A DNA stretch of 64,000 nucleotides from Chthoniobacteraceae bacterium (GTDB lineage: Bacteria > Verrucomicrobiota > Verrucomicrobiia > Chthoniobacterales > Chthoniobacteraceae). Below, piece after piece: positions 1 through 64,000 of the stretch. The stretch spans positions 1 through 64,000 of the forward strand of contig JAQGOL010000002.1 in NCBI GenBank assembly GCA_028293625.1, in the 5' to 3' direction. The notes beneath the pieces were generated by a model. That model was given only the letters and a program-made list of their open reading frames with translations, had not been told where the DNA came from and made no database searches. The translations under genes were made by a program, and so were the position numbers. Position 1 is the stretch's first letter. Each line of letters starts with the position of its first letter.

Positions 1-171
1 GGCCGTGAGAAGCCCGAGCCAGCAGCGGCCCGCGGTAATGAGCCGCCCGCCCGGTCAGATGCGCAGCCTCGTGAAAAGCATGCGGACGCTCCGCAACCCG
101 GGCAGTCTGAAAAGAAGGGCAAAGGTAAGGAAGAGAAAAACCCTGAGGATAACTCCAAAAAGCCTCAATAA
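1..171 (+). CDS. C-terminal fragment of an unknown Lys/Glu/Pro-rich protein (5' end outside window)
   Basis: Frame 1 is open from the first base to a TAA at 169-171, giving the last 56 residues of a protein whose start lies upstream. The visible part is low-complexity and charged, rich in Pro, Ala, Lys, Glu and Gln, ending in a Lys/Glu-rich tail (KKGKGKEEKNPEDNSKKPQ). It looks disordered, with no catalytic or structural motif. Such tails occur on secreted linker proteins and nucleic-acid-binding proteins, so the function cannot be assigned. The next gene starts 12 bp downstream, so co-transcription is possible. Confidence 0.6.
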   Translation, partial: GREKPEPAAARGNEPPARSDAQPREKHADAPQPGQSEKKGKGKEEKNPEDNSKKPQ

Positions 172-183
172 TTTTTAGCTAAT

Positions 184-636
184 ATGAATACCAAGAACCA
201 ACCTGTTAGTTCGACAGATGCGTCGATTGAAGAAGGCACGCATATGAAGGAAGATGTCCAGGCTTACGCAAAAGAAGCTTGGGAAAATGTCCAGGATCAA
301 ACGGGTCGTGCAGTGCGTGAAGGATCACTCTATGTAAGAGAAAATCCTGTTCCAACGGCGCTCGCCGCTTTCGGATTGGGCTTGATTGTCGGCCTGGTCT
401 TGAGTCACCGGGAAGAGCCTTCGATGAAGAAACGGTATGTCGATGAGCCCATTGACCGGTCCCATGGCGCGCTTCTTGGATTGGTTGCCACCCTTAGCTC
501 CCTTCTAACAAAAAACATTCATTCCGCGTCAAATGCCGCGGAAGATTTTTCTGATAATGTAGGCGACACATGGAAGAAAAACTTCGAGCCTTTTGCGGAT
601 GCAGCTAGGCGAGCGGGTCGAAAACTGGGACTCTAG
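184..636 (+). CDS. DUF883 (YqjD/ElaB)-like membrane-anchored protein
   Basis: A 150-residue protein. Residues 20-55 are charged, amphipathic and helical (EDVQAYAKEAWENVQDQTGR), followed by VRENPVPTALAAFGLGLIVG and a single membrane span at about 56-74. This layout, helix then ENP then Gly-rich span, is typical of DUF883 proteins; E. coli YqjD of this family is an inner-membrane protein reported to associate with ribosomes in stationary phase. Unlike the usual roughly 100-residue members, it has a C-terminal extension of about 75 residues with a second, weaker hydrophobic stretch (ALLGLVATLSSLL) and a basic end. The ATG at 184 has no clear Shine-Dalgarno site, whereas the in-frame ATG at 244 has AGAAGG 7 bp upstream, so a 130-residue form is a real alternative. 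The role is inferred from family resemblance only. Confidence 0.75.
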   Translation: MNTKNQPVSSTDASIEEGTHMKEDVQAYAKEAWENVQDQTGRAVREGSLYVRENPVPTALAAFGLGLIVGLVLSHREEPSMKKRYVDEPIDRSHGALLGLVATLSSLLTKNIHSASNAAEDFSDNVGDTWKKNFEPFADAARRAGRKLGL

Positions 637-641
637 TTTCC

Positions 642-1676
642 ATGTATCGCACCACCCTTGCAGCAATTGCCTGTGCCGCGTCCCTGGTTCCGGGTTCCGC
701 TTTTGGAACCGACAAGGATCTCTCCTCAGGCACGATTAGTCTTTACGTTGAAAATGATCTCTTCGCGGGAACAGATCGTTACTACACGAGTGGTGTAAAA
801 ATTGGATGGAGTTCGGTTGATCTGGAGAAATTCAGCGATACTCCGTATGCGAGTCCGATTCTTCCGATCATTAACTTGCTGCCATTCATTAATGAGAAGG
901 ATTATCAAAAAAACCTTCTGTTTACGTTTGGCCAAAATATCTATACTCCCGATAATACCGAATCGAAGGAGTTGATTGAAGGAGATCGGCCGTATGCGGG
1001 TTGGTTGTATCTGGGATTCGGTGTCGCTTGGAAAAACGCTGATGTTCGCAACACATTGGTTCTGAATATTGGCGTCGTCGGCTCGTGGTCGTACGCGCAA
1101 CAAAGCCAGCGCTTCATTCACGATCTCCGGGGATTTGATCATCCCCGCGGCTGGGATAATCAGCTCCACAATGAATTGGGTGTAACTGCTGTCTATTCGC
1201 GTGAATGGCGCTGGCCAAAGCATGATCGCCGCGTCGGCCTGGATTGGGAGCTTTTGCCCCATGCTGGCGCTGCCGTCGGAAACGTCTACACGTATGCCAA
1301 TGTCGGTGCTGAAGCCCGCCTGGGATTTAATCTTCCTGACGATTTCGGCACCGCGGCGATTGATTCCGCGGCCACCACCTCCACCCCAGTGGAGGGAAAT
1401 CAGGCAGCCAAACGTGCGCGCTTTGATTTTGGCCTTTATCTCTTCGCGCGTGCTGATGGCCGGGTGGTTGCGCGTAATATTTTCCTTGATGGCAATACTT
1501 TTGGAAACAGCCCTTCGGTTGATCGAAAATGGCTGGTGGCTGACCTGAGCGCCGGTGCCGCCATCAACTATGGCAACACGAAATTTGCCTACGCGCTCGT
1601 CTACCGGAGCGAGGAATTTGAAGGCCAGGGAGAAGGACAGGTTTTCGGAACGGTTTCCGTTAACTTTACCTTCTAA
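642..1676 (+). CDS. LpxR-like lipid A 3'-O-deacylase (DUF2219), outer membrane
   Basis: A 344-residue protein with a signal peptide (about 1-22, ending SAFG). It has the LpxR/DUF2219 pattern: VENDLFAGTDRYYTSG at about 36-51 (N38, D39), DRPYAGWLYLG at 115-125, and a block at about 153-177 containing H160 (RFIHDLRGF) and GWDNQLHNE. In Salmonella LpxR an Asn-Asp pair and a His form the active site of this 12-stranded outer-membrane barrel, which removes the 3'-acyloxyacyl group of lipid A. H160, N38 and D39 are the likely equivalents. The C-terminus ends in alternating hydrophobic residues with a terminal Phe (FGTVSVNFTF), a typical beta-barrel end signal. It starts 5 bp after the DUF883-like gene, so the two may form an envelope-related pair. 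The family call is strong, but activity on this organism's own lipid A is inferred. Confidence 0.85.
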   Translation: MYRTTLAAIACAASLVPGSAFGTDKDLSSGTISLYVENDLFAGTDRYYTSGVKIGWSSVDLEKFSDTPYASPILPIINLLPFINEKDYQKNLLFTFGQNIYTPDNTESKELIEGDRPYAGWLYLGFGVAWKNADVRNTLVLNIGVVGSWSYAQQSQRFIHDLRGFDHPRGWDNQLHNELGVTAVYSREWRWPKHDRRVGLDWELLPHAGAAVGNVYTYANVGAEARLGFNLPDDFGTAAIDSAATTSTPVEGNQAAKRARFDFGLYLFARADGRVVARNIFLDGNTFGNSPSVDRKWLVADLSAGAAINYGNTKFAYALVYRSEEFEGQGEGQVFGTVSVNFTF

Positions 1677-1694
1677 TAAATCGGGCTTCGAGAA

Positions 1695-1721
1695 GTGCGC
1701 TTTTTTTGATGCGCGCCTTTT
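1695..1721 (+). terminator. Possible weak intrinsic terminator after the LpxR-like gene
   Basis: GTGCGC at 1695-1700 can pair with GCGCGC at 1711-1716 (one G-U wobble) across a T-rich loop, followed by CTTTT. It lies just after the stop at 1676 and before the DUF1080 gene. The stem is short, so this is tentative. Confidence 0.3.
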
Positions 1722-1744
1722 GAATTCTCTGTAGGGGTGCACGC

Positions 1745-2449
1745 ATGTTCTCGCGTGTTCTCCCCCAGATAATCGCCCTGTTTATTAGCACCGGTTTGTT
1801 TTCCGCCTCCGGCGCGGAGCCCGAAGAGGAAGGTTTTTCGCCGCTCTTTAACGGACGCGATCTTTCCAACTGGGTGAATGTGAATTGTGCGCCGGATACC
1901 TGGTCGGTGCGTGATGGGCTGATTGTCTGCACCGGCAAACCGACCGGCGCTCTCCGGACGCCCCGCCAGTATGAGAACTTCATTTTGGAAGTCGATTGGC
2001 GGCATCTGACAAGCGGCGGCAACGCGGGCATTTTTATTTGGGCTTCTCCCAATGCCGCTCCCGGAGTTCCGTTTTTGCGCGCCATCGAGGTCCAGGTTCT
2101 CGACCATGGGTATGGCAACACGGAAAGCTACACGACGCACGGGGATGTTTTTCCAATTCATGGCGCTACGATGGTTCCTTTCGGGCCGCACTCCGGAATG
2201 CGCAGCTTTCCAACCGAACGGCGCAGCCATGCGTCGCCCGAGTGGAATCATTATCGGATTGTCTGCAACGACGGCGTGATCAGGCTGCACGTGAATGGGA
2301 AAGAAGTCAGTGGCGGAGAGAAGTGTCTCTGGAAAAAAGGGTATATTGGTCTGGAAAGCGAAGGCGCTCCAACCGAGTGGCGTAATCTGCGAATCAAGGA
2401 ACTTCCCTCCACGGGTGCCACCGCCGATCAAAGCGCTCCGGAAGCGTAA
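1745..2449 (+). CDS. Secreted DUF1080 (3-keto-disaccharide hydrolase-type) protein
   Basis: A 234-residue protein with an N-terminal signal peptide (about 1-24) and one DUF1080 domain filling the rest. Visible hallmarks are GFSPLFNGRDLSNWVN near residue 30, WSVRDGLIVCTG, the glycine-rich strand SGGNAGIFIW, EVQVLDHG, the segment WNHYRIVCNDGVIRLHVNGK and the closing YIGLESEGAPTEWRNLRIKE. The fold is a concanavalin-like beta sandwich. Some members hydrolyse 3-keto-glycosides, but most are uncharacterised and may be carbohydrate-binding. An AGGGG Shine-Dalgarno sequence sits 7 bp before the ATG. It is followed on the same strand by the cytochrome/DUF1549 and DUF1501 genes, a frequent association in Planctomycetota and Verrucomicrobiota. 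The exact substrate cannot be read from the sequence. Confidence 0.88.
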   Translation: MFSRVLPQIIALFISTGLFSASGAEPEEEGFSPLFNGRDLSNWVNVNCAPDTWSVRDGLIVCTGKPTGALRTPRQYENFILEVDWRHLTSGGNAGIFIWASPNAAPGVPFLRAIEVQVLDHGYGNTESYTTHGDVFPIHGATMVPFGPHSGMRSFPTERRSHASPEWNHYRIVCNDGVIRLHVNGKEVSGGEKCLWKKGYIGLESEGAPTEWRNLRIKELPSTGATADQSAPEA

Positions 2450-2553
2450 GCGCTGTTTTGAAAGGGAAGAACCGGCGCCGGATTTTTTTCCTCACAACTC
2501 AAGCGTGTCAGGGTTAATCCCGAGCGGTTTGTGCGCCGCCCACCGATTCTCCC

Positions 2554-4908
2554 ATGTTCCGCCTGTTCTCTTTTTTTCTATTCACCTCGATTGCCTTCGC
2601 GACGCCCGATGCGCAGGAACTTGTTTTGAGCGCGGAAGCCCGCGGGGTGTTGGCGCATCACTGCACCAAATGCCACGGGCAACAGAAGCAGAAAGGCGAG
2701 CTGAGACTCGATACCAAGGAGCTCGCTTTTAAGGGAGGGGAAAACGGGGTGGTTCTGGTGCCCGGAAACCCGGCTGAAAGCGAGTTGTTAAAACGGATCA
2801 CATTGCCCAAGGGCCACGAGGATCTGATGCCGCCCAAGGATAATGCCCTTGAGCCGCAGGAAATTGAAACCCTTCGCAAATGGATTGCCGCCGGAACACC
2901 ATGGCCCGATGGAGAGACTGCCGGCCTGGTTTTTCAAAGGGCCGCTATCGCTCCGCGCAAACCGGAGTTTCCCGCCGGTACCGAGGAGTTTGTCAACCCG
3001 ATCGACAAATTTGTAGCCGGTTACTTCCGCAAAAAAGCATACGCCTGGCCGCAACCGGTGGATGACCGCACATTTTTGCGCCGGGCATCGCTTGATTCTA
3101 TCGGACTGATGCCGGCGTGGGACGACTTGAACACATTTAAGGGCGATCGCGCGGCCGTGGTGGATTCGTTCCTGGCCCGCAAGGCTGATTATGCCACCCA
3201 TTGGATGAGCTTCTGGAATGACGCATTGCGAAACGATTATTCCGGCACCGGCTATATCGATGGCGGACGCCAACAAATTTCAAACTGGCTTTACGCCTCG
3301 CTCCACGACGACAAGCCATACGATCAGATGGTTCGCGAACTCATCGTGCCGAATGCCGAGAGCGAGGGGTTTATCCGGGGAATCAAATGGCGCGGAAACG
3401 TGAGCGCCGGGCAGCGGGTGGAACTGCAGGCGGCGCAAAATCTCACGCAGGTTTTTCTCGGGCTCAATTTGAAATGCGCGAGCTGCCACGACAGTTTCAT
3501 CAACGATTACAAACTCACGGATGCGCATGCGCTTGCCGCCGTTTTTGCCGATGCGCCGCTTGATGTATACCGTTGCGACAAGGCAACCGGCGAAAAAACC
3601 GCCGCTGGCTTTTTGTGGCCGGAACTCGGATTGATCGATGCGGCCAAGCCACGAGGCGAACGGCAGCAGCAGCTCGCGGCATTGATGGTTAAACGCGAGA
3701 ACGGCAGGCTGGCACGCACCTTGGTGAATCGGTTGTGGGCCGTTTGTTTCGGACGCGGAATGGTTGAGCCGGTTGACGTGATGGATAACCTTCCATGGAA
3801 CCAGGACCTGCTTGATTGGCTGGCGTGGGATTTTGCCGAGAACGGTTTCAGCATCCGGCATACGTTGAAGCTGATACTCACTTCGCGGGCGTATCAGATT
3901 CCCGCGGTGGCGGTGAACGATGCCGATTCGCTGCCAAAATCTTCTTTCGTCTTTAACGGCCCCGTAGTCCGGCGGCTCAGTGCCGAGCAATTCGCCGACG
4001 CGGTGGGTCATGTCGCGGCGCCGCTTTATTTTAAACGCGATTTTACGCCGCTTAAAGACAACACCGGCCTGGCCAAGGGCGCCTCGTGGATCTGGCATGC
4101 GGAGCCGGGAATCAGCGGGATCCAGTTTCCCGAGGGAAAGCGTTACTTCCGGCAAACCGTTGTTTTGCCCGGCAATCTGGACGTGCGGCTGGCGCGGGTG
4201 GTCGGCTCGGCGGACAACACGTTCACTTTTTATATTGATGGGGTGGAGGCGTTGAGCAGCATTAATTGGGAGGTGGCGGAATCGAGCGATGTGACCGAAC
4301 AGATCGAAGAGAAAAAGTCGCTCACCCTGGCGGTGATGGCGGATAACGTGGCGCCCGGGGCGGCGGGATTGCGATTGGCTTTGGCGATCTGGTTCAAAGG
4401 ACAAAAAGCGCCGATGATCGTTGAGACAAGCCCCGGGTGGCGTTCGAGCGCCGAAGGAAGTGCCGGTTGGGAAAAGCCGGGTTTTGACGATAGCGCCTGG
4501 CCGAGCGCCCAGGTGCTCGGACCAGAAGGGCTGCCATGGATCGGGATGCGAAATTATCTATTGAACGAAGAGGCTGGAATCGTGCGGGCGTCGATGGTGA
4601 GCAACGACGCGTTTCAAAACATTCTGGGCAGGCCGATCCGGGATCAGGTGAACATGTCGCGTGCGACCCAGGCGACGCTGCTTCAGGCGCTTACATTTGC
4701 CAATGGCCGCGCCTTCACCAATGCACTCGACCGGGCCGGCAGGAAGTGGACGGATCGGTTTCCGGACCCCGGCCAGCGTCTCGAGGCGATTTACCATGCG
4801 GCATTGCTGAGGGCGCCCCGCGAGGACGAACGCGAATTTGCCTCCGCCGCCCCGGCTGATTTGCTCTGGTCGATTGTGCTGCTGCCCGAATTCCAACTCA
4901 TTTACTGA
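2554..4908 (+). CDS. Secreted PSCyt1-DUF1549-DUF1553 protein (planctomycete-type cytochrome c domain)
   Basis: A 784-residue protein with a signal peptide (about 1-16). The N-terminal planctomycete cytochrome c domain carries the haem motif CTKCH at residues 37-41 and the typical KGELRLD and VPGNPAESELLKRI segments. DUF1549 follows (about 140-330), with a second CxxCH (CASCH, residues 308-312). DUF1553 begins near residue 385, with VNRLWAVCFGRGMVEPVD, LLDWLAWDFAENGFS and LTSRAYQIP. A beta-sandwich segment is inserted at about 520-620 (YIDGVEALSSINWEV). The family probably does electron transfer coupled to polysaccharide processing in the periplasm, but no activity is firmly established. One base separates its stop from the next gene, so it is co-transcribed with the Tat-exported DUF1501 protein, its usual partner. 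Confidence 0.9.
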   Translation: MFRLFSFFLFTSIAFATPDAQELVLSAEARGVLAHHCTKCHGQQKQKGELRLDTKELAFKGGENGVVLVPGNPAESELLKRITLPKGHEDLMPPKDNALEPQEIETLRKWIAAGTPWPDGETAGLVFQRAAIAPRKPEFPAGTEEFVNPIDKFVAGYFRKKAYAWPQPVDDRTFLRRASLDSIGLMPAWDDLNTFKGDRAAVVDSFLARKADYATHWMSFWNDALRNDYSGTGYIDGGRQQISNWLYASLHDDKPYDQMVRELIVPNAESEGFIRGIKWRGNVSAGQRVELQAAQNLTQVFLGLNLKCASCHDSFINDYKLTDAHALAAVFADAPLDVYRCDKATGEKTAAGFLWPELGLIDAAKPRGERQQQLAALMVKRENGRLARTLVNRLWAVCFGRGMVEPVDVMDNLPWNQDLLDWLAWDFAENGFSIRHTLKLILTSRAYQIPAVAVNDADSLPKSSFVFNGPVVRRLSAEQFADAVGHVAAPLYFKRDFTPLKDNTGLAKGASWIWHAEPGISGIQFPEGKRYFRQTVVLPGNLDVRLARVVGSADNTFTFYIDGVEALSSINWEVAESSDVTEQIEEKKSLTLAVMADNVAPGAAGLRLALAIWFKGQKAPMIVETSPGWRSSAEGSAGWEKPGFDDSAWPSAQVLGPEGLPWIGMRNYLLNEEAGIVRASMVSNDAFQNILGRPIRDQVNMSRATQATLLQALTFANGRAFTNALDRAGRKWTDRFPDPGQRLEAIYHAALLRAPREDEREFASAAPADLLWSIVLLPEFQLIY

Positions 4909-4909
4909 T

Positions 4910-6349
4910 ATGAACATGCACGCTCAAACCCGGCGCGAATTTTTGACCCGCGTCTCGGCGGCTTCCCTGGCCGCATTGGCAACCGGCACGCCACAACGGG
5001 TTTTCGGCGCCGGGTTGGCGAAAAAACCGCAGGCGACCGCTGACACTGTCATTTTGCTCTGGATGGCCGGTGGTCTGGCGCATACCGAGACGTTTGATCC
5101 AAAGCGTTACACGCCATTCGCTCCAGGCGTGGAAGCGGCATCGGTGCTCTCAACGTTTGAAGCGCGTCCGACAGTGCTTGATGGGGTGGAAATTTCGGCG
5201 GGCCTGGAGGAAATCGGCAAAGTGCTCGATCGCGGCACGTTGATCCGCAGTCATGTCGTGGCGGATCTGGGAAAAATCCTGCATACACGGCATCAGTTTC
5301 ACTGGCATACCTGCTATGAGCCGCCTCAGAGCGTGGCGGCGCCGCATCTTGGGGCATGGATTGCGAAGGAACTTGGGCCGCGGAATGCGGTCGTGCCTCC
5401 GTTTATTGTGATCGGTCAGCGCTTTGATCGCGGCGAAGCCGATGAACTCAAGGCGTTTCATACTGCCGGCTTTTTAGGCGGCGAATTCGGGCCATTTTTG
5501 GTCGAAAACCCTTTGCAGGCACTCGATGCGGTCCGCCCTCCCGCGGGGATGACGCCGCAACGATTTGAAGCGCGCCAGGCGCTTTACCGCGAGATGTTGA
5601 AGAAAAACGGGACAACCGCGAGTGATTATCAGCAGGATTCCCTGCTGCGTTCCATGGAGCAGGCTTACGCGTTGTTGCGTTCTCCGGAATCAAAGGCTTT
5701 CGATCTGAAACTGGAGTCAAAGGAGACTTATGACGCTTATAATACAAGCCGGTTCGGCCAGGGGTGCCTGCTTGCAAGGCGTCTGACCGAAGCGGGCGCG
5801 CGGTTTATTGAAGTCACCTCGGAGTATATCCCTTTTGAATACTGGGATACGCACAAGGATGGACATGATCGCTTGGTGGCAATGAAGCAGCAGATCGACC
5901 GGCCCATTGCGCAGCTTGTGCGCGATCTCGACGAGCGCGGTCTGCTCGATCGCACCATGATCATTTTGGCCAGCGAATTCAGCCGCGATGCCATGCTCGA
6001 AGGCGCCGCCGACAATCCCACCGAACAAGGCATCGACTTAAAAAGGCTGCCCGATGTGATGAAAGAAAGGCAGCATTACGGAATGCATCGCCATTTTACC
6101 GGAGCCGGTTCGGTATTGATGTTTGGAGGCGGGGCCAGGCGCGGATATGTGCATGGGAAAACCGCCGATGAACGCCCGTGCAAGGCGATCGAAAAGCCGG
6201 TTTCCATCGCGGATTTGCATCAGACAATTCATCACGCCCTTGGCATTGCGCCGGATGCCCATTACGAGATTGAAGGACGGCCTTTTTACACGACTCCCGA
6301 TGGAAAGGGTGCCGCGGTGACTGAACTGCTGATTAAAGGATCGGCTTGA
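4910..6349 (+). CDS. Tat-exported DUF1501 protein
   Basis: A 479-residue protein with a twin-arginine signal (QTRREFLTRVSAASLAALA) directly after the start. The ATG at 4910 is chosen because the Tat motif follows it and it begins one base after the upstream stop; ATG 4916 is an alternative, and the open frame further upstream lies inside the previous gene. DUF1501 features include VILLWMAGGLAHTETFDPK, LIRSHV, an ARFIEVTSEYIPFEYWDTH segment, DRTMIILASEFSRD and MHRHFTGAGSVLMFGGGARR near the C-terminus. The fold belongs to the alkaline phosphatase/sulfatase-like superfamily, but the role is unknown. The pairing with DUF1549/DUF1553 is standard in PVC bacteria. The stop overlaps the start of the following AraC gene. 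Confidence 0.9.
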   Translation: MNMHAQTRREFLTRVSAASLAALATGTPQRVFGAGLAKKPQATADTVILLWMAGGLAHTETFDPKRYTPFAPGVEAASVLSTFEARPTVLDGVEISAGLEEIGKVLDRGTLIRSHVVADLGKILHTRHQFHWHTCYEPPQSVAAPHLGAWIAKELGPRNAVVPPFIVIGQRFDRGEADELKAFHTAGFLGGEFGPFLVENPLQALDAVRPPAGMTPQRFEARQALYREMLKKNGTTASDYQQDSLLRSMEQAYALLRSPESKAFDLKLESKETYDAYNTSRFGQGCLLARRLTEAGARFIEVTSEYIPFEYWDTHKDGHDRLVAMKQQIDRPIAQLVRDLDERGLLDRTMIILASEFSRDAMLEGAADNPTEQGIDLKRLPDVMKERQHYGMHRHFTGAGSVLMFGGGARRGYVHGKTADERPCKAIEKPVSIADLHQTIHHALGIAPDAHYEIEGRPFYTTPDGKGAAVTELLIKGSA

Positions 6350-7251
6350 GGGGTACTCGCGAACAGATCGAGCTTCCCAGCGGGCATTCTTTTCGCGTGC
6401 TTCGTTGGACCCGCACCGTTAGGGAGGTGGAAACACTTTACGGTCAGGGCTCAAACGCGCGTCTAAAAGGTGAGGGCGACCATTGGCACTATCATGCTGC
6501 CATGGAACTGACGCTTTTTACCTCGGGCGATGGCACCCGGTTCGTTGGCGATCATATCGCGCCGTTCTGCGGAGGTGACCTGGTGTTGCTTGGGGAAAAA
6601 CTCCCGCACTATTGGCATACGCGCGGCGCTTCGTCCGGGATTTCAGTGCAGTGGGATTTCCCAAACGGCCATCCGTTCTGGACGTTTCCGGAATCGCATG
6701 CGGCCGGTTCACTTTTCCAAAGTGCCGGCCGCGGACTGCGATTTACAGGATCGACAGCAGGGATCCTGCGGGCCGGTTTGCATTCGCTGGGCAGCAGCCA
6801 CGGGCTTGATAGGCTGGGACTTTTGTTCCGGGTCTTCGCGTTGATGACGGCGGCTCCCGAGATCGACCGGGTTGCGCTTTCCACTCAAACGTTTGCACTC
6901 TCCATCCGCTCCGCTCATCAACTGGCCATCTCCGAGGCGGTCCGGCATTTATTGACCAATTTCAGGGAGGAAATCCGCCTTGAAGAAGTGCTCAAGCTGA
7001 CCGGGATGAGCAAACCGACCTTCTCGCGCCAGTTCAAAAAGCATTCAGGCAAAACATTCAGCGATTTCCTCTCCCAAATCCGGCTTCAGGCGGCCTGCCG
7101 CGATCTGATTGAAACCGAGTGTTCCGTGCTCGAAATCGCGCTTTCAAGCGGTTACACTCAGGTCAGTTTTTTTAACCGGATCTTTCGCCGAATCTTCGAT
7201 TGCAGCCCAACGCAGTATCGGGAGCGAAAGCGGAGCGCACCATCGGAATAA
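6346..7251 (+). CDS. AraC-family transcriptional regulator with cupin-type sensor domain
   Basis: A 301-residue protein starting with TTG at 6346 that shares TTGA with the stop of the DUF1501 gene. AAAGGA lies 5 bp upstream, which supports this start and suggests translational coupling. Residues about 10-110 resemble an AraC-type sugar-sensing cupin (DHWHYHAAMELTLFTSGDG, then FVGDHIAPFCGGDLVLLGEK). Residues about 195-298 form the double helix-turn-helix DNA-binding domain (LEEVLKLTGMSKPTFSRQFK, and EIALSSGYTQVSFFNRIFRR with the conserved YR near the end). The coupling suggests it controls the upstream DUF1080-DUF1549-DUF1501 genes, probably in response to a sugar; this is inference, since the inducer and operator are not visible. 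Confidence 0.9.
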   Translation: MRGTREQIELPSGHSFRVLRWTRTVREVETLYGQGSNARLKGEGDHWHYHAAMELTLFTSGDGTRFVGDHIAPFCGGDLVLLGEKLPHYWHTRGASSGISVQWDFPNGHPFWTFPESHAAGSLFQSAGRGLRFTGSTAGILRAGLHSLGSSHGLDRLGLLFRVFALMTAAPEIDRVALSTQTFALSIRSAHQLAISEAVRHLLTNFREEIRLEEVLKLTGMSKPTFSRQFKKHSGKTFSDFLSQIRLQAACRDLIETECSVLEIALSSGYTQVSFFNRIFRRIFDCSPTQYRERKRSAPSE

Positions 7252-7258
7252 AGCCGAG

Positions 7259-8104
7259 TCACCCGACTTTTTTAGCTGTTGTCTTGGCTGCTTTTTTGCC
7301 GCGGGGAACCGGCTTTTTTGCCGTGGTTTTTCCGGCCGGTTTTTTAGATGCCTTTTTGGCAGGTTCCTCTTGCACGGCGGGCAATGGAACCACGGGATTG
7401 ATCTCGAGTCCGAAAATGTCCGAGAGATCGCTATCTGCGAGCGTATCAGCGTCTGTGATCGTTGAACCGGTTGAAATACTTTTTGTGGCTTCCGAAACAA
7501 GCTCAAGGTGATCGACTCCGCGCAATTTAAAGATCAATTCGGGGTTGTGATCAAGGCGCGCGCCTATCCCATAAAGTGCCGCCGCGACATGTTTGCACAT
7601 GCTTGCCGAGTCGGGGCAGGAGCAGAAGAGTTTGATTTCCGATGGCTCCGGGAACAGGCCGCCGCCGCGCCGGCTGATCATTTCCATGACCTGCGCGGAG
7701 AGCTTGCCTTGGAGCAGATCAATAAGGCTGCTGACGTGACCGGCACATTCCCGCTTTAGATCCGTCCAATCCATCGCGTCGACGGGATCCACTTTGATTT
7801 TAACATTATAGAGCTCACTGCCTTGGACGAGAGCGGTGACCAACCCTTTGCAAACCTGAAGATCGAGGATCGAACCATTGCGGGCATAAGCGCGCCCGCG
7901 CGGAAGGCGGCTGGCATAGTCGCTATACGATTCAAGATTGTCGCACCACGCCTTGCCCCAAAAGCTTCTGGCAATGGTTCGCCCTTCAATACAAATCGGG
8001 GCAAGCTTACGGCCCTTTTGCGCCAATGTTTTTGCAGCCTTCTCGCAACGGTCGCGTTTTTCAGCCGCGCTGACATACAGTGGATAGTTGTAATCCCAGG
8101 ACAT
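7259..8104 (-). CDS. SWIM zinc-finger protein with lysine/alanine-rich histone-H1-like tail
   Basis: A 281-residue protein. The ATG at 8104 (MSWDYNYPLYVSAAEK) is preferred over an in-frame TTG at 8140 because family members begin near this segment. The N-terminal part (FWGKAWCDNLESYSDYASRL, YARNGSILDLQV) is typical of bacterial SWIM proteins. The SWIM zinc finger CSCPDSASMCKHVAAALY lies at about residues 177-194, with a CxC...CxH ligand set. After about residue 240 the tail is nearly all Lys, Ala, Pro and Thr (KKASKKPAGKTTAKKP), as in histone-H1-like nucleoid proteins. SWIM proteins often accompany SNF2-type helicases, but none is nearby. Nucleic-acid binding is a reasonable inference; the precise role is unknown. 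It converges on the AraC gene, with 7 bp between the two stops. Confidence 0.85.
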   Translation of the reverse strand: MSWDYNYPLYVSAAEKRDRCEKAAKTLAQKGRKLAPICIEGRTIARSFWGKAWCDNLESYSDYASRLPRGRAYARNGSILDLQVCKGLVTALVQGSELYNVKIKVDPVDAMDWTDLKRECAGHVSSLIDLLQGKLSAQVMEMISRRGGGLFPEPSEIKLFCSCPDSASMCKHVAAALYGIGARLDHNPELIFKLRGVDHLELVSEATKSISTGSTITDADTLADSDLSDIFGLEINPVVPLPAVQEEPAKKASKKPAGKTTAKKPVPRGKKAAKTTAKKVG

Positions 8105-8151
8105 TGGGCAACTACTCAGGCCACGCGTTTCCCAGGTCAAGTGCCACTGGT

Positions 8152-8622
8152 CTAGCCAAGTGCGTCGAGCAAGCGCGCATCAATATAGCCGGTCGGGCGC
8201 AGGCCATGGTCCGCCTGAAAGTTGCGAATGGCGGCGCGCGATCCTGGACCAATGTCTCCATCGATAGGTCCCCGGTAATAACCGCGCCGGGCCAGGCCGC
8301 GTTGAACTCGAGCCCCGACCGAGCTGCCGGAGTATTCCGAGCGGTCGACATAGACGCGCCGTTCATTGTAGTAGACGGGACGTTCCCGCTCGACGATGAC
8401 GGTCGAGGAAGGCCCATAGTAAGGGCGCGGCGCAATGCCGATGCCTACGTTGATTCCCGGCCGCGAATAATAAGAACCCGAACGATGATCCCGGCCGCGA
8501 TCGCGATCATGATCCCTGTCGTGCTTCTTATCATGCTTTTTATCGTGGTCATCGGCGTAAACCGGAGCACTCAGGAGGCCAGCGGTGATGGCAATAAGAG
8601 GAAGAAAACCAAAGACTTTCAT
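8152..8622 (-). CDS. Exported peptidoglycan-binding protein (PG_binding_1) with His/Asp/Lys-rich linker
   Basis: A 156-residue protein with a clear signal peptide (MKVFGFLPLIAITAGLLSAPVYA). A striking charged segment follows (DDHDKKHDKKHDRDHDRDRG), then a Tyr/Pro/Gly-rich region, and a C-terminal peptidoglycan-binding domain at about 103-156 (VQRGLARRGYYRGPIDGDIG, AIRNFQADHGLRPTGYID). The domain binds peptidoglycan in the periplasm. No hydrolase domain is attached, so it is probably structural or targeting. The His/Asp-rich stretch could bind metal ions, but that is speculation. The gene lies 47 bp upstream of the SWIM gene on the same strand. Confidence 0.85.
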   Translation of the reverse strand: MKVFGFLPLIAITAGLLSAPVYADDHDKKHDKKHDRDHDRDRGRDHRSGSYYSRPGINVGIGIAPRPYYGPSSTVIVERERPVYYNERRVYVDRSEYSGSSVGARVQRGLARRGYYRGPIDGDIGPGSRAAIRNFQADHGLRPTGYIDARLLDALG

Positions 8623-8869
8623 ATTTAAGAGGGGTGAATTGAGCGCCGTTTCATACGGACGCCCGAACGCTATGCATTGAATCTCGTGCCACGGTTAAAA
8701 CGCGCCTATTCGCCGGCGTTCATCCGGCTGAATGGCCCGCTTGCACGGCACCCCCTAAAGACGTTCGCGCGCGCCGTTTATTCAAAGGGAATACTGGCCA
8801 ATGGGAGCGGAAATCATTATGGTGTGACTGCTTTCTTCAACTGTCTGAAAAAGCGCTCCCCCTTCTGTC
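8623..8869. other. Intergenic region between divergent genes
   Basis: This stretch separates the minus-strand peptidoglycan-binding gene from the plus-strand membrane protein gene and should hold promoters for both. No convincing -35/-10 pair stands out. A 68-residue open frame here has atypical composition and overlaps the next gene. Confidence 0.4.
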
Positions 8870-9409
8870 ATGAACCTCGCTGACGTTTTCACGGTTGTTT
8901 TCATCATTCTCGGCTTTTTAATGGTCTTTGTGGCTTACTGGCTGATAGCTGCCGGTTTGTTTCCGGAGTTTGTGGAGCGCTGCTCTGATCAGATTGGAAT
9001 TGCTCCGATAAAAACCAGTTTCATCGGCGCAGTTACACTTGGCCCTCTGGTGACAATCGGGTTTGCAATCAGTAGCGCGGCACCCAATGGCGGCTTGAAA
9101 CTCATCGGGCTCGCTATTGTTGCCTTGAGTTTGCTCGTCGCTCTTTTCGGCTCGGCTGGACTTGCTCTCCGCATTGGAACCGGTCTGAAATCCGAGGCGG
9201 ACGCCCATCTGCCGTGGCGGCGTGTATTGCGGGGTGGCAATGTGCTCGCCCTCAGTTTTGTCATGCCGTTTCTGGGCCAGTTTCTCATGATGCCTTTTGC
9301 GTTCGTAGCCGGGTTCGGCGCGTTTCTTATGGGTGTTTTCAAACGACGGAGCCTGGCCATTCCCGCTATGGCACCTCTGATCATGCCCGTGGCCGGGAGT
9401 GAACCGTGA
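8870..9409 (+). CDS. Small multi-span membrane protein of unknown function
   Basis: A 179-residue, strongly hydrophobic protein with about four to five predicted spans: about 5-30, 47-70, 75-100, 125-145 and possibly 145-165. I do not recognise the family. There is no export motif beyond the first span and no catalytic motif. Its last four bases (GTGA) overlap the GTG start of the following DUF1800 gene, so the two are translationally coupled. It may be an accessory or anchor for the exported DUF1800/DUF1501 pair downstream, which is a guess from position. Confidence 0.75.
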   Translation: MNLADVFTVVFIILGFLMVFVAYWLIAAGLFPEFVERCSDQIGIAPIKTSFIGAVTLGPLVTIGFAISSAAPNGGLKLIGLAIVALSLLVALFGSAGLALRIGTGLKSEADAHLPWRRVLRGGNVLALSFVMPFLGQFLMMPFAFVAGFGAFLMGVFKRRSLAIPAMAPLIMPVAGSEP

Positions 9410-10965
9410 GCTTATCGCGTCGAAAATTTCTGGCGATGGGCGCCGGCACGTTGGCGGCGGTTTCCTGTGAGCGAGCCAAAGGAGCCAGGGGCGGGCTTTT
9501 GCGATTTATCGGCAAACCGACGGCGGCAACGCTGGAAGGCTCGCTGCAAGCGCCAGCCGCTTCAGAAATTGACGAGGTTTCCCATCTTCTGGCGCGTCTG
9601 ACTTTTGGCGCGGCTCCCGGCGATTACGCACGCGTCTCGGCGATCGGGGCGCAGAACTTTATCGAAGAGCAATTGGCCCCGGCCGCGATTTCCGATTACC
9701 AGTGCGACCGGGTGATCCGGCATGAATTCTCCTCGCTGGAAAATCCCGTAAGCCGACTTTTTCCCCGCAAAGGCGATAATAAAGATCCGTTGCAACAGCT
9801 GTTTCCCGCGTTGCGCGATCACGGGGCAGGGGTGAGCGATCTTTACGAGTATAAGGAAAAGGTGCTGCTCAATGAACTCACCGGCGCCACGGTAATGCGC
9901 GCCGTGCTAAGCAAACGGCAGCTTTTTGAAGTCATGGTCAATTTTTGGAGTGACCATTTTAATATCGATCCGTCCAAGGGGGAATGTAAGTGGCTCAAGG
10001 CGGCGGACGATCGTGATGTAATCCGCAGCCATGCCCTCGGCAATTTCCGCGACCTGGTTCGCGCCAGTGCCGTAAGCCCGGCCATGCTCTGGTATCTGGA
10101 TGGACGCGTTAATCGCAGCAAGGGCGCCGATGAAAAGCCAAATGAGAATTACGCCCGCGAACTGATGGAGCTGCATACGCTCGGCGTCCATGGCGGCTAC
10201 TCCCAAGCCGATGTCATGGAAGTGGCGCGCTGTCTAACCGGCTGGACGGTCCGCGATAAGAAGCAGTTTTTTAAGGGACGCGTCGAATTTCATCACGATC
10301 TTCACGACGACGGCGCCAAACAGGTGCTTGGCCAGGAAATCGCAGCCGGCGGCGGGGCGCGGGACCTGGACCGGTTGCTCGACATCGTGGCGCTGCATCC
10401 GAGCACGGCCCATTACATTGCCTGGAAATTATGCCGTCGCTTCATTGCCGATGAACCGCCCGCCGCGGCTGTGGAAGTAACCGCCAAAGCGTTTGGCGAT
10501 TCAAAAGGCGATATCCGCACCACTTTGCGGGCGCTCTTTACGAGCGAGGAATTCCGGGGGCCTGCGTTTCGTGCTCAGAAATTCAAGCGGCCCCTCCATT
10601 TTGTTGTCTCCGCGTTGCGGGCGTCCAATGCTGAAACGAACGTTTCTCCGCAGTTGGTGGAATATTTGCTGCGGCTCGGACATGCGCCCTTTCGCTATCC
10701 GACCCCGGATGGTTACCCGGAGGAATCGACACATTGGCAGAGCACACTTCTGTGGCGATGGAACTTCGCCGCTGCGCTCGCTGACAACCAGATCAAAGGG
10801 ACAACCATCGAGTTCGAGGCATTGCGTACCAAACTCGGCGGCGACGAGGCGCTGATGGCCACATTTCTCGGACGAACTGCAACGGAGGCAGAACAGAGCG
10901 CGTATCGGGAATCAGGTTCGGGTCTGGCGCTTCTGGTGGCATCGCCGGCATTCCAACGCTGTTAA
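9406..10965 (+). CDS. Tat-exported DUF1800 protein
   Basis: A 519-residue protein with a GTG start overlapping the previous stop. A twin-arginine signal (MSLSRRKFLAMGAGTLAAVS) runs into a cysteine at residue 20, so a lipoprotein form is possible. DUF1800 features include VSHLLARLTFGAAPGDYARV at about 59-78, a segment around residue 180 (QLFEVMVNFWSDHFNID), NENYARELMELHTLGVHGGY, EVARCLTGWTV, HPSTAHYIAWKLCRRFIADE and FKRPLHFVVSALRAS. DUF1800 proteins are exported and nearly always adjacent to a DUF1501 gene, as here, but the biochemical role is unestablished. Proposed roles involve envelope or polysaccharide handling. Confidence 0.9.
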   Translation: MSLSRRKFLAMGAGTLAAVSCERAKGARGGLLRFIGKPTAATLEGSLQAPAASEIDEVSHLLARLTFGAAPGDYARVSAIGAQNFIEEQLAPAAISDYQCDRVIRHEFSSLENPVSRLFPRKGDNKDPLQQLFPALRDHGAGVSDLYEYKEKVLLNELTGATVMRAVLSKRQLFEVMVNFWSDHFNIDPSKGECKWLKAADDRDVIRSHALGNFRDLVRASAVSPAMLWYLDGRVNRSKGADEKPNENYARELMELHTLGVHGGYSQADVMEVARCLTGWTVRDKKQFFKGRVEFHHDLHDDGAKQVLGQEIAAGGGARDLDRLLDIVALHPSTAHYIAWKLCRRFIADEPPAAAVEVTAKAFGDSKGDIRTTLRALFTSEEFRGPAFRAQKFKRPLHFVVSALRASNAETNVSPQLVEYLLRLGHAPFRYPTPDGYPEESTHWQSTLLWRWNFAAALADNQIKGTTIEFEALRTKLGGDEALMATFLGRTATEAEQSAYRESGSGLALLVASPAFQRC

Positions 10966-10977
10966 AATCAAAAGCGT

Positions 10978-12099
10978 ATGAATTCTCCACAGGTTCTTAT
11001 CACCGGCAATGGCGATCAACGGCAGACGCTCGTGGTCGTTTTTCTTCGGGGCGCCGCTGACGGGCTCGCATTGGTGGCGCCGATTGAAGACGACAACTAT
11101 TACCGGGCTCGCCCCCGCATCGGCATCGCCAAGAAGGATGCGGTAAAACTGGATGGTTTTTTCGGATTCCATCCGCAACTCGCACCCCTGGCGCCGGTAT
11201 TTTCCGCGGGTGAACTGGCGATTGTTCATGGAGCAGGTTCCGAGGATCAATCACGCTCGCATTTTGAAGCGCAGGATCTGATGGAACACGGAGGAGTGGC
11301 CGCGGGCGGATGGTTGGGGCGCTTTTTAAGAGCGCGTCCGGCTCCGGCAAGCGGCGCCCTGGCTTGTGTCGCTTTGGGCAAGGCGCTGCCGGAATGCCTG
11401 CTTGGCGCTCCAACTGTCACCGTGATGCAGACGCTTGACGATTTCGCCCTGGGTGCCAAACGCCCCGGCCTGCGTCCCGAAATCGAGCGGCTTTATGCCC
11501 TTGAACACGGCCAGCTCGGATCGGCCGCGCGCGATACTTTCGACGCCCTTCAACGCATCGATCAAATGCGTGCCATTCCTTATAAGCCCGCCAATGAGGC
11601 CTCGTATGGGAATGACGAATTCTCCGAGGGCCTCAAACAGATTGCGCGGCTCATCAAGGCGGATGTCGGACTTGAATCCGCCTCAATCGACGTCGATGGA
11701 TGGGACTCCCATTTTACCCAGCAAACGTTGCTGACGCCATTGGTCGATAAATTGGGCACCGGCCTTGCCGCGTTCCACAAGGACCTCGGCTCCCGCATGG
11801 CGACCACCTCCGTGGTTGTGATGACTGAGTTTGGGCGGCGGGTAAGGGAAAACTCGGCGTTTGGAACCGATCATGGAAGGGGATCGGTCATGTTTCTTAT
11901 GGGAGGCGGTGTGAAGGGGGGCCGCGTGCACGGAAAATGGGCTGGGCTGAGCGACGATCTGCTTGAAGGCCCGGGCGATCTTCCCGTTATCAATAATTAT
12001 CGGAACGTTTTGGCGCCGATCCTCATGCGCCACGGCGCGGGTGCCGATCAATTGCCGCGTATTTTCCCGGATTTCTCGCTGCAACCGCTTGCGCTTTAG
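10978..12099 (+). CDS. DUF1501 protein lacking an obvious signal peptide, partner of DUF1800
   Basis: A 373-residue protein starting 12 bp after the DUF1800 gene. DUF1501 hallmarks are LVVVFLRGAADGLALVAP near residue 18, YYRARPRIGI, FFGFHPQLAPLAPVFSAGEL, VHGAGSEDQSRSHFEAQDLM, VDGWDSHFTQ, VVVMTEFGRRVRENSAFGTD, HGRGSVMFLMGGGVKGGRV and a closing RNVLAPILMRHGAG. It is shorter than the DUF1501 protein at 4910-6349 and has no Tat or Sec signal at the annotated start, so it may be exported with the Tat-bearing DUF1800 partner. The hitchhiking idea is inference. Confidence 0.9.
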   Translation: MNSPQVLITGNGDQRQTLVVVFLRGAADGLALVAPIEDDNYYRARPRIGIAKKDAVKLDGFFGFHPQLAPLAPVFSAGELAIVHGAGSEDQSRSHFEAQDLMEHGGVAAGGWLGRFLRARPAPASGALACVALGKALPECLLGAPTVTVMQTLDDFALGAKRPGLRPEIERLYALEHGQLGSAARDTFDALQRIDQMRAIPYKPANEASYGNDEFSEGLKQIARLIKADVGLESASIDVDGWDSHFTQQTLLTPLVDKLGTGLAAFHKDLGSRMATTSVVVMTEFGRRVRENSAFGTDHGRGSVMFLMGGGVKGGRVHGKWAGLSDDLLEGPGDLPVINNYRNVLAPILMRHGAGADQLPRIFPDFSLQPLAL

Positions 12100-12268
12100 C
12101 GCAGGGTGTTGGCTACCTGAAGGAGGGAGGAAGTGGAGCGGGGTTACAGTTGCTAACTGCATTCTTTTCACTGGAAGGTGAAACGCATTACGCCTTATGC
12201 TATCCCCGCATTGAGTGGCTAACCACTGCCGAGACTTATACAGTCAATTGTTTTGATTGCCATCGGAT

Positions 12269-12296
12269 AAAAGCCTCAGAAGTAGCTCAGGCTTTT
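12269..12296. terminator. Bidirectional intrinsic terminator
   Basis: AAAAGCCT at 12269-12276 pairs with AGGCTTTT at 12289-12296, with A-rich and T-rich flanks on the two sides. It lies between two converging genes (stops at 12099 and 12312) and can act in both directions. The rest of the 212-bp gap shows no gene. Confidence 0.6.
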
Positions 12297-12311
12297 CTCC
12301 TGTGGATCGCT

Positions 12312-14945
12312 TCATTGGTCACCCCGCAGGATTTGCAAAGGCGGATGATTGGAGACCCCTCGGCTCAGCACCACTCCCGCCGCCACCGAAAGGCCGCTTG
12401 CCGTTGCCAATCCTGCCAGAAGCAGCCATGGATCCGGCCACGGCGAGGCTTTGAAAACAAACAGCGCCAGCGCGGCATTTGCCGCCACGGCAAGGATCAC
12501 CCCGCTTATGGCTGAAAGCACTCCAAGCGTGGCGTATTCGACCAAAAAGATGCGGCGCACCTGCCGGCTGGATGCTCCCAGCGTTCGCAGCAGGACACTT
12601 TCGCGAAAACGCTGACTGCGGCCATTTAACAAGGTTCCCACGAGGATCGGAATTCCAGCCACGACAGTAAACGCGGCCATGATCTGAATGACACGCCCGA
12701 TCCGCTCAAGAATCGAGCCGACGGTTTCCAGGATCAACGTAAGATCAATGGCTGAGACATTGGGAAATTGCGTCACCAAGGCGCGCTGCAATTCGCCCGA
12801 TGAACCGGGAGTTCGGGTCGTGATGACATGAAAGCCAGGCGCCGATTCAAGCACGCCGGGCGGAAAGATCATGAAAAAATTGAGGTTAAACCGGCTCCAA
12901 TCGACTTTGCGCAGATTGGCGATCCGGGCGCGGATCGGGATCCCCTGCACATCGAGCACCATTTCATCGCCAACCGTCACATGGAGATCTTTGGCAATCT
13001 CGGATTCCAGCGAGAGCGGAACAGCTCCATTGGGATCGGCCGCGCCGGAGAACCACTGGCCGACTACGATACTTTCCGTGGCGCTGAGTTCATTGCGGTA
13101 ACTGGAACGATATTCGCGTTGCAAAACCCACTTTGGTATTTTGTTTTGCGACTGATTGAACCGCGCTTTCCCGTCGGATTCCGTCTCGTCCTCGGCGGCT
13201 TCAAGCTCCCGGATCGGCACTCCTTTGATCGATTCAATCCGCATCGTGACAATCGGCGCGCTCTCCAGCTCGGGAAGATGGCGCTCCTTTAAAACGGCGC
13301 GTACTCCGTCCAGCTGATCGGGCTGCACATCAACCAGATAGAGGCTCGGGCTGGAGGCCGGATCGGCCACGCGAATTCTTTCAAATAGAGAATTGCGGAT
13401 AAGGAGCACGGTCAGCAGCAGGAATGTGCCGAGGCCCAGCGAAAGCAGAAAAAGCAGGGTCTGGTTTTGCGGACGGTAAAGGTTGGAAATGCCCTGCCGC
13501 ACGACGTAAGGCCACGAGGGGCGGATCACACGGCGGGTGACCACGATCAGCGCCGCGGCAATGCCGGCAAGAATGAGGAAAGCCACTGCCAGCGCGCCGG
13601 TGAGCATCAGGGATCGGCTCCAGCTTCCGCCGCCCATCGCTCCAAGCAGCGTGAGCATTGCCGCCAGCAATCCAAAGATGATTCCAGTGCGAAGCCGCGC
13701 CCCCGGGCTGCGCGACGCGGTCTGTCGAAGCGTCGCGGCGGGGGAAATATCGCGGACTCGAAAAAGAGGCATCAGCGCGAAGCCACAACAGACGATAAAC
13801 CCGGCGGCGGTCGTCTCAAGCACGACAACGGCGGAAGGAATGGCATTCACGGCGATGGGAAGGCTTTCCCGCAAAAGTGTAATGACAGCAGAGTGCAGCG
13901 CGATCCCGAGCGCGGCGCCTGCAACCGCGCCCAGCAGGCCGAGTGCGATCGCCTGGGCGAGATAAATGCCGAACGCCAAATTTCCCGGGCACCCCAGGCA
14001 GCGCAGGATCGCCACGGTTGGCACGCGGCGGCTGACATGGGCATGAATTGCGCCCGCCACGCCAATTGCGCCAAGGGTCAGCGCGACGAGCGCCAGGATT
14101 CCCAGAAATTGCTGAAAATTATCCAGGGAATCGCCAAGGGAATTGCGCCGGCTTTCGGGCGTCTCAAATTGCCAGTGCGAATCGTTGAATCGCGTGCGGA
14201 TTTCCCGCGCGGCGGCCGGCTGCGCATCGAGGCCGCTTTTCTTTGTGATCCGTTCATCGAGTTTCAGATGCAGCCGGTAGGTCGCCAGGCTGCTGCGGCT
14301 GAGCAGGCCGGCACGCTCGAGATCCGGCAGGCGCACATAGACGTCCGGGGAAAATCCGCTGAACCGGCCGCTGGTTGGAGCCCCTTTTTTCAGTGTCCCG
14401 AGGATTGGCAATTCCACCGATCCGAGCTTCACGCGATCGCCCACCTTTACCTGAAATTGATCCAGCAATGCGGGTTCAAGCAAAATGCCTGACTCCATCT
14501 GCATCCGCTCCCAAGCTTGTGAAGGGGCGGTTTCGATCTTCCCATAAAAAGGATAACCACCTTCGAGCGCGCGCACATGGACCAGCCGCGCGGAATCGGC
14601 GGAAGCGAAATAAAGCATCGAAGAGACCGATGTTTCGCGGCTGATGCTTTGGGCCAGCGCGGCGATCTCTTTTACTTTTTCTTCCGGAAACGGTTGCCGG
14701 GAAGAGATTTGCAGATCGCTTCCAAGCAACGCCTTCGCTTGGGTGGCGATGCCGCTCTCCACCGTGGCCTTCAAGGAATGGATCGCGACCAGCGCCGCGA
14801 TGCCCGCCACGATGGAAAGCGAAAAGATGACCAGCCGCTTGCGCTGGGTGCGGCTGTCACGCCACGCCATCCGCCATGTCCACGAATAAAAGAGCGCGCC
14901 AAGCAAGTGCCGCGGCAATTTGCCCGCGGGATCAATGGGCGTCAT
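12312..14945 (-). CDS. ybbP: FtsX-type ABC transporter permease (YbbP-like)
   Basis: An 877-residue inner-membrane protein. The ATG at 14945 is used because GAGGAG lies 4 bp upstream; an in-frame TTG at 14963 is less likely. It has the YbbP layout: a first span at about 28-50 (LVIFSLSIVAGIAALVAIHS), a long periplasmic domain, a core of three spans at about 270-400 (FLGILALVALTLGAIGVAGA), two central spans, a second periplasmic domain and a final FtsX core at about 755-870 (MAAFTVVAGIPILVGTLLNG, RTLGASSRQVRRIFLVEYAT). This ten-span permease class works with a LolD/MacB-like ATPase, probably on lipid or lipoprotein substrates. The gene overlaps the upstream ATPase gene by 14 bp. Confidence 0.88.
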   Translation of the reverse strand: MTPIDPAGKLPRHLLGALFYSWTWRMAWRDSRTQRKRLVIFSLSIVAGIAALVAIHSLKATVESGIATQAKALLGSDLQISSRQPFPEEKVKEIAALAQSISRETSVSSMLYFASADSARLVHVRALEGGYPFYGKIETAPSQAWERMQMESGILLEPALLDQFQVKVGDRVKLGSVELPILGTLKKGAPTSGRFSGFSPDVYVRLPDLERAGLLSRSSLATYRLHLKLDERITKKSGLDAQPAAAREIRTRFNDSHWQFETPESRRNSLGDSLDNFQQFLGILALVALTLGAIGVAGAIHAHVSRRVPTVAILRCLGCPGNLAFGIYLAQAIALGLLGAVAGAALGIALHSAVITLLRESLPIAVNAIPSAVVVLETTAAGFIVCCGFALMPLFRVRDISPAATLRQTASRSPGARLRTGIIFGLLAAMLTLLGAMGGGSWSRSLMLTGALAVAFLILAGIAAALIVVTRRVIRPSWPYVVRQGISNLYRPQNQTLLFLLSLGLGTFLLLTVLLIRNSLFERIRVADPASSPSLYLVDVQPDQLDGVRAVLKERHLPELESAPIVTMRIESIKGVPIRELEAAEDETESDGKARFNQSQNKIPKWVLQREYRSSYRNELSATESIVVGQWFSGAADPNGAVPLSLESEIAKDLHVTVGDEMVLDVQGIPIRARIANLRKVDWSRFNLNFFMIFPPGVLESAPGFHVITTRTPGSSGELQRALVTQFPNVSAIDLTLILETVGSILERIGRVIQIMAAFTVVAGIPILVGTLLNGRSQRFRESVLLRTLGASSRQVRRIFLVEYATLGVLSAISGVILAVAANAALALFVFKASPWPDPWLLLAGLATASGLSVAAGVVLSRGVSNHPPLQILRGDQ

Positions 14946-15675
14946 GGGACTCCTCGGAAACAATCATGCCGGCCCGCATCTTGACCACGCGCCGCGCGCG
15001 GACCGCAAGTCCCAGATCGTGCGTGACCAGGACCAGCGCGGTGCCCGATTCGCGGTTTAATTCGAAGAGCATTTCCACGATTGGCGCGCTCGTTTCCGCA
15101 TCGAGATTTCCCGTCGGCTCGTCGGCAAAAAGGATTTTGGGCGGATGCACAAAAGCACGGGCAAGCGCCACGCGCTGCTGTTCGCCCCCGGAAAGCTGAA
15201 GCGGATAATGCTCAAGCCGGTCGCCGAGTCCGACCCGTTTCAGGATATCGACGGCATCCTTGCGCCTGCCGCTTTCCCCGCGCAGCTCAAGTGGAACAAG
15301 CACATTTTCAATGGCGGTCAGCGTCGGGATGAGCTGAAAACTTTGAAAAACAAACCCGACAAGCCGGTTGCGCAACGCGGCACGAGCATCCTGATCGAGG
15401 GTTTCAAGTGCCGTGCCATCGAGCCGCACCGAACCGCTCGTGGCATCGTCGAGTCCGGCGCAAAGGCCAAGCAACGTCGTTTTGCCGCTGCCCGACGGAC
15501 CGATGATCGCGCAGGTGTCCCCGGTTTGAAGCGTGAAATTGATCGCCTTAAGCACCGTCAACTCATGGCCCGCGTCGCCGTAGGTCTTGCACAAATCGTG
15601 GATTTCAAGGATGGCTTTGGTTTCCCCTTGACGATGCACGTCGGCGGGCGATTGGGCAGGGACGAATGACTTCAT
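14932..15675 (-). CDS. ybbA: ABC transporter ATPase (YbbA/LolD-like)
   Basis: A 247-residue ATPase. It shows Walker A (GPSGSGKTT), the Q-loop in FVFQSFQLIPTLTAIEN, the signature LSGGEQQRVALARAF, Walker B with catalytic Glu (ILFADEPTGNLD) and the switch His in VLVTHDLGLA, so all catalytic elements are present. The pattern matches the MacB/LolD subfamily, which partners FtsX-type permeases, and the permease gene overlaps its 3' end. The ATG at 15675 starts within the first codons of the divergent tesA-like gene, so its promoter must lie inside that gene. The region upstream of MKSF in this frame lies within tesA and is not used. Confidence 0.9.
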   Translation of the reverse strand: MKSFVPAQSPADVHRQGETKAILEIHDLCKTYGDAGHELTVLKAINFTLQTGDTCAIIGPSGSGKTTLLGLCAGLDDATSGSVRLDGTALETLDQDARAALRNRLVGFVFQSFQLIPTLTAIENVLVPLELRGESGRRKDAVDILKRVGLGDRLEHYPLQLSGGEQQRVALARAFVHPPKILFADEPTGNLDAETSAPIVEMLFELNRESGTALVLVTHDLGLAVRARRVVKMRAGMIVSEESHDAH

Positions 15676-16337
15676 TAAAGAAACTGACAATTTTAATGCT
15701 GATGTGGATGAGCGCCTCACTATGGGCGGCCGAACCTGCCGCTGCAAACCCTGGCACGCGCGGACGCATCGTGGTTTTGGGCGACAGCATCACGGCCGGC
15801 TATGGATTGGACCCGGCTCGTGCTTATCCCGCCCTGCTGCAGCAAAAGCTCGATCAGGCCGGACTTGCCTTTGAGGTGATCAATGCCGGTGTCAGCGGGG
15901 ATACCACCTCGGGTGGATTGCGCCGAATCGATTGGGCGCTCAGCAAAGGCGCGCAGGTGTTGATTGTGGCATTGGGCGGCAATGACGGGTTGCGCGGAAT
16001 TTCACCGAGGCAAACCGAACAAAACCTCGCTGGCATCCTTGAGCGTGCCCGGGCGAAAATCCCCGGGATTGCAGTGATTGTTGCCGGAATGCAAATGCCC
16101 GCCAATATGGGGGCGAAGTTTGTTGAGGAATTTAGCGCGGTCTTTCCGAGGGTCGCTGAGGCGAAGCACGCTGAGCTGGTGGCGTTTTTGCTTGAAGGCG
16201 TTGGTGGTGTTTCCGCTCTCAATCAGGCTGACCAGATTCACCCGACCGCCGAAGGTCAAAAGCGGGTTGCGGAGAATGTATGGAAGGTACTTGAAAAAGT
16301 GCTTAACAGCCCGGGCCTGTCCGTGCCGCGCTCCTGA
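15666..16337 (+). CDS. tesA: TesA-like SGNH acyl-esterase (thioesterase I / lysophospholipase family)
   Basis: A 223-residue periplasmic hydrolase with a Sec signal (LKKLTILMLMWMSASLWAAE). The SGNH blocks are complete: VVLGDSITAGYGL with nucleophile S41, GVSGDTTSGG for block II, LGGNDGLRG with N106 for block III, and DQIHPTAEG with D189 and H192 for block V. E. coli TesA (thioesterase I/protease I/lysophospholipase L1) has the same blocks, and its usual length of about 208 residues is similar. It is divergent from an ABC ATPase-permease pair, the same arrangement as tesA-ybbAP in E. coli. This suggests a shared lipid-related function, which remains inference. Confidence 0.92.
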   Translation: MTSLKKLTILMLMWMSASLWAAEPAAANPGTRGRIVVLGDSITAGYGLDPARAYPALLQQKLDQAGLAFEVINAGVSGDTTSGGLRRIDWALSKGAQVLIVALGGNDGLRGISPRQTEQNLAGILERARAKIPGIAVIVAGMQMPANMGAKFVEEFSAVFPRVAEAKHAELVAFLLEGVGGVSALNQADQIHPTAEGQKRVAENVWKVLEKVLNSPGLSVPRS

Positions 16338-16346
16338 CCGGCTTGC

Positions 16347-17732
16347 CTACGACAGGCTCGGTTCGGCGGCCAGATCTGAAACGGGTTCCTGGGATTGCAG
16401 ATACGTTTTTCCTCGGTAGAAGGTTGCTACAAATACAAAGATGCACGCAGTCACCAGCATGAGCCCCGCGAAGAAGAGGAAGTATTGCTGGTCATTCATT
16501 TTTACAGAACCATCCGCGTTTCGAATGAAGTAGTTCACGCCGGCAGTGAAAAGGTTGCCGATGGAAACGGTGAAAAGCCATAGAGCCATGACCGCGCTCT
16601 TCATCTTGTTAGGTGCCTGTGTATAAGAAAACTCAAGGCCGGTGATTGAAACCATCGCCTCGCCAAGAGTGAGGATTGCATAGGCCAGGAACTGCCAGTT
16701 GACGCTTGGTTTTCCACCCGCATCAATGAGCTGTTGGATATGCCAGATGACCACGTAGCTTCCCGCTGTTAGAAATAGTCCGATGCCGATCTTTCTAAGC
16801 GGTGTAAGCGGAAAAAAGCGGTCGATGGCAGGGTAGACAAGGTAATTCACCAATGGAATGAACAGCAGGATCATGATCGGGTTGGCGGTCTGCACTTGGG
16901 ACGCGAGCAAGTTCATCCCCATCCAGTGAAGATCGAGTTTCTCGGCCTGAAGCGTCCATGAACCGCCACTGCTCTGATCCCAAAGCGACCAGAATACAGC
17001 CACGAAAATATAGACGATTGCCAGGCGGCCAATCGCCCCGAACCCTTCTCTGCTGAAAAGCTGCCGCACAAACCCAAGGCCGCCGGGCGGCACGTGCACA
17101 AATTTCTTGCGGCCTGCCCAAAAAAAGATGGTGGCGATCACCATTGCAATGCCCGGTATGCCGAATGCCCACCGCGGTCCAAAGCGCGGATCGGCCAGGA
17201 GAAACGGGCAGGCGATTGTGGAGATAAAGGATCCGGCGTTGATTGCGAAGTAGAACCAGCCGAAAACCTTTGAGAGCAGATGCTTGTTGGATTCGCCAAA
17301 CTGATCGCCGACATTGGCGGAGACACACGGTTTAATGCCGCCGGAGCCAAGTGCGATCAGGCCGAGGCCAATAATCAGTCCCATTCTTGTATCGTTGATC
17401 GCGAGGGCGAAATGCCCAAAGCAGTAGACCACCGAAAGGCAAAGAATGGTGAGGTATTTTCCTATAAACCCTTCCGCCAGGATCGCCCCGAGGATCGGTA
17501 CGAAGTAGACTGCCGAAACAAACAAGGCGAAGTTCTGCCGCGCCTCGGCCGCGTTCATATGATCGGTCGCCCCTGAACTCGTGACGAGGTATTGCGTCAT
17601 GAAGATGATCAGGATTGAGCGCATCCCGTAAAAGGAAAACCGCTCCGCCGCCTCGTTCCCGATAATATAGGGAACCCCGGGCGGCATGGTGCTGATGTTA
17701 GGTGGCGTGGTGGCGTATTGATGTTCAGCCAT
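16347..17732 (-). CDS. POT/PTR-family proton-dependent oligopeptide transporter
   Basis: A 461-residue inner-membrane transporter of the MFS superfamily with about 12 spans. The POT signature is at the N-terminus: GNEAAERFSFYGMRSIL at about 25-41 contains the ExxERF motif (E27, E30, R31) needed for proton coupling. A second family block is GSGGIKPCVSANVGDQFGES. It is somewhat shorter than typical 480-500-residue members but shows no gap in the core. The gene starts 34 bp after the prolyl oligopeptidase gene on the same strand, so cleavage and uptake of small peptides probably form one unit. Its 3' end converges on tesA with 9 bp between stops. Confidence 0.9.
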   Translation of the reverse strand: MAEHQYATTPPNISTMPPGVPYIIGNEAAERFSFYGMRSILIIFMTQYLVTSSGATDHMNAAEARQNFALFVSAVYFVPILGAILAEGFIGKYLTILCLSVVYCFGHFALAINDTRMGLIIGLGLIALGSGGIKPCVSANVGDQFGESNKHLLSKVFGWFYFAINAGSFISTIACPFLLADPRFGPRWAFGIPGIAMVIATIFFWAGRKKFVHVPPGGLGFVRQLFSREGFGAIGRLAIVYIFVAVFWSLWDQSSGGSWTLQAEKLDLHWMGMNLLASQVQTANPIMILLFIPLVNYLVYPAIDRFFPLTPLRKIGIGLFLTAGSYVVIWHIQQLIDAGGKPSVNWQFLAYAILTLGEAMVSITGLEFSYTQAPNKMKSAVMALWLFTVSIGNLFTAGVNYFIRNADGSVKMNDQQYFLFFAGLMLVTACIFVFVATFYRGKTYLQSQEPVSDLAAEPSLS

Positions 17733-17766
17733 ATTGGGAGGGTAAGACGGTGATGCCGGGCGGCAC

Positions 17767-19932
17767 TTACTGGGCGGCGGCCGGCCTCACTTGCAGCTGG
17801 TCGAAGAGAAATGCAAACACATCCGCGTCTTGTTTGATTTTTTCGGTAAGCGCGGTCCCCATGCCATGGCCCGATCCGGAGCTGAGCCGCAGAAGGATTG
17901 GATACGTCGAGCCGGTTGCGGCTTGCAGGCGCGCCGTCATTTTGCGGGAATTGGATGGATTGACACGGCCATCATTTTCTCCGGCGAGAAAGAAGACGGC
18001 GGGATACTTCGTTTTATCCACCACCTGTTGATAGGGCGAATAAGAGTAAAGCGCCTTGAATTGCACAGGATCTTTCACCGATCCAAATTCAGTCACGTTA
18101 AAAGCGCCGTTTGGATCGAGCTCAACCCGCAGCATGTCATAGATCCCGACGTGGGAGACAACGGCCCGTGCCAGCGCCGGGTTTTGTGTCAGGAACGCTC
18201 CCATGAGCAATCCGCCATTGCTGCCGCCTTCAACCGCCAGCTTTTCGCTCCGTGTATAGCCGCGCTCGATCAGATGGCGCGCGCACGAAGCGAAGTCGTC
18301 AAAGACATTTTGTTTCTTTGTAAGGTTGCCGCTCAGATGCCATTGCTCGCCGTATTCGCCGCCGCCGCGGATATTGGCAACGGCATACACCATGCCGCGA
18401 TCAAACAGTAAACGGCGTGTGAAGTTAAATCCCGGCCGCATGCTGATTCCGTATCCGCCGTAAGCGTAAAGGAGCAGCGGATTATTGCCATCGAGCTTGG
18501 TTCCTCTCCGATAAAGGATACTGATTGGGACTTTTGTCCCATCCTTGCTCACCGCAAACTCGCGTGTGACCTCGATGTCGCTGAAGTCGACCGGGGAGCT
18601 CTTGGCCAGTGCTGTCTTTTTAACCGCGTTTTTATCGGCTTTATACAGATACCAAGCGTCCGGCTCGGTGAAGCTGGTTTCGCGGAAGAGAAGACGCTCA
18701 TCGCCAGGCGTGTCGTTTAGCGTGACGAGCTGAGTTACCGCGGAGTTGGCGGGAATCGGCACTTCCTTGCCATTCTTCCCATTAAGATCAAAACGGCGAA
18801 CCTGCGAGGGGCCGCCCACAAGATCCGCGACGAAAAGGAACGAGGCGCCCGGGGCGAGCGCTTCAATGACTACGCCGCTTTCGGGAACGATAACCTCGGC
18901 CTCTTTTAACCCGCCATCCAGCGGCATGCGAAGGACTTTCCCTCGCGGAGCGTCTTTGACTGAGCGAAGGTAGAGCGCCGTGCCGTCGCGTCCAAAAGCG
19001 GCTTCTTTCACAGCATCCTCAAAACGGGTAAGCTGCCGCCATGCGCCGCGGTCGGTTGCCTTCAAATCGAGCAGGTGATGTGAAAATTGGCCTCCGTCTC
19101 CGTTGGCCACGCTTGCCAGGATCCAGCGGCCGTCGAGTGAAGCTGCCAGCTCAATCTCAGCTATCCTGGGAAAATCTTTTCCCGCCGCGTAAGTATCCGC
19201 GCTCTCGGGTGTTCCCAGTTTATGCAGATAGATCTGTTGATAGAAATTCAGATCCGCTTCCGGTTTCTCGCCTGCGCGCGGGTAGCGTGTGTAATAGATC
19301 GACTGGCTGTCCGGCGACCATGCAGCGCTCCCGCCTCCGGTTGGATATTGCACCCGGGCGATGCTGTCGGCGAGCGCCTGGCCGGTCTCGGTATTATAAA
19401 AATAAAGTGTCCCTTCCTCGCTCCCGTGTTTTGACAAACAAACCGCGACAAGCTTGCCATCGGCCGACGGCACGTACCAGTCGATTGCCACCTGGCCTTT
19501 CGGCTCGATTTCGTTCGGGTCGACTACCGGTTTCTCCGAGCCTCGATCATCCGCGGAGGCAAGCGATACGAGGATGCGTTGCTGTTTTGGCGGCTGAAAT
19601 TTAAGAGCGAAAATCCGGCCGGGCCGTGCCGCCAGCATCCCGTAGCTTGGTGAGTCCTTGGCAAAGAGCTCCGTGAGCCGGGCCTCTATCGCCGCACGAT
19701 CCGGAAGCGCGTCCAGATAGGCTCTTGTATGGGTATTCTCAGCGACGCTCCACGATTTCACCGCGGGATCGTTGCCTTCTTCCAGCCAACGGTAATCGTC
19801 GATGACCTTTGTTCCATGATACTCATCAATCACCGCTTTTCTGACCGTTGCCGGGGGTTCAGCGGAGACGATGGAAAAACTAGAAGCCATGGCGATAAGA
19901 TGCGCCCAAATCCGGGGAGAGCGTTTTTTCAT
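17767..19932 (-). CDS. Exported prolyl oligopeptidase (peptidase S9A)
   Basis: A 721-residue serine peptidase with an N-terminal signal peptide (about 1-24). The N-terminal part begins with DEYHGTKVIDDYRWLEEGND, typical of S9A. A seven-bladed propeller follows to about residue 430, then the alpha/beta-hydrolase domain. The catalytic triad is visible: S571 in GGSNGG, D654 in GENDGRVNPSNSRKM and H689 in GSGHGMGT. It cleaves small proline-containing peptides, probably in the periplasm. The following peptide transporter gene supports a role in peptide scavenging. Length and motif order are normal and I see no lesion. Confidence 0.93.
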   Translation of the reverse strand: MKKRSPRIWAHLIAMASSFSIVSAEPPATVRKAVIDEYHGTKVIDDYRWLEEGNDPAVKSWSVAENTHTRAYLDALPDRAAIEARLTELFAKDSPSYGMLAARPGRIFALKFQPPKQQRILVSLASADDRGSEKPVVDPNEIEPKGQVAIDWYVPSADGKLVAVCLSKHGSEEGTLYFYNTETGQALADSIARVQYPTGGGSAAWSPDSQSIYYTRYPRAGEKPEADLNFYQQIYLHKLGTPESADTYAAGKDFPRIAEIELAASLDGRWILASVANGDGGQFSHHLLDLKATDRGAWRQLTRFEDAVKEAAFGRDGTALYLRSVKDAPRGKVLRMPLDGGLKEAEVIVPESGVVIEALAPGASFLFVADLVGGPSQVRRFDLNGKNGKEVPIPANSAVTQLVTLNDTPGDERLLFRETSFTEPDAWYLYKADKNAVKKTALAKSSPVDFSDIEVTREFAVSKDGTKVPISILYRRGTKLDGNNPLLLYAYGGYGISMRPGFNFTRRLLFDRGMVYAVANIRGGGEYGEQWHLSGNLTKKQNVFDDFASCARHLIERGYTRSEKLAVEGGSNGGLLMGAFLTQNPALARAVVSHVGIYDMLRVELDPNGAFNVTEFGSVKDPVQFKALYSYSPYQQVVDKTKYPAVFFLAGENDGRVNPSNSRKMTARLQAATGSTYPILLRLSSGSGHGMGTALTEKIKQDADVFAFLFDQLQVRPAAAQ

Positions 19933-20232
19933 GGTCGTTGAGTAACCTCATTGCATTAAAGAAAGCGATCCTTCATGCCTGCTTTTCCCGATTTTTTGGA
20001 GTGCGCACACTGCTCCCAAACACCGCAATGCAAGTCTGAGGTTCGTGGGGCGGTATCCGACGGATTCGGCTCCTCTATCCCCTCAATAAGAGCGTGTTAT
20101 TACACTCGACTCCGTGCGCGACCCCGATTTTTGGGTACAACCGCCCTCATGCCTTCGTAATCAAACCTTTTTTTCTGTTGGAAGTGTGAGATCTCAGTCC
20201 CTCGATTTTTCCGAATTACAAAGCCCATTCCG
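19933..20232. other. Intergenic region between divergent genes
   Basis: This 300-bp stretch separates the prolyl oligopeptidase (minus) and KaiC-like (plus) genes and must hold promoters for both. I see no long open frame with coding character, no strong inverted repeat and no clear -35/-10 pair. AT-rich patches occur at about 20160-20215, just upstream of the KaiC-like gene. Confidence 0.4.
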
Positions 20233-21741
20233 ATGCCTCCTCCACCCCAAAACCAAGAAGTAGCCCGTTGCACCATGGGAGTTGAAGGGCTGGACGAAAT
20301 CCTGGAGGGAGGCGTGCCGCGCGACCGGCTCTATCTGATTCAGGGAGAGCCCGGCGTCGGAAAGACGACGCTTGCGCTCCAGTTTTTACTTGAGGGTATT
20401 CGTCAGGGCGAATCGGTTCTTTATATCACCCTTTCAGAAACCAAGGAGGAATTGGAGATTGTGGCATCCTCGCATGGCTGGGATCTGAGCAATATCACCC
20501 TGTTTGAACTCTCGGCAATTGAAGAAAAACTTCGTGGTGAAACCGAAAGCACATTTTTTCATCCCTCCGAAGTAGAACTCAATCGCACGACCCAAGCGCT
20601 CATGGAGGAAATTGAGCGCGTAAAGCCGTCGCGCGCGGTGTTTGATTCGCTTTCGGAAATGCGCATGCTTGCGGACACGCCGATTCGGTATCGCCGGCAG
20701 GTTCTTCTGCTCAAACAGTTTTTTTCGGGAAAAAAATGCACAGTGTTGTTCCTTGATGACCGCGTTTCGGGTCGGGAGGATCTTCAAGTCGAAAGTATTG
20801 CACACGGGGTGATTTGCCTGCAGCGCTCCTCGCCCGAGTACGGAGTCTCACGGCGCCGTTTAAGCGTCTCCAAAATCCGTGGATCCCATTTTCAGGAAGG
20901 CAATCATGATTTCTCTTTGCATAAAGGAGGGATGACCGTCTTTCCACGGCTTCAGGCAGCCGGGCAAAACGCGCCCTTTGTTCGGGAGAATTTTCCTTGT
21001 GGGATCACGGAACTCGATGCGCTGCTTGGTGGAGGTCTGGGCCGCGGTACCAGCAATATGTTCATGGGGCCGCCTGGCACTGGGAAATCGACGCTGGCAA
21101 TCAAGTACGCACTGGTGGCTGCCGAGCGCGGGGAGCGGGTCTTGTTTTTCTGTTTCGATGAAAGCATCGACACTTTGATGGATCGTGCGCTGCAGTTGGG
21201 AATGGATCTCAAACCGCACCTTGAAAGCGGGATGATTAGTCTTCAACAACTCGATCCGGCGGAGATTTCACCCGGCGAGTTGGGGTGCCGTATTCAGCTT
21301 GCAGTAACGCGCTCAAACGTGCGGATGGTAGTCATCGACAGCATCAATGGTTACATGAACGCCATGTCGGAGGAGCGTTACCTCAACTTGCAATTGCATG
21401 AGCTGCTTGCGTTTCTGGGCCAGCATGGAGTGATTACTTTGATGGTCTTGGCCCAACAAGGTCTGATTGGCTCCATGCAATCGGTCGTCGATCTTACTTA
21501 CCTTGCGGATACTGTCGTCTTGCTTCGTTATTTTGAGTCACGCGGCACGGTGCGGCAGGCAATTTCGGTAATTAAAAAACGGAGCGGCGGGCACGAGCGC
21601 GCCATTCGAGAGTTCACGACCTCCAGAAACGGCATCGAGTTAGGCAAGCCGTTGACTGATCTGCATGGCGTCCTGACCGGCGTTCCCACGTTTGAGGGCA
21701 TAAGCGGACAGGCAAGCTCTGTGGATAATAACGGCGCATGA
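20233..21741 (+). CDS. Two-domain KaiC-like ATPase
   Basis: A 502-residue cytoplasmic protein with two tandem RecA-like KaiC domains. Domain 1 (about 10-240) has Walker A GEPGVGKTT at 38-46 and LSETKEELE. Domain 2 (about 255-500) has Walker A GPPGTGKST at 279-287, Walker B-like RMVVIDSINGYM, and the end RAIREFTTSRNGIELGKPL. In cyanobacterial KaiC the phosphorylated Ser-Thr pair precedes a TDT-IILLQY segment; the matching place here reads LTYLADTVVLLRY, so Thr and Tyr replace that pair by my alignment. No kaiA or kaiB gene is nearby. The stop overlaps the start of a hybrid histidine kinase (ATGA). This pairing suggests a signalling module rather than a circadian clock. Confidence 0.9.
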   Translation: MPPPPQNQEVARCTMGVEGLDEILEGGVPRDRLYLIQGEPGVGKTTLALQFLLEGIRQGESVLYITLSETKEELEIVASSHGWDLSNITLFELSAIEEKLRGETESTFFHPSEVELNRTTQALMEEIERVKPSRAVFDSLSEMRMLADTPIRYRRQVLLLKQFFSGKKCTVLFLDDRVSGREDLQVESIAHGVICLQRSSPEYGVSRRRLSVSKIRGSHFQEGNHDFSLHKGGMTVFPRLQAAGQNAPFVRENFPCGITELDALLGGGLGRGTSNMFMGPPGTGKSTLAIKYALVAAERGERVLFFCFDESIDTLMDRALQLGMDLKPHLESGMISLQQLDPAEISPGELGCRIQLAVTRSNVRMVVIDSINGYMNAMSEERYLNLQLHELLAFLGQHGVITLMVLAQQGLIGSMQSVVDLTYLADTVVLLRYFESRGTVRQAISVIKKRSGGHERAIREFTTSRNGIELGKPLTDLHGVLTGVPTFEGISGQASSVDNNGA

Positions 21742-23717
21742 GCGGCGCTTCTGACAATGGGCTCGCGGATTACCTGGGTGATGCCCGAAATCGCCTGAGA
21801 ATTCTTGTCCTTGCTCCTACGCAAAATGATGGGCGCTTAAGCCAGGGATTTTTGCGTGCGGCAGGTCTGCACGCGGATATTTGCGCCGATATGCGCGAGC
21901 TGTGTAAAGCCATTCGCGAAGGATGCAGCGCCATTCTTATTGCCGAGGAAGCATTGGAAGGGGAGAACGGCACACGGCTGGTCAAATCCCTCGCCGAGCA
22001 GCCGTCGTGGTCTGACATTCCCGTGGCCATCATCATTAGCGGGGGAAACGACGAGAGCCGCGAGCGAATGCGCCGGCTGACATCCTTGGAGCCGATCGGA
22101 AATGTGACTTTGATTGAGCGGCCTTTCCGGCCGGGTACCTTGGTCAGCATATTTCGAGTCGCACTCCGCTCGCGGCGCCGGCAATACCAGGTGCGTGATC
22201 TTCTTGAGGAACGCGAGGCGATGTCGAGGAAAGTTCAGCAGCAGGCGCGCGTTTTTAATACGATGCTCTCTGCCATGACCGACTTCGCCTACATCCTCGA
22301 TCGCGAGGGGCGATTTGTATACGCCAATAACGCGATGCTTGATGCATGGGGTTTGAAGCTTTATGAGATTGTCGGGCGGAATTTCTCGGACCTGGGCTAC
22401 TCAAACGAGCTTTCAGTCAAACTTCATCGGCAGTTAAAGGAGATCCTTAATACTGGCCAGGTTGTCCGCGATGAAACTCCATACACGACTCCCGCCGGCA
22501 CAAACGGCTACTACGAATACATCTTCTCCCCCGTCTTTGCCGCTGATGGAACCGTGGAGGCGATAGCCGGCTCAAGCCGTGATACAACGGCAAGGAGGCT
22601 TACCGAGGAGGCCTTGCGAAATGCCGGCCGCCGTAAGGACGAGTTCCTTGCGATGCTCGCCCACGAGTTGCGCAATCCGCTGGCATCGGTGCTTGGGGCA
22701 GCCACAGTTTTGAAAGGTGCCGACGATAACGGCAACCATGAATGGGCCGCATCGGTCATCGAACATCAGAGCGGGCATTTGGCTAGGCTTATTGATGATC
22801 TTCTTGACGTTTCCCGGATTACGAGCGGCAAGATTCGATTAAGAAAAAAGCTGATTGATGCGGCGACGGTGATGGCGCGCGCGTGCGAATCCGCACGCCC
22901 TTTGTGTAATGAGCGCCGGCATTTGCTCACGTGTGATTTTGAACGCGGCAAATTTTGGCTTGAAGCGGATCCCACCAGGCTAGAGCAGGTGATCCTTAAT
23001 TTGCTGACCAATGCGGCCAAATATACTCAGGCAGGTGGAAAAATTAACCTGCGCGCCTTTTGCAAAGCCAACCAGGTCGTCATTGAAATCCAGGACAATG
23101 GGATTGGCGTGGCACCTGATCGGCTCCCGGAAATGTTTGAACTTTTTACCCAGGGTGAACGTTCGATCGCCCGAAGCGAGGGAGGCCTTGGGCTCGGCCT
23201 GACAATTGTCAAACGTCTTACCGAGATGCACAATGGACGCATTGAAGCGTTTAGTGAGGGAATAGATAGAGGAAGCGTTTTTACCATCTATATGCCGTTG
23301 GCCGCTGCGCCGGTACCAGGCATTGAGGCTGAGGAAAATTCCTGCAAGCAGTGGAAAAAACGCCGGATCATCGTGGTGGACGATAATGTCGACACCGCGC
23401 AGGCCCTCGTCCGCCTTCTTAAACGTGATGGTCACGAGCTGTATGTTGCGTATGATGGTTATGCGGCGCTCGAAAAAGCACGCGCTTGCAGCCCGGAAGT
23501 CGTCCTTCTCGACATAGGCTTGCCCGAAATGGATGGATACGAGGTTGCGGCCCGAATGCGCGAAGAGCCGCGTTGCGCAAACGCCTTGATTGTCGCCCTC
23601 TCAGGCTATGGCCAGGATGAAGACCGGCGCCGCTCGAAAGCGGCCGGGTTTGACTACCATTTGGTCAAGCCTGCGGACATGGGCGAGCTGAAGGAATTGG
23701 TGTCGCGCGATAGGTGA
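21738..23717 (+). CDS. Hybrid sensor histidine kinase (pseudo-receiver, PAS, HisKA, HATPase, receiver)
   Basis: A 659-residue cytoplasmic protein, translationally coupled to the KaiC-like gene by ATGA. The domains in order are: an N-terminal receiver-like domain (about 20-135) whose expected phospho-Asp site reads ILIAEEALE, so it is probably a pseudo-receiver; a short helical linker; a PAS domain at about 172-290 (DFAYILDREGRFVYANNA); HisKA with H309 in MLAHELRNPL; HATPase at about 405-525 (NLLTNAAKYTQAGG, DNGIGVAPDRL, GGLGLGLTIVKRL); and a C-terminal receiver at about 543-655 with D592 (LLDIGLPEMDG) and K644 (HLVKPAD). It has no membrane span. The output target is not encoded next door. The coupling suggests that KaiC ATP-state changes and PAS input meet in this kinase. 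Confidence 0.92.
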   Translation: MSGASDNGLADYLGDARNRLRILVLAPTQNDGRLSQGFLRAAGLHADICADMRELCKAIREGCSAILIAEEALEGENGTRLVKSLAEQPSWSDIPVAIIISGGNDESRERMRRLTSLEPIGNVTLIERPFRPGTLVSIFRVALRSRRRQYQVRDLLEEREAMSRKVQQQARVFNTMLSAMTDFAYILDREGRFVYANNAMLDAWGLKLYEIVGRNFSDLGYSNELSVKLHRQLKEILNTGQVVRDETPYTTPAGTNGYYEYIFSPVFAADGTVEAIAGSSRDTTARRLTEEALRNAGRRKDEFLAMLAHELRNPLASVLGAATVLKGADDNGNHEWAASVIEHQSGHLARLIDDLLDVSRITSGKIRLRKKLIDAATVMARACESARPLCNERRHLLTCDFERGKFWLEADPTRLEQVILNLLTNAAKYTQAGGKINLRAFCKANQVVIEIQDNGIGVAPDRLPEMFELFTQGERSIARSEGGLGLGLTIVKRLTEMHNGRIEAFSEGIDRGSVFTIYMPLAAAPVPGIEAEENSCKQWKKRRIIVVDDNVDTAQALVRLLKRDGHELYVAYDGYAALEKARACSPEVVLLDIGLPEMDGYEVAARMREEPRCANALIVALSGYGQDEDRRRSKAAGFDYHLVKPADMGELKELVSRDR

Positions 23718-23778
23718 TTATCCGCCGCGCCGCGCGGCAACAAGCCGACAGTGCAAGTGTATGCGAATTGGACGAGTC

Positions 23779-23801
23779 TGTCTGGAATTCAGACACTTTT
23801 T
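23779..23801 (+). terminator. Intrinsic terminator after the histidine kinase gene
   Basis: TGTCTG at 23779-23784 pairs perfectly with CAGACA at 23790-23795 across a 5-base loop, followed by a T-rich tract at 23797-23801. It lies 62 bp after the kinase stop. It probably ends the KaiC-kinase transcript before the sigma factor gene. Confidence 0.6.
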
Positions 23802-23932
23802 AGGCATTCAAGGGGTGTTTTGCCCAGGGAAAATGGGTTGGCATCTTGATTGCTAAATTCCACCCGTTCCGCCGGTCCAACCCCTCGTTCCCCAAGGCCA
23901 TGCTGTGGTGTTCGAAGCAATGAACCGGCAGG

Positions 23933-24592
23933 ATGTATCCAGAACATAACCCACTCAACCATTTGTTTATGTCCGTAGAAACGCTTCTCCCACTCATCAC
24001 GGCGCCTGTCCGCCAGGATTCTTCTCTCGACATTACGGATGAAGAGCTCATGCGCAGGATTCAACAGCAGGATCCAAAGTCGCTTGGCCTCCTGCACGAC
24101 CGTTACTCCGGCCTCATGAAGGGGCTTATCATGAAGGTTCTTCACAATGACGCGGAGTCCGATGATTTACTCCAGGAAATCTTCATTGAAGTGTGGAACC
24201 GCGCGAACAGCTATTCGCCGGATAAAGGAAAGCCACTCGGCTGGATCATTACTTTAAGCCGCCGCCGCGCTATAGATCGGCTCCGCAAACGGGATACTTA
24301 CAGCCGTGTCGAGGATCGCTTCGCTGAAGAGACCAAGAACCGTCCCCATGATTGGTTCGCGCACGTCGAGGAGGATGTGGCCCAAAGTGAAATGCGCGAG
24401 TTTTTACAGCGTGCTTTGTCTTCGCTCCCTGATGCGCAACGGCAGGCCATCGAACTTGCTTACTTTAAAGGGATGAGTCAGCGCGAGATTGCCGCGCACA
24501 CCGGGATTCCACTCGGCACCATCAAGACACGCCTTGAACTTGCTTTGAGGAAGTTGTCGGACGGCCTGCATGGTCTTGAAGATCTGCTGTAA
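23933..24592 (+). CDS. ECF-type RNA polymerase sigma factor
   Basis: A 219-residue sigma-70 family protein. Region 2 (about 38-110) shows DEELMRRIQQQDPKSLGLLH, LLQEIFIEVWNRANSYSPDK and LGWIITLSRRRAIDRLRKRD. Region 4 (about 155-210) shows LPDAQRQAIELAYFKGMSQR and IAAHTGIPLGTIKTRLELAL. Regions 1 and 3 are absent, as expected for ECF sigma factors. The closest type appears to be the SigK/RpoE-like group whose linker carries WFAHVEEDV. ATG 23969 (MSVETLL) is an alternative start giving 207 residues; neither has a good Shine-Dalgarno site. No anti-sigma factor gene follows, which is unusual for this group and leaves its control unclear. Confidence 0.9.
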   Translation: MYPEHNPLNHLFMSVETLLPLITAPVRQDSSLDITDEELMRRIQQQDPKSLGLLHDRYSGLMKGLIMKVLHNDAESDDLLQEIFIEVWNRANSYSPDKGKPLGWIITLSRRRAIDRLRKRDTYSRVEDRFAEETKNRPHDWFAHVEEDVAQSEMREFLQRALSSLPDAQRQAIELAYFKGMSQREIAAHTGIPLGTIKTRLELALRKLSDGLHGLEDLL

Positions 24593-24709
24593 ACCGGCGC
24601 CGATTCCGGAATGTCTCTTTTGTCGGATTACTCTTTTTTAACCCCAGAAAACTAAAACCAATGGCAGGCCAAAGCGATCGCGCAGCGGCCGCCGCGCAGT
24701 CTTATTATT

Positions 24710-24982
24710 ATGCCACTAACCTACCAGCCGTTTGCTCAAGTGCCCGCAGTAGAAGAACTCCGCCACGACTTGGAAATGAATGTCTCCGATAACGAGCGGC
24801 TCCTTTCGGGTGGAATCGGAGCGGGCCTGATCGCGATGGCGCTTTCAGGAAGCGGTTTTTCGCGTTGGATCGTCATGCTGCTTGGCGGGGCTCTTGTTCA
24901 TCGAGGAATTAGCGGAAAATGCGCATTATATCAGCATTTGGATGTTGATAAGCGTCACGTGTCACACCGTGGCCGCCGCTAA
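24710..24982 (+). CDS. DUF2892 (YgaP-type transmembrane) small protein
   Basis: A 90-residue protein. From residue 23 on it follows the DUF2892 pattern: NVSDNERLLSGGIGAGLIAM, GFSRWIVMLLGGALVHRGIS and a closing GKCALYQHL. Two membrane spans are predicted, about 32-47 and 51-67. The family is found alone or fused to rhodanese in YgaP, and its function as a stand-alone protein is unknown. ATG 24776 (residue 23) could be the true start, since the first 22 residues are atypical. A separate frame with an ATG at 24661 runs across this start and looks unrelated. The upstream sigma factor gene ends 117 bp before. Confidence 0.75.
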   Translation: MPLTYQPFAQVPAVEELRHDLEMNVSDNERLLSGGIGAGLIAMALSGSGFSRWIVMLLGGALVHRGISGKCALYQHLDVDKRHVSHRGRR

Positions 24983-25115
24983 TAATCGATATTTTTTGAT
25001 TGATATTATTTTATAAATGCAGGGAAACATTTGATTTATCTGCAACTTATAAATAAATATCATTTAGTATTAGCGCACACCCCAACGGGCTCCTACCCAA
25101 ATCTACCTACAGAGT
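24983..25115. other. AT-rich intergenic region
   Basis: This stretch is distinctly AT-rich compared with its surroundings (runs of A/T around 24985-25070). It probably carries a promoter for the small gene at 25116-25412. I could not fix a specific -35/-10 pair. Confidence 0.3.
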
Positions 25116-25166
25116 TTGCTGGACTTAATCGGCATGAATGTAGTTTTACTGGAGACCGAAAAAGGC

Positions 25167-25412
25167 ATGAAATCAAAAACCACACCTAAGGAAGAGTTGA
25201 AAAGCAAAACACCAGTTGTTAAAAAAGGTCGTCCACGTATCCCAGCACCTGAACCCGGCACGGAAACAAAATATACAGCGTTCCGTTGCCCGCTTGATGT
25301 GTTGGCTTTTGCAAAAATCAAAGCCAAAAAGCAGCGCCGTTCGCTCAGCAATTACATTATCACGCTCATTGAGCGCGAGACCCGTGAGACTGAGGATCAG
25401 GCAGCAGCCTAA
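25167..25412 (+). CDS. Small basic protein with AT-hook-like and ribbon-helix-helix-like segments
   Basis: An 81-residue protein from ATG 25167; the same frame is open from ATG 25116 (98 residues) and the choice is uncertain. It has a Lys/Thr/Pro-rich N-terminus, an AT-hook-like core KKGRPRIP, then the strand TKYTAFRCPLDVLAFAKIKA and a helix (RRSLSNYIITLIERETRE). The second half resembles a ribbon-helix-helix DNA-binding unit. Together they suggest a small DNA-binding protein that could bind AT-rich DNA such as the region upstream of it. I do not recognise a named family, so the function is inferred from short motifs. Confidence 0.6.
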   Translation: MKSKTTPKEELKSKTPVVKKGRPRIPAPEPGTETKYTAFRCPLDVLAFAKIKAKKQRRSLSNYIITLIERETRETEDQAAA

Positions 25413-25743
25413 AAAGTTAATTCCGGCGCCGATATTCAATAAGCAGATCTTCTGCACCGCGGCGCCATCTTCACCACCCCGAGGATTCTAACTCGCCTTC
25501 CATTGGCAGGCTAGAGTCTTCAATCACGGCAGCAAAATTCGCCTGAGGCTGCATGCGTTTAGTTCCGCACTGCATTAAGCCCGGCATCGTTTGGTAATCA
25601 TACAGACGGCCGTTGAGCGCCGTGTTCAAGCAGAGACCCTGCTTGGGCGCGGCCCTCTTCGCGGCTGTCTGCTGGAGCTTTTCAAGGACTCAGCCCAGGA
25701 TTTTACGGCTTTGCAGAAAGGGCGTTATTGGATACGGGATTCC
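25413..25743. other. Intergenic region without a supported gene
   Basis: This 331-bp stretch holds no gene I can support. A frame with a TTG at 25591 runs into the membrane protein gene below, but its first 51 residues have no family character. No terminator or promoter is obvious. Confidence 0.4.
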
Positions 25744-26190
25744 ATGCCCCAAAGACTCGATCCGAACTTGGAGAAGAAATCAAGGGAGGGCGCTGGCGGC
25801 ACTCCCGGAGGGATCGGCACTTTTTTTGTCGGATTTCTGATGATGAGCATGGGGTGGTATTGGATTTTAAAATCCATCACGGTTACCCATGGGTTCAGCT
25901 TGGGATTAAGCCTCTATTATTTTGATACTTTAGGGGTATCTTTAACCAGCGGCATGGTGCTTATCCCGCTGATTTTCGGAGTGGGAATCATATTCTTTAA
26001 TGCGCGAAATTTACTCGGTTGGTTGTTAGCGATTGGCTCGCTTGCCGCTTTGTTTTCTGGCGTGATAGCGAACCTCCACTTTACCTTTCGCAGCATGAGT
26101 CTCTTTGATTTGCTTGTGATCCTGATCCTCGCAGTCGGAGGCACCGGACTCTTTTTACGCTCATTGCGTGATTACGGTTCCCGCGAGTAA
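25744..26190 (+). CDS. Four-span membrane protein, hypothetical conserved type
   Basis: A 148-residue membrane protein. The ATG at 25744 is preferred to a TTG at 25591 because similar proteins begin shortly before the segment GGTPGGIGTFFVGFLMMSMG. Four spans are predicted at about 24-43, 68-88, 92-110 and 119-140. I recall proteins of this pattern (Gly-Gly-Thr-Pro-Gly-Gly, then a long span and a VT-HGF strand) in PVC genomes as uncharacterised conserved proteins, but I cannot name a family with certainty. There is no catalytic motif. It stands alone between a 331-bp gap and the large secreted protein gene. Confidence 0.7.
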   Translation: MPQRLDPNLEKKSREGAGGTPGGIGTFFVGFLMMSMGWYWILKSITVTHGFSLGLSLYYFDTLGVSLTSGMVLIPLIFGVGIIFFNARNLLGWLLAIGSLAALFSGVIANLHFTFRSMSLFDLLVILILAVGGTGLFLRSLRDYGSRE

Positions 26191-26438
26191 ACTCTTCGGC
26201 ACGCTCGGCGCGGAGTTGCTCTTTGGAAGGCTCAGGCGGCCGTATGAGCTTCTCCCGCCGCATTAGCTTGTAGCTTGGAAATCTCACGATTTTCCCGGGC
26301 GTTATCCGCGCTTTGCGGTGTTTCTACCGACCTGTATCTCCGGTATAATCTGCCAGGTTAAAGGATTTCTTTTCTCGATTGTGACAATTGCGCGTAGGAT
26401 CCGTTCTCGCCCTTCCCCCGTCTCCATCCCCCCGTCTG
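26191..26438. other. Intergenic region upstream of the giant secreted protein gene
   Basis: It contains a perfect TATAAT at 26344-26349, 90 bp before the start codon, that could be a -10 element. No matching -35 hexamer lies at 16-18 bp spacing. No gene is supported here. Confidence 0.3.
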
Positions 26439-29400
26439 ATGCGTTTCCTCCTATCGCTTTGTCTTGCCTGGCTGTTGTCTTTTCACGCAGTCGCTGGCAT
26501 TGTTTCGTTTACATCAAGTTCCGTTACGTTTTTCCCCGGCCAGGATGTCACGCTCTCATGGAGTGTCACCGCCGGAGACACTATTTCCATCAACCAGGGA
26601 GTCGCTCCCATTTCCGGGGCGGTCGGCAGCGTAACCGTTCTACCATCGGCGGCAACGACCTATATATTGACCGATGCAACCAGCGGCACCACGGCACAGG
26701 TTATCCTCGCTCCCGGCGCTTTGCCTCAATTAACTCACCGATGGAGTTTTAATGAAGGCTCCGGGACGCTCGTCACTGATTCAGTCGGGACAGCCAACGG
26801 CACGATCGTCGGCAATGGGTCGACTCGCAGCGCGACGCAGATTCTGTTGCCGGGTGGTTCCTCCGCGAGCGCGCCATATATTGACCTGCCCAATGGTCTG
26901 ATCTCTTCCTTAAACCAGCTGACGATTGAAGGTTGGATGACTATCACCGGCTCGCAGAGCTGGTCGCGTGTATTTGATTTCGGGACAGGCTCCTCAGGCG
27001 AGCTCTTCGCCCCGGGCGGAACCCCAAGCGGAACAGAGTATTTGCTTCTCTCGGCGCAAATCGGCGGCGATCAAAATACGAAGCGGCTCGCGATAAAGGA
27101 TAACAACGTTGAAAACTCGATTGATCTGAATAACCCCGTGACCAATGGGCAACAGTTCCATTTCGTTGTCGTCTATGATGCGACGGGCAACAATGGCTCG
27201 CCTCAGGTTCGCTACTACCGCGACGGCATCCTCGTGGGAGCGCTGAACACGGCTTTTCGCTTGCAGAATATCGTCGACGTCAACAACTGGCTGGGGCGTT
27301 CGCAATTCAACAACGATTTGAATACCGCGGGTTCCTACAATGAATTCAGAATCTGGAATGCGCCGCTTGGAGCCTCTTATCTTGCCGATGCCTCCGCCAC
27401 TCCTGATACACTTCCGCTCGACTCCTTTACCGCGTTCCCGAGTCTGACGGTCTATCGCGGTTCGACCGCGCGGCTTTCCTATCTGCTCGGGAACCCTTCG
27501 GGCGGCGCCTTGACGGCATCGATAGACCAAGGGGTTGGTCCGCTTACCGGGAGTTCGGGTTTTGTCAGCGTAACCCCGACCGCCACGACGACCTATACAC
27601 TCACGGTTAATAACGGCGGAGTCACACGGCTCTCTTCGGTCAAACTTACGGTCGTTGCGGGCGATCCTGTAGCGGGCAATCTCACGGTTGCCGCCGGATA
27701 CCAGACCGCGACGCCGATCATCCTTGCGGCGACTGATCCCAACACTCCGGCAAACCAGATCACCTATGTTATCGTGACGCCACCGGCACATGGGACCCTC
27801 TCAGGTTCCGGTGCGAACCTCACCTATACGCCCGCCAACGGTTACTCCGGCCCGGATGGTTTTAATTATAAAGCCAACGACGGGCTCGCTGATTCGAACA
27901 CCGCCGCGGTCACGATCACGGTTCTGGCTGCCCCCGCTGCCCCGACCGATATCACGCTAAGTGAAAACGCGCTTTTAACTTCGTATGCGACCGCTTCATT
28001 CGCGGGGCGCATTCAGGCCGTCGATGTCAATGCGGAAGATCGGTTTACTTTTAGCCTGGTTGATGGCGAGGGTGCGACGAACAACGCGTTTTTTACAATC
28101 AACGGGAATCAGCTCATCACCGCGCATGATTTCTCGGGCGACATCAACCAGGTGATTTCCATCCGGGTTCGTGTGACCGATAGTACTGGCAGGTCCATCG
28201 AGAAAGTCATCACCCGGACGGTGTTGGCGCCGAAGCTGCATATAAAGATCAACGAGGTGAATTACAATCCGTCCCGTAATACACAGCTCAGCGAGTTCAT
28301 CGAGCTATATAATCCCTTTGATACGGCGGTCAGCCTTGGAGGATGGTATTTCAGCAAGGGAGTTGCCTATACGTTTCCTCCGGGCGCCACGATCGCGCCG
28401 CGCGGCTATCTGGTTATCGCGTCGGATCCATCGACTATCCAGGCACTCTATGGTGTAACGGCTTTGGGTCCATGGACAGGAGGGCTTAGCAGCGACGGCG
28501 ATTCGATCGTGCTAAAAGACAACAGCGGTCTGGAAGTTGACCATCTTGACTACGGAATCACCGCGCCGTGGCCCGTCGCACCGAATGGCGATGGCCCATC
28601 GCTTGAACTCATCAACCCGGACCTTGATAATGATCTCGGCGGCCATTGGCGCGCCAGCACGGTAACTCCGGCCGTCGTGAACTATATTACGGGCCGCAGC
28701 GCAGGATGGCACTATCGCCCGGGCACCAGCGAAGCCTCCACCCCGATCGGCTCGTGGCGCGATGAGGCTTTTACCGAGGACGCGACATGGGTGACGACTG
28801 GCACGATGCCAATTGGGTTATATAAAAAGAACAGCAATGTATCTGTCGCGAGCATAACAGAAACTGGCGTGACGCTTGGCACACAGTTGACGGGCATGGC
28901 CACTTTTAACGGCAGCAGCTTTGTGCCCGCCTATACCACTGTCTTTTTTAGAAAGACATTTACTGCTGCCGCCACGATTCCTCGCGCCGTGCTTTTACGA
29001 GTTATGCATAATGACGCCGCCATTGTCTGGATTAACGGCACGGAAGTCGGCCGATTTGGATTTCCGCCTGGAGTGAATGGCGACGTCGCTTTCAATGCGA
29101 ATAATTATTATGAACGCGGCAACGATCCTTGGAGCGAGGTGGTGCTGCTCAATGCCGGCAACGTGATCCATCCCGGCATCAACACAATCGCCATTCAAGG
29201 CTTTGCGAAACTGCCTGTACAGCGTGCCGATCAGGATAGCCCGGCAGACTACAATATTTTTGACTTCAGCATCGACGCTGAACTGAGGAATCCACCGGAA
29301 CTTCTTGGAACGCCAGGCGGGCCGAATTCTGTGCTGGCGGCCAACGCGAGCCCTGCGATTCGCGACGTCAATCACTCGCCCGCGGCGCCCAAATCCTCTC

Positions 29401-32400
29401 AGCCAATTACCGTGACGGCTCGAATTAGCGATGAGCAGGGCGTCGGCGCTGTGCAGTTGCTTTACCAAACTTGTGCGCCGGGCGGTTTCATTCCCGCGTC
29501 GCTGCCACTGACCAACGCGCAGTTGCTCGCGGCCGTGCCTGATCTATTGCCTGCCAATCCCGCATTTGAAGCCGCCGCCAACTGGACTGCAGTGATGATG
29601 GTCGATGACGGCAGCGTCGCCGGTGACGTTCCGGGTGACGGAATATTTACCGGTCGCATTCCTGCGCAGCCACATCGGACGCTGGTAAGGTATCGGGTGA
29701 TGGCAAGCGATCTGGCAGGTCTCTCGATACGGGTTCCCGCAGTCGACGATCCCCGCAAGAACTACGCCTGTTATGTTTATAACGGGGTGCCTGATTATGT
29801 GGCCAACGGCCAGGTCTACGCGGCAGGCACGCTCAATACGCTTCCTGTCTATCAATGGATTACACGGGCGTCGGACTTTTCATCGCTCCTTTCCTATAAT
29901 GGAGCCGAGCAGCTTGCCAATTCCATTGATCTCAACGTGCTGCTTGCGCGCCGTTTCGAGAACTTCGAGGGCGCTCTGGTGGTCGGCGATCAGGTCGTCG
30001 ACCATACCCATGTCCGGCTGCGCGGAGGCAATTCACGCTACGCCGGCAGTGGGAAGCGGCATTTTCGTTTTAAGTTCCCCAAAGGCGATCCACTCGATGC
30101 CAGGGACGAACAGGGCCGGGCCTACCCGCGGCCTTGGGAGGAGATGCTTTTTAATAAGATGTTTGGTAATAAAGGCTACTACGACTGGGGTCTTCCTTAC
30201 GAAGCGGCCGGCCGTGTCTGGCGTTTGTTAGGCATTCCCATCCCGGAGAGCCATTGGGTCCACTTCCGGGTTGTGCGAAATGCCGCTGAAGCGCCCGATG
30301 CCGTCAACGGCGATTTCTGGGGGCTCTATCAGGCGCTTGAGTTGCCGGAGGGTAAAAACTTCCTTAAGGCGCGCGACCTGCCGCTTGGCAACTTCTTTAA
30401 AATGAGCGACTGGACTCAAAACAGCGAGATGGATGAGCGATACCAGGCGAAGGGCGCTCCGGACTTCGGTGAAGATTTCGATAATATCCGCTATAACGTG
30501 CATCAGAAAGCTACTGACACTTTCATCAAGACATATGTGAATATGCCTCTTTGGTACCGCTACAATGCCGTGCAGGAGGCCATTCGTCATTACGACATTT
30601 TCACCGAACCAACCGGCCGGCATCGTGTGAAGAACCTGCTTTGGTATTTCGAGCCAAAGGCCAATACCGGCGGATTAGGTTACTTGTGGTTTATGCCGTA
30701 TGACTGGGACGCCAGCTTTGGCCCAAACTTCAATAGTGGTTGGGATCTGGTGCACAACGCGCTGTATGACCACAACGATTTTGCCGATTCTCCCACTTGG
30801 ATCGGGTCCAAACTTACCCCTCGCACGACAATGGCGATCGAGCACCGCAATGCCATTCGTGAACTGCGCGACCTGATCTGGTATCGTGAAACCGGCACCA
30901 ATCGCGGGCCATTTGACGACATCCTCGATGATGCGGCGGCCACGCTCGCTCCCTTTTGGCCCGTGGATCGCGCTCGCTGGCCGATCACCGGCGCGGTGGC
31001 CGATCACAGCGGAGGCATGCCATTTAAGGTGCAGGACATGAAGAACTTTGCCTTTACGGGCTGGACCGATACGACCGGCAGTGGCGATCCGGCGATCGGG
31101 GCTGGTGGACGGGCGGCTTATCTGGATGCGATTTCGGATAACCTGGATGCCGGACAGTTGCCGGTGAAACCTTCCATTACATACACCGGTGCCGCCGGAT
31201 TTCCTTCCGATGGAATCAAACTGCAATCCAGTCTTTTTAGTGATCCTCAAGGGGTTCCCACCTTTGGCGCCATGCAATGGCGTGTGGGTGAAGTCACCGA
31301 TTCCAACGCTCCTGCGTTCGATCCGACTGCATCGCGTATTTATGAAGTCACCTCCGTTTGGGAAAGTGGCGAGCTGTCGGCCTTTAATGCGAGCATTACC
31401 GTGCCGGGAAATGTGTTGCGGGCCGGCCACGCTTACCGAGCCAGGGTTCGACACAGGGATACCACTGGCCGCTGGAGTCACTGGAGTGCGCCGTTGGTTT
31501 TCACTGCGGGAATCTCCGACTACACGCAAGTGCTCCACGACAATTTGGTTGTTTCTGAAGTGATGTATCATCCACTTGCTCCAGCTCCAAATGAAGCGGC
31601 GCTTGGCTATACCGAAAACGATTTTGAATACATCGAATTGCGCAATGTTTCCACGACGCTGACCCTTGATCTAGGCAATGTCCGCCTGACCAAGGGCGCG
31701 GATTTTAACTTTGCCGGCAGTTCCATTACAAACCTTGCACCAGGTGCGGTTGTGTTGATTGTCAAAAATAGCGCTGCTTTTGCCTTTCGCTACGGCGCAG
31801 GGAAACCGGTTGCCGGCGCGTGGGATTCCGCTAATAACCTCAGTAATGGCGGTGAGGAGATCAAGGTGAGTTACGGCGCAGGCACTGCCATTCAGGACTT
31901 TGTCTACGATGACGAAGCGCCTTGGCCAACCGTGGCTGACACGGGTGGTTATTCGCTTGTCTTAGTCAACCCGGAGTCGCGTCCCGACCCGGCACTGGCG
32001 AAAAGCTGGCGTGCGAGTTATGTACCCGGCGGCACACCTGGTGCCGACGACCGCACGACTTTTGCTTCCTGGAAGGCGGCGCACCCCGGCACCGACTTCG
32101 ACGGCATTGAGGATCTGCTTGAATATGCTTTGGGCGGAAATCCGGCTCTCAGCGACCGTGCAATCCTCCCGCAAGCCGCGATCCAGTCGCTTATCGTAAA
32201 CGGCGTTCCCGGCCAGTATCTCACGCTGACATTCCGGCGCATACTTGGGGCCGAAGACATTATTTATAATGTGCTCTGGTCGCCGAACCTGTCGGGTGGA
32301 TGGAGTGCCAGCGGTGCGCTTGTCAGTTCAACTGAACGCGGCGACGGCAGCGTGACTGAAGTCTGGCGCGCTCCACAACCTGTCGGGGCCGGCAACTACT

Positions 32401-32429
32401 TCGGTCAGTTGCGCGTCACAAAGCCATAA
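26439..32429 (+). CDS. Giant secreted LamG / lamin-tail / CotH-domain protein
   Basis: A 1996-residue exported protein; ATG 26439 starts the signal peptide MRFLLSLCLAWLLSFHAVAG. The order is: an Ig/PKD-like strand region (20-90); LamG/concanavalin-like (about 96-310, LTHRWSFNEGSGTLVTDSV); a second Ig-like unit; cadherin-like Big_9 (415-497, YTPANGYSGPDGFNYKANDG); another cadherin-like unit (500-590); lamin-tail domain 1 (about 600-700, INEVNYNPSRN, EFIELYNP); beta-sandwich regions; a CotH kinase-like domain (about 1115-1480, HVRLRGGNSR, FWGLYQALELPE, WFMPYDWDASFG); Fn3-like parts; lamin-tail domain 2 (about 1702-1830, VVSEVMYHP); and an end YFGQLRVTKP. CotH domains of spore-coat type are protein kinases; whether this one acts on itself or on partners is unknown. 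A surface or matrix role is likely. It has no PEP-CTERM anchor. Confidence 0.88.
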   Translation: MRFLLSLCLAWLLSFHAVAGIVSFTSSSVTFFPGQDVTLSWSVTAGDTISINQGVAPISGAVGSVTVLPSAATTYILTDATSGTTAQVILAPGALPQLTHRWSFNEGSGTLVTDSVGTANGTIVGNGSTRSATQILLPGGSSASAPYIDLPNGLISSLNQLTIEGWMTITGSQSWSRVFDFGTGSSGELFAPGGTPSGTEYLLLSAQIGGDQNTKRLAIKDNNVENSIDLNNPVTNGQQFHFVVVYDATGNNGSPQVRYYRDGILVGALNTAFRLQNIVDVNNWLGRSQFNNDLNTAGSYNEFRIWNAPLGASYLADASATPDTLPLDSFTAFPSLTVYRGSTARLSYLLGNPSGGALTASIDQGVGPLTGSSGFVSVTPTATTTYTLTVNNGGVTRLSSVKLTVVAGDPVAGNLTVAAGYQTATPIILAATDPNTPANQITYVIVTPPAHGTLSGSGANLTYTPANGYSGPDGFNYKANDGLADSNTAAVTITVLAAPAAPTDITLSENALLTSYATASFAGRIQAVDVNAEDRFTFSLVDGEGATNNAFFTINGNQLITAHDFSGDINQVISIRVRVTDSTGRSIEKVITRTVLAPKLHIKINEVNYNPSRNTQLSEFIELYNPFDTAVSLGGWYFSKGVAYTFPPGATIAPRGYLVIASDPSTIQALYGVTALGPWTGGLSSDGDSIVLKDNSGLEVDHLDYGITAPWPVAPNGDGPSLELINPDLDNDLGGHWRASTVTPAVVNYITGRSAGWHYRPGTSEASTPIGSWRDEAFTEDATWVTTGTMPIGLYKKNSNVSVASITETGVTLGTQLTGMATFNGSSFVPAYTTVFFRKTFTAAATIPRAVLLRVMHNDAAIVWINGTEVGRFGFPPGVNGDVAFNANNYYERGNDPWSEVVLLNAGNVIHPGINTIAIQGFAKLPVQRADQDSPADYNIFDFSIDAELRNPPELLGTPGGPNSVLAANASPAIRDVNHSPAAPKSSQPITVTARISDEQGVGAVQLLYQTCAPGGFIPASLPLTNAQLLAAVPDLLPANPAFEAAANWTAVMMVDDGSVAGDVPGDGIFTGRIPAQPHRTLVRYRVMASDLAGLSIRVPAVDDPRKNYACYVYNGVPDYVANGQVYAAGTLNTLPVYQWITRASDFSSLLSYNGAEQLANSIDLNVLLARRFENFEGALVVGDQVVDHTHVRLRGGNSRYAGSGKRHFRFKFPKGDPLDARDEQGRAYPRPWEEMLFNKMFGNKGYYDWGLPYEAAGRVWRLLGIPIPESHWVHFRVVRNAAEAPDAVNGDFWGLYQALELPEGKNFLKARDLPLGNFFKMSDWTQNSEMDERYQAKGAPDFGEDFDNIRYNVHQKATDTFIKTYVNMPLWYRYNAVQEAIRHYDIFTEPTGRHRVKNLLWYFEPKANTGGLGYLWFMPYDWDASFGPNFNSGWDLVHNALYDHNDFADSPTWIGSKLTPRTTMAIEHRNAIRELRDLIWYRETGTNRGPFDDILDDAAATLAPFWPVDRARWPITGAVADHSGGMPFKVQDMKNFAFTGWTDTTGSGDPAIGAGGRAAYLDAISDNLDAGQLPVKPSITYTGAAGFPSDGIKLQSSLFSDPQGVPTFGAMQWRVGEVTDSNAPAFDPTASRIYEVTSVWESGELSAFNASITVPGNVLRAGHAYRARVRHRDTTGRWSHWSAPLVFTAGISDYTQVLHDNLVVSEVMYHPLAPAPNEAALGYTENDFEYIELRNVSTTLTLDLGNVRLTKGADFNFAGSSITNLAPGAVVLIVKNSAAFAFRYGAGKPVAGAWDSANNLSNGGEEIKVSYGAGTAIQDFVYDDEAPWPTVADTGGYSLVLVNPESRPDPALAKSWRASYVPGGTPGADDRTTFASWKAAHPGTDFDGIEDLLEYALGGNPALSDRAILPQAAIQSLIVNGVPGQYLTLTFRRILGAEDIIYNVLWSPNLSGGWSASGALVSSTERGDGSVTEVWRAPQPVGAGNYFGQLRVTKP

Positions 32430-32439
32430 AAAGTCGCCA

Positions 32440-33297
32440 TTATAAAGCGCGCGGTGACAATGTCTGCGAACTCCATTGTTCTCCACAACCCAGCACGCGA
32501 TAGGACTGCCCTATTTGACTACAAGCGGTCATGAAGTCGATCGGATCGGCAGTGTTGAATGTGAACATGTCGAAATGATGCGGTATGACGATCGTCGCGC
32601 AGCAAGCTTTGGCCAGGGCTGCGGCCTCCGTTCCGTTCAGATTGCCGGCAACACCGCGTGCCGGATCATGCCCGTTAATGGGAAGCAGCGCGATATCCGG
32701 GCGGCCTAGAAGATGAGGGAGGTGGTTATGCCAGCGTGTATCGCCGCTGTGATAAACCGTCCAGGGGCCAAAGCGAATAATCAGGCCAAGGAAGCGGCAG
32801 CGTCCGTGCGAGTCGTGCTCAATGGTATCGTGCGCGGCGGGAATGCCGGTGAACTCAAAACCGCCAAGGTGGACGGTTTGTCCCGCGTCAATCCCGTGCA
32901 TTTTAAAAAGGCCTCCGGCAAGGCGTTCGTGGCCAAGTTCAATGTTAGACGCCGGCAAAAGCAATGGCATTGGGCTGCCGTGCGCGCGTGCGATCGGTAT
33001 TAATGTGGCGGCGTCGAAGTGATCTGTATGGCCGTGGCTGGAGGTGACAATATCGATGAACCCCAAACGTTCCGGCGCGATGCAGCGCTCTGTCATGCGG
33101 ATGTGCTCTTTGTCGCTGCCGGCGTACTTATCTGTCAGCGTATCAGACAGATAAGGATCAATGAGCACCGTTGATCCTTGCCATTTGAGTAGAAACCCAC
33201 TTTGGCCAAACCACCATAAATGAAAATTGAGGCCGTCGTCCGGTGCCGACGCAATACTGGCAAGAAGAGCTTCGTCTTTAAGAACCGGAACGATCAT
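32440..33297 (-). CDS. UlaG-like metallo-beta-lactamase-fold hydrolase
   Basis: A 285-residue cytoplasmic enzyme with metallo-beta-lactamase motifs: the metal site TSSHGHTDHFD (HxHxDH), the strand STVLIDPYLSDTL before it, IPAAHDTIEHD, VYHSGDTRWH and IPHHFDMFTF. This arrangement matches UlaG-type enzymes, where E. coli UlaG opens L-ascorbate-6-phosphate lactone. The gene follows the large cupredoxin-bearing gene with 5 bp between them, so it is probably in the same transcript. Opening a lactone intermediate of an oxidised sugar would fit the surrounding catabolic genes, but the substrate is unknown. Confidence 0.85.
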   Translation of the reverse strand: MIVPVLKDEALLASIASAPDDGLNFHLWWFGQSGFLLKWQGSTVLIDPYLSDTLTDKYAGSDKEHIRMTERCIAPERLGFIDIVTSSHGHTDHFDAATLIPIARAHGSPMPLLLPASNIELGHERLAGGLFKMHGIDAGQTVHLGGFEFTGIPAAHDTIEHDSHGRCRFLGLIIRFGPWTVYHSGDTRWHNHLPHLLGRPDIALLPINGHDPARGVAGNLNGTEAAALAKACCATIVIPHHFDMFTFNTADPIDFMTACSQIGQSYRVLGCGEQWSSQTLSPRAL

Positions 33298-33302
33298 GAG
33301 AC

Positions 33303-36300
33303 TTATTCAATGACAAGTTCCCCACGCATCAGCATCCAGTGCCCGGGGAACGTGCAGAGATAAGGATAACGTCCGGGCTCGGCAGGGGCATTGAAATGGA
33401 CCGTAGTCGATTTTTGCGGATCTAAAAGGCGTGTGTGACAAAGCACGTCGTTGCTCCCGGGAACGTAGTGTTGCGCGATTGCGCCGGGGTCTGTGATGAG
33501 TTTGTTAGCCAGATCTCCCACCCGCTCGGCAGCACCGACTTTTACAAGCACCCAGTTGTGCGGCATCGCATCGGGATTCTCAAAGGTTAACGAGAGCCGT
33601 TCGCCCGCTTTGGCGCGTATTTCTTTTTCTGAAAATTGCAGGCCGCTTGCAGTCCGGAGAGTGAGGCTGCGACCTCCCTCGCCTTGTTCCCAACCGACCG
33701 GGCGCGCTGCCGCGTTAATTGCGCTCTGTGGACTAAAAGCTGTTTTGGCAATTGCGCGGTATCCGGCAAACTGTGTGAACGCCGAGCCTAGCTGATGCAA
33801 GGTGAAGTAGAAATCGCGAGTCAGGAGATTTGGAAGGTCGCAATGGAGATGGAGGACGTTGGAGAGTTGAAGTTGCGGAATTTCCACAAAGAGCGCTCGG
33901 CCCGATTCAATTAAATGGACGGAACTGACCGTCAGCGGGTCGTGTCCACGGCGATCGGGTGAGCGAACTGAATATTCGTCGCTTCCGTACGCCGCGCTGT
34001 AACGGTAATTCCATTGTTGCGCAAAAAACCGGCTCGTGTCGCTGACGAGGCTTTGATCGAGCGGCTGCGCAAATCGAAGCAGCACGCCATTGTCATGAGC
34101 TTCGGTTGCAATCGGAGCTTGATCGGGGCTCCCGGTGTGGCGCATGCGTTGAAAGGAACCTTCCTCGGGCGCATAAGTGATCCAGCCTGTCATACCGGTC
34201 ACGTAAAGCTGTCCATCGCGCGGATGGAATACTCCACGATGCGCGCCACTGCTGAAGTCGCCCGGAATCGGAACCACGCAACCTTGAGTTACCTCGCCAA
34301 GCTGCTCACGCAGAATAAGAAAAGCGGTGCCGTTGCCCCATGAAAAATGGACGAGGGTCCCGGCGGCCACGCCCCAGCGATCGCCTTCCACGTAGCATTG
34401 TCCGCCACAGGAATGATCTTCTCCACGCGGCAAATACGCCAGCGGCGGCAGGTGTCCGCGTGGTCCGGGCTTTGGTCCTCCGTAGCCGTAGTGGCCGGCC
34501 GCCTCGCCGGGCTTTGGCAAAAATTCGTAGACCATGGAAGCCGGGGTCCAGTCACCTTCCTGAACCGCCACGGCGACCTCGCCATGCGGACCGAGACCGA
34601 TGCCGTCCGGGTTGCGAAACCCGGTGGCAAGCACCTCGGCGGAGTTGGACTGCGGCGCCACCCGCATAACGCCTTGCTTACCGGAGGCTAGATAAAAACG
34701 TCCCTGCGAGTCGTGCTGAAGGCCTGTGACAAAATCATGTCCGCCCGTTGGAGTCTGGTAACTGTTGGCCAGGCACTCGTAGAAATCGGCTTCTCCATCG
34801 TCATTAAGATCGTGAAGCCGTGTGATCTGATCACGGCCAAGCACGCATATTTTGCCATCCACGATCTTCAGGCCGAGCGGCTGATGCAAGCCGGCGGCGA
34901 AGCGTTTCCATTTAAGCTGGGCAAGGGAGTTATCAATTCCTGAAACCACCCAAACTTCGCCTTCAAAAGTACAAAGCGCCGCGTCGCCATTGGGGAAAAA
35001 ATCGTGTCCGCTGAAATGCCAGAGAGAACGCCACGGAGTTTGCGCGGGAGCGGTGAGGGTATCGATGGCGTAAGGCTTGCCGGTGCCGCGCGTGCCGATG
35101 GTCTGAAAGAGTTGCGGCCATTGTGGGGCACCGCCATGGGTGAGCGTGCTGAGGTTTCCCGCGCTCATCCTCTCGCGTGTGACCAGAACGCTGCCAGCGG
35201 CGCTTGAAGCCAACTCCAGCCACGGTTCCCCGTTGCGTTCATAAGAGAATACAACCTGGGTCCCATTGCAGTAAAAGCCGCGATAGGTAAAAGTTCCCGG
35301 CTTGGGGAGTTCGCTTGTCGGTGCCGGGATCGTCAGGCCCACGGGATCGATTCCTCCGAGGAATCCGAAGCGAGCGGTGCCAAATCGAACGAAGCCACCA
35401 TGCCATGCTTCCGGCCAGGAGAGTGTTTCCGGATCAAAACAAACGGCGGCATCTTCGAGCTTTACGCAAACCGCGCGCGGCACGATGCGATCGGCGTGAC
35501 GAAAGACACCGGCCTGCAGCGAGCCGATCTCCATCTTATTCCACCGATTGTTATCCCAACTTTGCTCGGTTTGATTTCCCCAATGCCCGGAGCGACCGCC
35601 ATCGAGTCCGGGAAAAGCGGGCAGCAACGCGGGCTTCTCCGGGCTTGCCGCGAAATCGCGCGCCTGCTTTGCGTAGAAGTCATAGATCCGGTCACGATTG
35701 ATTGGATCCTTAAATAGAGGATGAGCATTTGGATCAAGCGGCTCGCGTTCGGGCAGGGCGACGGCGGCGTTCTTAGGCAACTCGTCAAGCGGCCAAAGTC
35801 CCACGGTTGCATCATCGCGTGTGAGCGCCGCGGTTGGACTGGTGAGGATCTCACGGACACCGCGCGAGATTCGGACATCGTCGATCAAACCGTCGCATCC
35901 GATTCCTTCTTCAACTGTACGTCCAATTCCGAGGTCACCCGAAATCACCGCGCGCTTTCTAGCTGGGAGCATCTGCTCTTTGACTAACTTGCCGTCCACA
36001 AAGAGCCGCACGCGCTCTGCTTCGAGGACCATTGCAAGGTGATGCCACACGTTATCGCATATATTCGCACCGCTGCGCACCGAACTGTCGTGTCCGGGAA
36101 GATAGACGGAGAAATCTCCGGCCCCGGAAAACGAATAAAGTTCCCAGTGTGCGGCTGATGCTTTGGTATCGCTGGCCACGACGACATTAAAACTCTTGGC
36201 GTTGCGCAATTTTGCCCAGGCTTCCACGGTGATCGGCCCATTTCGCCATTGATCCTCGCCAGGCAGCAGCAAGCCGCCGCCGCTTGCGTCCAATGCTTTA

Positions 36301-37286
36301 TTAAAACGGCCGGGAACGAGCGTGCTACCCTGCCTCGGTTCAAGCGCGGGGGCGGTGAACCTCGGTCGATTGCCGCCGGAACCCGGTTGCGCAAGTTCCT
36401 TTCTTAACCATTCCAAGCCCTGCAAGTTATTACCCAGCGTCACGGCGGCATCGCCGCCCTGCTCGGCAATCAAACCGACCGGGCCGCGCCATCCACTTTC
36501 GACAATCACGCGCATCATTCCCAATTCGAAATCGCCTTGGGACGGAGGCATCAGCTTTGATTCGCCGTCCTTGACCATGCCGGTCACGTTTACGGCGACG
36601 ACGTATGGCTGGATCCGCTTCCAGATCGCCGGGAAATCCGCGATGTCGTTATGCCCATGGCTGAAGTTATAGGCAATGCCGACATCCATCACGCCGAGTT
36701 CCCTGAGCCGTTCAATTATGGCCACTTCATTGTCCGGCTCCCCGAACCAGCCGTTGTGATTATAGAGTTCTACTTTGCAACCATACGGCGCCGCAACCTG
36801 CACAATTTTCCGGATGCGTTCGGCTTCCTGTTCGACACGTTTTGTCTGCTCTTCCTTGCTCTTTGTCGCAGGCCCGCCGCCGGTTACCCAAAGCTGCGGA
36901 TGCACATTCTGGCGCTTGAATACCTCCAGGGTCTTTAAAAGCGTCGGATCGAGGGAATCGGTCGGCGACCACCATGCGGTGAGTTCAATTCCCTGCTTTT
37001 TCAGCGCCTCAATTTCCGCGTCAAAGGTCGGAATATCATTCGCCCGCCAGTCATAGACAAAACGTTTGAATCCAAGGGCTTTAAGCATCGCCGCACGTTC
37101 TTCGGGGCCGCGCTTCTTGGCATCAAACGGCACGACGCACCACGCATGCAGATTCTCAGGCGCAAAAATACTTGCCTCACTGCTCTCTGTTGGAGAGCGC
37201 GGTGCGCTGGGAAGATAGGGCGGATCGGCCGCTTGCATCTGAAAGAGTGCGGTTCCGAGCAAAATAAGGCATGGGAGGATTTTCAT
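33303..37286 (-). CDS. Secreted multidomain protein: TIM-barrel, LamG, DUF6797-like, beta-propeller and azurin-type copper domain
   Basis: A 1327-residue exported protein with a signal peptide (MKILPCLILLGTALFQMQAA). Residues about 40-310 form a xylose-isomerase-like TIM barrel (KVELYNHNGWFGEPDNEVAI). Residues about 325-510 are LamG-like (VWHHLAMVLEAERVRLFVDG). A conserved PVC domain follows (about 540-720; GLDGGRSGHWGN), probably DUF6797. Next is a beta-propeller of glucose/sorbosone-dehydrogenase or DUF7133 type (about 740-1100; ATGFRNPDGIGLGPHGEVAV). The last about 120 residues form a type 1 copper domain with the full azurin ligand set: H1243 in AMPHNWVLV, then C1311, H1316 and M1320 in YLCTFPGHWMLMRG. 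This suggests an electron-transferring periplasmic protein acting on a carbohydrate. A 113-bp gap separates it from the sugar operon upstream. Confidence 0.85.
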   Translation of the reverse strand: MKILPCLILLGTALFQMQAADPPYLPSAPRSPTESSEASIFAPENLHAWCVVPFDAKKRGPEERAAMLKALGFKRFVYDWRANDIPTFDAEIEALKKQGIELTAWWSPTDSLDPTLLKTLEVFKRQNVHPQLWVTGGGPATKSKEEQTKRVEQEAERIRKIVQVAAPYGCKVELYNHNGWFGEPDNEVAIIERLRELGVMDVGIAYNFSHGHNDIADFPAIWKRIQPYVVAVNVTGMVKDGESKLMPPSQGDFELGMMRVIVESGWRGPVGLIAEQGGDAAVTLGNNLQGLEWLRKELAQPGSGGNRPRFTAPALEPRQGSTLVPGRFNKALDASGGGLLLPGEDQWRNGPITVEAWAKLRNAKSFNVVVASDTKASAAHWELYSFSGAGDFSVYLPGHDSSVRSGANICDNVWHHLAMVLEAERVRLFVDGKLVKEQMLPARKRAVISGDLGIGRTVEEGIGCDGLIDDVRISRGVREILTSPTAALTRDDATVGLWPLDELPKNAAVALPEREPLDPNAHPLFKDPINRDRIYDFYAKQARDFAASPEKPALLPAFPGLDGGRSGHWGNQTEQSWDNNRWNKMEIGSLQAGVFRHADRIVPRAVCVKLEDAAVCFDPETLSWPEAWHGGFVRFGTARFGFLGGIDPVGLTIPAPTSELPKPGTFTYRGFYCNGTQVVFSYERNGEPWLELASSAAGSVLVTRERMSAGNLSTLTHGGAPQWPQLFQTIGTRGTGKPYAIDTLTAPAQTPWRSLWHFSGHDFFPNGDAALCTFEGEVWVVSGIDNSLAQLKWKRFAAGLHQPLGLKIVDGKICVLGRDQITRLHDLNDDGEADFYECLANSYQTPTGGHDFVTGLQHDSQGRFYLASGKQGVMRVAPQSNSAEVLATGFRNPDGIGLGPHGEVAVAVQEGDWTPASMVYEFLPKPGEAAGHYGYGGPKPGPRGHLPPLAYLPRGEDHSCGGQCYVEGDRWGVAAGTLVHFSWGNGTAFLILREQLGEVTQGCVVPIPGDFSSGAHRGVFHPRDGQLYVTGMTGWITYAPEEGSFQRMRHTGSPDQAPIATEAHDNGVLLRFAQPLDQSLVSDTSRFFAQQWNYRYSAAYGSDEYSVRSPDRRGHDPLTVSSVHLIESGRALFVEIPQLQLSNVLHLHCDLPNLLTRDFYFTLHQLGSAFTQFAGYRAIAKTAFSPQSAINAAARPVGWEQGEGGRSLTLRTASGLQFSEKEIRAKAGERLSLTFENPDAMPHNWVLVKVGAAERVGDLANKLITDPGAIAQHYVPGSNDVLCHTRLLDPQKSTTVHFNAPAEPGRYPYLCTFPGHWMLMRGELVIE

Positions 37287-37399
37287 AGGAGACGTACCAT
37301 ACGAGGCGAGGAGAGAGTGTCAGTGATGTAGGCGGTCAGAAAGTTACACTTTTTGAAGGCCAACTGCCGCGAAGCCGGGTTCAAAGCCGGCCATGCTGA

Positions 37400-38722
37400 T
37401 CACAATATCTGTGCCAGGATCCCAAACACGGCGCCGATCGCTTCGATGCCCCCGCGATGATGGCCGCTCATTAACAAGTAATGATGGGAAGCCAGATGCG
37501 TCATCAAGCGGTGCCCGTCCGGAACGCGGATCACGCCGCCATTCAGGCAGTCTGAACCCGGATATTGCGTGTAGCCGGTTAGTTCGCCCTCAACCACGGT
37601 CATTGTCCTCATATCAGGATGCAGCTTGGCGAGTGTAATGGGACCCTCGGGCAAACGGGCATCAATAGCGTGCGCTTTTTCGTCTACAATCGCGAGGACC
37701 TTTGGGCGGAGCGTCCACTCGGTTGAAAAGGAGGGAGGAACAACGCCGAGATAACCGCAGTGCGCAACCAGGATGTGATTTCTTGGGTCGCCTTCGACCT
37801 TTGGGAAGTCGGCGATCCGCTCGTGTTTCAACGCGGCCTGTCCCATGAGAAACGGGTAAAGGTTTGTCATGATCGTTGGAGCGCCGACCGAGCGATGGAG
37901 AATGAGCTTGGTTAGCATCGAGACGATGTCGGCTTCGCAACCCCAGATTAGTCCCCGCTGTTCGTAGAACATCGACCATGCAAGGCATGGAGTACAGTCT
38001 GAGAAGTATGATTCATTCAGGCAATTGATGCCGACACCTTGCACCGCCGGATCCTCGCCGATGTCGTTTTTCACGGCGAGATATAGTTTTACTGCGGCAT
38101 TGAGTGAAGCCTCAGGCAAGGTTGTAGGCCAATTCCACGCCTTCCATTCCCGCTGTGCATCAGCATCCGCTATTTCCTTGGCGGCGGCGCCCAGCTTCTT
38201 GAAGCTGCGTTTTTCAATAACGATTCCGAACTTTTCAAGCATGCGTTGAACGCACTCTGTTTCCCACCAGTAGAACCGCTTGAAGATTGGCGCCTGCATT
38301 CCCTCACCGGGATCGTCCTGGTAAACGACGAATTTGCTGGTGCGAAGCTGCTGCCTGATGGCAAGCGCGCGAAGCACCGTGCGCGTTTGATCGATGTGAT
38401 ACGGTGCAACGATACGCTCGCCCGCGCCTTCGGACTTGAGATAGGTGATAATTTCCCAGTCCCACATTGAAAGCGTGGCGAACTCGGAGGTAAGCACCAG
38501 CACCGGCACGGTAAAGGCGCGAAAGTCGTCCACGCGGCGATAGGCCTCGCCAAGGAGTTGCGGGAAGACCACAGCCTCGCACTCCGGAAGCGGTGCGCCA
38601 AGCGGCACCGGCAGAAGGAACTCAGCATCGGCCGAAAGGAGGGTTTGCAGATTGGCCAGCTGCGTATCAAAACCGCCATCGCGGCCTGGCTCAAAGTAGA
38701 TTGGAAGGAGACGTGGCTTCAT
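37400..38722 (-). CDS. L-fucose/L-arabinose isomerase-like protein
   Basis: A 440-residue cytoplasmic protein. The C-terminal half resembles the catalytic part of FucI/AraA-type isomerases (GINCLNESYFSDCTPCLAWS, GLIWGCEADIVSMLTKLILH, NHILVAHCGYLGV). I recall this as a conserved family in sugar catabolic loci, but cannot say whether the activity is fucose, arabinose or another aldose-ketose isomerisation. The first four bases of the gene (ATGA) overlap the stop of the Gfo/Idh/MocA gene, so the two are translationally coupled. It is the last gene of the compact minus-strand operon starting at 40742. Confidence 0.7.
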   Translation of the reverse strand: MKPRLLPIYFEPGRDGGFDTQLANLQTLLSADAEFLLPVPLGAPLPECEAVVFPQLLGEAYRRVDDFRAFTVPVLVLTSEFATLSMWDWEIITYLKSEGAGERIVAPYHIDQTRTVLRALAIRQQLRTSKFVVYQDDPGEGMQAPIFKRFYWWETECVQRMLEKFGIVIEKRSFKKLGAAAKEIADADAQREWKAWNWPTTLPEASLNAAVKLYLAVKNDIGEDPAVQGVGINCLNESYFSDCTPCLAWSMFYEQRGLIWGCEADIVSMLTKLILHRSVGAPTIMTNLYPFLMGQAALKHERIADFPKVEGDPRNHILVAHCGYLGVVPPSFSTEWTLRPKVLAIVDEKAHAIDARLPEGPITLAKLHPDMRTMTVVEGELTGYTQYPGSDCLNGGVIRVPDGHRLMTHLASHHYLLMSGHHRGGIEAIGAVFGILAQIL

Positions 38723-39879
38723 ACAAGTTCGCGTTTGCCGCTGGCGGCCGACTTCAGGGCGGCTTCAAGTACGCGAACGCACTTCAGGCCATCGTGGAAG
38801 TTAGGCTCAATAGGAGTTCCTTTGGCAACCGCCTCTACAAAATCGACCACCGCATGCGTGAACTCGTGCTCATAGCCGATGATATGTCCCGGAGGCCACC
38901 AATGCTTAATATAAGGATGGCACGGTTCCGTCGCCAGAATGGTTCGAAACCCTTGCGCGTGCTCCGGATCGTTTCGTGAGTGAAACTGCAGCTCGTTCAT
39001 TCGCTCGAGGTCAAAAACAAGCGAGCCCTCGCTGCCATAGATTTCAAATGTATTCCGATTTTTACGCCCCGGGGCAAAGCGGGTCGCTTCAAAAGAACCG
39101 ACCGCGCCATTCTCGAACTCAACCATCATGAGTGAAGCATCCTCGACTGTCACTTCACCGCGTGCCGAGGCTCCGCCAGTCCCGGCGCTGAAAGTCGCCG
39201 CGCCATCGCCAGGGAGCGGCCGCTCTTTGATGAAATTCGCGGTCAGGCAGGAGACCGTTTTGATATTGCCAACAAGGTAATGAGCGAGGTCGATGCTATG
39301 CGAGTTGAGATCGCCATGCGGTCCGCTTCCCGCTGTCTCCTTCCGCAAATGCCAGGTAAGCGGGAACTCCGGGTCAACGATCCAGTCCTGCTGATAAGCG
39401 CCACGCCAATGGAAAATCCGGCCGATTTTCCCTTCATCGATAAACTGGCGCGCGAGCCTGACCGCAGGTGTCCGGCGGTAATTATGATTTACATAATGAG
39501 TAACCCCGGCGTCTTCGGCGGCTTTGAGCATCGCTTGCGCATCCGCCGCATTAAGAGCCATCGGCTTTTCACAAAAGAGATGTTTGCCCGCGCGTGCCGC
39601 GGCAATGGCCACTTCATGATGCAGATGCTGCGGCAGTGATATGTCCACCACATCCACGTCGTCGCGCTCAATTGCCTTTCGCCAATCTGTCTCAATGTGT
39701 TGCCAGCCCCAGTTTTCAGCGAAAGCACGGAGCGCAGTCTCGTTGCGGCCGCAGGCAACCTGTAGGACGGGCCGGAGCGGCAGATCAAAAAAGCGCGGCG
39801 CCTGTGACCAGGCGTTGCTATGCGCCTTGCCCATGAATTGGTAGCCAATGATGGCGACACGAAGTTCTTTGGTAGCCAT
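38719..39879 (-). CDS. Gfo/Idh/MocA-family oxidoreductase
   Basis: A 386-residue NAD(P)-dependent oxidoreductase. The N-terminal Rossmann part opens with LRVAIIGYQFMGKAHSNAW, and the hallmark EKP motif is in AGKHLFCEKPMALN at about 104-117, where the Lys is catalytic in the family. The C-terminal domain contains GDLNSHSIDLAHYLVG with a His-x3-His-like pair. It lies in an operon: 2 bp after the sugar epimerase gene and overlapping the FucI-like gene by 4 bp. A likely role is oxidation of a sugar, polyol or inositol-like compound, or reduction of its keto form, but no substrate can be read from the motifs. Confidence 0.9.
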   Translation of the reverse strand: MATKELRVAIIGYQFMGKAHSNAWSQAPRFFDLPLRPVLQVACGRNETALRAFAENWGWQHIETDWRKAIERDDVDVVDISLPQHLHHEVAIAAARAGKHLFCEKPMALNAADAQAMLKAAEDAGVTHYVNHNYRRTPAVRLARQFIDEGKIGRIFHWRGAYQQDWIVDPEFPLTWHLRKETAGSGPHGDLNSHSIDLAHYLVGNIKTVSCLTANFIKERPLPGDGAATFSAGTGGASARGEVTVEDASLMMVEFENGAVGSFEATRFAPGRKNRNTFEIYGSEGSLVFDLERMNELQFHSRNDPEHAQGFRTILATEPCHPYIKHWWPPGHIIGYEHEFTHAVVDFVEAVAKGTPIEPNFHDGLKCVRVLEAALKSAASGKRELV

Positions 39880-39881
39880 GA

Positions 39882-40742
39882 TCAGTTCAGGTTGGCCGCG
39901 ACGCCTTTCAGATACCGGATACTTCGTTCCACCATCTCTTCTTCACGCTCGGTGTAATCGGGATGCGGCATATCAGTTTCAAATGCCAGAAACCCTTTAT
40001 AGTCCGCGTCTTTTAGCACCTGCGCGATTTTGTCGATCTCAATAAGCCCTTCGCCCGCCGCGACACATGAAAAGTAATACCACTCGCGTGCGCTGACGCC
40101 TTTTACGGGCCGGATATCTTTAATGTGGGTCGCAAAAACGTGTTTGGCCAGCTTGCGGGTGGCTTCCACCGGATCGTCAAGCACACGAAGGAAATTCGCT
40201 GTGTCGAGGTTGATCCCGAAATGTCCCGAGCCAACCTGTTCGATAAGCCAGAGGATTTCATCGGAATTGTAATCAATATGATTTTCCACCGCCAGCCGGA
40301 TGTCATGGCGGGCGGCGATTTCCGTCGCCTCGCGAAACCAGTTGGCGAGGATTGCGAGTTGCGGTTCGTGTGGCGCGAACCGGAACATGAGGCTGCTGCC
40401 AACCACCCGCATCACCGGCGCGCCGATTAGTTTGGCGTATTCGATATGCGCGAGCATCTCTTCTTTCGCTTTCAGGCTTCCGCCCGCTTCCAATCCGTCC
40501 GGGTGACCCCATGCGTAGACGCGCTCCAATCCGAGATCATCCAGCTTGCGTCGCAGCCCGGTCAGATACTTTTCGCCAAACTCCGGAAAGAAGCATGACT
40601 CGAGGGATACACCGTCGCATTGGAGTTCTTTTGCGCGATCAAGGAACGCATCCATGCTGTAGGGTCGCGGGGATGGTTTTTGCATCGGATAGACTTCACC
40701 GAAGAAGCGATGGTAACAGTAACTGTCGATTCCTACTTTCAT
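39882..40742 (-). CDS. Sugar phosphate isomerase/epimerase-like TIM-barrel protein
   Basis: A 286-residue TIM-barrel protein of the AP endonuclease 2/xylose isomerase-like superfamily. ATG 40742 gives MKVGIDSYCYHRFFG, which fits the first beta strand; the open frame upstream (MQPLPYS) has no Shine-Dalgarno site. Likely metal or active-site residues are in VSLESCFFPEF, RLAVENHIDYNSDE (catalytic Glu), FGINLDTANFLRV, VFATHIKDIRPV and FLAFETDMPHPDY. It resembles IolE/IolI and D-tagatose 3-epimerase-type proteins; inosose or ketose epimerisation is plausible. It is the first gene of the minus-strand operon. No upstream regulator is on this strand. Confidence 0.85.
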   Translation of the reverse strand: MKVGIDSYCYHRFFGEVYPMQKPSPRPYSMDAFLDRAKELQCDGVSLESCFFPEFGEKYLTGLRRKLDDLGLERVYAWGHPDGLEAGGSLKAKEEMLAHIEYAKLIGAPVMRVVGSSLMFRFAPHEPQLAILANWFREATEIAARHDIRLAVENHIDYNSDEILWLIEQVGSGHFGINLDTANFLRVLDDPVEATRKLAKHVFATHIKDIRPVKGVSAREWYYFSCVAAGEGLIEIDKIAQVLKDADYKGFLAFETDMPHPDYTEREEEMVERSIRYLKGVAANLN

Positions 40743-40958
40743 GGAGTATGGGAGGGGTTGCATTACAGATTCAAGCAATAGGGGGAAGGGGCGCGGCAAC
40801 GGCACGGTGCCGTCAGGCGCAGAGATTGCACAGCGTATCAGGAGCTCGAAAGAAACTTGGCGGCAAATAAATTATACTATTGCGTCAGAGACCTTATCGG
40901 CGCTTGCAAGCCACGTTTGTCCGGCATACGCACCGCATTGCCGCCGCGGTTTCCTCCC
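40743..40958. other. Divergent intergenic region between two sugar-related genes
   Basis: This 216-bp region holds promoters for the minus-strand epimerase operon and the plus-strand MFS gene. It contains the AT-rich motif at 40865-40881. No supported gene overlaps it. Confidence 0.5.
40865..40881 (-). promoter_or_regulatory. AT-rich motif in the divergent promoter region (possible operator or -10)
   Basis: On the minus strand it reads AATAGTATAATTTATTT. It matches 42503-42519 (AATTGTATAATTTGTTT) at 15 of 17 positions, and a related element lies at 50660-50677. It lies between the divergent epimerase and MFS genes. TATAAT within it could act as a -10 element, but no -35 lies at the right distance. 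Confidence 0.35.
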
Positions 40959-42476
40959 ATGAATCCCACCTCCTCCCCCCACGCCCGCCGACTCTTTTTA
41001 GGCTGTTTCATCGCCTTGGTGACCTGTGCCTTTGGCTTCATCGTTCGCACCCAGGTTATTGGCGAATGGCAATCACAATTCAATCTCGATGAGACCCAGA
41101 AAGGCGACATTCTCGGTGTCGGTTTCTGGCCGTTTGCATTCAGCATTTTTCTCTTCAGCTTCATCATCGATAAAGTGGGCTATGGCCGGGTGGCTGCCTT
41201 CGGCTTTTTCTGTCACATCGTGTCGACTTTCCTGTTGGTGACAGCCACCAGCGCGCGTCAGCTTTATTGGGGCACATTTATTTTCGCGCTCTCAAACGGC
41301 ACGGTGGAAAGCTATATCAACGGCGCGGTCGCCACGATGTTCCCGAATGAAAAAACAAAATGGTTGAACATCCTGCACGCAGGCTGGCCGGGCGGAATGG
41401 TGCTCGCAGGCATGCTCGGCATTGCGATGGGTAACCTTTCCTGGCAATGGAAAGTGGGTCTTACTTTTGTTCCAACCCTGGTTTATGGCTGCATCCTGCT
41501 CGGGCAGCATTTCCCAGTCAGTGAGCGCGTCGCCGCGGGTGTCAGTTATCGCGAGATGCTCGCGGATTTCGGCGCGCTCGGCGCTTTTGTGGCAACCTAT
41601 TTCATCGGTGTACAGGTTTGTGAAGGGATCCTGCACATGTCAGCCGGACAATTCATCTGGCCGCTTCTGCCCGCACTGGCCGTGGCTGCCATCTTCGGCA
41701 TTGCAGTCGGTTCAATCGGACAGCCAATCTATTTCGCCCTCTTATTGATCATGCTGCCGCTCGCCACCACCGAGCTGGGTGTCGATAGCTGGATTGGCGA
41801 TCTTATGGCACCTGAAATGCGGCTGATTGGCCTGCATGCCGGCTGGGTGCTGGTTTACACCTCGCTCATCATGACTGTGTTGCGATGCTTTGCCGGGCCG
41901 CTCATTCATAAGCTTTCCCCGATTGGGCTGCTTGCCTCCTGCTCCCTCCTCGCCGCGCTCGGATTGTTTAGTTTGTCGAAGGCCGCCGGAGTGACGATTC
42001 TTCTCGCGGCGACACTTTACGGCGTCGGGAAATCATTTTTCTGGCCCACCATGCTCGGTCTGGTCGCCGAACGGTTTCCACGTGGTGGCGCCGTCGCCCT
42101 CAATTGTATCGGAGGAGTTGGCATGCTCGGCTTGAGCGTCGGAATGGTTTTCCTCGGCAACATTCAGGATAAGCATGCGGCCACCACACTCGTCGCAAAT
42201 CAACCTCAATTGGCGGACACTTATCTCGGTACGGAAAAAACCAGCGTGTTTGGAAGGTATCGCGCATTGGATCTCACCAAAATGGCTGCCGCGCCTGAGG
42301 GCGATAAAGCTGAAATTGATCGTGTACGCGCCGTTGCTAAAAAGAAGGCGCTCAGCGCGGCGGCTGTTTTCCCCGCGATCATGTTGGTTTGCTATATAGG
42401 CCTCATCCTGCATTTCCGCGCTCGCGGTGGTTATCGCCGCGAACGACTTAAAACGCCGGACCCTGTGAGCGTGTAA
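40959..42476 (+). CDS. MFS-type sugar transporter
   Basis: A 505-residue inner-membrane protein with about 12 spans. ATG 40959 (MNPTSSPHARRLFLGCF) is used because the first span starts 10 residues later; the open frame before it reads into the promoter region. Loop motifs include DKVGYGRVAAFG at the 2-3 loop and the segment WLNILHAGWPGGMVLAGMLG. A charged loop of about 70 residues (NIQDKHAATTLVANQ to VRAVAKKKA) lies before the last span and is unusual for MFS proteins. The position between the two sugar operons suggests it imports their substrate; the specificity is unknown. Confidence 0.88.
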   Translation: MNPTSSPHARRLFLGCFIALVTCAFGFIVRTQVIGEWQSQFNLDETQKGDILGVGFWPFAFSIFLFSFIIDKVGYGRVAAFGFFCHIVSTFLLVTATSARQLYWGTFIFALSNGTVESYINGAVATMFPNEKTKWLNILHAGWPGGMVLAGMLGIAMGNLSWQWKVGLTFVPTLVYGCILLGQHFPVSERVAAGVSYREMLADFGALGAFVATYFIGVQVCEGILHMSAGQFIWPLLPALAVAAIFGIAVGSIGQPIYFALLLIMLPLATTELGVDSWIGDLMAPEMRLIGLHAGWVLVYTSLIMTVLRCFAGPLIHKLSPIGLLASCSLLAALGLFSLSKAAGVTILLAATLYGVGKSFFWPTMLGLVAERFPRGGAVALNCIGGVGMLGLSVGMVFLGNIQDKHAATTLVANQPQLADTYLGTEKTSVFGRYRALDLTKMAAAPEGDKAEIDRVRAVAKKKALSAAAVFPAIMLVCYIGLILHFRARGGYRRERLKTPDPVSV

Positions 42477-42501
42477 TTGAAACCCGGCACGCGGCTTTAG
42501 G

Positions 42502-42520
42502 AAATTGTATAATTTGTTTA
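42502..42520 (+). promoter_or_regulatory. AT-rich motif upstream of the eight-gene sugar operon
   Basis: AAATTGTATAATTTGTTTA lies 47 bp before the ATG at 42568. It resembles the motif at 40865-40881 (opposite strand) and 50660-50677. It contains an imperfect dyad (AAATT-AATTT) and TATAAT at 42508-42513. It could be the -10 element, an operator for the XylR-type regulator encoded at 49470-50669, or both. Confidence 0.4.
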
Positions 42521-42567
42521 CGGCATCGGTCATTGGTCGGACCAAAGGCGGCAGCTAACTTCCGGGC

Positions 42568-43590
42568 ATGCAACTACCCCCCATTCGAATCGGCATTGTC
42601 GGTTCCGGCCGCGCCGGAATGATCCATGCGCGCAACTTCTCGCGTCTTGTTGCCGGGGCGCGGGTTGTGGCGATTTCCGATCCTATTGCCGAGGCTCGCC
42701 ACGCGGCCATTCAGGAGCTGGGCGAGGTTGCAGGTTACGGCGAATATCAGGCGCTGCTGGAGGATCGGAATGTCGATGCTATCCTGATTGCCGCGCCGAC
42801 AGCGCTTCATCGCGAGATCGCGGTCTCGGCCGCCAGGGAAGGCAAACACATCTTTTGCGAGAAACCGATGGCAATGAATCCCGAGGAATGCGATGCGATG
42901 ATCGAGGCGACGAACAAGGCCGGGGTTGTGTTGCAGATTGGGTTTATGCGCCGGTTTGATGCCGGTTTTCGCGCCGCCTACGAGCGGGTGCAGGCGGGTG
43001 AGATTGGAGAGGTTGTGCTGGTAAAATCGTGCACGCATGGACCTACCTACCCAAAGCCATGGATGTTCGATCTGGCTCAAAGCAATGGGCCTCTGGCGGA
43101 AGTATGCAGTCATGACATCGATACGGTGCGCTGGTTCACCGGCAGCGAGTTCGCGGAAGTATATGCCATTGCAGGGAACTACCGCACGCCGGAGGCTCGG
43201 GAGTCGCATCCGGACTTTTACGATCAGGTGTTGTTGAGTGCCCGGTTTGCCAACGGCTCACAAGGCTGCATTACCGGCGCGCAAGGTGTCCAGTATGCCT
43301 ACGATTCCCGCGTGGAAATCATCGGCACCCATGGCCTGATCAGTATTGGCGGACTTAATGCCGGCACGACCTTTATTTGCACCCGCGACAAGGAGTTACG
43401 CCGCCCGGCGGTGGTGTCATGGACGGGACTTTATCGCGACGCTTACCTGGCCGAAGACGTTGAATTCATCGCGGCCATCCGCGAGGGCCGTCAGGCTTGC
43501 GTCACCGGCCGCGATGGCCGCGCGGCAGTCGCCGTCGTGAACGCAGGCAACCGCTCCATTATCGAGCGCAAAATCGTCCCTCTGAATTGA
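42568..43590 (+). CDS. Gfo/Idh/MocA-family dehydrogenase, inositol 2-dehydrogenase-like
   Basis: A 340-residue NAD-dependent oxidoreductase. It starts PPIRIGIVGSGRAGMIHARN (Rossmann glycines), carries EGKHIFCEKPMAMN with the catalytic EKP Lys at about 95-100, and contains IGFMRRFDAGFR and LAEVCSHDIDTVRWFTG, a pattern close to inositol/scyllo-inositol 2-dehydrogenases (IolG type). It opens the plus-strand catabolic operon (gap to the next gene 17 bp). Oxidation of an inositol or a sugar to its keto form is the likely step; other Gfo/Idh substrates cannot be excluded. Confidence 0.9.
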   Translation: MQLPPIRIGIVGSGRAGMIHARNFSRLVAGARVVAISDPIAEARHAAIQELGEVAGYGEYQALLEDRNVDAILIAAPTALHREIAVSAAREGKHIFCEKPMAMNPEECDAMIEATNKAGVVLQIGFMRRFDAGFRAAYERVQAGEIGEVVLVKSCTHGPTYPKPWMFDLAQSNGPLAEVCSHDIDTVRWFTGSEFAEVYAIAGNYRTPEARESHPDFYDQVLLSARFANGSQGCITGAQGVQYAYDSRVEIIGTHGLISIGGLNAGTTFICTRDKELRRPAVVSWTGLYRDAYLAEDVEFIAAIREGRQACVTGRDGRAAVAVVNAGNRSIIERKIVPLN

Positions 43591-43607
43591 AACCCCGTCC
43601 ACTATCA

Positions 43608-44651
43608 ATGAAAGCAGCCCGACTCTTTGGAAAAAATGACCTACGCGTGCAGGATATCCCCGTGCCGGAACTTCAGCCCGGCGAAATCCTGCTTCGCACC
43701 GCGTCGGCCAGTGTGTGCGGCACCGACATCCGCATGCTTAAGCATGGGCATGCGCAAGCGACGGCTGACGCGCCTCTTGTGATCGGCCACGAGATGGCCG
43801 GGAGAGTTGAACGCGTTGGCGAAGGCGTTGTTGGTTATCAAGTAGGTCAGCGGGTTTGTGTCGCTCCGAATTACAACCCAATCCCTTCCGCGCTCACAGT
43901 AGCGGGCGAAGGTCACCTCGATCCCGACTATCGGGCACTTGGGATCCACGAGGATGGCGGATTCGCGGAGTTTGTGCGTATCCCGGCGCTGGCCGTGCAG
44001 CAGGGAAACGTTTTCCCGATCGCTGCCCACGTTTCATTCACCGAGGCGGCGCTGATTGAGCCGATGTCGTGCGTCTATAACGCGTACGAAAAGGCAGGTA
44101 CCCGGCCCGGGGATACTGTCCTGATCATCGGCGCGGGCCCGATTGGTGTTATGCACGCAAAGATGTCCAGGCTGGCTGGCGCGGGTAAAGTGATCATCAA
44201 CGATGTGCACGCCGAGCGATTGGAAATGGCGCGCGCGATTGATCCTTCCTTTATCACGATTCATGGTGATCTGCGGGCGGAGATCTCCCGCATCACGGGA
44301 GGCCGCGGTCCGGATGTGATCATCACGGCATGCCCGGTGCCCGAAGTACAAACACTTGCAGTGGAGATTGCCGCGATCAACGGGCGGATCGTCTTTTTTG
44401 GCGGGCTGCCAAAAGATCGTGCGGTGGTGCCGCTCGACGCGAACATCATTCATTACAGGCAGCTTGTTGTCACTGGCACCACCCGGCAAAGCCTGCGCCA
44501 ATTCCAGGCAACCCTCGCACTGGTGAGCGACCGCGTGCTGCGGCTTGAGGACCTGGTGACCTCGACATATCCCGTAGAGGAAACCGAGAAGGCGATTGCC
44601 GCCATGGCCAATGCCACCGGTTTAAAATCGCGATTGGAATTCGCCGTGTAA
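43608..44651 (+). CDS. Zinc-type medium-chain dehydrogenase (sorbitol/threonine dehydrogenase-like)
   Basis: A 347-residue MDR enzyme. ATG 43608 (MKAARLFGKNDLRVQDIPVP) fits the family start. Catalytic zinc ligands are in ASVCGTDIRML and VIGHEMAGRVER, and EPMSC supplies a further Glu. The cofactor fold shows LIIGAGPIGVMHAKMSR. The structural zinc lobe, normally with four Cys after GDRV, reads VCVAPNYNPIPSALTVAGEG with only one Cys, so that zinc site is lost. It probably oxidises a sugar alcohol or keto-sugar to the intermediate used by the kinase next door. The exact substrate is unknown. Confidence 0.9.
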   Translation: MKAARLFGKNDLRVQDIPVPELQPGEILLRTASASVCGTDIRMLKHGHAQATADAPLVIGHEMAGRVERVGEGVVGYQVGQRVCVAPNYNPIPSALTVAGEGHLDPDYRALGIHEDGGFAEFVRIPALAVQQGNVFPIAAHVSFTEAALIEPMSCVYNAYEKAGTRPGDTVLIIGAGPIGVMHAKMSRLAGAGKVIINDVHAERLEMARAIDPSFITIHGDLRAEISRITGGRGPDVIITACPVPEVQTLAVEIAAINGRIVFFGGLPKDRAVVPLDANIIHYRQLVVTGTTRQSLRQFQATLALVSDRVLRLEDLVTSTYPVEETEKAIAAMANATGLKSRLEFAV

Positions 44652-44769
44652 AAGAGGCAGCTCGCTTAGCTGTATTGAACAATGTCTGAAAGCCTTCCCT
44701 CCATGCATGGCGTTTTGCCGGTTGCGCCGCGAATCAAAAACCGGAGGAAGCGCTAACGCTGACTGAGCC

Positions 44770-46266
44770 ATGCAATTTGTCATTGGAATTGATATAGGGA
44801 CGCAAGGGGTCAAGGCGGCAGTTTACTCCGCTGAAGGCGAACGCTGCGCTGAAGTATTTGAGGCGTCGCGTCCATACCGGCCGGCTGCCGGCGTGGTTGA
44901 AGAAGACCCTGAGTTCCAACTCGCTTCCACCTGCCGTGCAGTGCGTGAGTGCCTGCGATTAAGCGGAGTGGAAAAGATTGCCGCCATCGCTCTCTCCGGG
45001 CAAATGGCCGGGATCATCGGGATCGGCCTCAACGGCCGCGCGGTGACACCCTATGATTCCTGGCTCGACACACGCTGCGGCGGCCAGATCAAGCGGATAC
45101 AATCGCTCGCAGGTGACGAGATCCTTTACGCTACTGGCAACGCGCCCAGTTTTAACCACGGGCCGAAGATTCTGTGGTGGAAAAGTGAACGGGCGTCGGA
45201 GTATGCGCGCATCGTAAAATTTGTGCAGCCTGCGGGTTATGTGGCGATGCGTTTATGCGGGCTGGGCGCGAAGGCCGCATTTATCGACACCACCTATCTT
45301 CACTTCTCCGGCTTTGCCGATACGAGGAAGAGATGCTGGGACGCAAGCCTTTGCGAGCGTTTTGAAATTGAGCCGGAGAAATTGCCGCAGATCATCGGGC
45401 CGGACGCGCATGTTGGGGAACTTACCCCGGAAATGGCCGGCGCTTGCGGACTCGCGATCGGTACCCCTGTCATGGCGGGATGCGGTGACACCGCGGCAAG
45501 TTTTCTTTCCTGCGGAGCCACGACACCTGGCATTTGCGTCGATGTCGCGGGAACCGCATCGGTTTTTGCCGCCACGACAAACGCATTCACTCCCGATCTG
45601 CATGGCGGCACGCTCGGTTGCGGCCATTCAGCTACTCCCGGCTTGTGGCATCCGTATGCCTACATCAACGGCGGCGGCATGAATCTGGAGTGGTTCCGGC
45701 GCGAACTGGCGGATAGTTCGGTTGCAACTTTCAATCAACTTGATGCACTTGCGCTCCCGGTTGCGCCAGATGCCACGCTACCCTTTTTTGTACCGCATCT
45801 CGGTGGACGTGTCTCACCGCCTCAACCGCATCTGCGCGGTGCATGGGCCGGACTTACTTGGGATCATACCCGGGGCGAGCTTTACCGGGCGATCCTGGAG
45901 TCTGTCGCGCTTGAATATGCCCTCTATCAGCAGGCAGTAAGGCAGCTATTGCCGGATGCGGGATTTGTGGAGTTAAGGATTACAGGCGGAGGCGAAAGCA
46001 GCCACGTGTGGAACCAGCTAAAAGCCGACGTGCTTCAAACACCGATTGTAAAGATTGAGCACGGTGGCGGCGCCCCCATGGGCGCGGCGATGCTGGCCGG
46101 CATGGGAGCCGGTCTTTTTCCAAGCCTTGAATCCGCGGCGGCGGGTTGGGTGAAAAGAGGCCAGCGTTTTGAGCCCGACCCGGAGCGTGCGCATCATTAT
46201 CAGCTACGGATTGAACGCTATAAATCGTTGCTTCGAGCTTTGAACGACTGGAGTGCGGCCGCGTGA
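44770..46266 (+). CDS. FGGY-family carbohydrate kinase (xylulokinase-like)
   Basis: A 498-residue sugar kinase. The N-terminal phosphate-binding loop is VIGIDIGTQGVKAAVY, with ALSGQMAGIIGIGLNGRAVT and PYDSWLDTR in the substrate region. The C-terminal ATPase fold includes VMAGCGDTAASFLSCG, GICVDVAGTASVFAAT and ITGGGESSHVWNQLKADVLQ, all typical of the FGGY family. Length is normal. A 118-bp gap, the longest in this operon, precedes it, so an internal promoter is possible. It probably phosphorylates a ketose or polyol produced by the dehydrogenases; identification as xylulokinase itself would be over-reading. Confidence 0.92.
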   Translation: MQFVIGIDIGTQGVKAAVYSAEGERCAEVFEASRPYRPAAGVVEEDPEFQLASTCRAVRECLRLSGVEKIAAIALSGQMAGIIGIGLNGRAVTPYDSWLDTRCGGQIKRIQSLAGDEILYATGNAPSFNHGPKILWWKSERASEYARIVKFVQPAGYVAMRLCGLGAKAAFIDTTYLHFSGFADTRKRCWDASLCERFEIEPEKLPQIIGPDAHVGELTPEMAGACGLAIGTPVMAGCGDTAASFLSCGATTPGICVDVAGTASVFAATTNAFTPDLHGGTLGCGHSATPGLWHPYAYINGGGMNLEWFRRELADSSVATFNQLDALALPVAPDATLPFFVPHLGGRVSPPQPHLRGAWAGLTWDHTRGELYRAILESVALEYALYQQAVRQLLPDAGFVELRITGGGESSHVWNQLKADVLQTPIVKIEHGGGAPMGAAMLAGMGAGLFPSLESAAAGWVKRGQRFEPDPERAHHYQLRIERYKSLLRALNDWSAAA

Positions 46267-46294
46267 AGCCCGCCCCTGAATTGGTATTTTCCAT

Positions 46295-47239
46295 ATGACC
46301 TACGCACCTTCCATCAAGCCGGCGATGTTCTTTATCGGCGTGACGACGGCAAAATCGTCTATCAACAAAGTCTTTCCACGCTGGGTCGAGTATCTGGAGT
46401 TAGGCGATTGCGAGCTGCGCGGCATGGACTTTCCCATTCATGCCGAACCGGCGCTCTATCGGGAGGCGGTCGAGTTTCTGAAACGCGATCCGCTTACTCT
46501 TGGCGCGCTGGTCACAACGCATAAAATCGATCTGTGCGCGGCTTGTCGGGAACAGTTTGATGCGCTCGATCCGCTCTCTGATTCAATGGGCGAGTTAAGC
46601 AGCATTTACAAACGCGATGGCAAACTGCACGGCCGCGCAGCCGATCCATGGACCGTTGGCTTTTCGCTTGAGGCATTTTTGCCGGAAAACCACTGGCGCG
46701 ACTCCGGAGCCGAAGCCCTGATTCTGGGTGCCGGCGGCTCGGCCATGGCGCTTGCCTGGCATCTTTCCAAGCCCGCGCATGGCGGGAACCGGCCGAGGCG
46801 AATTCATGTCGCCAACCGCAGCACGCCTCGTCTTAAACATCTGCGCAACCTGCATGATTCGTGGGAAAGCGGCATCCCTCTTGAAATAGCCCATGTCCCT
46901 CATCCGGAGATGGCCGACGCGCTGTTAGCTCAACTTCCGCCCGGCTCCCTGATTGTTAACGCGACCGGTCTTGGCAAGGACGCGCCCGGATCGCCGCTTA
47001 CCAACGCCGCCGTTTTTCCCGAGCGCGGATTGGCATGGGAATTTAACTATCGCGGGGATCTCCTTTTCCTTGATCAGGCAAAGGCGCAGGAGAAGTCGCG
47101 CAACCTCCGGATCGAAGACGGATGGGTATACTTCCTGCACGGCTGGACACGTGTGATTTCCGACGTTTTCGCGGTTGATATCCCAACGCGCGGCCCGGTT
47201 TTTGATGAACTTTCGCGCATTGCCGCGAGCACCCGCTAA
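46295..47239 (+). CDS. Shikimate dehydrogenase-like oxidoreductase in a sugar operon
   Basis: A 314-residue protein with the AroE-type two-domain fold. The N-terminal catalytic part has LVTTHKIDLCAACREQF, with K77 in the place of the AroE catalytic Lys. The NTD segment of true shikimate dehydrogenases is changed: HGRAADPWTVG instead of NTD-x-x-G. The cofactor domain has LILGAGGSAMALAWHLS and VNATGLGKD. With the canonical AroE at 62887, this one probably acts on another cyclic or sugar-like hydroxy compound. It sits 28 bp after the kinase gene and 18 bp before the isomerase. The substrate is unknown. Confidence 0.8.
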   Translation: MTYAPSIKPAMFFIGVTTAKSSINKVFPRWVEYLELGDCELRGMDFPIHAEPALYREAVEFLKRDPLTLGALVTTHKIDLCAACREQFDALDPLSDSMGELSSIYKRDGKLHGRAADPWTVGFSLEAFLPENHWRDSGAEALILGAGGSAMALAWHLSKPAHGGNRPRRIHVANRSTPRLKHLRNLHDSWESGIPLEIAHVPHPEMADALLAQLPPGSLIVNATGLGKDAPGSPLTNAAVFPERGLAWEFNYRGDLLFLDQAKAQEKSRNLRIEDGWVYFLHGWTRVISDVFAVDIPTRGPVFDELSRIAASTR

Positions 47240-47257
47240 CCCTCTTTTTGTCAAACC

Positions 47258-47842
47258 ATGAGCACCGCCCCTCTTTCTGAGAAGACCACTTTCATTGAAC
47301 CCTTTTCCGTTGATTACGATTTGGTGGCCGGCGTGATGAAAGAACCGGCGAATCGTCTGACTCGTCGTGCTTCCGATATGCGTAATTACTATCGCGACGA
47401 GGCCGCTCTCGACGCCCTGATCGCGGAAGGAGGTGATCCGGTTCATTACGAAGTATTCGAGCATCCGGTGCCTAATGAATACGGGCACTTGATGTATTGC
47501 ATTAGTGATCTGAAGCCGGGCTCAGTCGGCGATGAATGTTTCATGACAAAAGGGCATTATCATACGCGGATTAACACCGGGGAAATCTATCTCGCTCTAC
47601 GCGGCTGTGGTTACATGATGATGAAAACAACGGATGGGCAATGCCGTTATGAGGAGTTCAGGCCGGGACGCATGGTCTATGTTCCGCCTTACTGGGGACA
47701 TCGAAGCATCAACACGGGAGACGAGCCGCTTATTTCGTTTTGCGTCTATCCAGGCGATGCCGGGCACAACTATGGCGACATCGAGCGTGAAGGTTTTCCA
47801 AAACGCGCATATCGGCGCGGCGGAAAAATCGTCGTGGAGTAA
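47258..47842 (+). CDS. Cupin-type phosphoglucose isomerase (archaeal PgiA-like)
   Basis: A 194-residue cupin. The metal site is in MTKGHYHTRINTGEIYLALR (two His and a Glu), followed by MVYVPPYWGHRSINTGDEPL with a further His. This is the pattern of cupin-type glucose-6-phosphate isomerases, first found in archaea. It probably interconverts an aldose 6-phosphate and a ketose 6-phosphate; the physiological substrate could be a related phosphorylated sugar instead of glucose 6-phosphate. It begins 18 bp after the AroE-like gene and ends 3 bp before the next one. Confidence 0.88.
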   Translation: MSTAPLSEKTTFIEPFSVDYDLVAGVMKEPANRLTRRASDMRNYYRDEAALDALIAEGGDPVHYEVFEHPVPNEYGHLMYCISDLKPGSVGDECFMTKGHYHTRINTGEIYLALRGCGYMMMKTTDGQCRYEEFRPGRMVYVPPYWGHRSINTGDEPLISFCVYPGDAGHNYGDIEREGFPKRAYRRGGKIVVE

Positions 47843-47845
47843 CCG

Positions 47846-48778
47846 ATGAACAAGGTTCTGGTTACACCGCGCTCGGTCACGCGCTCCGGGCATCCGGCGC
47901 TGGAGAAGCTGCGTGCCGCGGGATACGAGGTCGTATTTTGCGCTCCGGGCAAGCAGCCCGGTGAGGACGAGCTGCGAAGGTTGTTGCCGGGTTGCGCTGG
48001 CTACCTTGCCGGTGTCGAACCGGTGACTGCCAATGTGCTCGATGCAGCCACGGAACTTCGCGTTATCAGCCGGAACGGCACGGGCGTTGATAACGTCGAT
48101 CTTACCGCTGCCAAAGCCAGGGGAATCATGGTGTTGCGCGCCGAGGGCGCAAACGCGCGCGGCGTGGCGGAGCTTGCCATTGGACAGCTCTTCGCCCTTG
48201 CCCGTGGGATTGCCGGTTGCGATGCGGCGCTTAAAAGAAAGGGGTGGGAGCGGGGGGCCGTCGGGATTGAACTCGAAGGCAGGATACTCGGGCTCGCGGG
48301 CTGCGGAAAGGTTGGCAAGTTGGTTGCCCATATGGCGCTCGGTCTCGGGATGAATGTCATCGCTTTTGACCCGTATCCGGACACGGCTTTTGTGCCGGGG
48401 CCTGGTTTTCGCTATTCGACGCTTGAGGAAGTATTTGAGAATGCGGACTTCCTTAGCCTGCACTGTCCGCCCTGCGCCGATGGCCATGCCTTGCTGGATA
48501 CGGAAGCAATCGCGCGCTTGAAACCCGGCGTCTTTGTAATCAATACGGCGCGTTACGAGTTGCTTGAAGGTCACGCGGTTCTTGCCGCATTACATTCGGG
48601 ACAGATCGCCGGTCTCGCACTCGATGTGTTTAACACCGAACCTCCCACTGACTTTGGGCTCGCGGAGCATCCTCACGTAATTGTCACGCCGCATATCGGC
48701 GGCTTTACTCGCGATAGCATTGATCGCGCGATGACCCTCTCCGTAGACAATCTGCTTGCCGCGCTGCACTGCATCTGA
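47846..48778 (+). CDS. D-2-hydroxyacid dehydrogenase (phosphoglycerate dehydrogenase-like)
   Basis: A 310-residue NAD-dependent dehydrogenase. It contains the nucleotide-binding ILGLAGCGKVGKLVAHMALG, the catalytic Arg in VISRNGTGVDNVDLT, Glu in LDVFNTEPP and His in VIVTPHIGGFTRDS, all in the order expected of SerA-like enzymes. No ACT regulatory domain is present, so it is a short SerA-type protein. In this operon it may oxidise or reduce a hydroxy-acid intermediate rather than 3-phosphoglycerate. The gap to the previous gene is 3 bp and to the next 18 bp. Confidence 0.92.
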   Translation: MNKVLVTPRSVTRSGHPALEKLRAAGYEVVFCAPGKQPGEDELRRLLPGCAGYLAGVEPVTANVLDAATELRVISRNGTGVDNVDLTAAKARGIMVLRAEGANARGVAELAIGQLFALARGIAGCDAALKRKGWERGAVGIELEGRILGLAGCGKVGKLVAHMALGLGMNVIAFDPYPDTAFVPGPGFRYSTLEEVFENADFLSLHCPPCADGHALLDTEAIARLKPGVFVINTARYELLEGHAVLAALHSGQIAGLALDVFNTEPPTDFGLAEHPHVIVTPHIGGFTRDSIDRAMTLSVDNLLAALHCI

Positions 48779-48796
48779 GCGCCATACCGCATTGTC

Positions 48797-49459
48797 ATGA
48801 ACGAATCCCAAGTCTTTGAAAGGCTAACTTCCGCCTGTGTTGTCGCAGTACTCGTAATCGATCGGGCGGAAGACGCGGTTCCGGTCGCCGAAGCATTGCT
48901 TGCCGGAGGCGTGACGGCAATTGAACTCACACTTCGCACACCGGCGGCGTTGGACGCTTTGCGCCAAATCAGACGCGCCGTGCCCGGGATGCTTGCGGGA
49001 ATCGGAACGGTGCTTACACCGGACCAAGTAAAGCAGGTTATCGATGCCGGGGGGGAATTTGCCGTTGCCCCCGGGATGAATCCTCGCGTGGTGGAAGCCG
49101 CGCTCGCGGCCGGGCTTCCTTTTGCTCCGGGTATATGCACGCCGTCCGATATTGAAAGAGCGCTGGAGTACGACAGACGGCTGCTGAAGTTTTTTCCCGC
49201 GGAGCCAAGCGGCGGGCTGGCTTATCTGCGGGCGATCGCAGCTCCATATGCTCACCTTGGCTTAAAGTATATCCCGCTTGGGGGACTTACCATTTCCAAC
49301 ATGGCAGACTATTTGCGCGAGCCCGTTATTGGCGGTATCGGCGGCTCCTGGATCGCGCCGCGCGACGATATACGCGCCGGCGAGTGGGCGCGCATCACAG
49401 AGTCCGCTCATCGAGCAATTGTTGTCCGCAACAGTCAACGGGAGGCGCGGCCCGCTTGA
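48797..49459 (+). CDS. eda: KDPG/KHG aldolase
   Basis: A 220-residue class I aldolase. The Schiff-base Lys K131 is in LLKFFPAE; the active-site Glu E43 in AIELTLRTP and GTVLTPDQV match E. coli Eda. It also shows PGICTPSDIERAL. It cleaves 2-keto-3-deoxy-6-phosphogluconate (or a stereoisomer) to pyruvate and glyceraldehyde 3-phosphate. Its presence points to a 2-keto-3-deoxy acid phosphate as the last common intermediate, although no matching dehydratase is in the window. It lies in the operon, 10 bp before the regulator gene. Confidence 0.93.
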   Translation: MNESQVFERLTSACVVAVLVIDRAEDAVPVAEALLAGGVTAIELTLRTPAALDALRQIRRAVPGMLAGIGTVLTPDQVKQVIDAGGEFAVAPGMNPRVVEAALAAGLPFAPGICTPSDIERALEYDRRLLKFFPAEPSGGLAYLRAIAAPYAHLGLKYIPLGGLTISNMADYLREPVIGGIGGSWIAPRDDIRAGEWARITESAHRAIVVRNSQREARPA

Positions 49460-49469
49460 TTTCCCCTTC

Positions 49470-50669
49470 ATGAGTTCGCCTAAACGAACTGCCCCTCCGC
49501 ACGTCGCGCTCATTATCGAGACCTCCAAAGTCTATGGGCGCGAGATCCTGCTGGGAGTCAGCCGTTATCTGACGCTTCACGGTCCGTGGAGTATCTTCAC
49601 CCACGAGCGCGGCCAAAACGATCCGGATCCACCGTGGCTGGCGCGCTGGAATGGGGACGGAATCATCACGCGCAGTCACGATCTCAGGTTGTGCAGGCGC
49701 GCACGCAAGCGCGGTATTCCCGTTGTCAGCCTGCGCCATCTCTTTGAGGCCGCGGAGTTCCCGAGCGTTTTTCCGGATCAACAGTTGATTGGAGAGCGTG
49801 TCGCCGCGCATTTTATCAGCCGCGGCTTTCGTCACTTCGGTTATTGCGGAGTGGCCGGACAGAAGGAGTGGGAGCGGCGGCGGCATGCGGCATTTATTAG
49901 CAAGGTGGAGGAGAGCGGCGGCACGTGGGATGACTACAAGCCGAGCTACACGGCCAACGCGGAGGTTAACTGGGAGCGCGAGCAAACCGCAATGATTGCC
50001 TGGCTCATTCAGCTGCCCAAACCGGTTGGCATCATGACGGCCCACGACAGCCAGGGAGTCCAGATTCTGGATGCCTGCCGGCGGGCATCCATTCCTGTGC
50101 CGGACGAAGTGGCGGTGGTGAGTGTCGACAACGATCCCGTTCTTTGCGAATTGGCCAGTCCCCCTCTTTCAAGTCTCGATCAAAATGCGCAGAAGCTCGG
50201 ATTTGAAGCCGCATCATTGCTTGATAGGATGATGCGGGGCGAAAAAATCGAGGCGTCAAATTACTTCTTTGAGCCGGGGGATGTTGTCACCCGGCAATCA
50301 TCCGACGTCTTTGCCGTAAAAGACCCAAATGTATCGAAAGCGGCGCGGTTTATCCGGGAAAACGCGTGTCACAATATCGACAGCATGGCGATCGCGCGGG
50401 CGGCCGGCCAGTCCCGCCGTTCACTTGAGAAAAAGTTTCGCGCCTGCACCGGCCGAACGCCGATGAAGGAGGTGCATGAAATCCGGCTCAGGCGCATCAA
50501 ACAACTCCTTACCGAGACCGACCATATCCTGCCGGTGATCGCCGAGGAGAGCGGCTTCACGTATCACGAATACATGTCCCGTTTTTTCAAGAAACTGACC
50601 GGTTTAACGCCCGGTGAATACCGGAAGCGCTACGGAAAACAGGGGGGCGGGGGTGGCGCAAATGTATAA
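49470..50669 (+). CDS. XylR-type transcriptional regulator (LacI-like sensor plus AraC HTH)
   Basis: A 399-residue regulator. ATG 49470 is used; longer in-frame starts lie inside the aldolase gene. Residues about 10-285 form a periplasmic-binding-protein-like sugar-sensing domain (HVALIIETSKVYGREILLGV, GIITRSHDL, GIMTAHDSQGVQILDACRRA, VAVVSVDNDPVLCELASPP). The last about 110 residues are an AraC HTH (IDSMAIARAAGQSRRSLEKK, EESGFTYHEYMSRFFKKLTG). This is the architecture of E. coli XylR and its PVC relatives. As the last gene of the catabolic operon it probably regulates the operon in response to its substrate; operator candidates are the AT-rich motifs listed. Confidence 0.92.
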   Translation: MSSPKRTAPPHVALIIETSKVYGREILLGVSRYLTLHGPWSIFTHERGQNDPDPPWLARWNGDGIITRSHDLRLCRRARKRGIPVVSLRHLFEAAEFPSVFPDQQLIGERVAAHFISRGFRHFGYCGVAGQKEWERRRHAAFISKVEESGGTWDDYKPSYTANAEVNWEREQTAMIAWLIQLPKPVGIMTAHDSQGVQILDACRRASIPVPDEVAVVSVDNDPVLCELASPPLSSLDQNAQKLGFEAASLLDRMMRGEKIEASNYFFEPGDVVTRQSSDVFAVKDPNVSKAARFIRENACHNIDSMAIARAAGQSRRSLEKKFRACTGRTPMKEVHEIRLRRIKQLLTETDHILPVIAEESGFTYHEYMSRFFKKLTGLTPGEYRKRYGKQGGGGGANV

Positions 50670-50677
50670 ATTTATTG
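50660..50677 (+). promoter_or_regulatory. AT-rich motif at the regulator's stop codon
   Basis: AAATGTATAAATTTATTG overlaps the stop of the regulator gene and resembles the two upstream motifs (GTATAAATTTATT here against GTATAATTTATT, one base longer). A weaker match than the other pair; it may be coincidental. Confidence 0.25.
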
Positions 50678-50687
50678 CCGCTCCGTT

Positions 50688-50718
50688 CATTGTATCTTTT
50701 GGACTTAAAGATACAATG
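50688..50718. promoter_or_regulatory. Perfect 12-bp inverted repeat with 7-nt spacer
   Basis: CATTGTATCTTT and AAAGATACAATG form perfect 12-bp arms around TGGACTT. No T-tract follows and the arms are AT-rich, so it looks more like an operator than a terminator. It lies 19 bp after the regulator gene and 83 bp before the PEP-CTERM gene. The arm shares ATTGTAT with the upstream motif at 42502-42520. Confidence 0.6.
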
Positions 50719-50800
50719 CGAGCGCTACTTTAGGAGTTTATCCTCTCCTTAATTTCAAGCACCCCCCAACCCCTCAGTCCTGTCAGTTCCCCCCTCGACC

Positions 50801-52261
50801 ATGAAAACTCATGCCCACGTCATTCTCGCTGGAGCCATCCTCGCGGCGATTTCCAGTGTAACCTGTTATGCGCAGGTTAGTTCACCCCTTGCTATTCCCG
50901 GGAGCGTCCTCTGGTTGGACGGTGACGACCTTAACGGAGACGGGATTAAAGATACTGGCGCGAGTGGCGCGCTGATTACCAGTTGGGTGGATAAAGCGGT
51001 TGCCGATGGTATCCATACCGTGACGGTGACCGCAGGCGCTCCCACCCTCGATTTTGGAGTGGCTGGAACCCACAATGCAGTCCACTTCACCGGTGGCTCA
51101 CAGGATAAGCTCGATAATACGGCCTTTAATGTGATGGGCGATTATACCGTATTTACTGTCGTCCAAACGGATGGCGCCACCTTCGGGACCCATGTTCTTT
51201 CCGGGATCAATAATGCAGGCACCGATACGGTGCTTTACCGTGCGGGAGATGGTGCTTTTGATCTTTACAGCGGACAGAGCAGTGGAAACGTCAATGTGGC
51301 GCTGGCAACCGTTGCAGGGGCTACCGGATATAAGCTTTTTGGTTACCAGGCTAATTCAACCGGACCCGATGTTGGAATATTGCAAAGCGTCCAGTCGGTA
51401 TTTGAATTGGGTGGCGGTGCGACCGGCGCACAACTAAATGGAATTCGAATTGGAAATTTGGATCGTAGCGATCCTTCCAACGTCACGCAGTCGGAGGCGT
51501 GGAACGGTCATATTGCCGAGGTCATTATTTATAATCGAAAGGTAACCGCAGCCGAGGCTACCTCCGTTAATAAATACCTTAATTCCAAATACAACCTCGG
51601 GGTCGCCTTTGCGACAGGGCGCGGGGCACTGATTGAAAAAGGCAATGTGACCGCCGGCGACCAGACCACGCCGTCCACGCTCACGCCTACTTCACAGGCG
51701 GTTGTTTCCCAACGGGTAAACGTGGCACTCTCTTCCAAGGGCGGCGTCGGCTTCGCGAAAGATCTCATTGCGGCACCTTACTCGCCGAGTCATCTCAATG
51801 ACGGTCTTTACGCGACAGGCTTTGACAATCCCTGGATAGGCGCCAATAACCAGTCGTTTGCCGGTATCAAGCTTGCCGGAGCAACTACCATCGATGAAAT
51901 CGGTTTTCAGGATGAATTCCCAAACCGCCGCAATGCGGCTTTCATCTTCGAATACACGCTTGATAACCTCAGCGGGACCCCTGCTGATCCAACATTTGGC
52001 CTCGATCCCACGGTCATTGACTCCAAAAATTGGCAGATCCTTGACGTGTTCCAGATTCAGGATACGGCGGATACACGCTATCTATTCGGGTTCACCCCGA
52101 TTGCAGGAGTAACCGGCGTGCGCGTCCGAGTGGAATCTTCACAGATTCAGACTGCCATCTCAGAGTTGGAGGTATGGCAGGCGGTGCCGGAGCCGGCCAC
52201 TGGTGGTCTGGCAATCGCGGGCGGCCTTGGGCTTTTGATTCGCCGCTGGCGCCGCCGCTAA
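50801..52261 (+). CDS. Secreted LamG-like PEP-CTERM protein
   Basis: A 486-residue exported protein. The signal peptide is MKTHAHVILAGAILAAISSV followed by TCYA. The region about 40-270 is concanavalin/LamG-like (SVLWLDGDDLNGDG, AWNGHIAEVIIYNRKVTAAE). A second beta-rich region at about 300-450 resembles a discoidin-like domain (GFDNPWIGANNQSFAGIKLA). The C-terminus is a textbook PEP-CTERM sorting signal (VPEPATGGLAIAGGLGLLIR then RWRRR). The exosortase cleaving it is not in the window. A surface or extracellular carbohydrate-related role is inferred. Confidence 0.9.
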   Translation: MKTHAHVILAGAILAAISSVTCYAQVSSPLAIPGSVLWLDGDDLNGDGIKDTGASGALITSWVDKAVADGIHTVTVTAGAPTLDFGVAGTHNAVHFTGGSQDKLDNTAFNVMGDYTVFTVVQTDGATFGTHVLSGINNAGTDTVLYRAGDGAFDLYSGQSSGNVNVALATVAGATGYKLFGYQANSTGPDVGILQSVQSVFELGGGATGAQLNGIRIGNLDRSDPSNVTQSEAWNGHIAEVIIYNRKVTAAEATSVNKYLNSKYNLGVAFATGRGALIEKGNVTAGDQTTPSTLTPTSQAVVSQRVNVALSSKGGVGFAKDLIAAPYSPSHLNDGLYATGFDNPWIGANNQSFAGIKLAGATTIDEIGFQDEFPNRRNAAFIFEYTLDNLSGTPADPTFGLDPTVIDSKNWQILDVFQIQDTADTRYLFGFTPIAGVTGVRVRVESSQIQTAISELEVWQAVPEPATGGLAIAGGLGLLIRRWRRR

Positions 52262-52298
52262 GCATCCCTGCGCGGCCTGGTCGTCCGCTGGCCGGGTC

Positions 52299-52314
52299 AC
52301 GGCAGACGTGCCGT
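52299..52314. other. Short perfect stem-loop after the PEP-CTERM gene
   Basis: ACGGCA and TGCCGT flank GACG, giving a 6-bp stem with a 4-base loop, 38 bp after the stop at 52261. No T-tract follows, so it is not a typical intrinsic terminator. Confidence 0.3.
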
Positions 52315-52372
52315 ACGGCGCAGCCATTGGGCTCCATTCATTTTTAATCGACCGTTCTGTCCCCTCCAGACT

Positions 52373-55300
52373 ATGCGAAAATCAAACCCGTTGCCTTTAT
52401 ATGGCACTGCGCCCGCCTCGCTCCGGCTTGCCGCCGCGGTGGCCGCGGCCCTGCTTATCAGCCCATCAGCTCAGGCGTCAGTTATCAATTGGAGCAATAA
52501 CGCGGGCTCGGCCTCGTGGACAACGGGCTCAAATTGGATCGGAGGCAGCGTTCCCGCCGATAGTTTGACCGCGGACATAGCCAGCTTTGACCAGCTTGGT
52601 TACCTTGTTCAGCCCAACGCCGGCACGACAAGTATCAACGGGATCCAAATCGGTGACGGCCTTTCTTCCACTGCGCCGTTGCTGGTGAGCGGCATCTCCC
52701 TGGCTATTGGGAACAGTGGCATCACCATGCTTGCGAATGCCGGGCCGGCAACGTTCAGCGCGCCGATAACACTTGGCTCCGCGCAGATATGGAGCAACGG
52801 CTCTGATGCTCATTTATCCTTAACGGGCAGTCTCGCTAATAACGGCAATTTGCTGACCGTTTCAGGCTCAGGCAACACCACGATTTCAAACGTAGTCAGC
52901 GGCACTGGCGGTTTGAGCAAGAGCGGGACGGGCACGCTGATTCTTTCAGGAGCAAATACCTACACAGGTCTGACTTCCATAAGTTCCGGCATTCTGCAGA
53001 TAGGCAATAACGACACTGTGCTTTCCGTGGGTACGGGCAATTACAACATCGCGGCGGGTGCCCAGCTCGTTTTTGCCCGCAACGCCACTCCAAATGGATT
53101 GGCGTTTGTAAATCAATCGATCGGCGGCGCCGGGGATCTGGTGTTCAAAAACCAGAGTACAGGCTATTTTACTTTCAGGACAAATTATACCGGTACACTC
53201 AATTATACGGGAAAAACCATTGTCAACTATGACGCTCCGGTGGCCGCGACGACATGGTTTCAACGCGCTCTTTGGCTGGAGAAAGATGATCTATTGCCGC
53301 ATGCAACCGTACTCGATCTACAGGCTGGAAAAGTATTTCTCCGTAACAACAGTGGTGGCGGAGAAAGTATCAGCGGGCTGACCGGAAACGCGGGCACGTT
53401 TATCACTACAGATCAGGGCGTCTCCCAGAAAGTAAACATCAATGTGCCCGATGGCGCGACTTACACATTCAATGGGGTAATCGGGATTGACGCTTCCCCC
53501 GTTCCGATCCAAGGCATCAATGACGGGAATATCACGTTGACGAAAAGCGGCGCCGGGACCCAGATTTTGACCGGCGCGAACAGCTATGCCGGCGGGACCG
53601 TGATTAGGGATGGGACCCTTGTGCTTAGCGGGATAAATACATTGAATGGCGCAACCAATCTATTAGGCGGCGCTCTCGTAATCAGTGGCGCGATCGCCGG
53701 CTCGGGTTCCATCACGGTCGAGGCCGGGACACTCTCGCTTGACTATACAAATCTGAATGCGTCCAAGATTGATAGCACCAGTCCATTGAGTCTGGGTGGT
53801 GGAAACGTGCAAATCATCCCCAACAACTCCGCGGATACAGTCCAGAATATCGGAAGCCTGATTCTGACTTCCGGAGCCTCCACCATAACTCTCAATAAAA
53901 GTGGCGGCGCCAATAATGCGACTTTTAATCTGCACTCTATTGCACGCACGGCCGGCACTGCGTTGAATGTGGTATATGGTGGCGCTGGGACAGGGTTGGC
54001 ATCCGTGACCACGGATAATCTTAACACGAATGGGATACTCGGCGGATGGGCGATATTAAATGGCGCGGACTGGGCCGTTAACTCAACCAACAGCATCGGT
54101 GGCAGGATCGCGCCGCTCGCTCCGGCGGGTTATACGGGAAACTCCTGGGCGGCGGGCAATGAGACCAACGTCACCGGGAATTCGGCGCCCGCTTCCGGCT
54201 CGCGCACGGAGACTTTGAGGTTCAACGCATCCTCCCCCGGCACGGTGACGCTGGCCGGCACCAATACGATCGAGAGCGGCGGCATCCTGGTTACAGCGGC
54301 GGTTGGTAACAATGGATCGATCATTGATGGCGGCATCCTGCAGCCCGGCAGCGGAGGTGAACTTCTGATCCATCAGTTCAACAGTGCCAATTCGCTAACG
54401 ATCTCCTCGGTCATCGCCGACAATGGAACCACAGCCGCGGCAGTGACGAAAACCGGGCCGGGCGCTCTGATTCTTTCAGCAGCGAACAGATACACCGGGC
54501 CGACTTACCTTTTCGGCGGCACTCTTAAAGTCAGCAAAATCAATTCCGGGTTTGAACCAAGCGCTATTGGAGCCTCTTCAGGCGGAGCGGAGAACCTGGT
54601 TTTTAATCATAGCACTTTGCAATATACCGGCATCTCTGCCGAAACCGACCGCGGATTTACGGTAACCGGGGCAGGGGGCACGATAGAGATTGTCAATGCC
54701 GGAGCCGTGCTCAACTTTCTGGGAACAATCGGCGGCAGCGGCGGGCTCAGCAAATCGGGTGCAGGAGCGCTAATTTTGGGAGGGGCAAGCAATTATACAG
54801 GCGACACGATCGTGAGCAGTGGCACGTTGCAGATTGGTAACAACAACCCGGGCACAACGCTAAATGGCGGCAGCTTCACAGTGGCTGCGGGTGCAAGCCT
54901 TATATTTTCCCGCAATAGCGACAACGTTGCTTTCCTGAGCCAATCCATCAGCGGGGCCGGCGACGTTGTATTCAGGAGCCAGAGCAGTGGCTACTTCACT
55001 TTTCGTGATAATTACACGGGCAGGCTAACCTATACCGGTAAGACCAAGGTGAGTTACGATGCGGATGCCGGGGGGACTTGGTTTGAGCGCACGCTTTGGC
55101 TCGAAAAGGACGATCTGCTGCCGCACTCCACCGTGCTGGAACTCGAATCCGGCAAAGTTTATCTTCGCAACAATACAGCTTTTGGCGAGACCATCAGCGG
55201 GCTGTCCGGTGGAATCAATACACGCATCGCAACCGACCAGGTGGCGATCCAAAAGCTCACCGTCAGCGTGCCGGAGGGACAAACTTATGCCTTTGACGGC

Positions 55301-58300
55301 GAGATTGGATTCGATCCCGCCCTGGCCACAAGCAGCGCCAGCATCGCGCTGACAAAAACAGGCGGTGGCATCCAGATTCTCAGTGGAGCGAATACGTTTA
55401 GCGGCGGGCTGCAGATCGCAGAAGGGACGATCAGGATCGGCGTTTCCACGGCGTCGGCGACCGCGGTTGGATCCGGCTCGGTGATTCTGGGCACGAATGC
55501 AACCAATGGCACACTCGATCTCAATGGTCAGACTGAGATTGTTAATAATTTGGCGATTGGCGTGGGAGCGGCGCCCAATAACCAGTTGGTCGGCAATAGT
55601 TCCACCTCTGCTGATGCGACTCTGGTTATTAATAACAGCTCTGATTTTGGAGGCGTTATCCGCGATTCAGTGAGTGGCGGAAATCGAAAAACGGCGTTAA
55701 GTCTTGGAGGCGGCACCCTTGCGCTGAGCAATGCCAGCACCTACTCCGGCAATACAAATGTCATGGCTGGCAAACTCATTCTCAAGGCCGGCAGTTCGCT
55801 TGGCAACACCGCCATCACCATTTCAAACGGCGCTGTCATTTCACCAAACCCGGGCGTCGGTTCAGTTAATGCCATAGGCACGTTGAGCCTGGAAAACGGA
55901 TCAACTTTTGACATGACCGACGGCCAGATCGGGTTATTTAATCTAAGCGGTGTGGGCACTGCCCTGCTGATAGGCAGCCAGGCAGGCGCCGGAGCAAGGC
56001 TTAACTTTGAATTAAGCGCTGCCGGCTCTGACCGGCTTAACGTCGTGAACAGTGCAGCGGTCGCCGGAACAAACACCATTGGCATCTCACTGCTCGGCTC
56101 AAGCCTGACCGCCTCCAAAACCTATACACTCATCTCGGCAGGCAGCGGATTGGCTGGCAATTTTCAGTTCCCCAACGGTTCGCAGGAAATCTCGGTTCTG
56201 CTCGGCACCACCACTTATCGACTGGTTCTGGCGAATTCCGGGACGGCCGAAACGGTGCTTGTGCTCTCCGGAAGCCTCGGTAGCTGGGCGGGGGCAGGGA
56301 GCACAACGAATACCACCGCGTGGGCCACCGCTTCGAACTGGAGCGGCGGCGCGGTGCCGGGCGCGCTCGGCACGAACACCAGCTCGGATACTGTCGTGTT
56401 TAATTCGAATCCGGCCAATCCCGCGCCTGTTGTGGATGCTGGCCGGAATATTCAGAACATCATCTTCGATACCGCGAACGTCGGCAGTCTGAATATCGGT
56501 GGGGGTGCGCTCACGTTAACTGCCGGCGGTTCCATACAAACCACCGCCAGTGTAACCACGAAACAAACCATTAGTGCGCCGCTGATCTTGCAAGGAGACT
56601 GTCGGATTTTGAGTGGATCAGCGGCCGGTGCCGTTGTGAATCTAACTGGCGATCTTCACACGGCTGCCGTGGGAACCCTCATGCTCGGTGGCAATAACTC
56701 AGGATTGAACAGTATCAGCGGCCAGATCAGCGATGGGGCTGCTCCGCTCGGGATTACAAAGAGCGACACCGGAAGATGGGTCCTTTCCAACGCGGCCAAC
56801 AGCTATACCGGTCCGGTCACACTTTCGGGGGGAACATTGCAGGTCAACTCCATTGGCTTGGGCGCAGTGCCGAGTTCGCTTGGTGCTTCCACCAACGCCG
56901 CTGAAAACCTGGTCTTTAACGGAGGCACACTCCAGTACACAGGCGCCGCCGCAACGTCGGACAGGGCTTTTACGATCAACGCTGCGGGTGCTACGATCGA
57001 TATTGTTTCCGCCGACTCCATCCTGACATTCCAGGGTGCCGGCACAGGCCCGGGAAGCATCAACAAGAGTGGTGCCGGCACTTTAATTCTCGCGGGTGTT
57101 AATAGCTATGGCGGAACCACCACGGTTTCCAGCGGCACGCTGCAACTTGGAGAGAACAAGCTTGTCGCTGCGCTTGATTCAGGAAATTTCTCGGTTGCGG
57201 CCGGCGCCACGCTCGTCTTTGCGCGCAACAACGACAATGCCGCATTTCTCACCCAATCGATCTCCGGTGCAGGCGACGTGTTGTTTACCGGCCAAAGCCG
57301 TGGCTACTTTACGTGGCGCACTGATTACACGGGCAATCTGACTTATACTGGAAAAACCATCGTCAATTATGACGCGGATTCGGGCGGAACCTGGTTTGAA
57401 CGCGGATTTTGGTTGGAGAAAGACAATTTGCTGCCTCACGGCACCGTTCTCGATGTCCAATCGGCAAAGGTCTTTCTTCGAAACAATACGATTAATGGGG
57501 AAACCATTGGCGGATTGGAAGGAATCACCGGCACATTCATTACAACGGACAGGGCGGAGATGCAGAAGCTGACATTCGATGTTGCTGCCGGCCAATCGTA
57601 TAGATACGACGGCGTCATCGGCATCGATAATTCGTCCGCACCGATTGAAGGCATCAATGCCGGCAATATTGCTCTTTTCAAGAACGGTCCCGGTAAACAA
57701 ATCCTTACCGGTGAAAATACTTATTCGGGCGCGACTACGGTCAATGGGGGCACTTTGGCGATCAGCGGTTCGATCTCCGGCGCCTCAACGGTGGTTGGCC
57801 CCGGTGCTGTTCTTGCTTCGGGTCTGACCGGAAGCGTGCAAACAGCGACGGGCGGAAATATTGCAATAAATCATGGCGGAAGTCTCGCCCCGGGCGATAT
57901 CGGAGCTGCCGGTGTCCTGACACTTAATCCCGGCCTGGGCGGGAAACTCAGTTTTGAATCCGGCTCAATGTTGCAGTTTGATATCGACGCCACTTCGGAC
58001 CTGGTGACATTTTTTGCGCCGGGCGATTGGCTTGAAGGAAATGGCAATACCACGCTCGTTCTCAGTGGGCCGATTAATTACACGCAGATCTACACGGTAT
58101 TCGAAAACGTCACGACATCGGGATTCACCCTTGCAGGAATCACAGGTTACGATGCCAGCCGTTACTTCGCGAATTTTGTCCAATCCGGAATGGATTATGA
58201 GCTCTCTTTTACAGCCGTTCCCGAGCCTGCGGCAACCGGGTTACTCGTTTCCGGTCTTGGACTACTGCTGGGGCTGAACCGGTTTCGCCGAGGAAGGCGG

Positions 58301-58306
58301 CCATAA
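52373..58306 (+). CDS. Large PEP-CTERM protein with passenger-associated beta-strand repeats
   Basis: A 1977-residue exported protein with an N-terminal signal (about 1-36, ending SAQA) and a C-terminal PEP-CTERM signal (VPEPAATGLLVSGLGLLLGL then a basic end). In between are at least eight copies of the autotransporter-associated beta-strand repeat, of the form KSGTGTLILSGANTYTG. Three long modules of about 170 residues recur within it (see repeats), each ending in such a strand repeat. No C-terminal autotransporter barrel is present, so it is probably anchored through the exosortase pathway. It is likely a beta-helical surface protein. No enzyme motif is visible. Confidence 0.9.
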   Translation: MRKSNPLPLYGTAPASLRLAAAVAAALLISPSAQASVINWSNNAGSASWTTGSNWIGGSVPADSLTADIASFDQLGYLVQPNAGTTSINGIQIGDGLSSTAPLLVSGISLAIGNSGITMLANAGPATFSAPITLGSAQIWSNGSDAHLSLTGSLANNGNLLTVSGSGNTTISNVVSGTGGLSKSGTGTLILSGANTYTGLTSISSGILQIGNNDTVLSVGTGNYNIAAGAQLVFARNATPNGLAFVNQSIGGAGDLVFKNQSTGYFTFRTNYTGTLNYTGKTIVNYDAPVAATTWFQRALWLEKDDLLPHATVLDLQAGKVFLRNNSGGGESISGLTGNAGTFITTDQGVSQKVNINVPDGATYTFNGVIGIDASPVPIQGINDGNITLTKSGAGTQILTGANSYAGGTVIRDGTLVLSGINTLNGATNLLGGALVISGAIAGSGSITVEAGTLSLDYTNLNASKIDSTSPLSLGGGNVQIIPNNSADTVQNIGSLILTSGASTITLNKSGGANNATFNLHSIARTAGTALNVVYGGAGTGLASVTTDNLNTNGILGGWAILNGADWAVNSTNSIGGRIAPLAPAGYTGNSWAAGNETNVTGNSAPASGSRTETLRFNASSPGTVTLAGTNTIESGGILVTAAVGNNGSIIDGGILQPGSGGELLIHQFNSANSLTISSVIADNGTTAAAVTKTGPGALILSAANRYTGPTYLFGGTLKVSKINSGFEPSAIGASSGGAENLVFNHSTLQYTGISAETDRGFTVTGAGGTIEIVNAGAVLNFLGTIGGSGGLSKSGAGALILGGASNYTGDTIVSSGTLQIGNNNPGTTLNGGSFTVAAGASLIFSRNSDNVAFLSQSISGAGDVVFRSQSSGYFTFRDNYTGRLTYTGKTKVSYDADAGGTWFERTLWLEKDDLLPHSTVLELESGKVYLRNNTAFGETISGLSGGINTRIATDQVAIQKLTVSVPEGQTYAFDGEIGFDPALATSSASIALTKTGGGIQILSGANTFSGGLQIAEGTIRIGVSTASATAVGSGSVILGTNATNGTLDLNGQTEIVNNLAIGVGAAPNNQLVGNSSTSADATLVINNSSDFGGVIRDSVSGGNRKTALSLGGGTLALSNASTYSGNTNVMAGKLILKAGSSLGNTAITISNGAVISPNPGVGSVNAIGTLSLENGSTFDMTDGQIGLFNLSGVGTALLIGSQAGAGARLNFELSAAGSDRLNVVNSAAVAGTNTIGISLLGSSLTASKTYTLISAGSGLAGNFQFPNGSQEISVLLGTTTYRLVLANSGTAETVLVLSGSLGSWAGAGSTTNTTAWATASNWSGGAVPGALGTNTSSDTVVFNSNPANPAPVVDAGRNIQNIIFDTANVGSLNIGGGALTLTAGGSIQTTASVTTKQTISAPLILQGDCRILSGSAAGAVVNLTGDLHTAAVGTLMLGGNNSGLNSISGQISDGAAPLGITKSDTGRWVLSNAANSYTGPVTLSGGTLQVNSIGLGAVPSSLGASTNAAENLVFNGGTLQYTGAAATSDRAFTINAAGATIDIVSADSILTFQGAGTGPGSINKSGAGTLILAGVNSYGGTTTVSSGTLQLGENKLVAALDSGNFSVAAGATLVFARNNDNAAFLTQSISGAGDVLFTGQSRGYFTWRTDYTGNLTYTGKTIVNYDADSGGTWFERGFWLEKDNLLPHGTVLDVQSAKVFLRNNTINGETIGGLEGITGTFITTDRAEMQKLTFDVAAGQSYRYDGVIGIDNSSAPIEGINAGNIALFKNGPGKQILTGENTYSGATTVNGGTLAISGSISGASTVVGPGAVLASGLTGSVQTATGGNIAINHGGSLAPGDIGAAGVLTLNPGLGGKLSFESGSMLQFDIDATSDLVTFFAPGDWLEGNGNTTLVLSGPINYTQIYTVFENVTTSGFTLAGITGYDASRYFANFVQSGMDYELSFTAVPEPAATGLLVSGLGLLLGLNRFRRGRRP
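53066..53600 (+). repeat. Internal module copy 1 in the PEP-CTERM beta-strand protein
   Basis: Begins at VFARN and passes through NQSIGGAGDLVF, YTGKTIVNYD, WLEKDDLLPHATVLDL and IDASPVPIQGINDGNI, ending at ILTGANSYAGG. It is clearly similar to the two later copies in the protein. Confidence 0.85.
54897..55410 (+). repeat. Internal module copy 2 in the PEP-CTERM beta-strand protein
   Basis: Begins at IFSRN and carries SQSISGAGDVVF, YTGKTKVSYD and WLEKDDLLPHSTVLEL, ending at ILSGANTFSGG. The segment before the end (FDPALATSSASIALTK) differs from the other copies and lacks GIN. Confidence 0.85.
57210..57735 (+). repeat. Internal module copy 3 in the PEP-CTERM beta-strand protein
   Basis: Begins at VFARN and carries TQSISGAGDVLF, YTGKTIVNYD, WLEKDNLLPHGTVLDV and IDNSSAPIEGINAGNI, ending at ILTGENTYSGA. 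It is closer to copy 1 than to copy 2 in the IEGIN region. Confidence 0.85.
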
Positions 58307-58378
58307 GGTGCCACCGAAGGCGGCGCCAAATCTTAATCCAAACTTTCAGGCGTACCCTAAGCAGGAAAGGCGTCCCTC

Positions 58379-61300
58379 ATGCGACATTTTCTTTTGATCC
58401 TTTTGGCGGCTATTATTGCGCTCCCAAGTAGCGGGCGCGCCGTGACGATCGGTGATGGTCCGGGAACTATCGGCACAACGGATGGAAGTTCGCAGCTTGA
58501 GCTCTGGTTGAAGGCGGACGCGCTTGGCCTGGCCGATGGCTCGCCGGTTTCCGTGTGGAACGATGCAAGCGGGAATGGCCGTAATCTTACCCAGGCAAAT
58601 CCTTCGCTTCAGCCGGTATATGCGGCCAATGCTTTGGCAGGAAAGCCCGTGGTACGCTTTACGGCCGATTTTTTTGGCAGCCTTGCGTTGCCATCAATCA
58701 ATAACGAACTGACCATCATTGCCGTGATTAAACCGGCCAAGACCGGCGCTTATCACAATATTCTTGATGGCTTGGGCGGAACGCGGCCGATGCTCTGGGT
58801 TGATGGCATTGGTAACTATGAATTTAATTTCAACAGCGGCGCAGTGACACCCGCCACCGGCAGTTACGATATTCTTTTCGCGGTCAAACGAAACAGCGGC
58901 GCGCAATACTCGCAGCTCTATCTTAACAGCCCGCTTGCCGCGGCGTCGGGCCCCAACGCATTTGCCATTGCGGCAAGTCAGTCGTACACGTTCTTTAATC
59001 GGAGCGGCAGCCAGGCTTTCAACGGCGACATTGCTGAACTGATAATTTATAGCAGCGCGCTGACCGGCGCGGAGATCGGCAAAGTCGGTTACTATCTTCA
59101 GCAGAAGTATTCACTCGCGTCGAGCTTCCCATCCCCTTTCCCGATTCTTACAGGCTATCAGCAGAACCCGGTGACTTATGGAGTCAATGTGGCGATTACG
59201 CCAAACGCGCCGGTAGTCAGCGGGGGAACCGCCACCGGTTTCTCTATTTCTCCGGCGTTGCCGGCAGGATTGACATTCAATGCCGCCACCGGCGTTATTT
59301 CCGGTACGCCGTCTGTCGCAGCATCCCAGGCGACTTACACGATCACTGCTACTTTCAGCGGCCAGCCTGGCTCATCGACGCAGGTTTCCATCGGAGTCGC
59401 TTCGCCGTCCGTTCTCGGTTATTCACGCGACCCTGTGGTTTTTACGCGGGGCCGTGTTGTTCAACCCATTCAACCTTTGCTGCGCGGTGGTCCGGCCGCT
59501 GGCTTCGCGATATCACCGGCTCTGCCGGTCGGGCTTATTTTTAACCCGCAGACAGGCACGATTTCCGGCAGTCCGACCGTTTCTTCTCCAACTGCGGCTT
59601 ACACTGTTACGGCAAACTTCAGCGGCTATCCATCATCGAGTTACGTGCTCATGCTCGAAGTAGTGGAACCGGCTACGACCCTGGATATCACCGAATTCAT
59701 GGCGAGCAATGATTCCACGATCGTTGATGGCGACGGTTCATTCTCGGATTGGATCGAGATTAATAACTACGGCGCGGTGCCGATCGATTTGGATGGCTGG
59801 GCGCTTACCGATGATTCGGGTAACTTGCGGAAGTGGACCTTTCCTCCACGGATACTTGCTCCCGGGGCGTACCTGCTCGTCTTTGCCTCCGGCGATTCCC
59901 ACATCGATCCTGCAGGCAATCCGCATACGAATTTCAAGTTGGATGGGAATGGTGAATATCTCGCGCTTGTGCAATCTGATGGGGTTAGCATTGCGCGTCA
60001 GTTCGCCCCGATGTTCCCTGCACAGGCTGTCGGTGTATCCTACGGCACTCGTGACCGTGTGACCTACGGTGCCTATGCACAGCCAACGCCTGGTGCGGCA
60101 AATGGCTTTTTTGATGCTTCTTCTTCGGTGGTGGTGGCGTCTCCTCCTGGACGGACTTTTTCCGGAACGATCAATATAACCCTCTCTGCGCCGCTCGTGG
60201 CGGGCGCGGTGATCGGATACACGCTCAACGGCACGCTTCCAACCGCTTCATCGCCGGTCTATGGCGGACCGATTTCTCTCACTGCGAACTCCCGTCTAAG
60301 GGCGCGCGTATTTCAACCCGGTCTGGCTCCCGGCCCTGAAACGAGTGAAGTCTACCTTCGGCTCGGTGCTGACCTTCAGGGATTCAGTTCAAATCTACCG
60401 CTTGTTTTTCTTAGCACGGATCAAGCCATCGCCGCCGCTTCCTCCCCGGCGTTGACGGGGACGAATGCGGTGATTGTAGGAGTGGATGAACTCAATGGCC
60501 GCGCTTTGGCCACTGGGACGCCAAATTATTCGGGTCGAAGTGGTCTGCGAATTCGCGGACGCTCTTCTCAATCGTTTCCTCAGAAACAATATAAATTTGA
60601 AACGTGGGACGGCGCGGGACGTGAAGCGGATGCCTCGCTCCTGCGTCTGGGCAGTAGTTCGGACTGGGTGCTCAGTTCGCCATGGAGCGAAAAGTCGCTT
60701 GTACGGAATGCGCTTGCTTATCGGACATGGGAAAATCTTGGCTGGCCATCGCTCGGCACACGGTTTGTGGAAGTATTCATCAACGATGACAACGACGGGC
60801 AGTTCAGCTATTCCGATGATTATGCCGGCGTCTACATGCTGGTTGAATCGATCAGCCTTGACCGGCTTGGACTTTCCGGGCCGCAGAATACCACCGATGC
60901 GACAGGAATTACGGGCGGTTTTATTACGGAAACGGGCAACGCGGATGATCAGGATTTTTCCACGACAGGTTCCGGCCGCGATGTTGCGCATAAACATAGG
61001 GATCCGAGTGTGACCAAGCTCAATTCCACGCAACGGACATGGATTCGCGGTTATATTTCCAAATTCGAACAAGCGCTCTACGGAAATGGCTTCATTCATC
61101 CGGCCACGGGCCAGCATTACAGTACTTACACCGACGTGGCCTCGCAGGTTGACTACAAGATCGCCCGTGAATGGAGCCGCAACTACGATGGAGGAAGCAC
61201 CTATAGCTATCTGCCTCGGAGCGGCAAGCTTACCATGGGACCGCTCTGGGATTACAATTGGGCATTTGGGAATGTAAATTATGCGGAGGGCGGCGATCTG

Positions 61301-62818
61301 CCAGGCTACCGGACCGATGGCTGGAATCGTTCTTTTACCTCCAACACAAATGGCTGGTCCCCATGGTGGCTGCGCTTTGAACAAGATCCCGACTGGTGGC
61401 AGCTATTTGCTGATCGCTGGAGCGCGCTGCGCGCGACTCTGCTGAGCGACACCGCCGTGAACAGCCAGATTGACGCATTGACGCTGCCGCTCACGCAAGA
61501 GGCTGCCGCGCGGAATTTCGCCCGGTGGCCGCAACTTGGCATTTTCACGGTGGTCAGTGCGCCGGGTTACGAAACGAGGACAACCTATCAGAGCGAAATC
61601 GATTATCTAAAGACGTGGTTGCATAATCGAAGTCTGTGGATTGATTCGCAATTTTTATTGCATCCGGCGTTTTCTCGCGTGTCCGGACCGCTCGCCAGCG
61701 GCAGCACCGTGACGCTAAGCGCCGGTGTCGGCTCGATGATCTATTACATGACGGATGGCAGCGATCCACGTGCTCCGGGAGGCGGGATTGCCGCGGGCGC
61801 GCTGAGCGTTTCGACGGGTGGCAGCGTGACGATTACTACTTCGACGATCCTTGCGGCGCGTGCCAGGATCGGAACGGCCTGGAGTGCCCCATCGATTGCC
61901 ACCTATGTCACTGGTAATCCGGCAAGTGCTCAAAATCTTGTGATCAGCGAAATTGCCTATCATCCCGCCGATCCGACGCCGGAGCAGCTCGCGAACAACC
62001 CTGCGCTCAGTGACGACGATTTTGAGTTTATTGAAATACGCAACATCAGTGCCAACGCCATCGACCTGACCGGGGTCAGTTTCAGTGAAGGTTTGCGGTT
62101 TACGTTTCCAAGCGGGACGACGCTTGCGGCCGGCGCCCACGTGGTAGTTGTCAGGAATAGTGCGGCGTTCGGGCTTCGCTACGGGGCTGCCAATGTTGCC
62201 GGACAATACCTGGGCAACCTTGAAAACAGTGGGGACACCGTGGTTTTGCTCGCGGCGTCCGGCACTGAGATTGCACGCATTCATTACAGCGATGCGTGGA
62301 GCGCCGCTTCCGATGGCGCGGGCTACACATTGACCTTGCTTGATCCCGCCAATGTTCCTGCCGACTACAGCAATCCCGCTGCCTGGGGGTTGAGTGGCAG
62401 CATCCACGGCTCGCCCGGCGCCGCGAACGGCCCGGTCTTTACGAGCGATTTTACGCTCTGGCAGCGAAGCCATTTTGCAGGCGCCAGCCTTGCCGACCCG
62501 GAGCGTAGCGGGCCGCTGGCCGACCCGGATCACGATGGGGCATCTAATCTTCTTGAAATGTCGCTGGCAACCGACCCCCTTGATTCAAGCTCCCGGCCCC
62601 TGACTTTTCTTACTCTCCCCACTTTTACTTTCACCCGTTTACGTCAAACCCTCGGTATTAACTTCAGCGTTGAAGAAAGCCCTGATTGTCGCGTATGGAC
62701 GGCGGTCAATACAGCTCTTCAGATCGTCTTACAGTCAGATACCACGGAAACCGTGCATGCAACGATTCCGCAAACGAATGCTCCCGCGAGATTTTTCCGC
62801 CTTCGCGTAACCAAATAA
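58379..62818 (+). CDS. Large secreted LamG / lamin-tail / CotH protein
   Basis: A 1479-residue exported protein with a signal peptide (MRHFLLILLAAIIALPSSGR). Domains in order: LamG-like (about 40-245, LELWLKADALGLADGSPVS); two putative Ig (He_PIG) units (about 255-340 and 350-430, FNAATGVISGTPSV); lamin-tail domain 1 (about 434-540, DITEFMASNDS, DWIEINNYG); a chitobiase/HEX_C-like sandwich (about 590-655, YTLNGTLPTASSPVY); a CotH-like domain (about 670-1090, LRIRGRSSQSFPQKQYKFET, MGPLWDYNWAFGN); a second sandwich; lamin-tail domain 2 (about 1185-1300, VISEIAYHPADP); and the end FFRLRVTK. It is a paralogue of the protein at 26439-32429. A surface-assembly or matrix role is inferred. Confidence 0.88.
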   Translation: MRHFLLILLAAIIALPSSGRAVTIGDGPGTIGTTDGSSQLELWLKADALGLADGSPVSVWNDASGNGRNLTQANPSLQPVYAANALAGKPVVRFTADFFGSLALPSINNELTIIAVIKPAKTGAYHNILDGLGGTRPMLWVDGIGNYEFNFNSGAVTPATGSYDILFAVKRNSGAQYSQLYLNSPLAAASGPNAFAIAASQSYTFFNRSGSQAFNGDIAELIIYSSALTGAEIGKVGYYLQQKYSLASSFPSPFPILTGYQQNPVTYGVNVAITPNAPVVSGGTATGFSISPALPAGLTFNAATGVISGTPSVAASQATYTITATFSGQPGSSTQVSIGVASPSVLGYSRDPVVFTRGRVVQPIQPLLRGGPAAGFAISPALPVGLIFNPQTGTISGSPTVSSPTAAYTVTANFSGYPSSSYVLMLEVVEPATTLDITEFMASNDSTIVDGDGSFSDWIEINNYGAVPIDLDGWALTDDSGNLRKWTFPPRILAPGAYLLVFASGDSHIDPAGNPHTNFKLDGNGEYLALVQSDGVSIARQFAPMFPAQAVGVSYGTRDRVTYGAYAQPTPGAANGFFDASSSVVVASPPGRTFSGTINITLSAPLVAGAVIGYTLNGTLPTASSPVYGGPISLTANSRLRARVFQPGLAPGPETSEVYLRLGADLQGFSSNLPLVFLSTDQAIAAASSPALTGTNAVIVGVDELNGRALATGTPNYSGRSGLRIRGRSSQSFPQKQYKFETWDGAGREADASLLRLGSSSDWVLSSPWSEKSLVRNALAYRTWENLGWPSLGTRFVEVFINDDNDGQFSYSDDYAGVYMLVESISLDRLGLSGPQNTTDATGITGGFITETGNADDQDFSTTGSGRDVAHKHRDPSVTKLNSTQRTWIRGYISKFEQALYGNGFIHPATGQHYSTYTDVASQVDYKIAREWSRNYDGGSTYSYLPRSGKLTMGPLWDYNWAFGNVNYAEGGDLPGYRTDGWNRSFTSNTNGWSPWWLRFEQDPDWWQLFADRWSALRATLLSDTAVNSQIDALTLPLTQEAAARNFARWPQLGIFTVVSAPGYETRTTYQSEIDYLKTWLHNRSLWIDSQFLLHPAFSRVSGPLASGSTVTLSAGVGSMIYYMTDGSDPRAPGGGIAAGALSVSTGGSVTITTSTILAARARIGTAWSAPSIATYVTGNPASAQNLVISEIAYHPADPTPEQLANNPALSDDDFEFIEIRNISANAIDLTGVSFSEGLRFTFPSGTTLAAGAHVVVVRNSAAFGLRYGAANVAGQYLGNLENSGDTVVLLAASGTEIARIHYSDAWSAASDGAGYTLTLLDPANVPADYSNPAAWGLSGSIHGSPGAANGPVFTSDFTLWQRSHFAGASLADPERSGPLADPDHDGASNLLEMSLATDPLDSSSRPLTFLTLPTFTFTRLRQTLGINFSVEESPDCRVWTAVNTALQIVLQSDTTETVHATIPQTNAPARFFRLRVTK

Positions 62819-62886
62819 GCGGGAGTGGCCGGTCATTGAGCACCAACGATGACCATGATGCGAAAAGGCTTTAACAGCATAGGTCC

Positions 62887-63708
62887 TTATGCTGGTTGCC
62901 GGGCGAATGCCGCCGCTTTTTCAATCAACTCATCGTCAGGCCGCTGGCCGGTGTAGAGGACAAATTGTTCCACCGCCTGGAGCACGATTACTTCTGCGCC
63001 CGAGATTGTTTGTTTGCCCAGCGCTGCCGCCATCGTAATCAACGGGGTTTGGGCCGGCAGCGCGACAACATCAAAAATAACCTGTGCGGCGCGAATAGTC
63101 GCTTCAGGAAAAGAGAGCTGATCGGCTTCAGGCGCGCCCGCCATTCCAATGGGTGTCACGTTGATGAGAAGTCCGGGCGGCTCGTCTTCTTCCGGCTCTG
63201 TCTTGAATTGGTATTGCGCAGCCAATGCCGCGCCAGCCGCTTTGTTCCTTGCAAGAACGGTTCCATTTGTAAATCCGGCATCGCGCAAGGCGCAGGCGAC
63301 GGCCTTTGCCATGCCGCCGCTGCCAAGAAGCGCGAAGCGAAGTGCCGTGGAAATACGATGGGATCGAAGTAAAGAGGCGATTGCGATATAGTCAGTATTA
63401 TAGCCTTTAAGGAAGCCATCGGAGTTGACGATTGTATTGACTGACATGATCCCATTGGCGGAAGGATCAAGTTCATCGAGGTATTCCATGCAGGCTTCCT
63501 TAAAAGGCATCGAGACCGCACAACCGCGAATGCCAAGTGCTCGAACCCCGGTGATTGCGCCGCGCAGATCGGAGGTGCTGAACGCTTTGTAGATGAAGTT
63601 CAGTCCAAGTTCCCGGTAGAGGAAATTATGGAATCGGGTTCCGAAATTGCCCGGCCTTCCCGAGAGCGAGATGCAGAGCCGGGTATCCTTGTTGATGCTG
63701 GGGGCCAC
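62887..63708 (-). CDS. aroE: Shikimate dehydrogenase (AroE)
   Basis: A 273-residue enzyme of the shikimate pathway. The GTG at 63708 is chosen because AAGG lies 7 bp upstream and the product then begins close to the usual start (VAPSINKDTRLCISLSGRPG); a TTG at 63738 would add ten residues. Catalytic Lys is in VSMPFKEACMEY and the canonical substrate motif GYNTDYIA is intact, unlike the paralogue at 46295. The cofactor domain shows FALLGSGGMAKAVACALRDA and LINVTPIGMAG. It reduces 3-dehydroshikimate to shikimate. It lies 20 bp after an aldo/keto reductase gene on the same strand. Confidence 0.92.
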   Translation of the reverse strand: MAPSINKDTRLCISLSGRPGNFGTRFHNFLYRELGLNFIYKAFSTSDLRGAITGVRALGIRGCAVSMPFKEACMEYLDELDPSANGIMSVNTIVNSDGFLKGYNTDYIAIASLLRSHRISTALRFALLGSGGMAKAVACALRDAGFTNGTVLARNKAAGAALAAQYQFKTEPEEDEPPGLLINVTPIGMAGAPEADQLSFPEATIRAAQVIFDVVALPAQTPLITMAAALGKQTISGAEVIVLQAVEQFVLYTGQRPDDELIEKAAAFARQPA

Positions 63709-63728
63709 GGAGTTACCTTGAGAAGTCT

Positions 63729-64000
63729 TTACTGGCAAGGGAAGGGGTTGCGCTCTGAAAACCCTTGCTGATGCCAGTAAGGATAAGGCGCTGGAAGAGC
63801 GCTCGCCAAATCAAGCCGCGCTACTTGTTCCGGCGTGAGGTTCCAGCCGACGGCGCCGAGGTTCTGCCGTAGTTGTTCCTCGTTGCGCGCTCCGATGATG
63901 ACGGTGGAGACAGTCGGCCGCTGGAGTAGCCAGTTTAGCGCGATTTGCGGCACGCTTTTGCCTGTTTGCGCAGCAACTTCATCCAGTGCATCAACGACTT
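63729..64000 (-). CDS. Aldo/keto reductase, C-terminal part (start outside window)
   Basis: The frame is open to the window edge (last base 64000), so only about the final 90 residues are seen. They contain IALNWLLQRPTVSTVIIGAR, RNEEQLRQNLGAVGW and LTPEQVARLDLAS, the classic C-terminal block of aldo/keto reductases. The end (SERNPFPCQ) overlaps the extended AroE frame. The substrate is unknown. Confidence 0.9.
   Translation of the reverse strand, partial: VVDALDEVAAQTGKSVPQIALNWLLQRPTVSTVIIGARNEEQLRQNLGAVGWNLTPEQVARLDLASALPAPYPYWHQQGFSERNPFPCQ

Follow-up and report, generated by a model that had tools for sequence, protein, structure and literature searches.

A conserved gene module around an AroE-like dehydrogenase in a verrucomicrobial genome and its possible role in an oxidative pathway of sugar phosphates

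The window (the whole stretch of 64,000 nucleotides that was analysed) lies in a verrucomicrobial genome and contains a sugar-degradation gene set arranged as two neighbouring gene groups. Twelve genes (g1 to g12) had been named in the original prediction, and all 12 are present where it placed them, in families that broadly match the Pfam and NCBIfam profile results. Two of them, the AroE-like g8 and the FucI/AraA-like g1, reach no Pfam family over cut-off, and their proposed folds are backed by structure models. The minus-strand group comprises g1 (37400–38722), a FucI/AraA-fold protein and putative isomerase, g2 (38719–39879), a levoglucosan-dehydrogenase-like Gfo/Idh oxidoreductase, and g3 (39882–40805), an AP_endonuc_2 TIM-barrel protein resembling sugar isomerases, epimerases and dehydratases (PF01261, 102.8 bits). 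The 4-bp overlap between g1 and g2 and the 2-bp gap between g2 and g3 had been described correctly, but the operon is longer than these three genes. It runs on to position 32440, first with a gene for a 1327-amino-acid protein (33303–37286, minus strand), 113 bp from g1, and then, after 5 bp, with a gene for a UlaG-like hydrolase of the metallo-beta-lactamase fold (32440–33297, minus strand). In the 1327-amino-acid protein, laminin-G, copper-binding and DUF6797 domains are recognised, besides a weak match to a TIM barrel; judged by eye, it is probably exported.

On the plus strand, an MFS transporter (g4, 40959–42476; PF07690, 67.7 bits; reading frame open from 40857) is followed by eight genes. 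These encode an IolG-like Gfo/Idh oxidoreductase (g5, 42568–43590; TIGR04380, 267.3 bits, cut-off 355), a zinc-dependent alcohol or polyol dehydrogenase (g6, 43608–44651; PF08240 and PF00107), an XylB-like FGGY sugar kinase (g7, 44770–46266; PF00370/PF02782), the AroE-like dehydrogenase (g8, 46295–47239), a cupin phosphoglucose-isomerase-type aldose/ketose-phosphate isomerase (g9, 47258–47842), a D-2-hydroxyacid dehydrogenase (g10, 47846–48778; PF02826/PF00389), a KDPG/KHG-type class I aldolase (g11, 48797–49459; PF01081, 199 bits) and an XylR-type regulator (g12, 49470–50669; Peripla_BP_3, HTH_18 and PBP1_XylR; reading frame open from 49278). The measured gaps agree with the 3–118 bp given previously; the 10 bp before the regulator depend on the start codon picked by reading the sequence. 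Likely starts chosen in this way are 43608 for the zinc dehydrogenase, 49470 for the regulator and 40959 for the transporter.

On the evidence of alignment and structure model, g8 is a member of a separate, new family of the shikimate dehydrogenase fold. PF01488 scores 16.0 bits, under its cut-off of 24.3, and the best score against the curated AroE families of NCBIfam is 39.4 of 295 bits, so far under cut-off that an identity as ordinary shikimate dehydrogenase AroE was rejected. The model (pLDDT 95.3) has the two-domain fold, and its best PDB matches are shikimate dehydrogenases, led by 2hk9 (E 3e-18, TMq 0.71). Lys77 and Asp117, shared by all 55 aligned sequences, align with the Lys of the VTxPHK motif and the Asp of the NTD/STD motif of ordinary AroE, positions which we take to be the catalytic residues of AroE proteins. 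Among the structural matches is 5-ketofructose reductase (15–17% identity over the structural alignment), so that there is a precedent for an AroE fold acting on sugars. This enzyme was described as a relative of shikimate dehydrogenases and shares with g8 the fold and, as proposed for g8, a sugar substrate; unlike g8, it is given no link to a catabolic module in the excerpt of its description (PMC7954740).

The cupin g9 is assigned with 108.9 bits to PF06560 (cut-off 20.7) and matches PDB 1j3p with an E value of 7.4e-55. Its metal ligands and Tyr64, Thr97 and Gly99 are invariant in 38 of 38 aligned sequences, and their roles are presumed by comparison with PfPGI. RpiR/SIS-domain regulators occur in alphaproteobacterial copies of the module and, together with the retained active-site residues of the cupin, point to phosphosugar chemistry. 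The aldolase g11 exceeds the cut-off of TIGR01182 (210.4 bits against 156), and its Glu43 and Lys131, each found in 22 of 22 aligned sequences, are the classical KDPG residues, if equated, as we assume, with those of the E. coli KDPG aldolase. These residues argue for a true 3-deoxy substrate. The kinase g7 obtains 267.5 bits with TIGR01312 (cut-off 380), and the zinc dehydrogenase g6 falls short of the cut-offs of all listed NCBIfam models.

The hydrolase was missed originally and alters which chemistry is likely. It belongs to the same family as the module hydrolase of related loci, and its HxHxDH motif is invariant in 29 of 29 aligned sequences. Since it is located in the other operon and has 30–39% identity to 28 relatives, we infer its equivalence to the module hydrolase. 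The nearest solved relative and best PDB match is UlaG (2wyl, E 5.6e-8), the L-ascorbate-6-phosphate lactonase, which suggests a lactone step, and the protein is predicted to be a lactonase acting on a sugar lactone, possibly phosphorylated. It scores 37 bits with the curated UlaG model (cut-off 306), so far below that a true UlaG was rejected in favour of a distant relative.

Conservation was assessed in 80 related loci, all retrieved via the AroE-like gene, of which 44 are fully flanked, with 6 kb of sequence to either side. Counted up to 9 kb from the AroE-like gene, these 44 loci contain the cupin in 40 cases, the FGGY kinase in 37, the zinc dehydrogenase in 36, the D-2-hydroxyacid dehydrogenase in 35 (56 of all 80), the UlaG-like hydrolase in 32 (50 of all 80) and a KDPG-family aldolase in 23; at least two of cupin, 2-hydroxyacid dehydrogenase, hydrolase, aldolase and kinase are near it in 40 of 44. 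Records labelled as nine bacterial phyla contribute loci that have two or more of the core partners, and carriers include Verrucomicrobiota, Planctomycetota, Spirochaetota and alphaproteobacteria, some being named strains and rhizobial plasmids. The cupin is rare (matches of at least 80 bits in 17 of 387 genomes of the same phylum), and it adjoins the AroE-like gene in all five of these 387 genomes that have the latter; 12 of the 17 cupin genomes are without it. This pairing is far above chance (P 8.8e-8; match borders 77–137 bp apart), in a control that covers the cupin only, the kinase, the zinc dehydrogenase and the 2-hydroxyacid dehydrogenase being large families. Incomplete loci occur as well: one has no cupin or 2-hydroxyacid dehydrogenase nearby (L112), two no 2-hydroxyacid dehydrogenase or hydrolase (L045 and L092) and two none of the five partners (L085 and L096). 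All enzyme types of the locus and the regulator are found in one stretch of G078, a genome of one contig and 99% complete, although its aldolase is a divergent subtype (34–40% identity) with Thr where Arg47 is expected. The earlier suggestion of a catabolic locus was borne out, and the gene set is conserved, recurring across many phyla, while the exact eight-gene order, also sought by the proposed neighbourhood search, was found only in the close relatives L033 and L036. We are highly confident that the module is real, conserved and a single unit.

It is less clear that the minus operon belongs to it. The g1 protein has no Pfam match even at E 1 and no significant PDB sequence match; its model (pLDDT 86.4) is most similar to the L-arabinose isomerase AraA (4f2d, TMq 0.70, 13% identity), and 14 of 80 loci have a protein of its type no more than 9 kb away from the AroE-like gene. 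The locus might consist of two unrelated neighbours, a 3-keto-glycoside or anhydrosugar operon (g1–g3 and the 1327-amino-acid protein) and a separate plus operon, a reading which is somewhat unlikely. It would fit with the resemblance of g2 to levoglucosan dehydrogenase (NF052479, 399.7 bits, cut-off 650; PDB 4h3v and 6a3f) and with levoglucosan catabolism, which, according to the excerpt of its description, uses Gfo/Idh and sugar-isomerase-annotated proteins (PMC7676230). That pathway (LgdA, B1, B2 and C) resembles g2 and g3 but ends at glucose, and a second Gfo/Idh is the only enzyme type of the plus operon named in this excerpt (PMC7676230). Of the 80 loci, 70 (38 of the 44 fully flanked ones) showed neither g2 nor g3 at a distance of up to 9 kb from the AroE-like gene, in a sample drawn through that gene. 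However, both are beside the module in G078 and occur together in all 10 of the 80 loci that hold either, in several arrangements.

Our tentative reading is that the conserved module breaks down a ketose, either taken as such or formed from a polyol or cyclitol by an initial oxidation, and we infer the substrate, the carbon attacked by each dehydrogenase and the membership of the enzymes in a single pathway. After uptake by the MFS transporter (ABC transporters in other loci), one or both of the zinc and IolG-like enzymes would oxidise the substrate to a keto-sugar, which the FGGY kinase would phosphorylate and the cupin would isomerise between aldose and ketose phosphate. The AroE-like dehydrogenase might then oxidise the sugar phosphate to a sugar-phosphate lactone, the UlaG-like hydrolase open the ring to an aldonate phosphate and the D-2-hydroxyacid dehydrogenase oxidise C2, before the KDPG-family aldolase would cleave the product to a triose phosphate and a 2-keto acid of three carbons, which would be pyruvate with a deoxy C3 and hydroxypyruvate otherwise. 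The minus operon, with its Gfo/Idh, TIM-barrel and FucI-like proteins, may serve as an auxiliary supply route in which a glycoside or anhydrosugar is trimmed. This order of steps is doubtful. By its logic no Entner–Doudoroff dehydratase would be needed, and the scheme without a dehydratase fits a true 3-deoxy substrate only if the sugar itself is 3-deoxy.

In textbook pathways, a dehydratase step precedes KDPG aldolase. As had been noted, the window has none among the listed matches of four sugar-acid dehydratase families, PF00920, PF13378, PF04295 and PF03786 (C8:1-64000). These families were followed in 11 genomes, namely the genome of the locus and 10 chosen for having one PF00920 protein. 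Four of the 11 (G078, G396, G406 and G423) each have a KDPG-family aldolase and, as the sole four-family match over cut-off, one PF00920 protein, presumably IlvD; a completeness figure exists for G078 and none for the other three. The remaining seven hold more than a single PF00920 protein. The four genomes support the absence of a dehydratase as a question worth asking. An Entner–Doudoroff-type route, in which an IlvD/Edd or enolase-superfamily dehydratase is encoded elsewhere and the locus supplies and cleaves its product, seems unlikely to us: the four genomes speak against it, the only KDPG-family aldolase found in G396 (locus L059) sits about 1 kb from the cupin, and a profile search of the genome of the locus for Edd reached at best 264 bits, against a cut-off of 708. 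Nevertheless, this genome has three further PF00920 (IlvD/Edd-family) and three PF13378 (MR_MLE) proteins over cut-off outside the window, a full Edd is present in 10 of 42 genomes, a Marinovum plasmid carries, immediately beyond its module and on the opposite strand, a gene annotated as IlvD/Edd that neighbours a TRAP transporter, and the classical aldolase residues would suit such a route. The locus shares with the Entner–Doudoroff pathway (Edd/Eda) a terminal aldolase of KDPG type whose active-site residues are the same, and differs from it in its cupin isomerase and its AroE-like and 2-hydroxyacid dehydrogenases.

Those aldolase residues would also be accounted for if dehydration took place within the locus, by the cupin (through an enediolate) or by the TIM barrel (as in IolE), to a 3-deoxy-2-keto intermediate that the AroE-like or the 2-hydroxyacid dehydrogenase oxidises to KDPG. 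The best NCBIfam match of g3 is indeed the IolE dehydratase, though with 41 of 290 bits. However, only 10 of 80 loci (six of 44 fully flanked) have a gene of the g3 type close to the AroE-like gene, the cupin retains ordinary isomerase residues, and we consider this improbable; to our knowledge, no cupin dehydratase of such a type exists.

The inositol pathway of Thermotoga consists of IolG, IolM, IolN, IolO and KDPG aldolase, and it had been brought up as a possible template. The locus shares IolG-like and zinc dehydrogenases and the aldolase with it and adds an FGGY kinase, an AroE-like enzyme, a cupin and a 2-hydroxyacid dehydrogenase. As a scheme for the locus it did not hold, as the IolG, IolM and IolO profiles remain under their cut-offs (IolM 160.2 of 450 bits, IolO 19.2 of 300 bits) and a profile search of the genome of the locus for the diketo-inositol hydrolase IolN yielded no hits at E 1; as a control, the same profile matches in seven of 14 genomes, T. 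maritima among them, once over cut-off. The IolM, IolN and IolO results also weigh against a cyclitol pathway, in which a diketone formed by the IolG-like and zinc enzymes would undergo ring opening by the hydrolase and the AroE-like enzyme would, like shikimate dehydrogenase, use a ketone within a ring as its substrate. The same is true of the phosphosugar isomerase type of the cupin and of the IolG-like gene, which only 29 of 80 loci (21 of 44 fully flanked) have close to the AroE-like gene. Four points would be in line with cyclitols: the score of g5 with the IolG profile; a rhizobial zinc dehydrogenase that scores best with IolM (201.7 of 450 bits); an inositol-monophosphatase-family gene in the Shinella copy; and the shikimate dehydrogenase fold of g8. 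We hold the probability of this pathway to be low. In Verrucomicrobiota, an oxidative sugar route ending in KDPG aldolase was reported for L-glucose and L-galactose in Luteolibacter LG18 (lgu genes), with a D-altronate dehydratase and a KDG kinase able to use pyrophosphate; compared by description, its excerpt mentions no AroE-like, cupin or FGGY step (PMC12632266). The earlier impression that the locus matches no known pathway was upheld in so far as no description was found in the openly licensed papers searched. A previously undescribed phosphorylated oxidative sugar pathway that reaches a KDPG-type aldolase without a dehydratase, by a new AroE-fold sugar-phosphate dehydrogenase and a UlaG-like lactonase, is a speculative possibility that we hold to be less probable than not being so.

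The gene set is linked in dozens of genomes, and no substrate was found for it in the openly licensed literature searched. As it is carried by named Rhizobium, Shinella and Gemmobacter strains, the module is open to testing now. Genes automatically annotated there as shikimate dehydrogenase, glucose-6-phosphate isomerase and phosphoglycerate dehydrogenase may belong to one sugar pathway. If the logic of the proposed steps is true, the module would be a new route to cleavage by an aldolase and would assign a class of substrates to a newly found shikimate-dehydrogenase-fold branch.

All genes named in the original prediction were confirmed within the window, which lies on a contig of a 6.83-Mb draft genome of 43 contigs. 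The minus operon was predicted to consist of three genes, and these are present as described, namely an AP_endonuc_2 TIM-barrel protein (g3), a levoglucosan-dehydrogenase-like Gfo/Idh protein (g2) and a FucI/AraA-fold protein (g1). The operon does not stop there, however, as a 1327-aa protein (33303-37286, minus strand) and, 5 bp beyond it, a UlaG-like metallo-beta-lactamase-fold hydrolase (32440-33297, minus strand) follow g1. The 1327-aa protein is probably exported and has laminin-G, DUF6797 and copper-binding domains over cut-off together with weaker TIM-barrel and DUF7133 matches. An identical minus order (g3, g2, g1, one ORF, hydrolase) was found in the close relative L036, where an unassigned ORF takes the place of the 1327-aa protein. 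The FucI/AraA-fold protein (37400-38722, minus strand) has neither a Pfam match nor a significant PDB sequence match, and 11 aligned relatives share 44-79% identity with the window's copy. It is an undescribed isomerase-fold family. Two very long ORFs stand on either side of the locus (26388-32429, plus strand, 2013 aa; 52373-58306, plus strand, 1977 aa), and directly after the regulator lies a 486-aa protein (50801-52261, plus strand) whose C-terminus weakly matches PEP-CTERM (16.9 bits, cut-off 20.7).

The AroE-like protein (g8) gave nothing over cut-off against Pfam (PF01488, 16.0 bits, cut-off 24.3) and at most 39.4 bits against AroE models (cut-off 295), and these scores rule it out as an ordinary AroE. 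A genome scan at E 1e-3 yielded 113 relatives, of which the best 80 were used (50-85% identity). In an alignment of 55 such sequences, the window's included, 50 columns are invariant. The structural model of g8 has a mean pLDDT of 95.3, and its best structural matches are shikimate dehydrogenases (2hk9: E 3e-18, TMq 0.71, 18% identity). When g8 is profile-aligned with ten ordinary AroE-type proteins, its Lys77 and Asp117 fall on the catalytic pair of AroE, and both are invariant in all 55 sequences. The same holds for Asn251, Arg253, Trp277, Tyr279 and Trp284, which are not known from AroE. Because the catalytic pair is kept and is joined by these further invariant residues, g8 is probably a dehydrogenase of the shikimate-dehydrogenase fold with a re-tuned pocket. 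The structural matches also include 5-ketofructose reductase (7cok, 7col), a precedent for a keto-sugar as substrate of this fold, and the report on that enzyme describes another putative shikimate dehydrogenase, of Clostridium pasteurianum, as inactive on 5-ketofructose (PMC7954740). A scan of the phylum matched the AroE-like protein in 89 of 387 genomes at E 0.001. Five of these score 373-727 bits; the remaining 84 reach 40.1 bits at most and were taken as ordinary AroE.

Gene linkage was counted in those 44 of the 80 loci that extend 6 kb or more to either side of the AroE-like gene, and the other 36, short of 6 kb on one side, were excluded. These counts lean to close relatives, because the best 80 of 113 were kept in a pattern-based search, and they come from a tblastn table whose queries derive from an ORF caller that sorts by amino-acid composition and is wrong in places. 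Within 9 kb of the AroE-like gene, the cupin was found in 40 of the 44 loci, the FGGY kinase in 37, the zinc dehydrogenase in 36 and the D-2-hydroxyacid dehydrogenase (2-HADH) in 35, where the chance control covers the cupin pairing and the other three are large families. The hydrolase followed with 32, the KDPG-family aldolase with 23 and the IolG-like gene with 21, and the FucI-like gene (8) and the g2 and g3 types (6 each) were less frequent. Cupin, 2-HADH and hydrolase were jointly present in 28/44 loci and, with the aldolase added, in 20/44; at L085 and L096, cupin, 2-HADH, hydrolase, aldolase and FGGY kinase were all missing within 9 kb. The g2 and g3 genes occur in the identical 10 loci among the best 80 of 113, eight of which also carry the FucI-like gene.

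A compact form (cupin, AroE-like gene, 2-HADH, hydrolase and then a regulator) was seen on annotated rhizobial and Marinovum plasmids, with the KDPG aldolase, placed between cupin and AroE-like gene, present in two of three copies and a SIS-domain regulator likewise in two of three. FGGY-type kinases, dehydrogenases or reductases and a sugar ABC transporter adjoin these copies, and Shinella has a longer form of the module. Named carriers include Rhizobium herbae HU44 (L099), Shinella granuli DSM 18401 (L091) and Gemmobacter aquatilis DSM 3857 (L109). The window kinase (g7) is XylB-like, whereas that of a Gemmobacter locus (L109) is a GlpK-family member (696 bits, cut-off 590); the kinase therefore varies and the core stays. 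In four spirochaete records (L079, L096, L097, L110), the AroE-like gene adjoins a DeoR-type regulator, and the opposite strand has IolG-like and zinc dehydrogenase genes; a gene that seems HAD-type by eye is also present. The other core genes lie some kb off in L079 and L110, and none was seen within the L096 and L097 stretches. A 613-aa protein, by eye a putative Tm-1-like/UPF0261 protein, adjoins the module in L050 (7.0-9.7 kb) and also in L034.

The pairing of cupin and AroE-like gene was compared with chance in the phylum scan, where both searches cover the identical genome set. The cupin family was found in 26/387 genomes at E 0.001, in 25/387 over the Pfam cut-off and in 17/387 at 80 bits or more, a line for the strong set that was drawn after the scores were seen. 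All five genomes with the AroE-like ortholog (5/387) belong to these 17, and in each of them the two genes are adjacent, with match borders 77-137 bp apart. The chance of the co-occurrence alone is 8.8e-8 with genomes treated as independent. The other 12 strong-cupin genomes are without the AroE-like gene. Cupin and KDPG aldolase copies were counted in 27 chosen module genomes of 42 handles; 25 have one strong cupin copy and two (G390 and G406) have two, and in G423 cupin and aldolase are on separate contigs.

As for Edd and the dehydratase families (DEHYDRATASES), the statement that the window holds no IlvD/Edd- or enolase-type dehydratase agrees with the own-genome matches listed for PF00920 (IlvD/Edd), PF13378 (MR_MLE), PF04295 and PF03786, none of which lies there. 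The genome itself has no Edd over cut-off (264 bits at best, cut-off 708), no PF04295 and no PF03786; it has three PF13378 proteins over cut-off and four PF00920 proteins, one of which is presumably IlvD. The search for Edd and PF00920 covered 42 genome handles (G177 and G391 look like one genome), that for MR_MLE 17 of these, and that for UxaA-type and UxuA proteins 11 of the 17. Edd scored over cut-off in 10/42, all from rhizobial, rhodobacteral or Xenophilus loci, and a Gemmobacter bin (G413) has Edd-like fragments. A single PF00920 match was found in 13/42. All four families were examined in 11 handles, namely the own genome plus 10 of these 13, a choice that leans to few dehydratases, and four of the 11 (G078, G396, G406 and G423) have a single PF00920 protein and no PF13378, PF04295 or PF03786 over cut-off. 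The one completeness figure among the four belongs to G078, a single contig that is 99% complete. There, one 20-kb stretch has the IolG-like, FucI-like, zinc dehydrogenase, FGGY, AroE-like, cupin and 2-HADH genes on a single strand. Beyond that run lie g3 and g2, a KDPG-family aldolase, the hydrolase (other strand) and the beginning of a XylR-type regulator; no MFS match was seen in the stretch. A dehydratase-free reading is, however, countered by the Marinovum plasmid, where the opposite strand has, immediately beyond the module, a gene with the annotation dihydroxyacid/phosphogluconate dehydratase.

The G078 aldolase belongs to a divergent subtype (34-40% identity); it retains the Schiff-base Lys region but has Thr at the position where Arg47 is expected. 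The aldolase of G396 (L059 in the alignment) is classical and is the sole KDPG-family aldolase found in that genome. Thr161 is kept in 19/22 aldolases with classical KDPG residues and is Leu in the window, L033 and L036. Every test made on the cupin pointed to a phosphosugar isomerase, and the hydrolase is distantly related to the lactonase UlaG. The route would lead from an aldose phosphate through a lactone, an aldonate phosphate and a 2-keto aldonate phosphate to retro-aldol cleavage, an order that fits because a dehydrogenase, a putative lactonase, a 2-hydroxyacid dehydrogenase and a KDPG-type aldolase share one cluster. By atom counting, with two oxidations and a single hydrolysis, an ordinary sugar would yield hydroxypyruvate as its acid half and a 3-deoxy sugar would yield pyruvate. 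Since the classical KDPG residues are kept, pyruvate release from a 3-deoxy sugar would be easier for the aldolase than hydroxypyruvate release, which is in tension with the proposed route for an ordinary sugar. The rival explanations are partly compatible and not all exclusive.

The Thermotoga inositol pathway, which the original prediction had cited as a known case, fails as a scheme on IolN and on the IolM and IolO scores; the hydrolase as IolN was ruled out, IolN being without a match. The L-glucose pathway of Luteolibacter was rejected as the same system on its published description, which includes a dehydratase (PMC12632266). The levoglucosan pathway fits at g2 and g3 only. Enzyme-name combinations of the locus gave no description in the openly licensed literature, where absence weighs little. 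Regarding the substrate, the transporter binding protein of the Rhizobium leguminosarum plasmid copy is similar to PDB 4ry9 (E 5.8e-110), whose ligand is presumably D-talitol; this was not relied on, and a literature search gave no confirmation of it. The excerpted part of one article found covers alditol dehydrogenases only (PMC12193009), and the L108 binding protein gave weak matches. Genes in the L041, L043, L047, L084 and L107 stretches are candidate GH2-type glycosidases by eye, a possible substrate hint.

Among the best 80 of 113, the closest AroE-like relatives carry the record names Chthoniobacter, Spartobacteria and other Verrucomicrobiota. The labels of the tree are Verrucomicrobiota, Planctomycetota, Spirochaetota, Pseudomonadota, Actinomycetota, Lentisphaerota, Armatimonadota, Fibrobacterota, Nitrospirota, Hydrogenedentota, Bacillota and one Lokiarchaeia bin, and a single row that comes from a bin may represent a stray contig. 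The Nitrospirota row has no partner genes near the AroE-like gene, and the Bacillota row has 2-HADH and KDPG aldolase as sole partners, some 8 kb off. In the Lokiarchaeia bin (L104, 10.0-14.0 kb), AroE-like gene, cupin, 2-HADH, hydrolase and KDPG aldolase are consecutive after a gene that looks like a transporter by eye, and no FGGY kinase was found in the stretch; this module could be due to transfer or to a stray contig. Across the 73 rows of the tree, phylum labels need 21 changes (minimum 11, shuffled mean 41.8), which makes the family clustered as well as mixed by phylum. Short of proof, because bins may hold stray contigs, the mixing of phyla suggests transfer.
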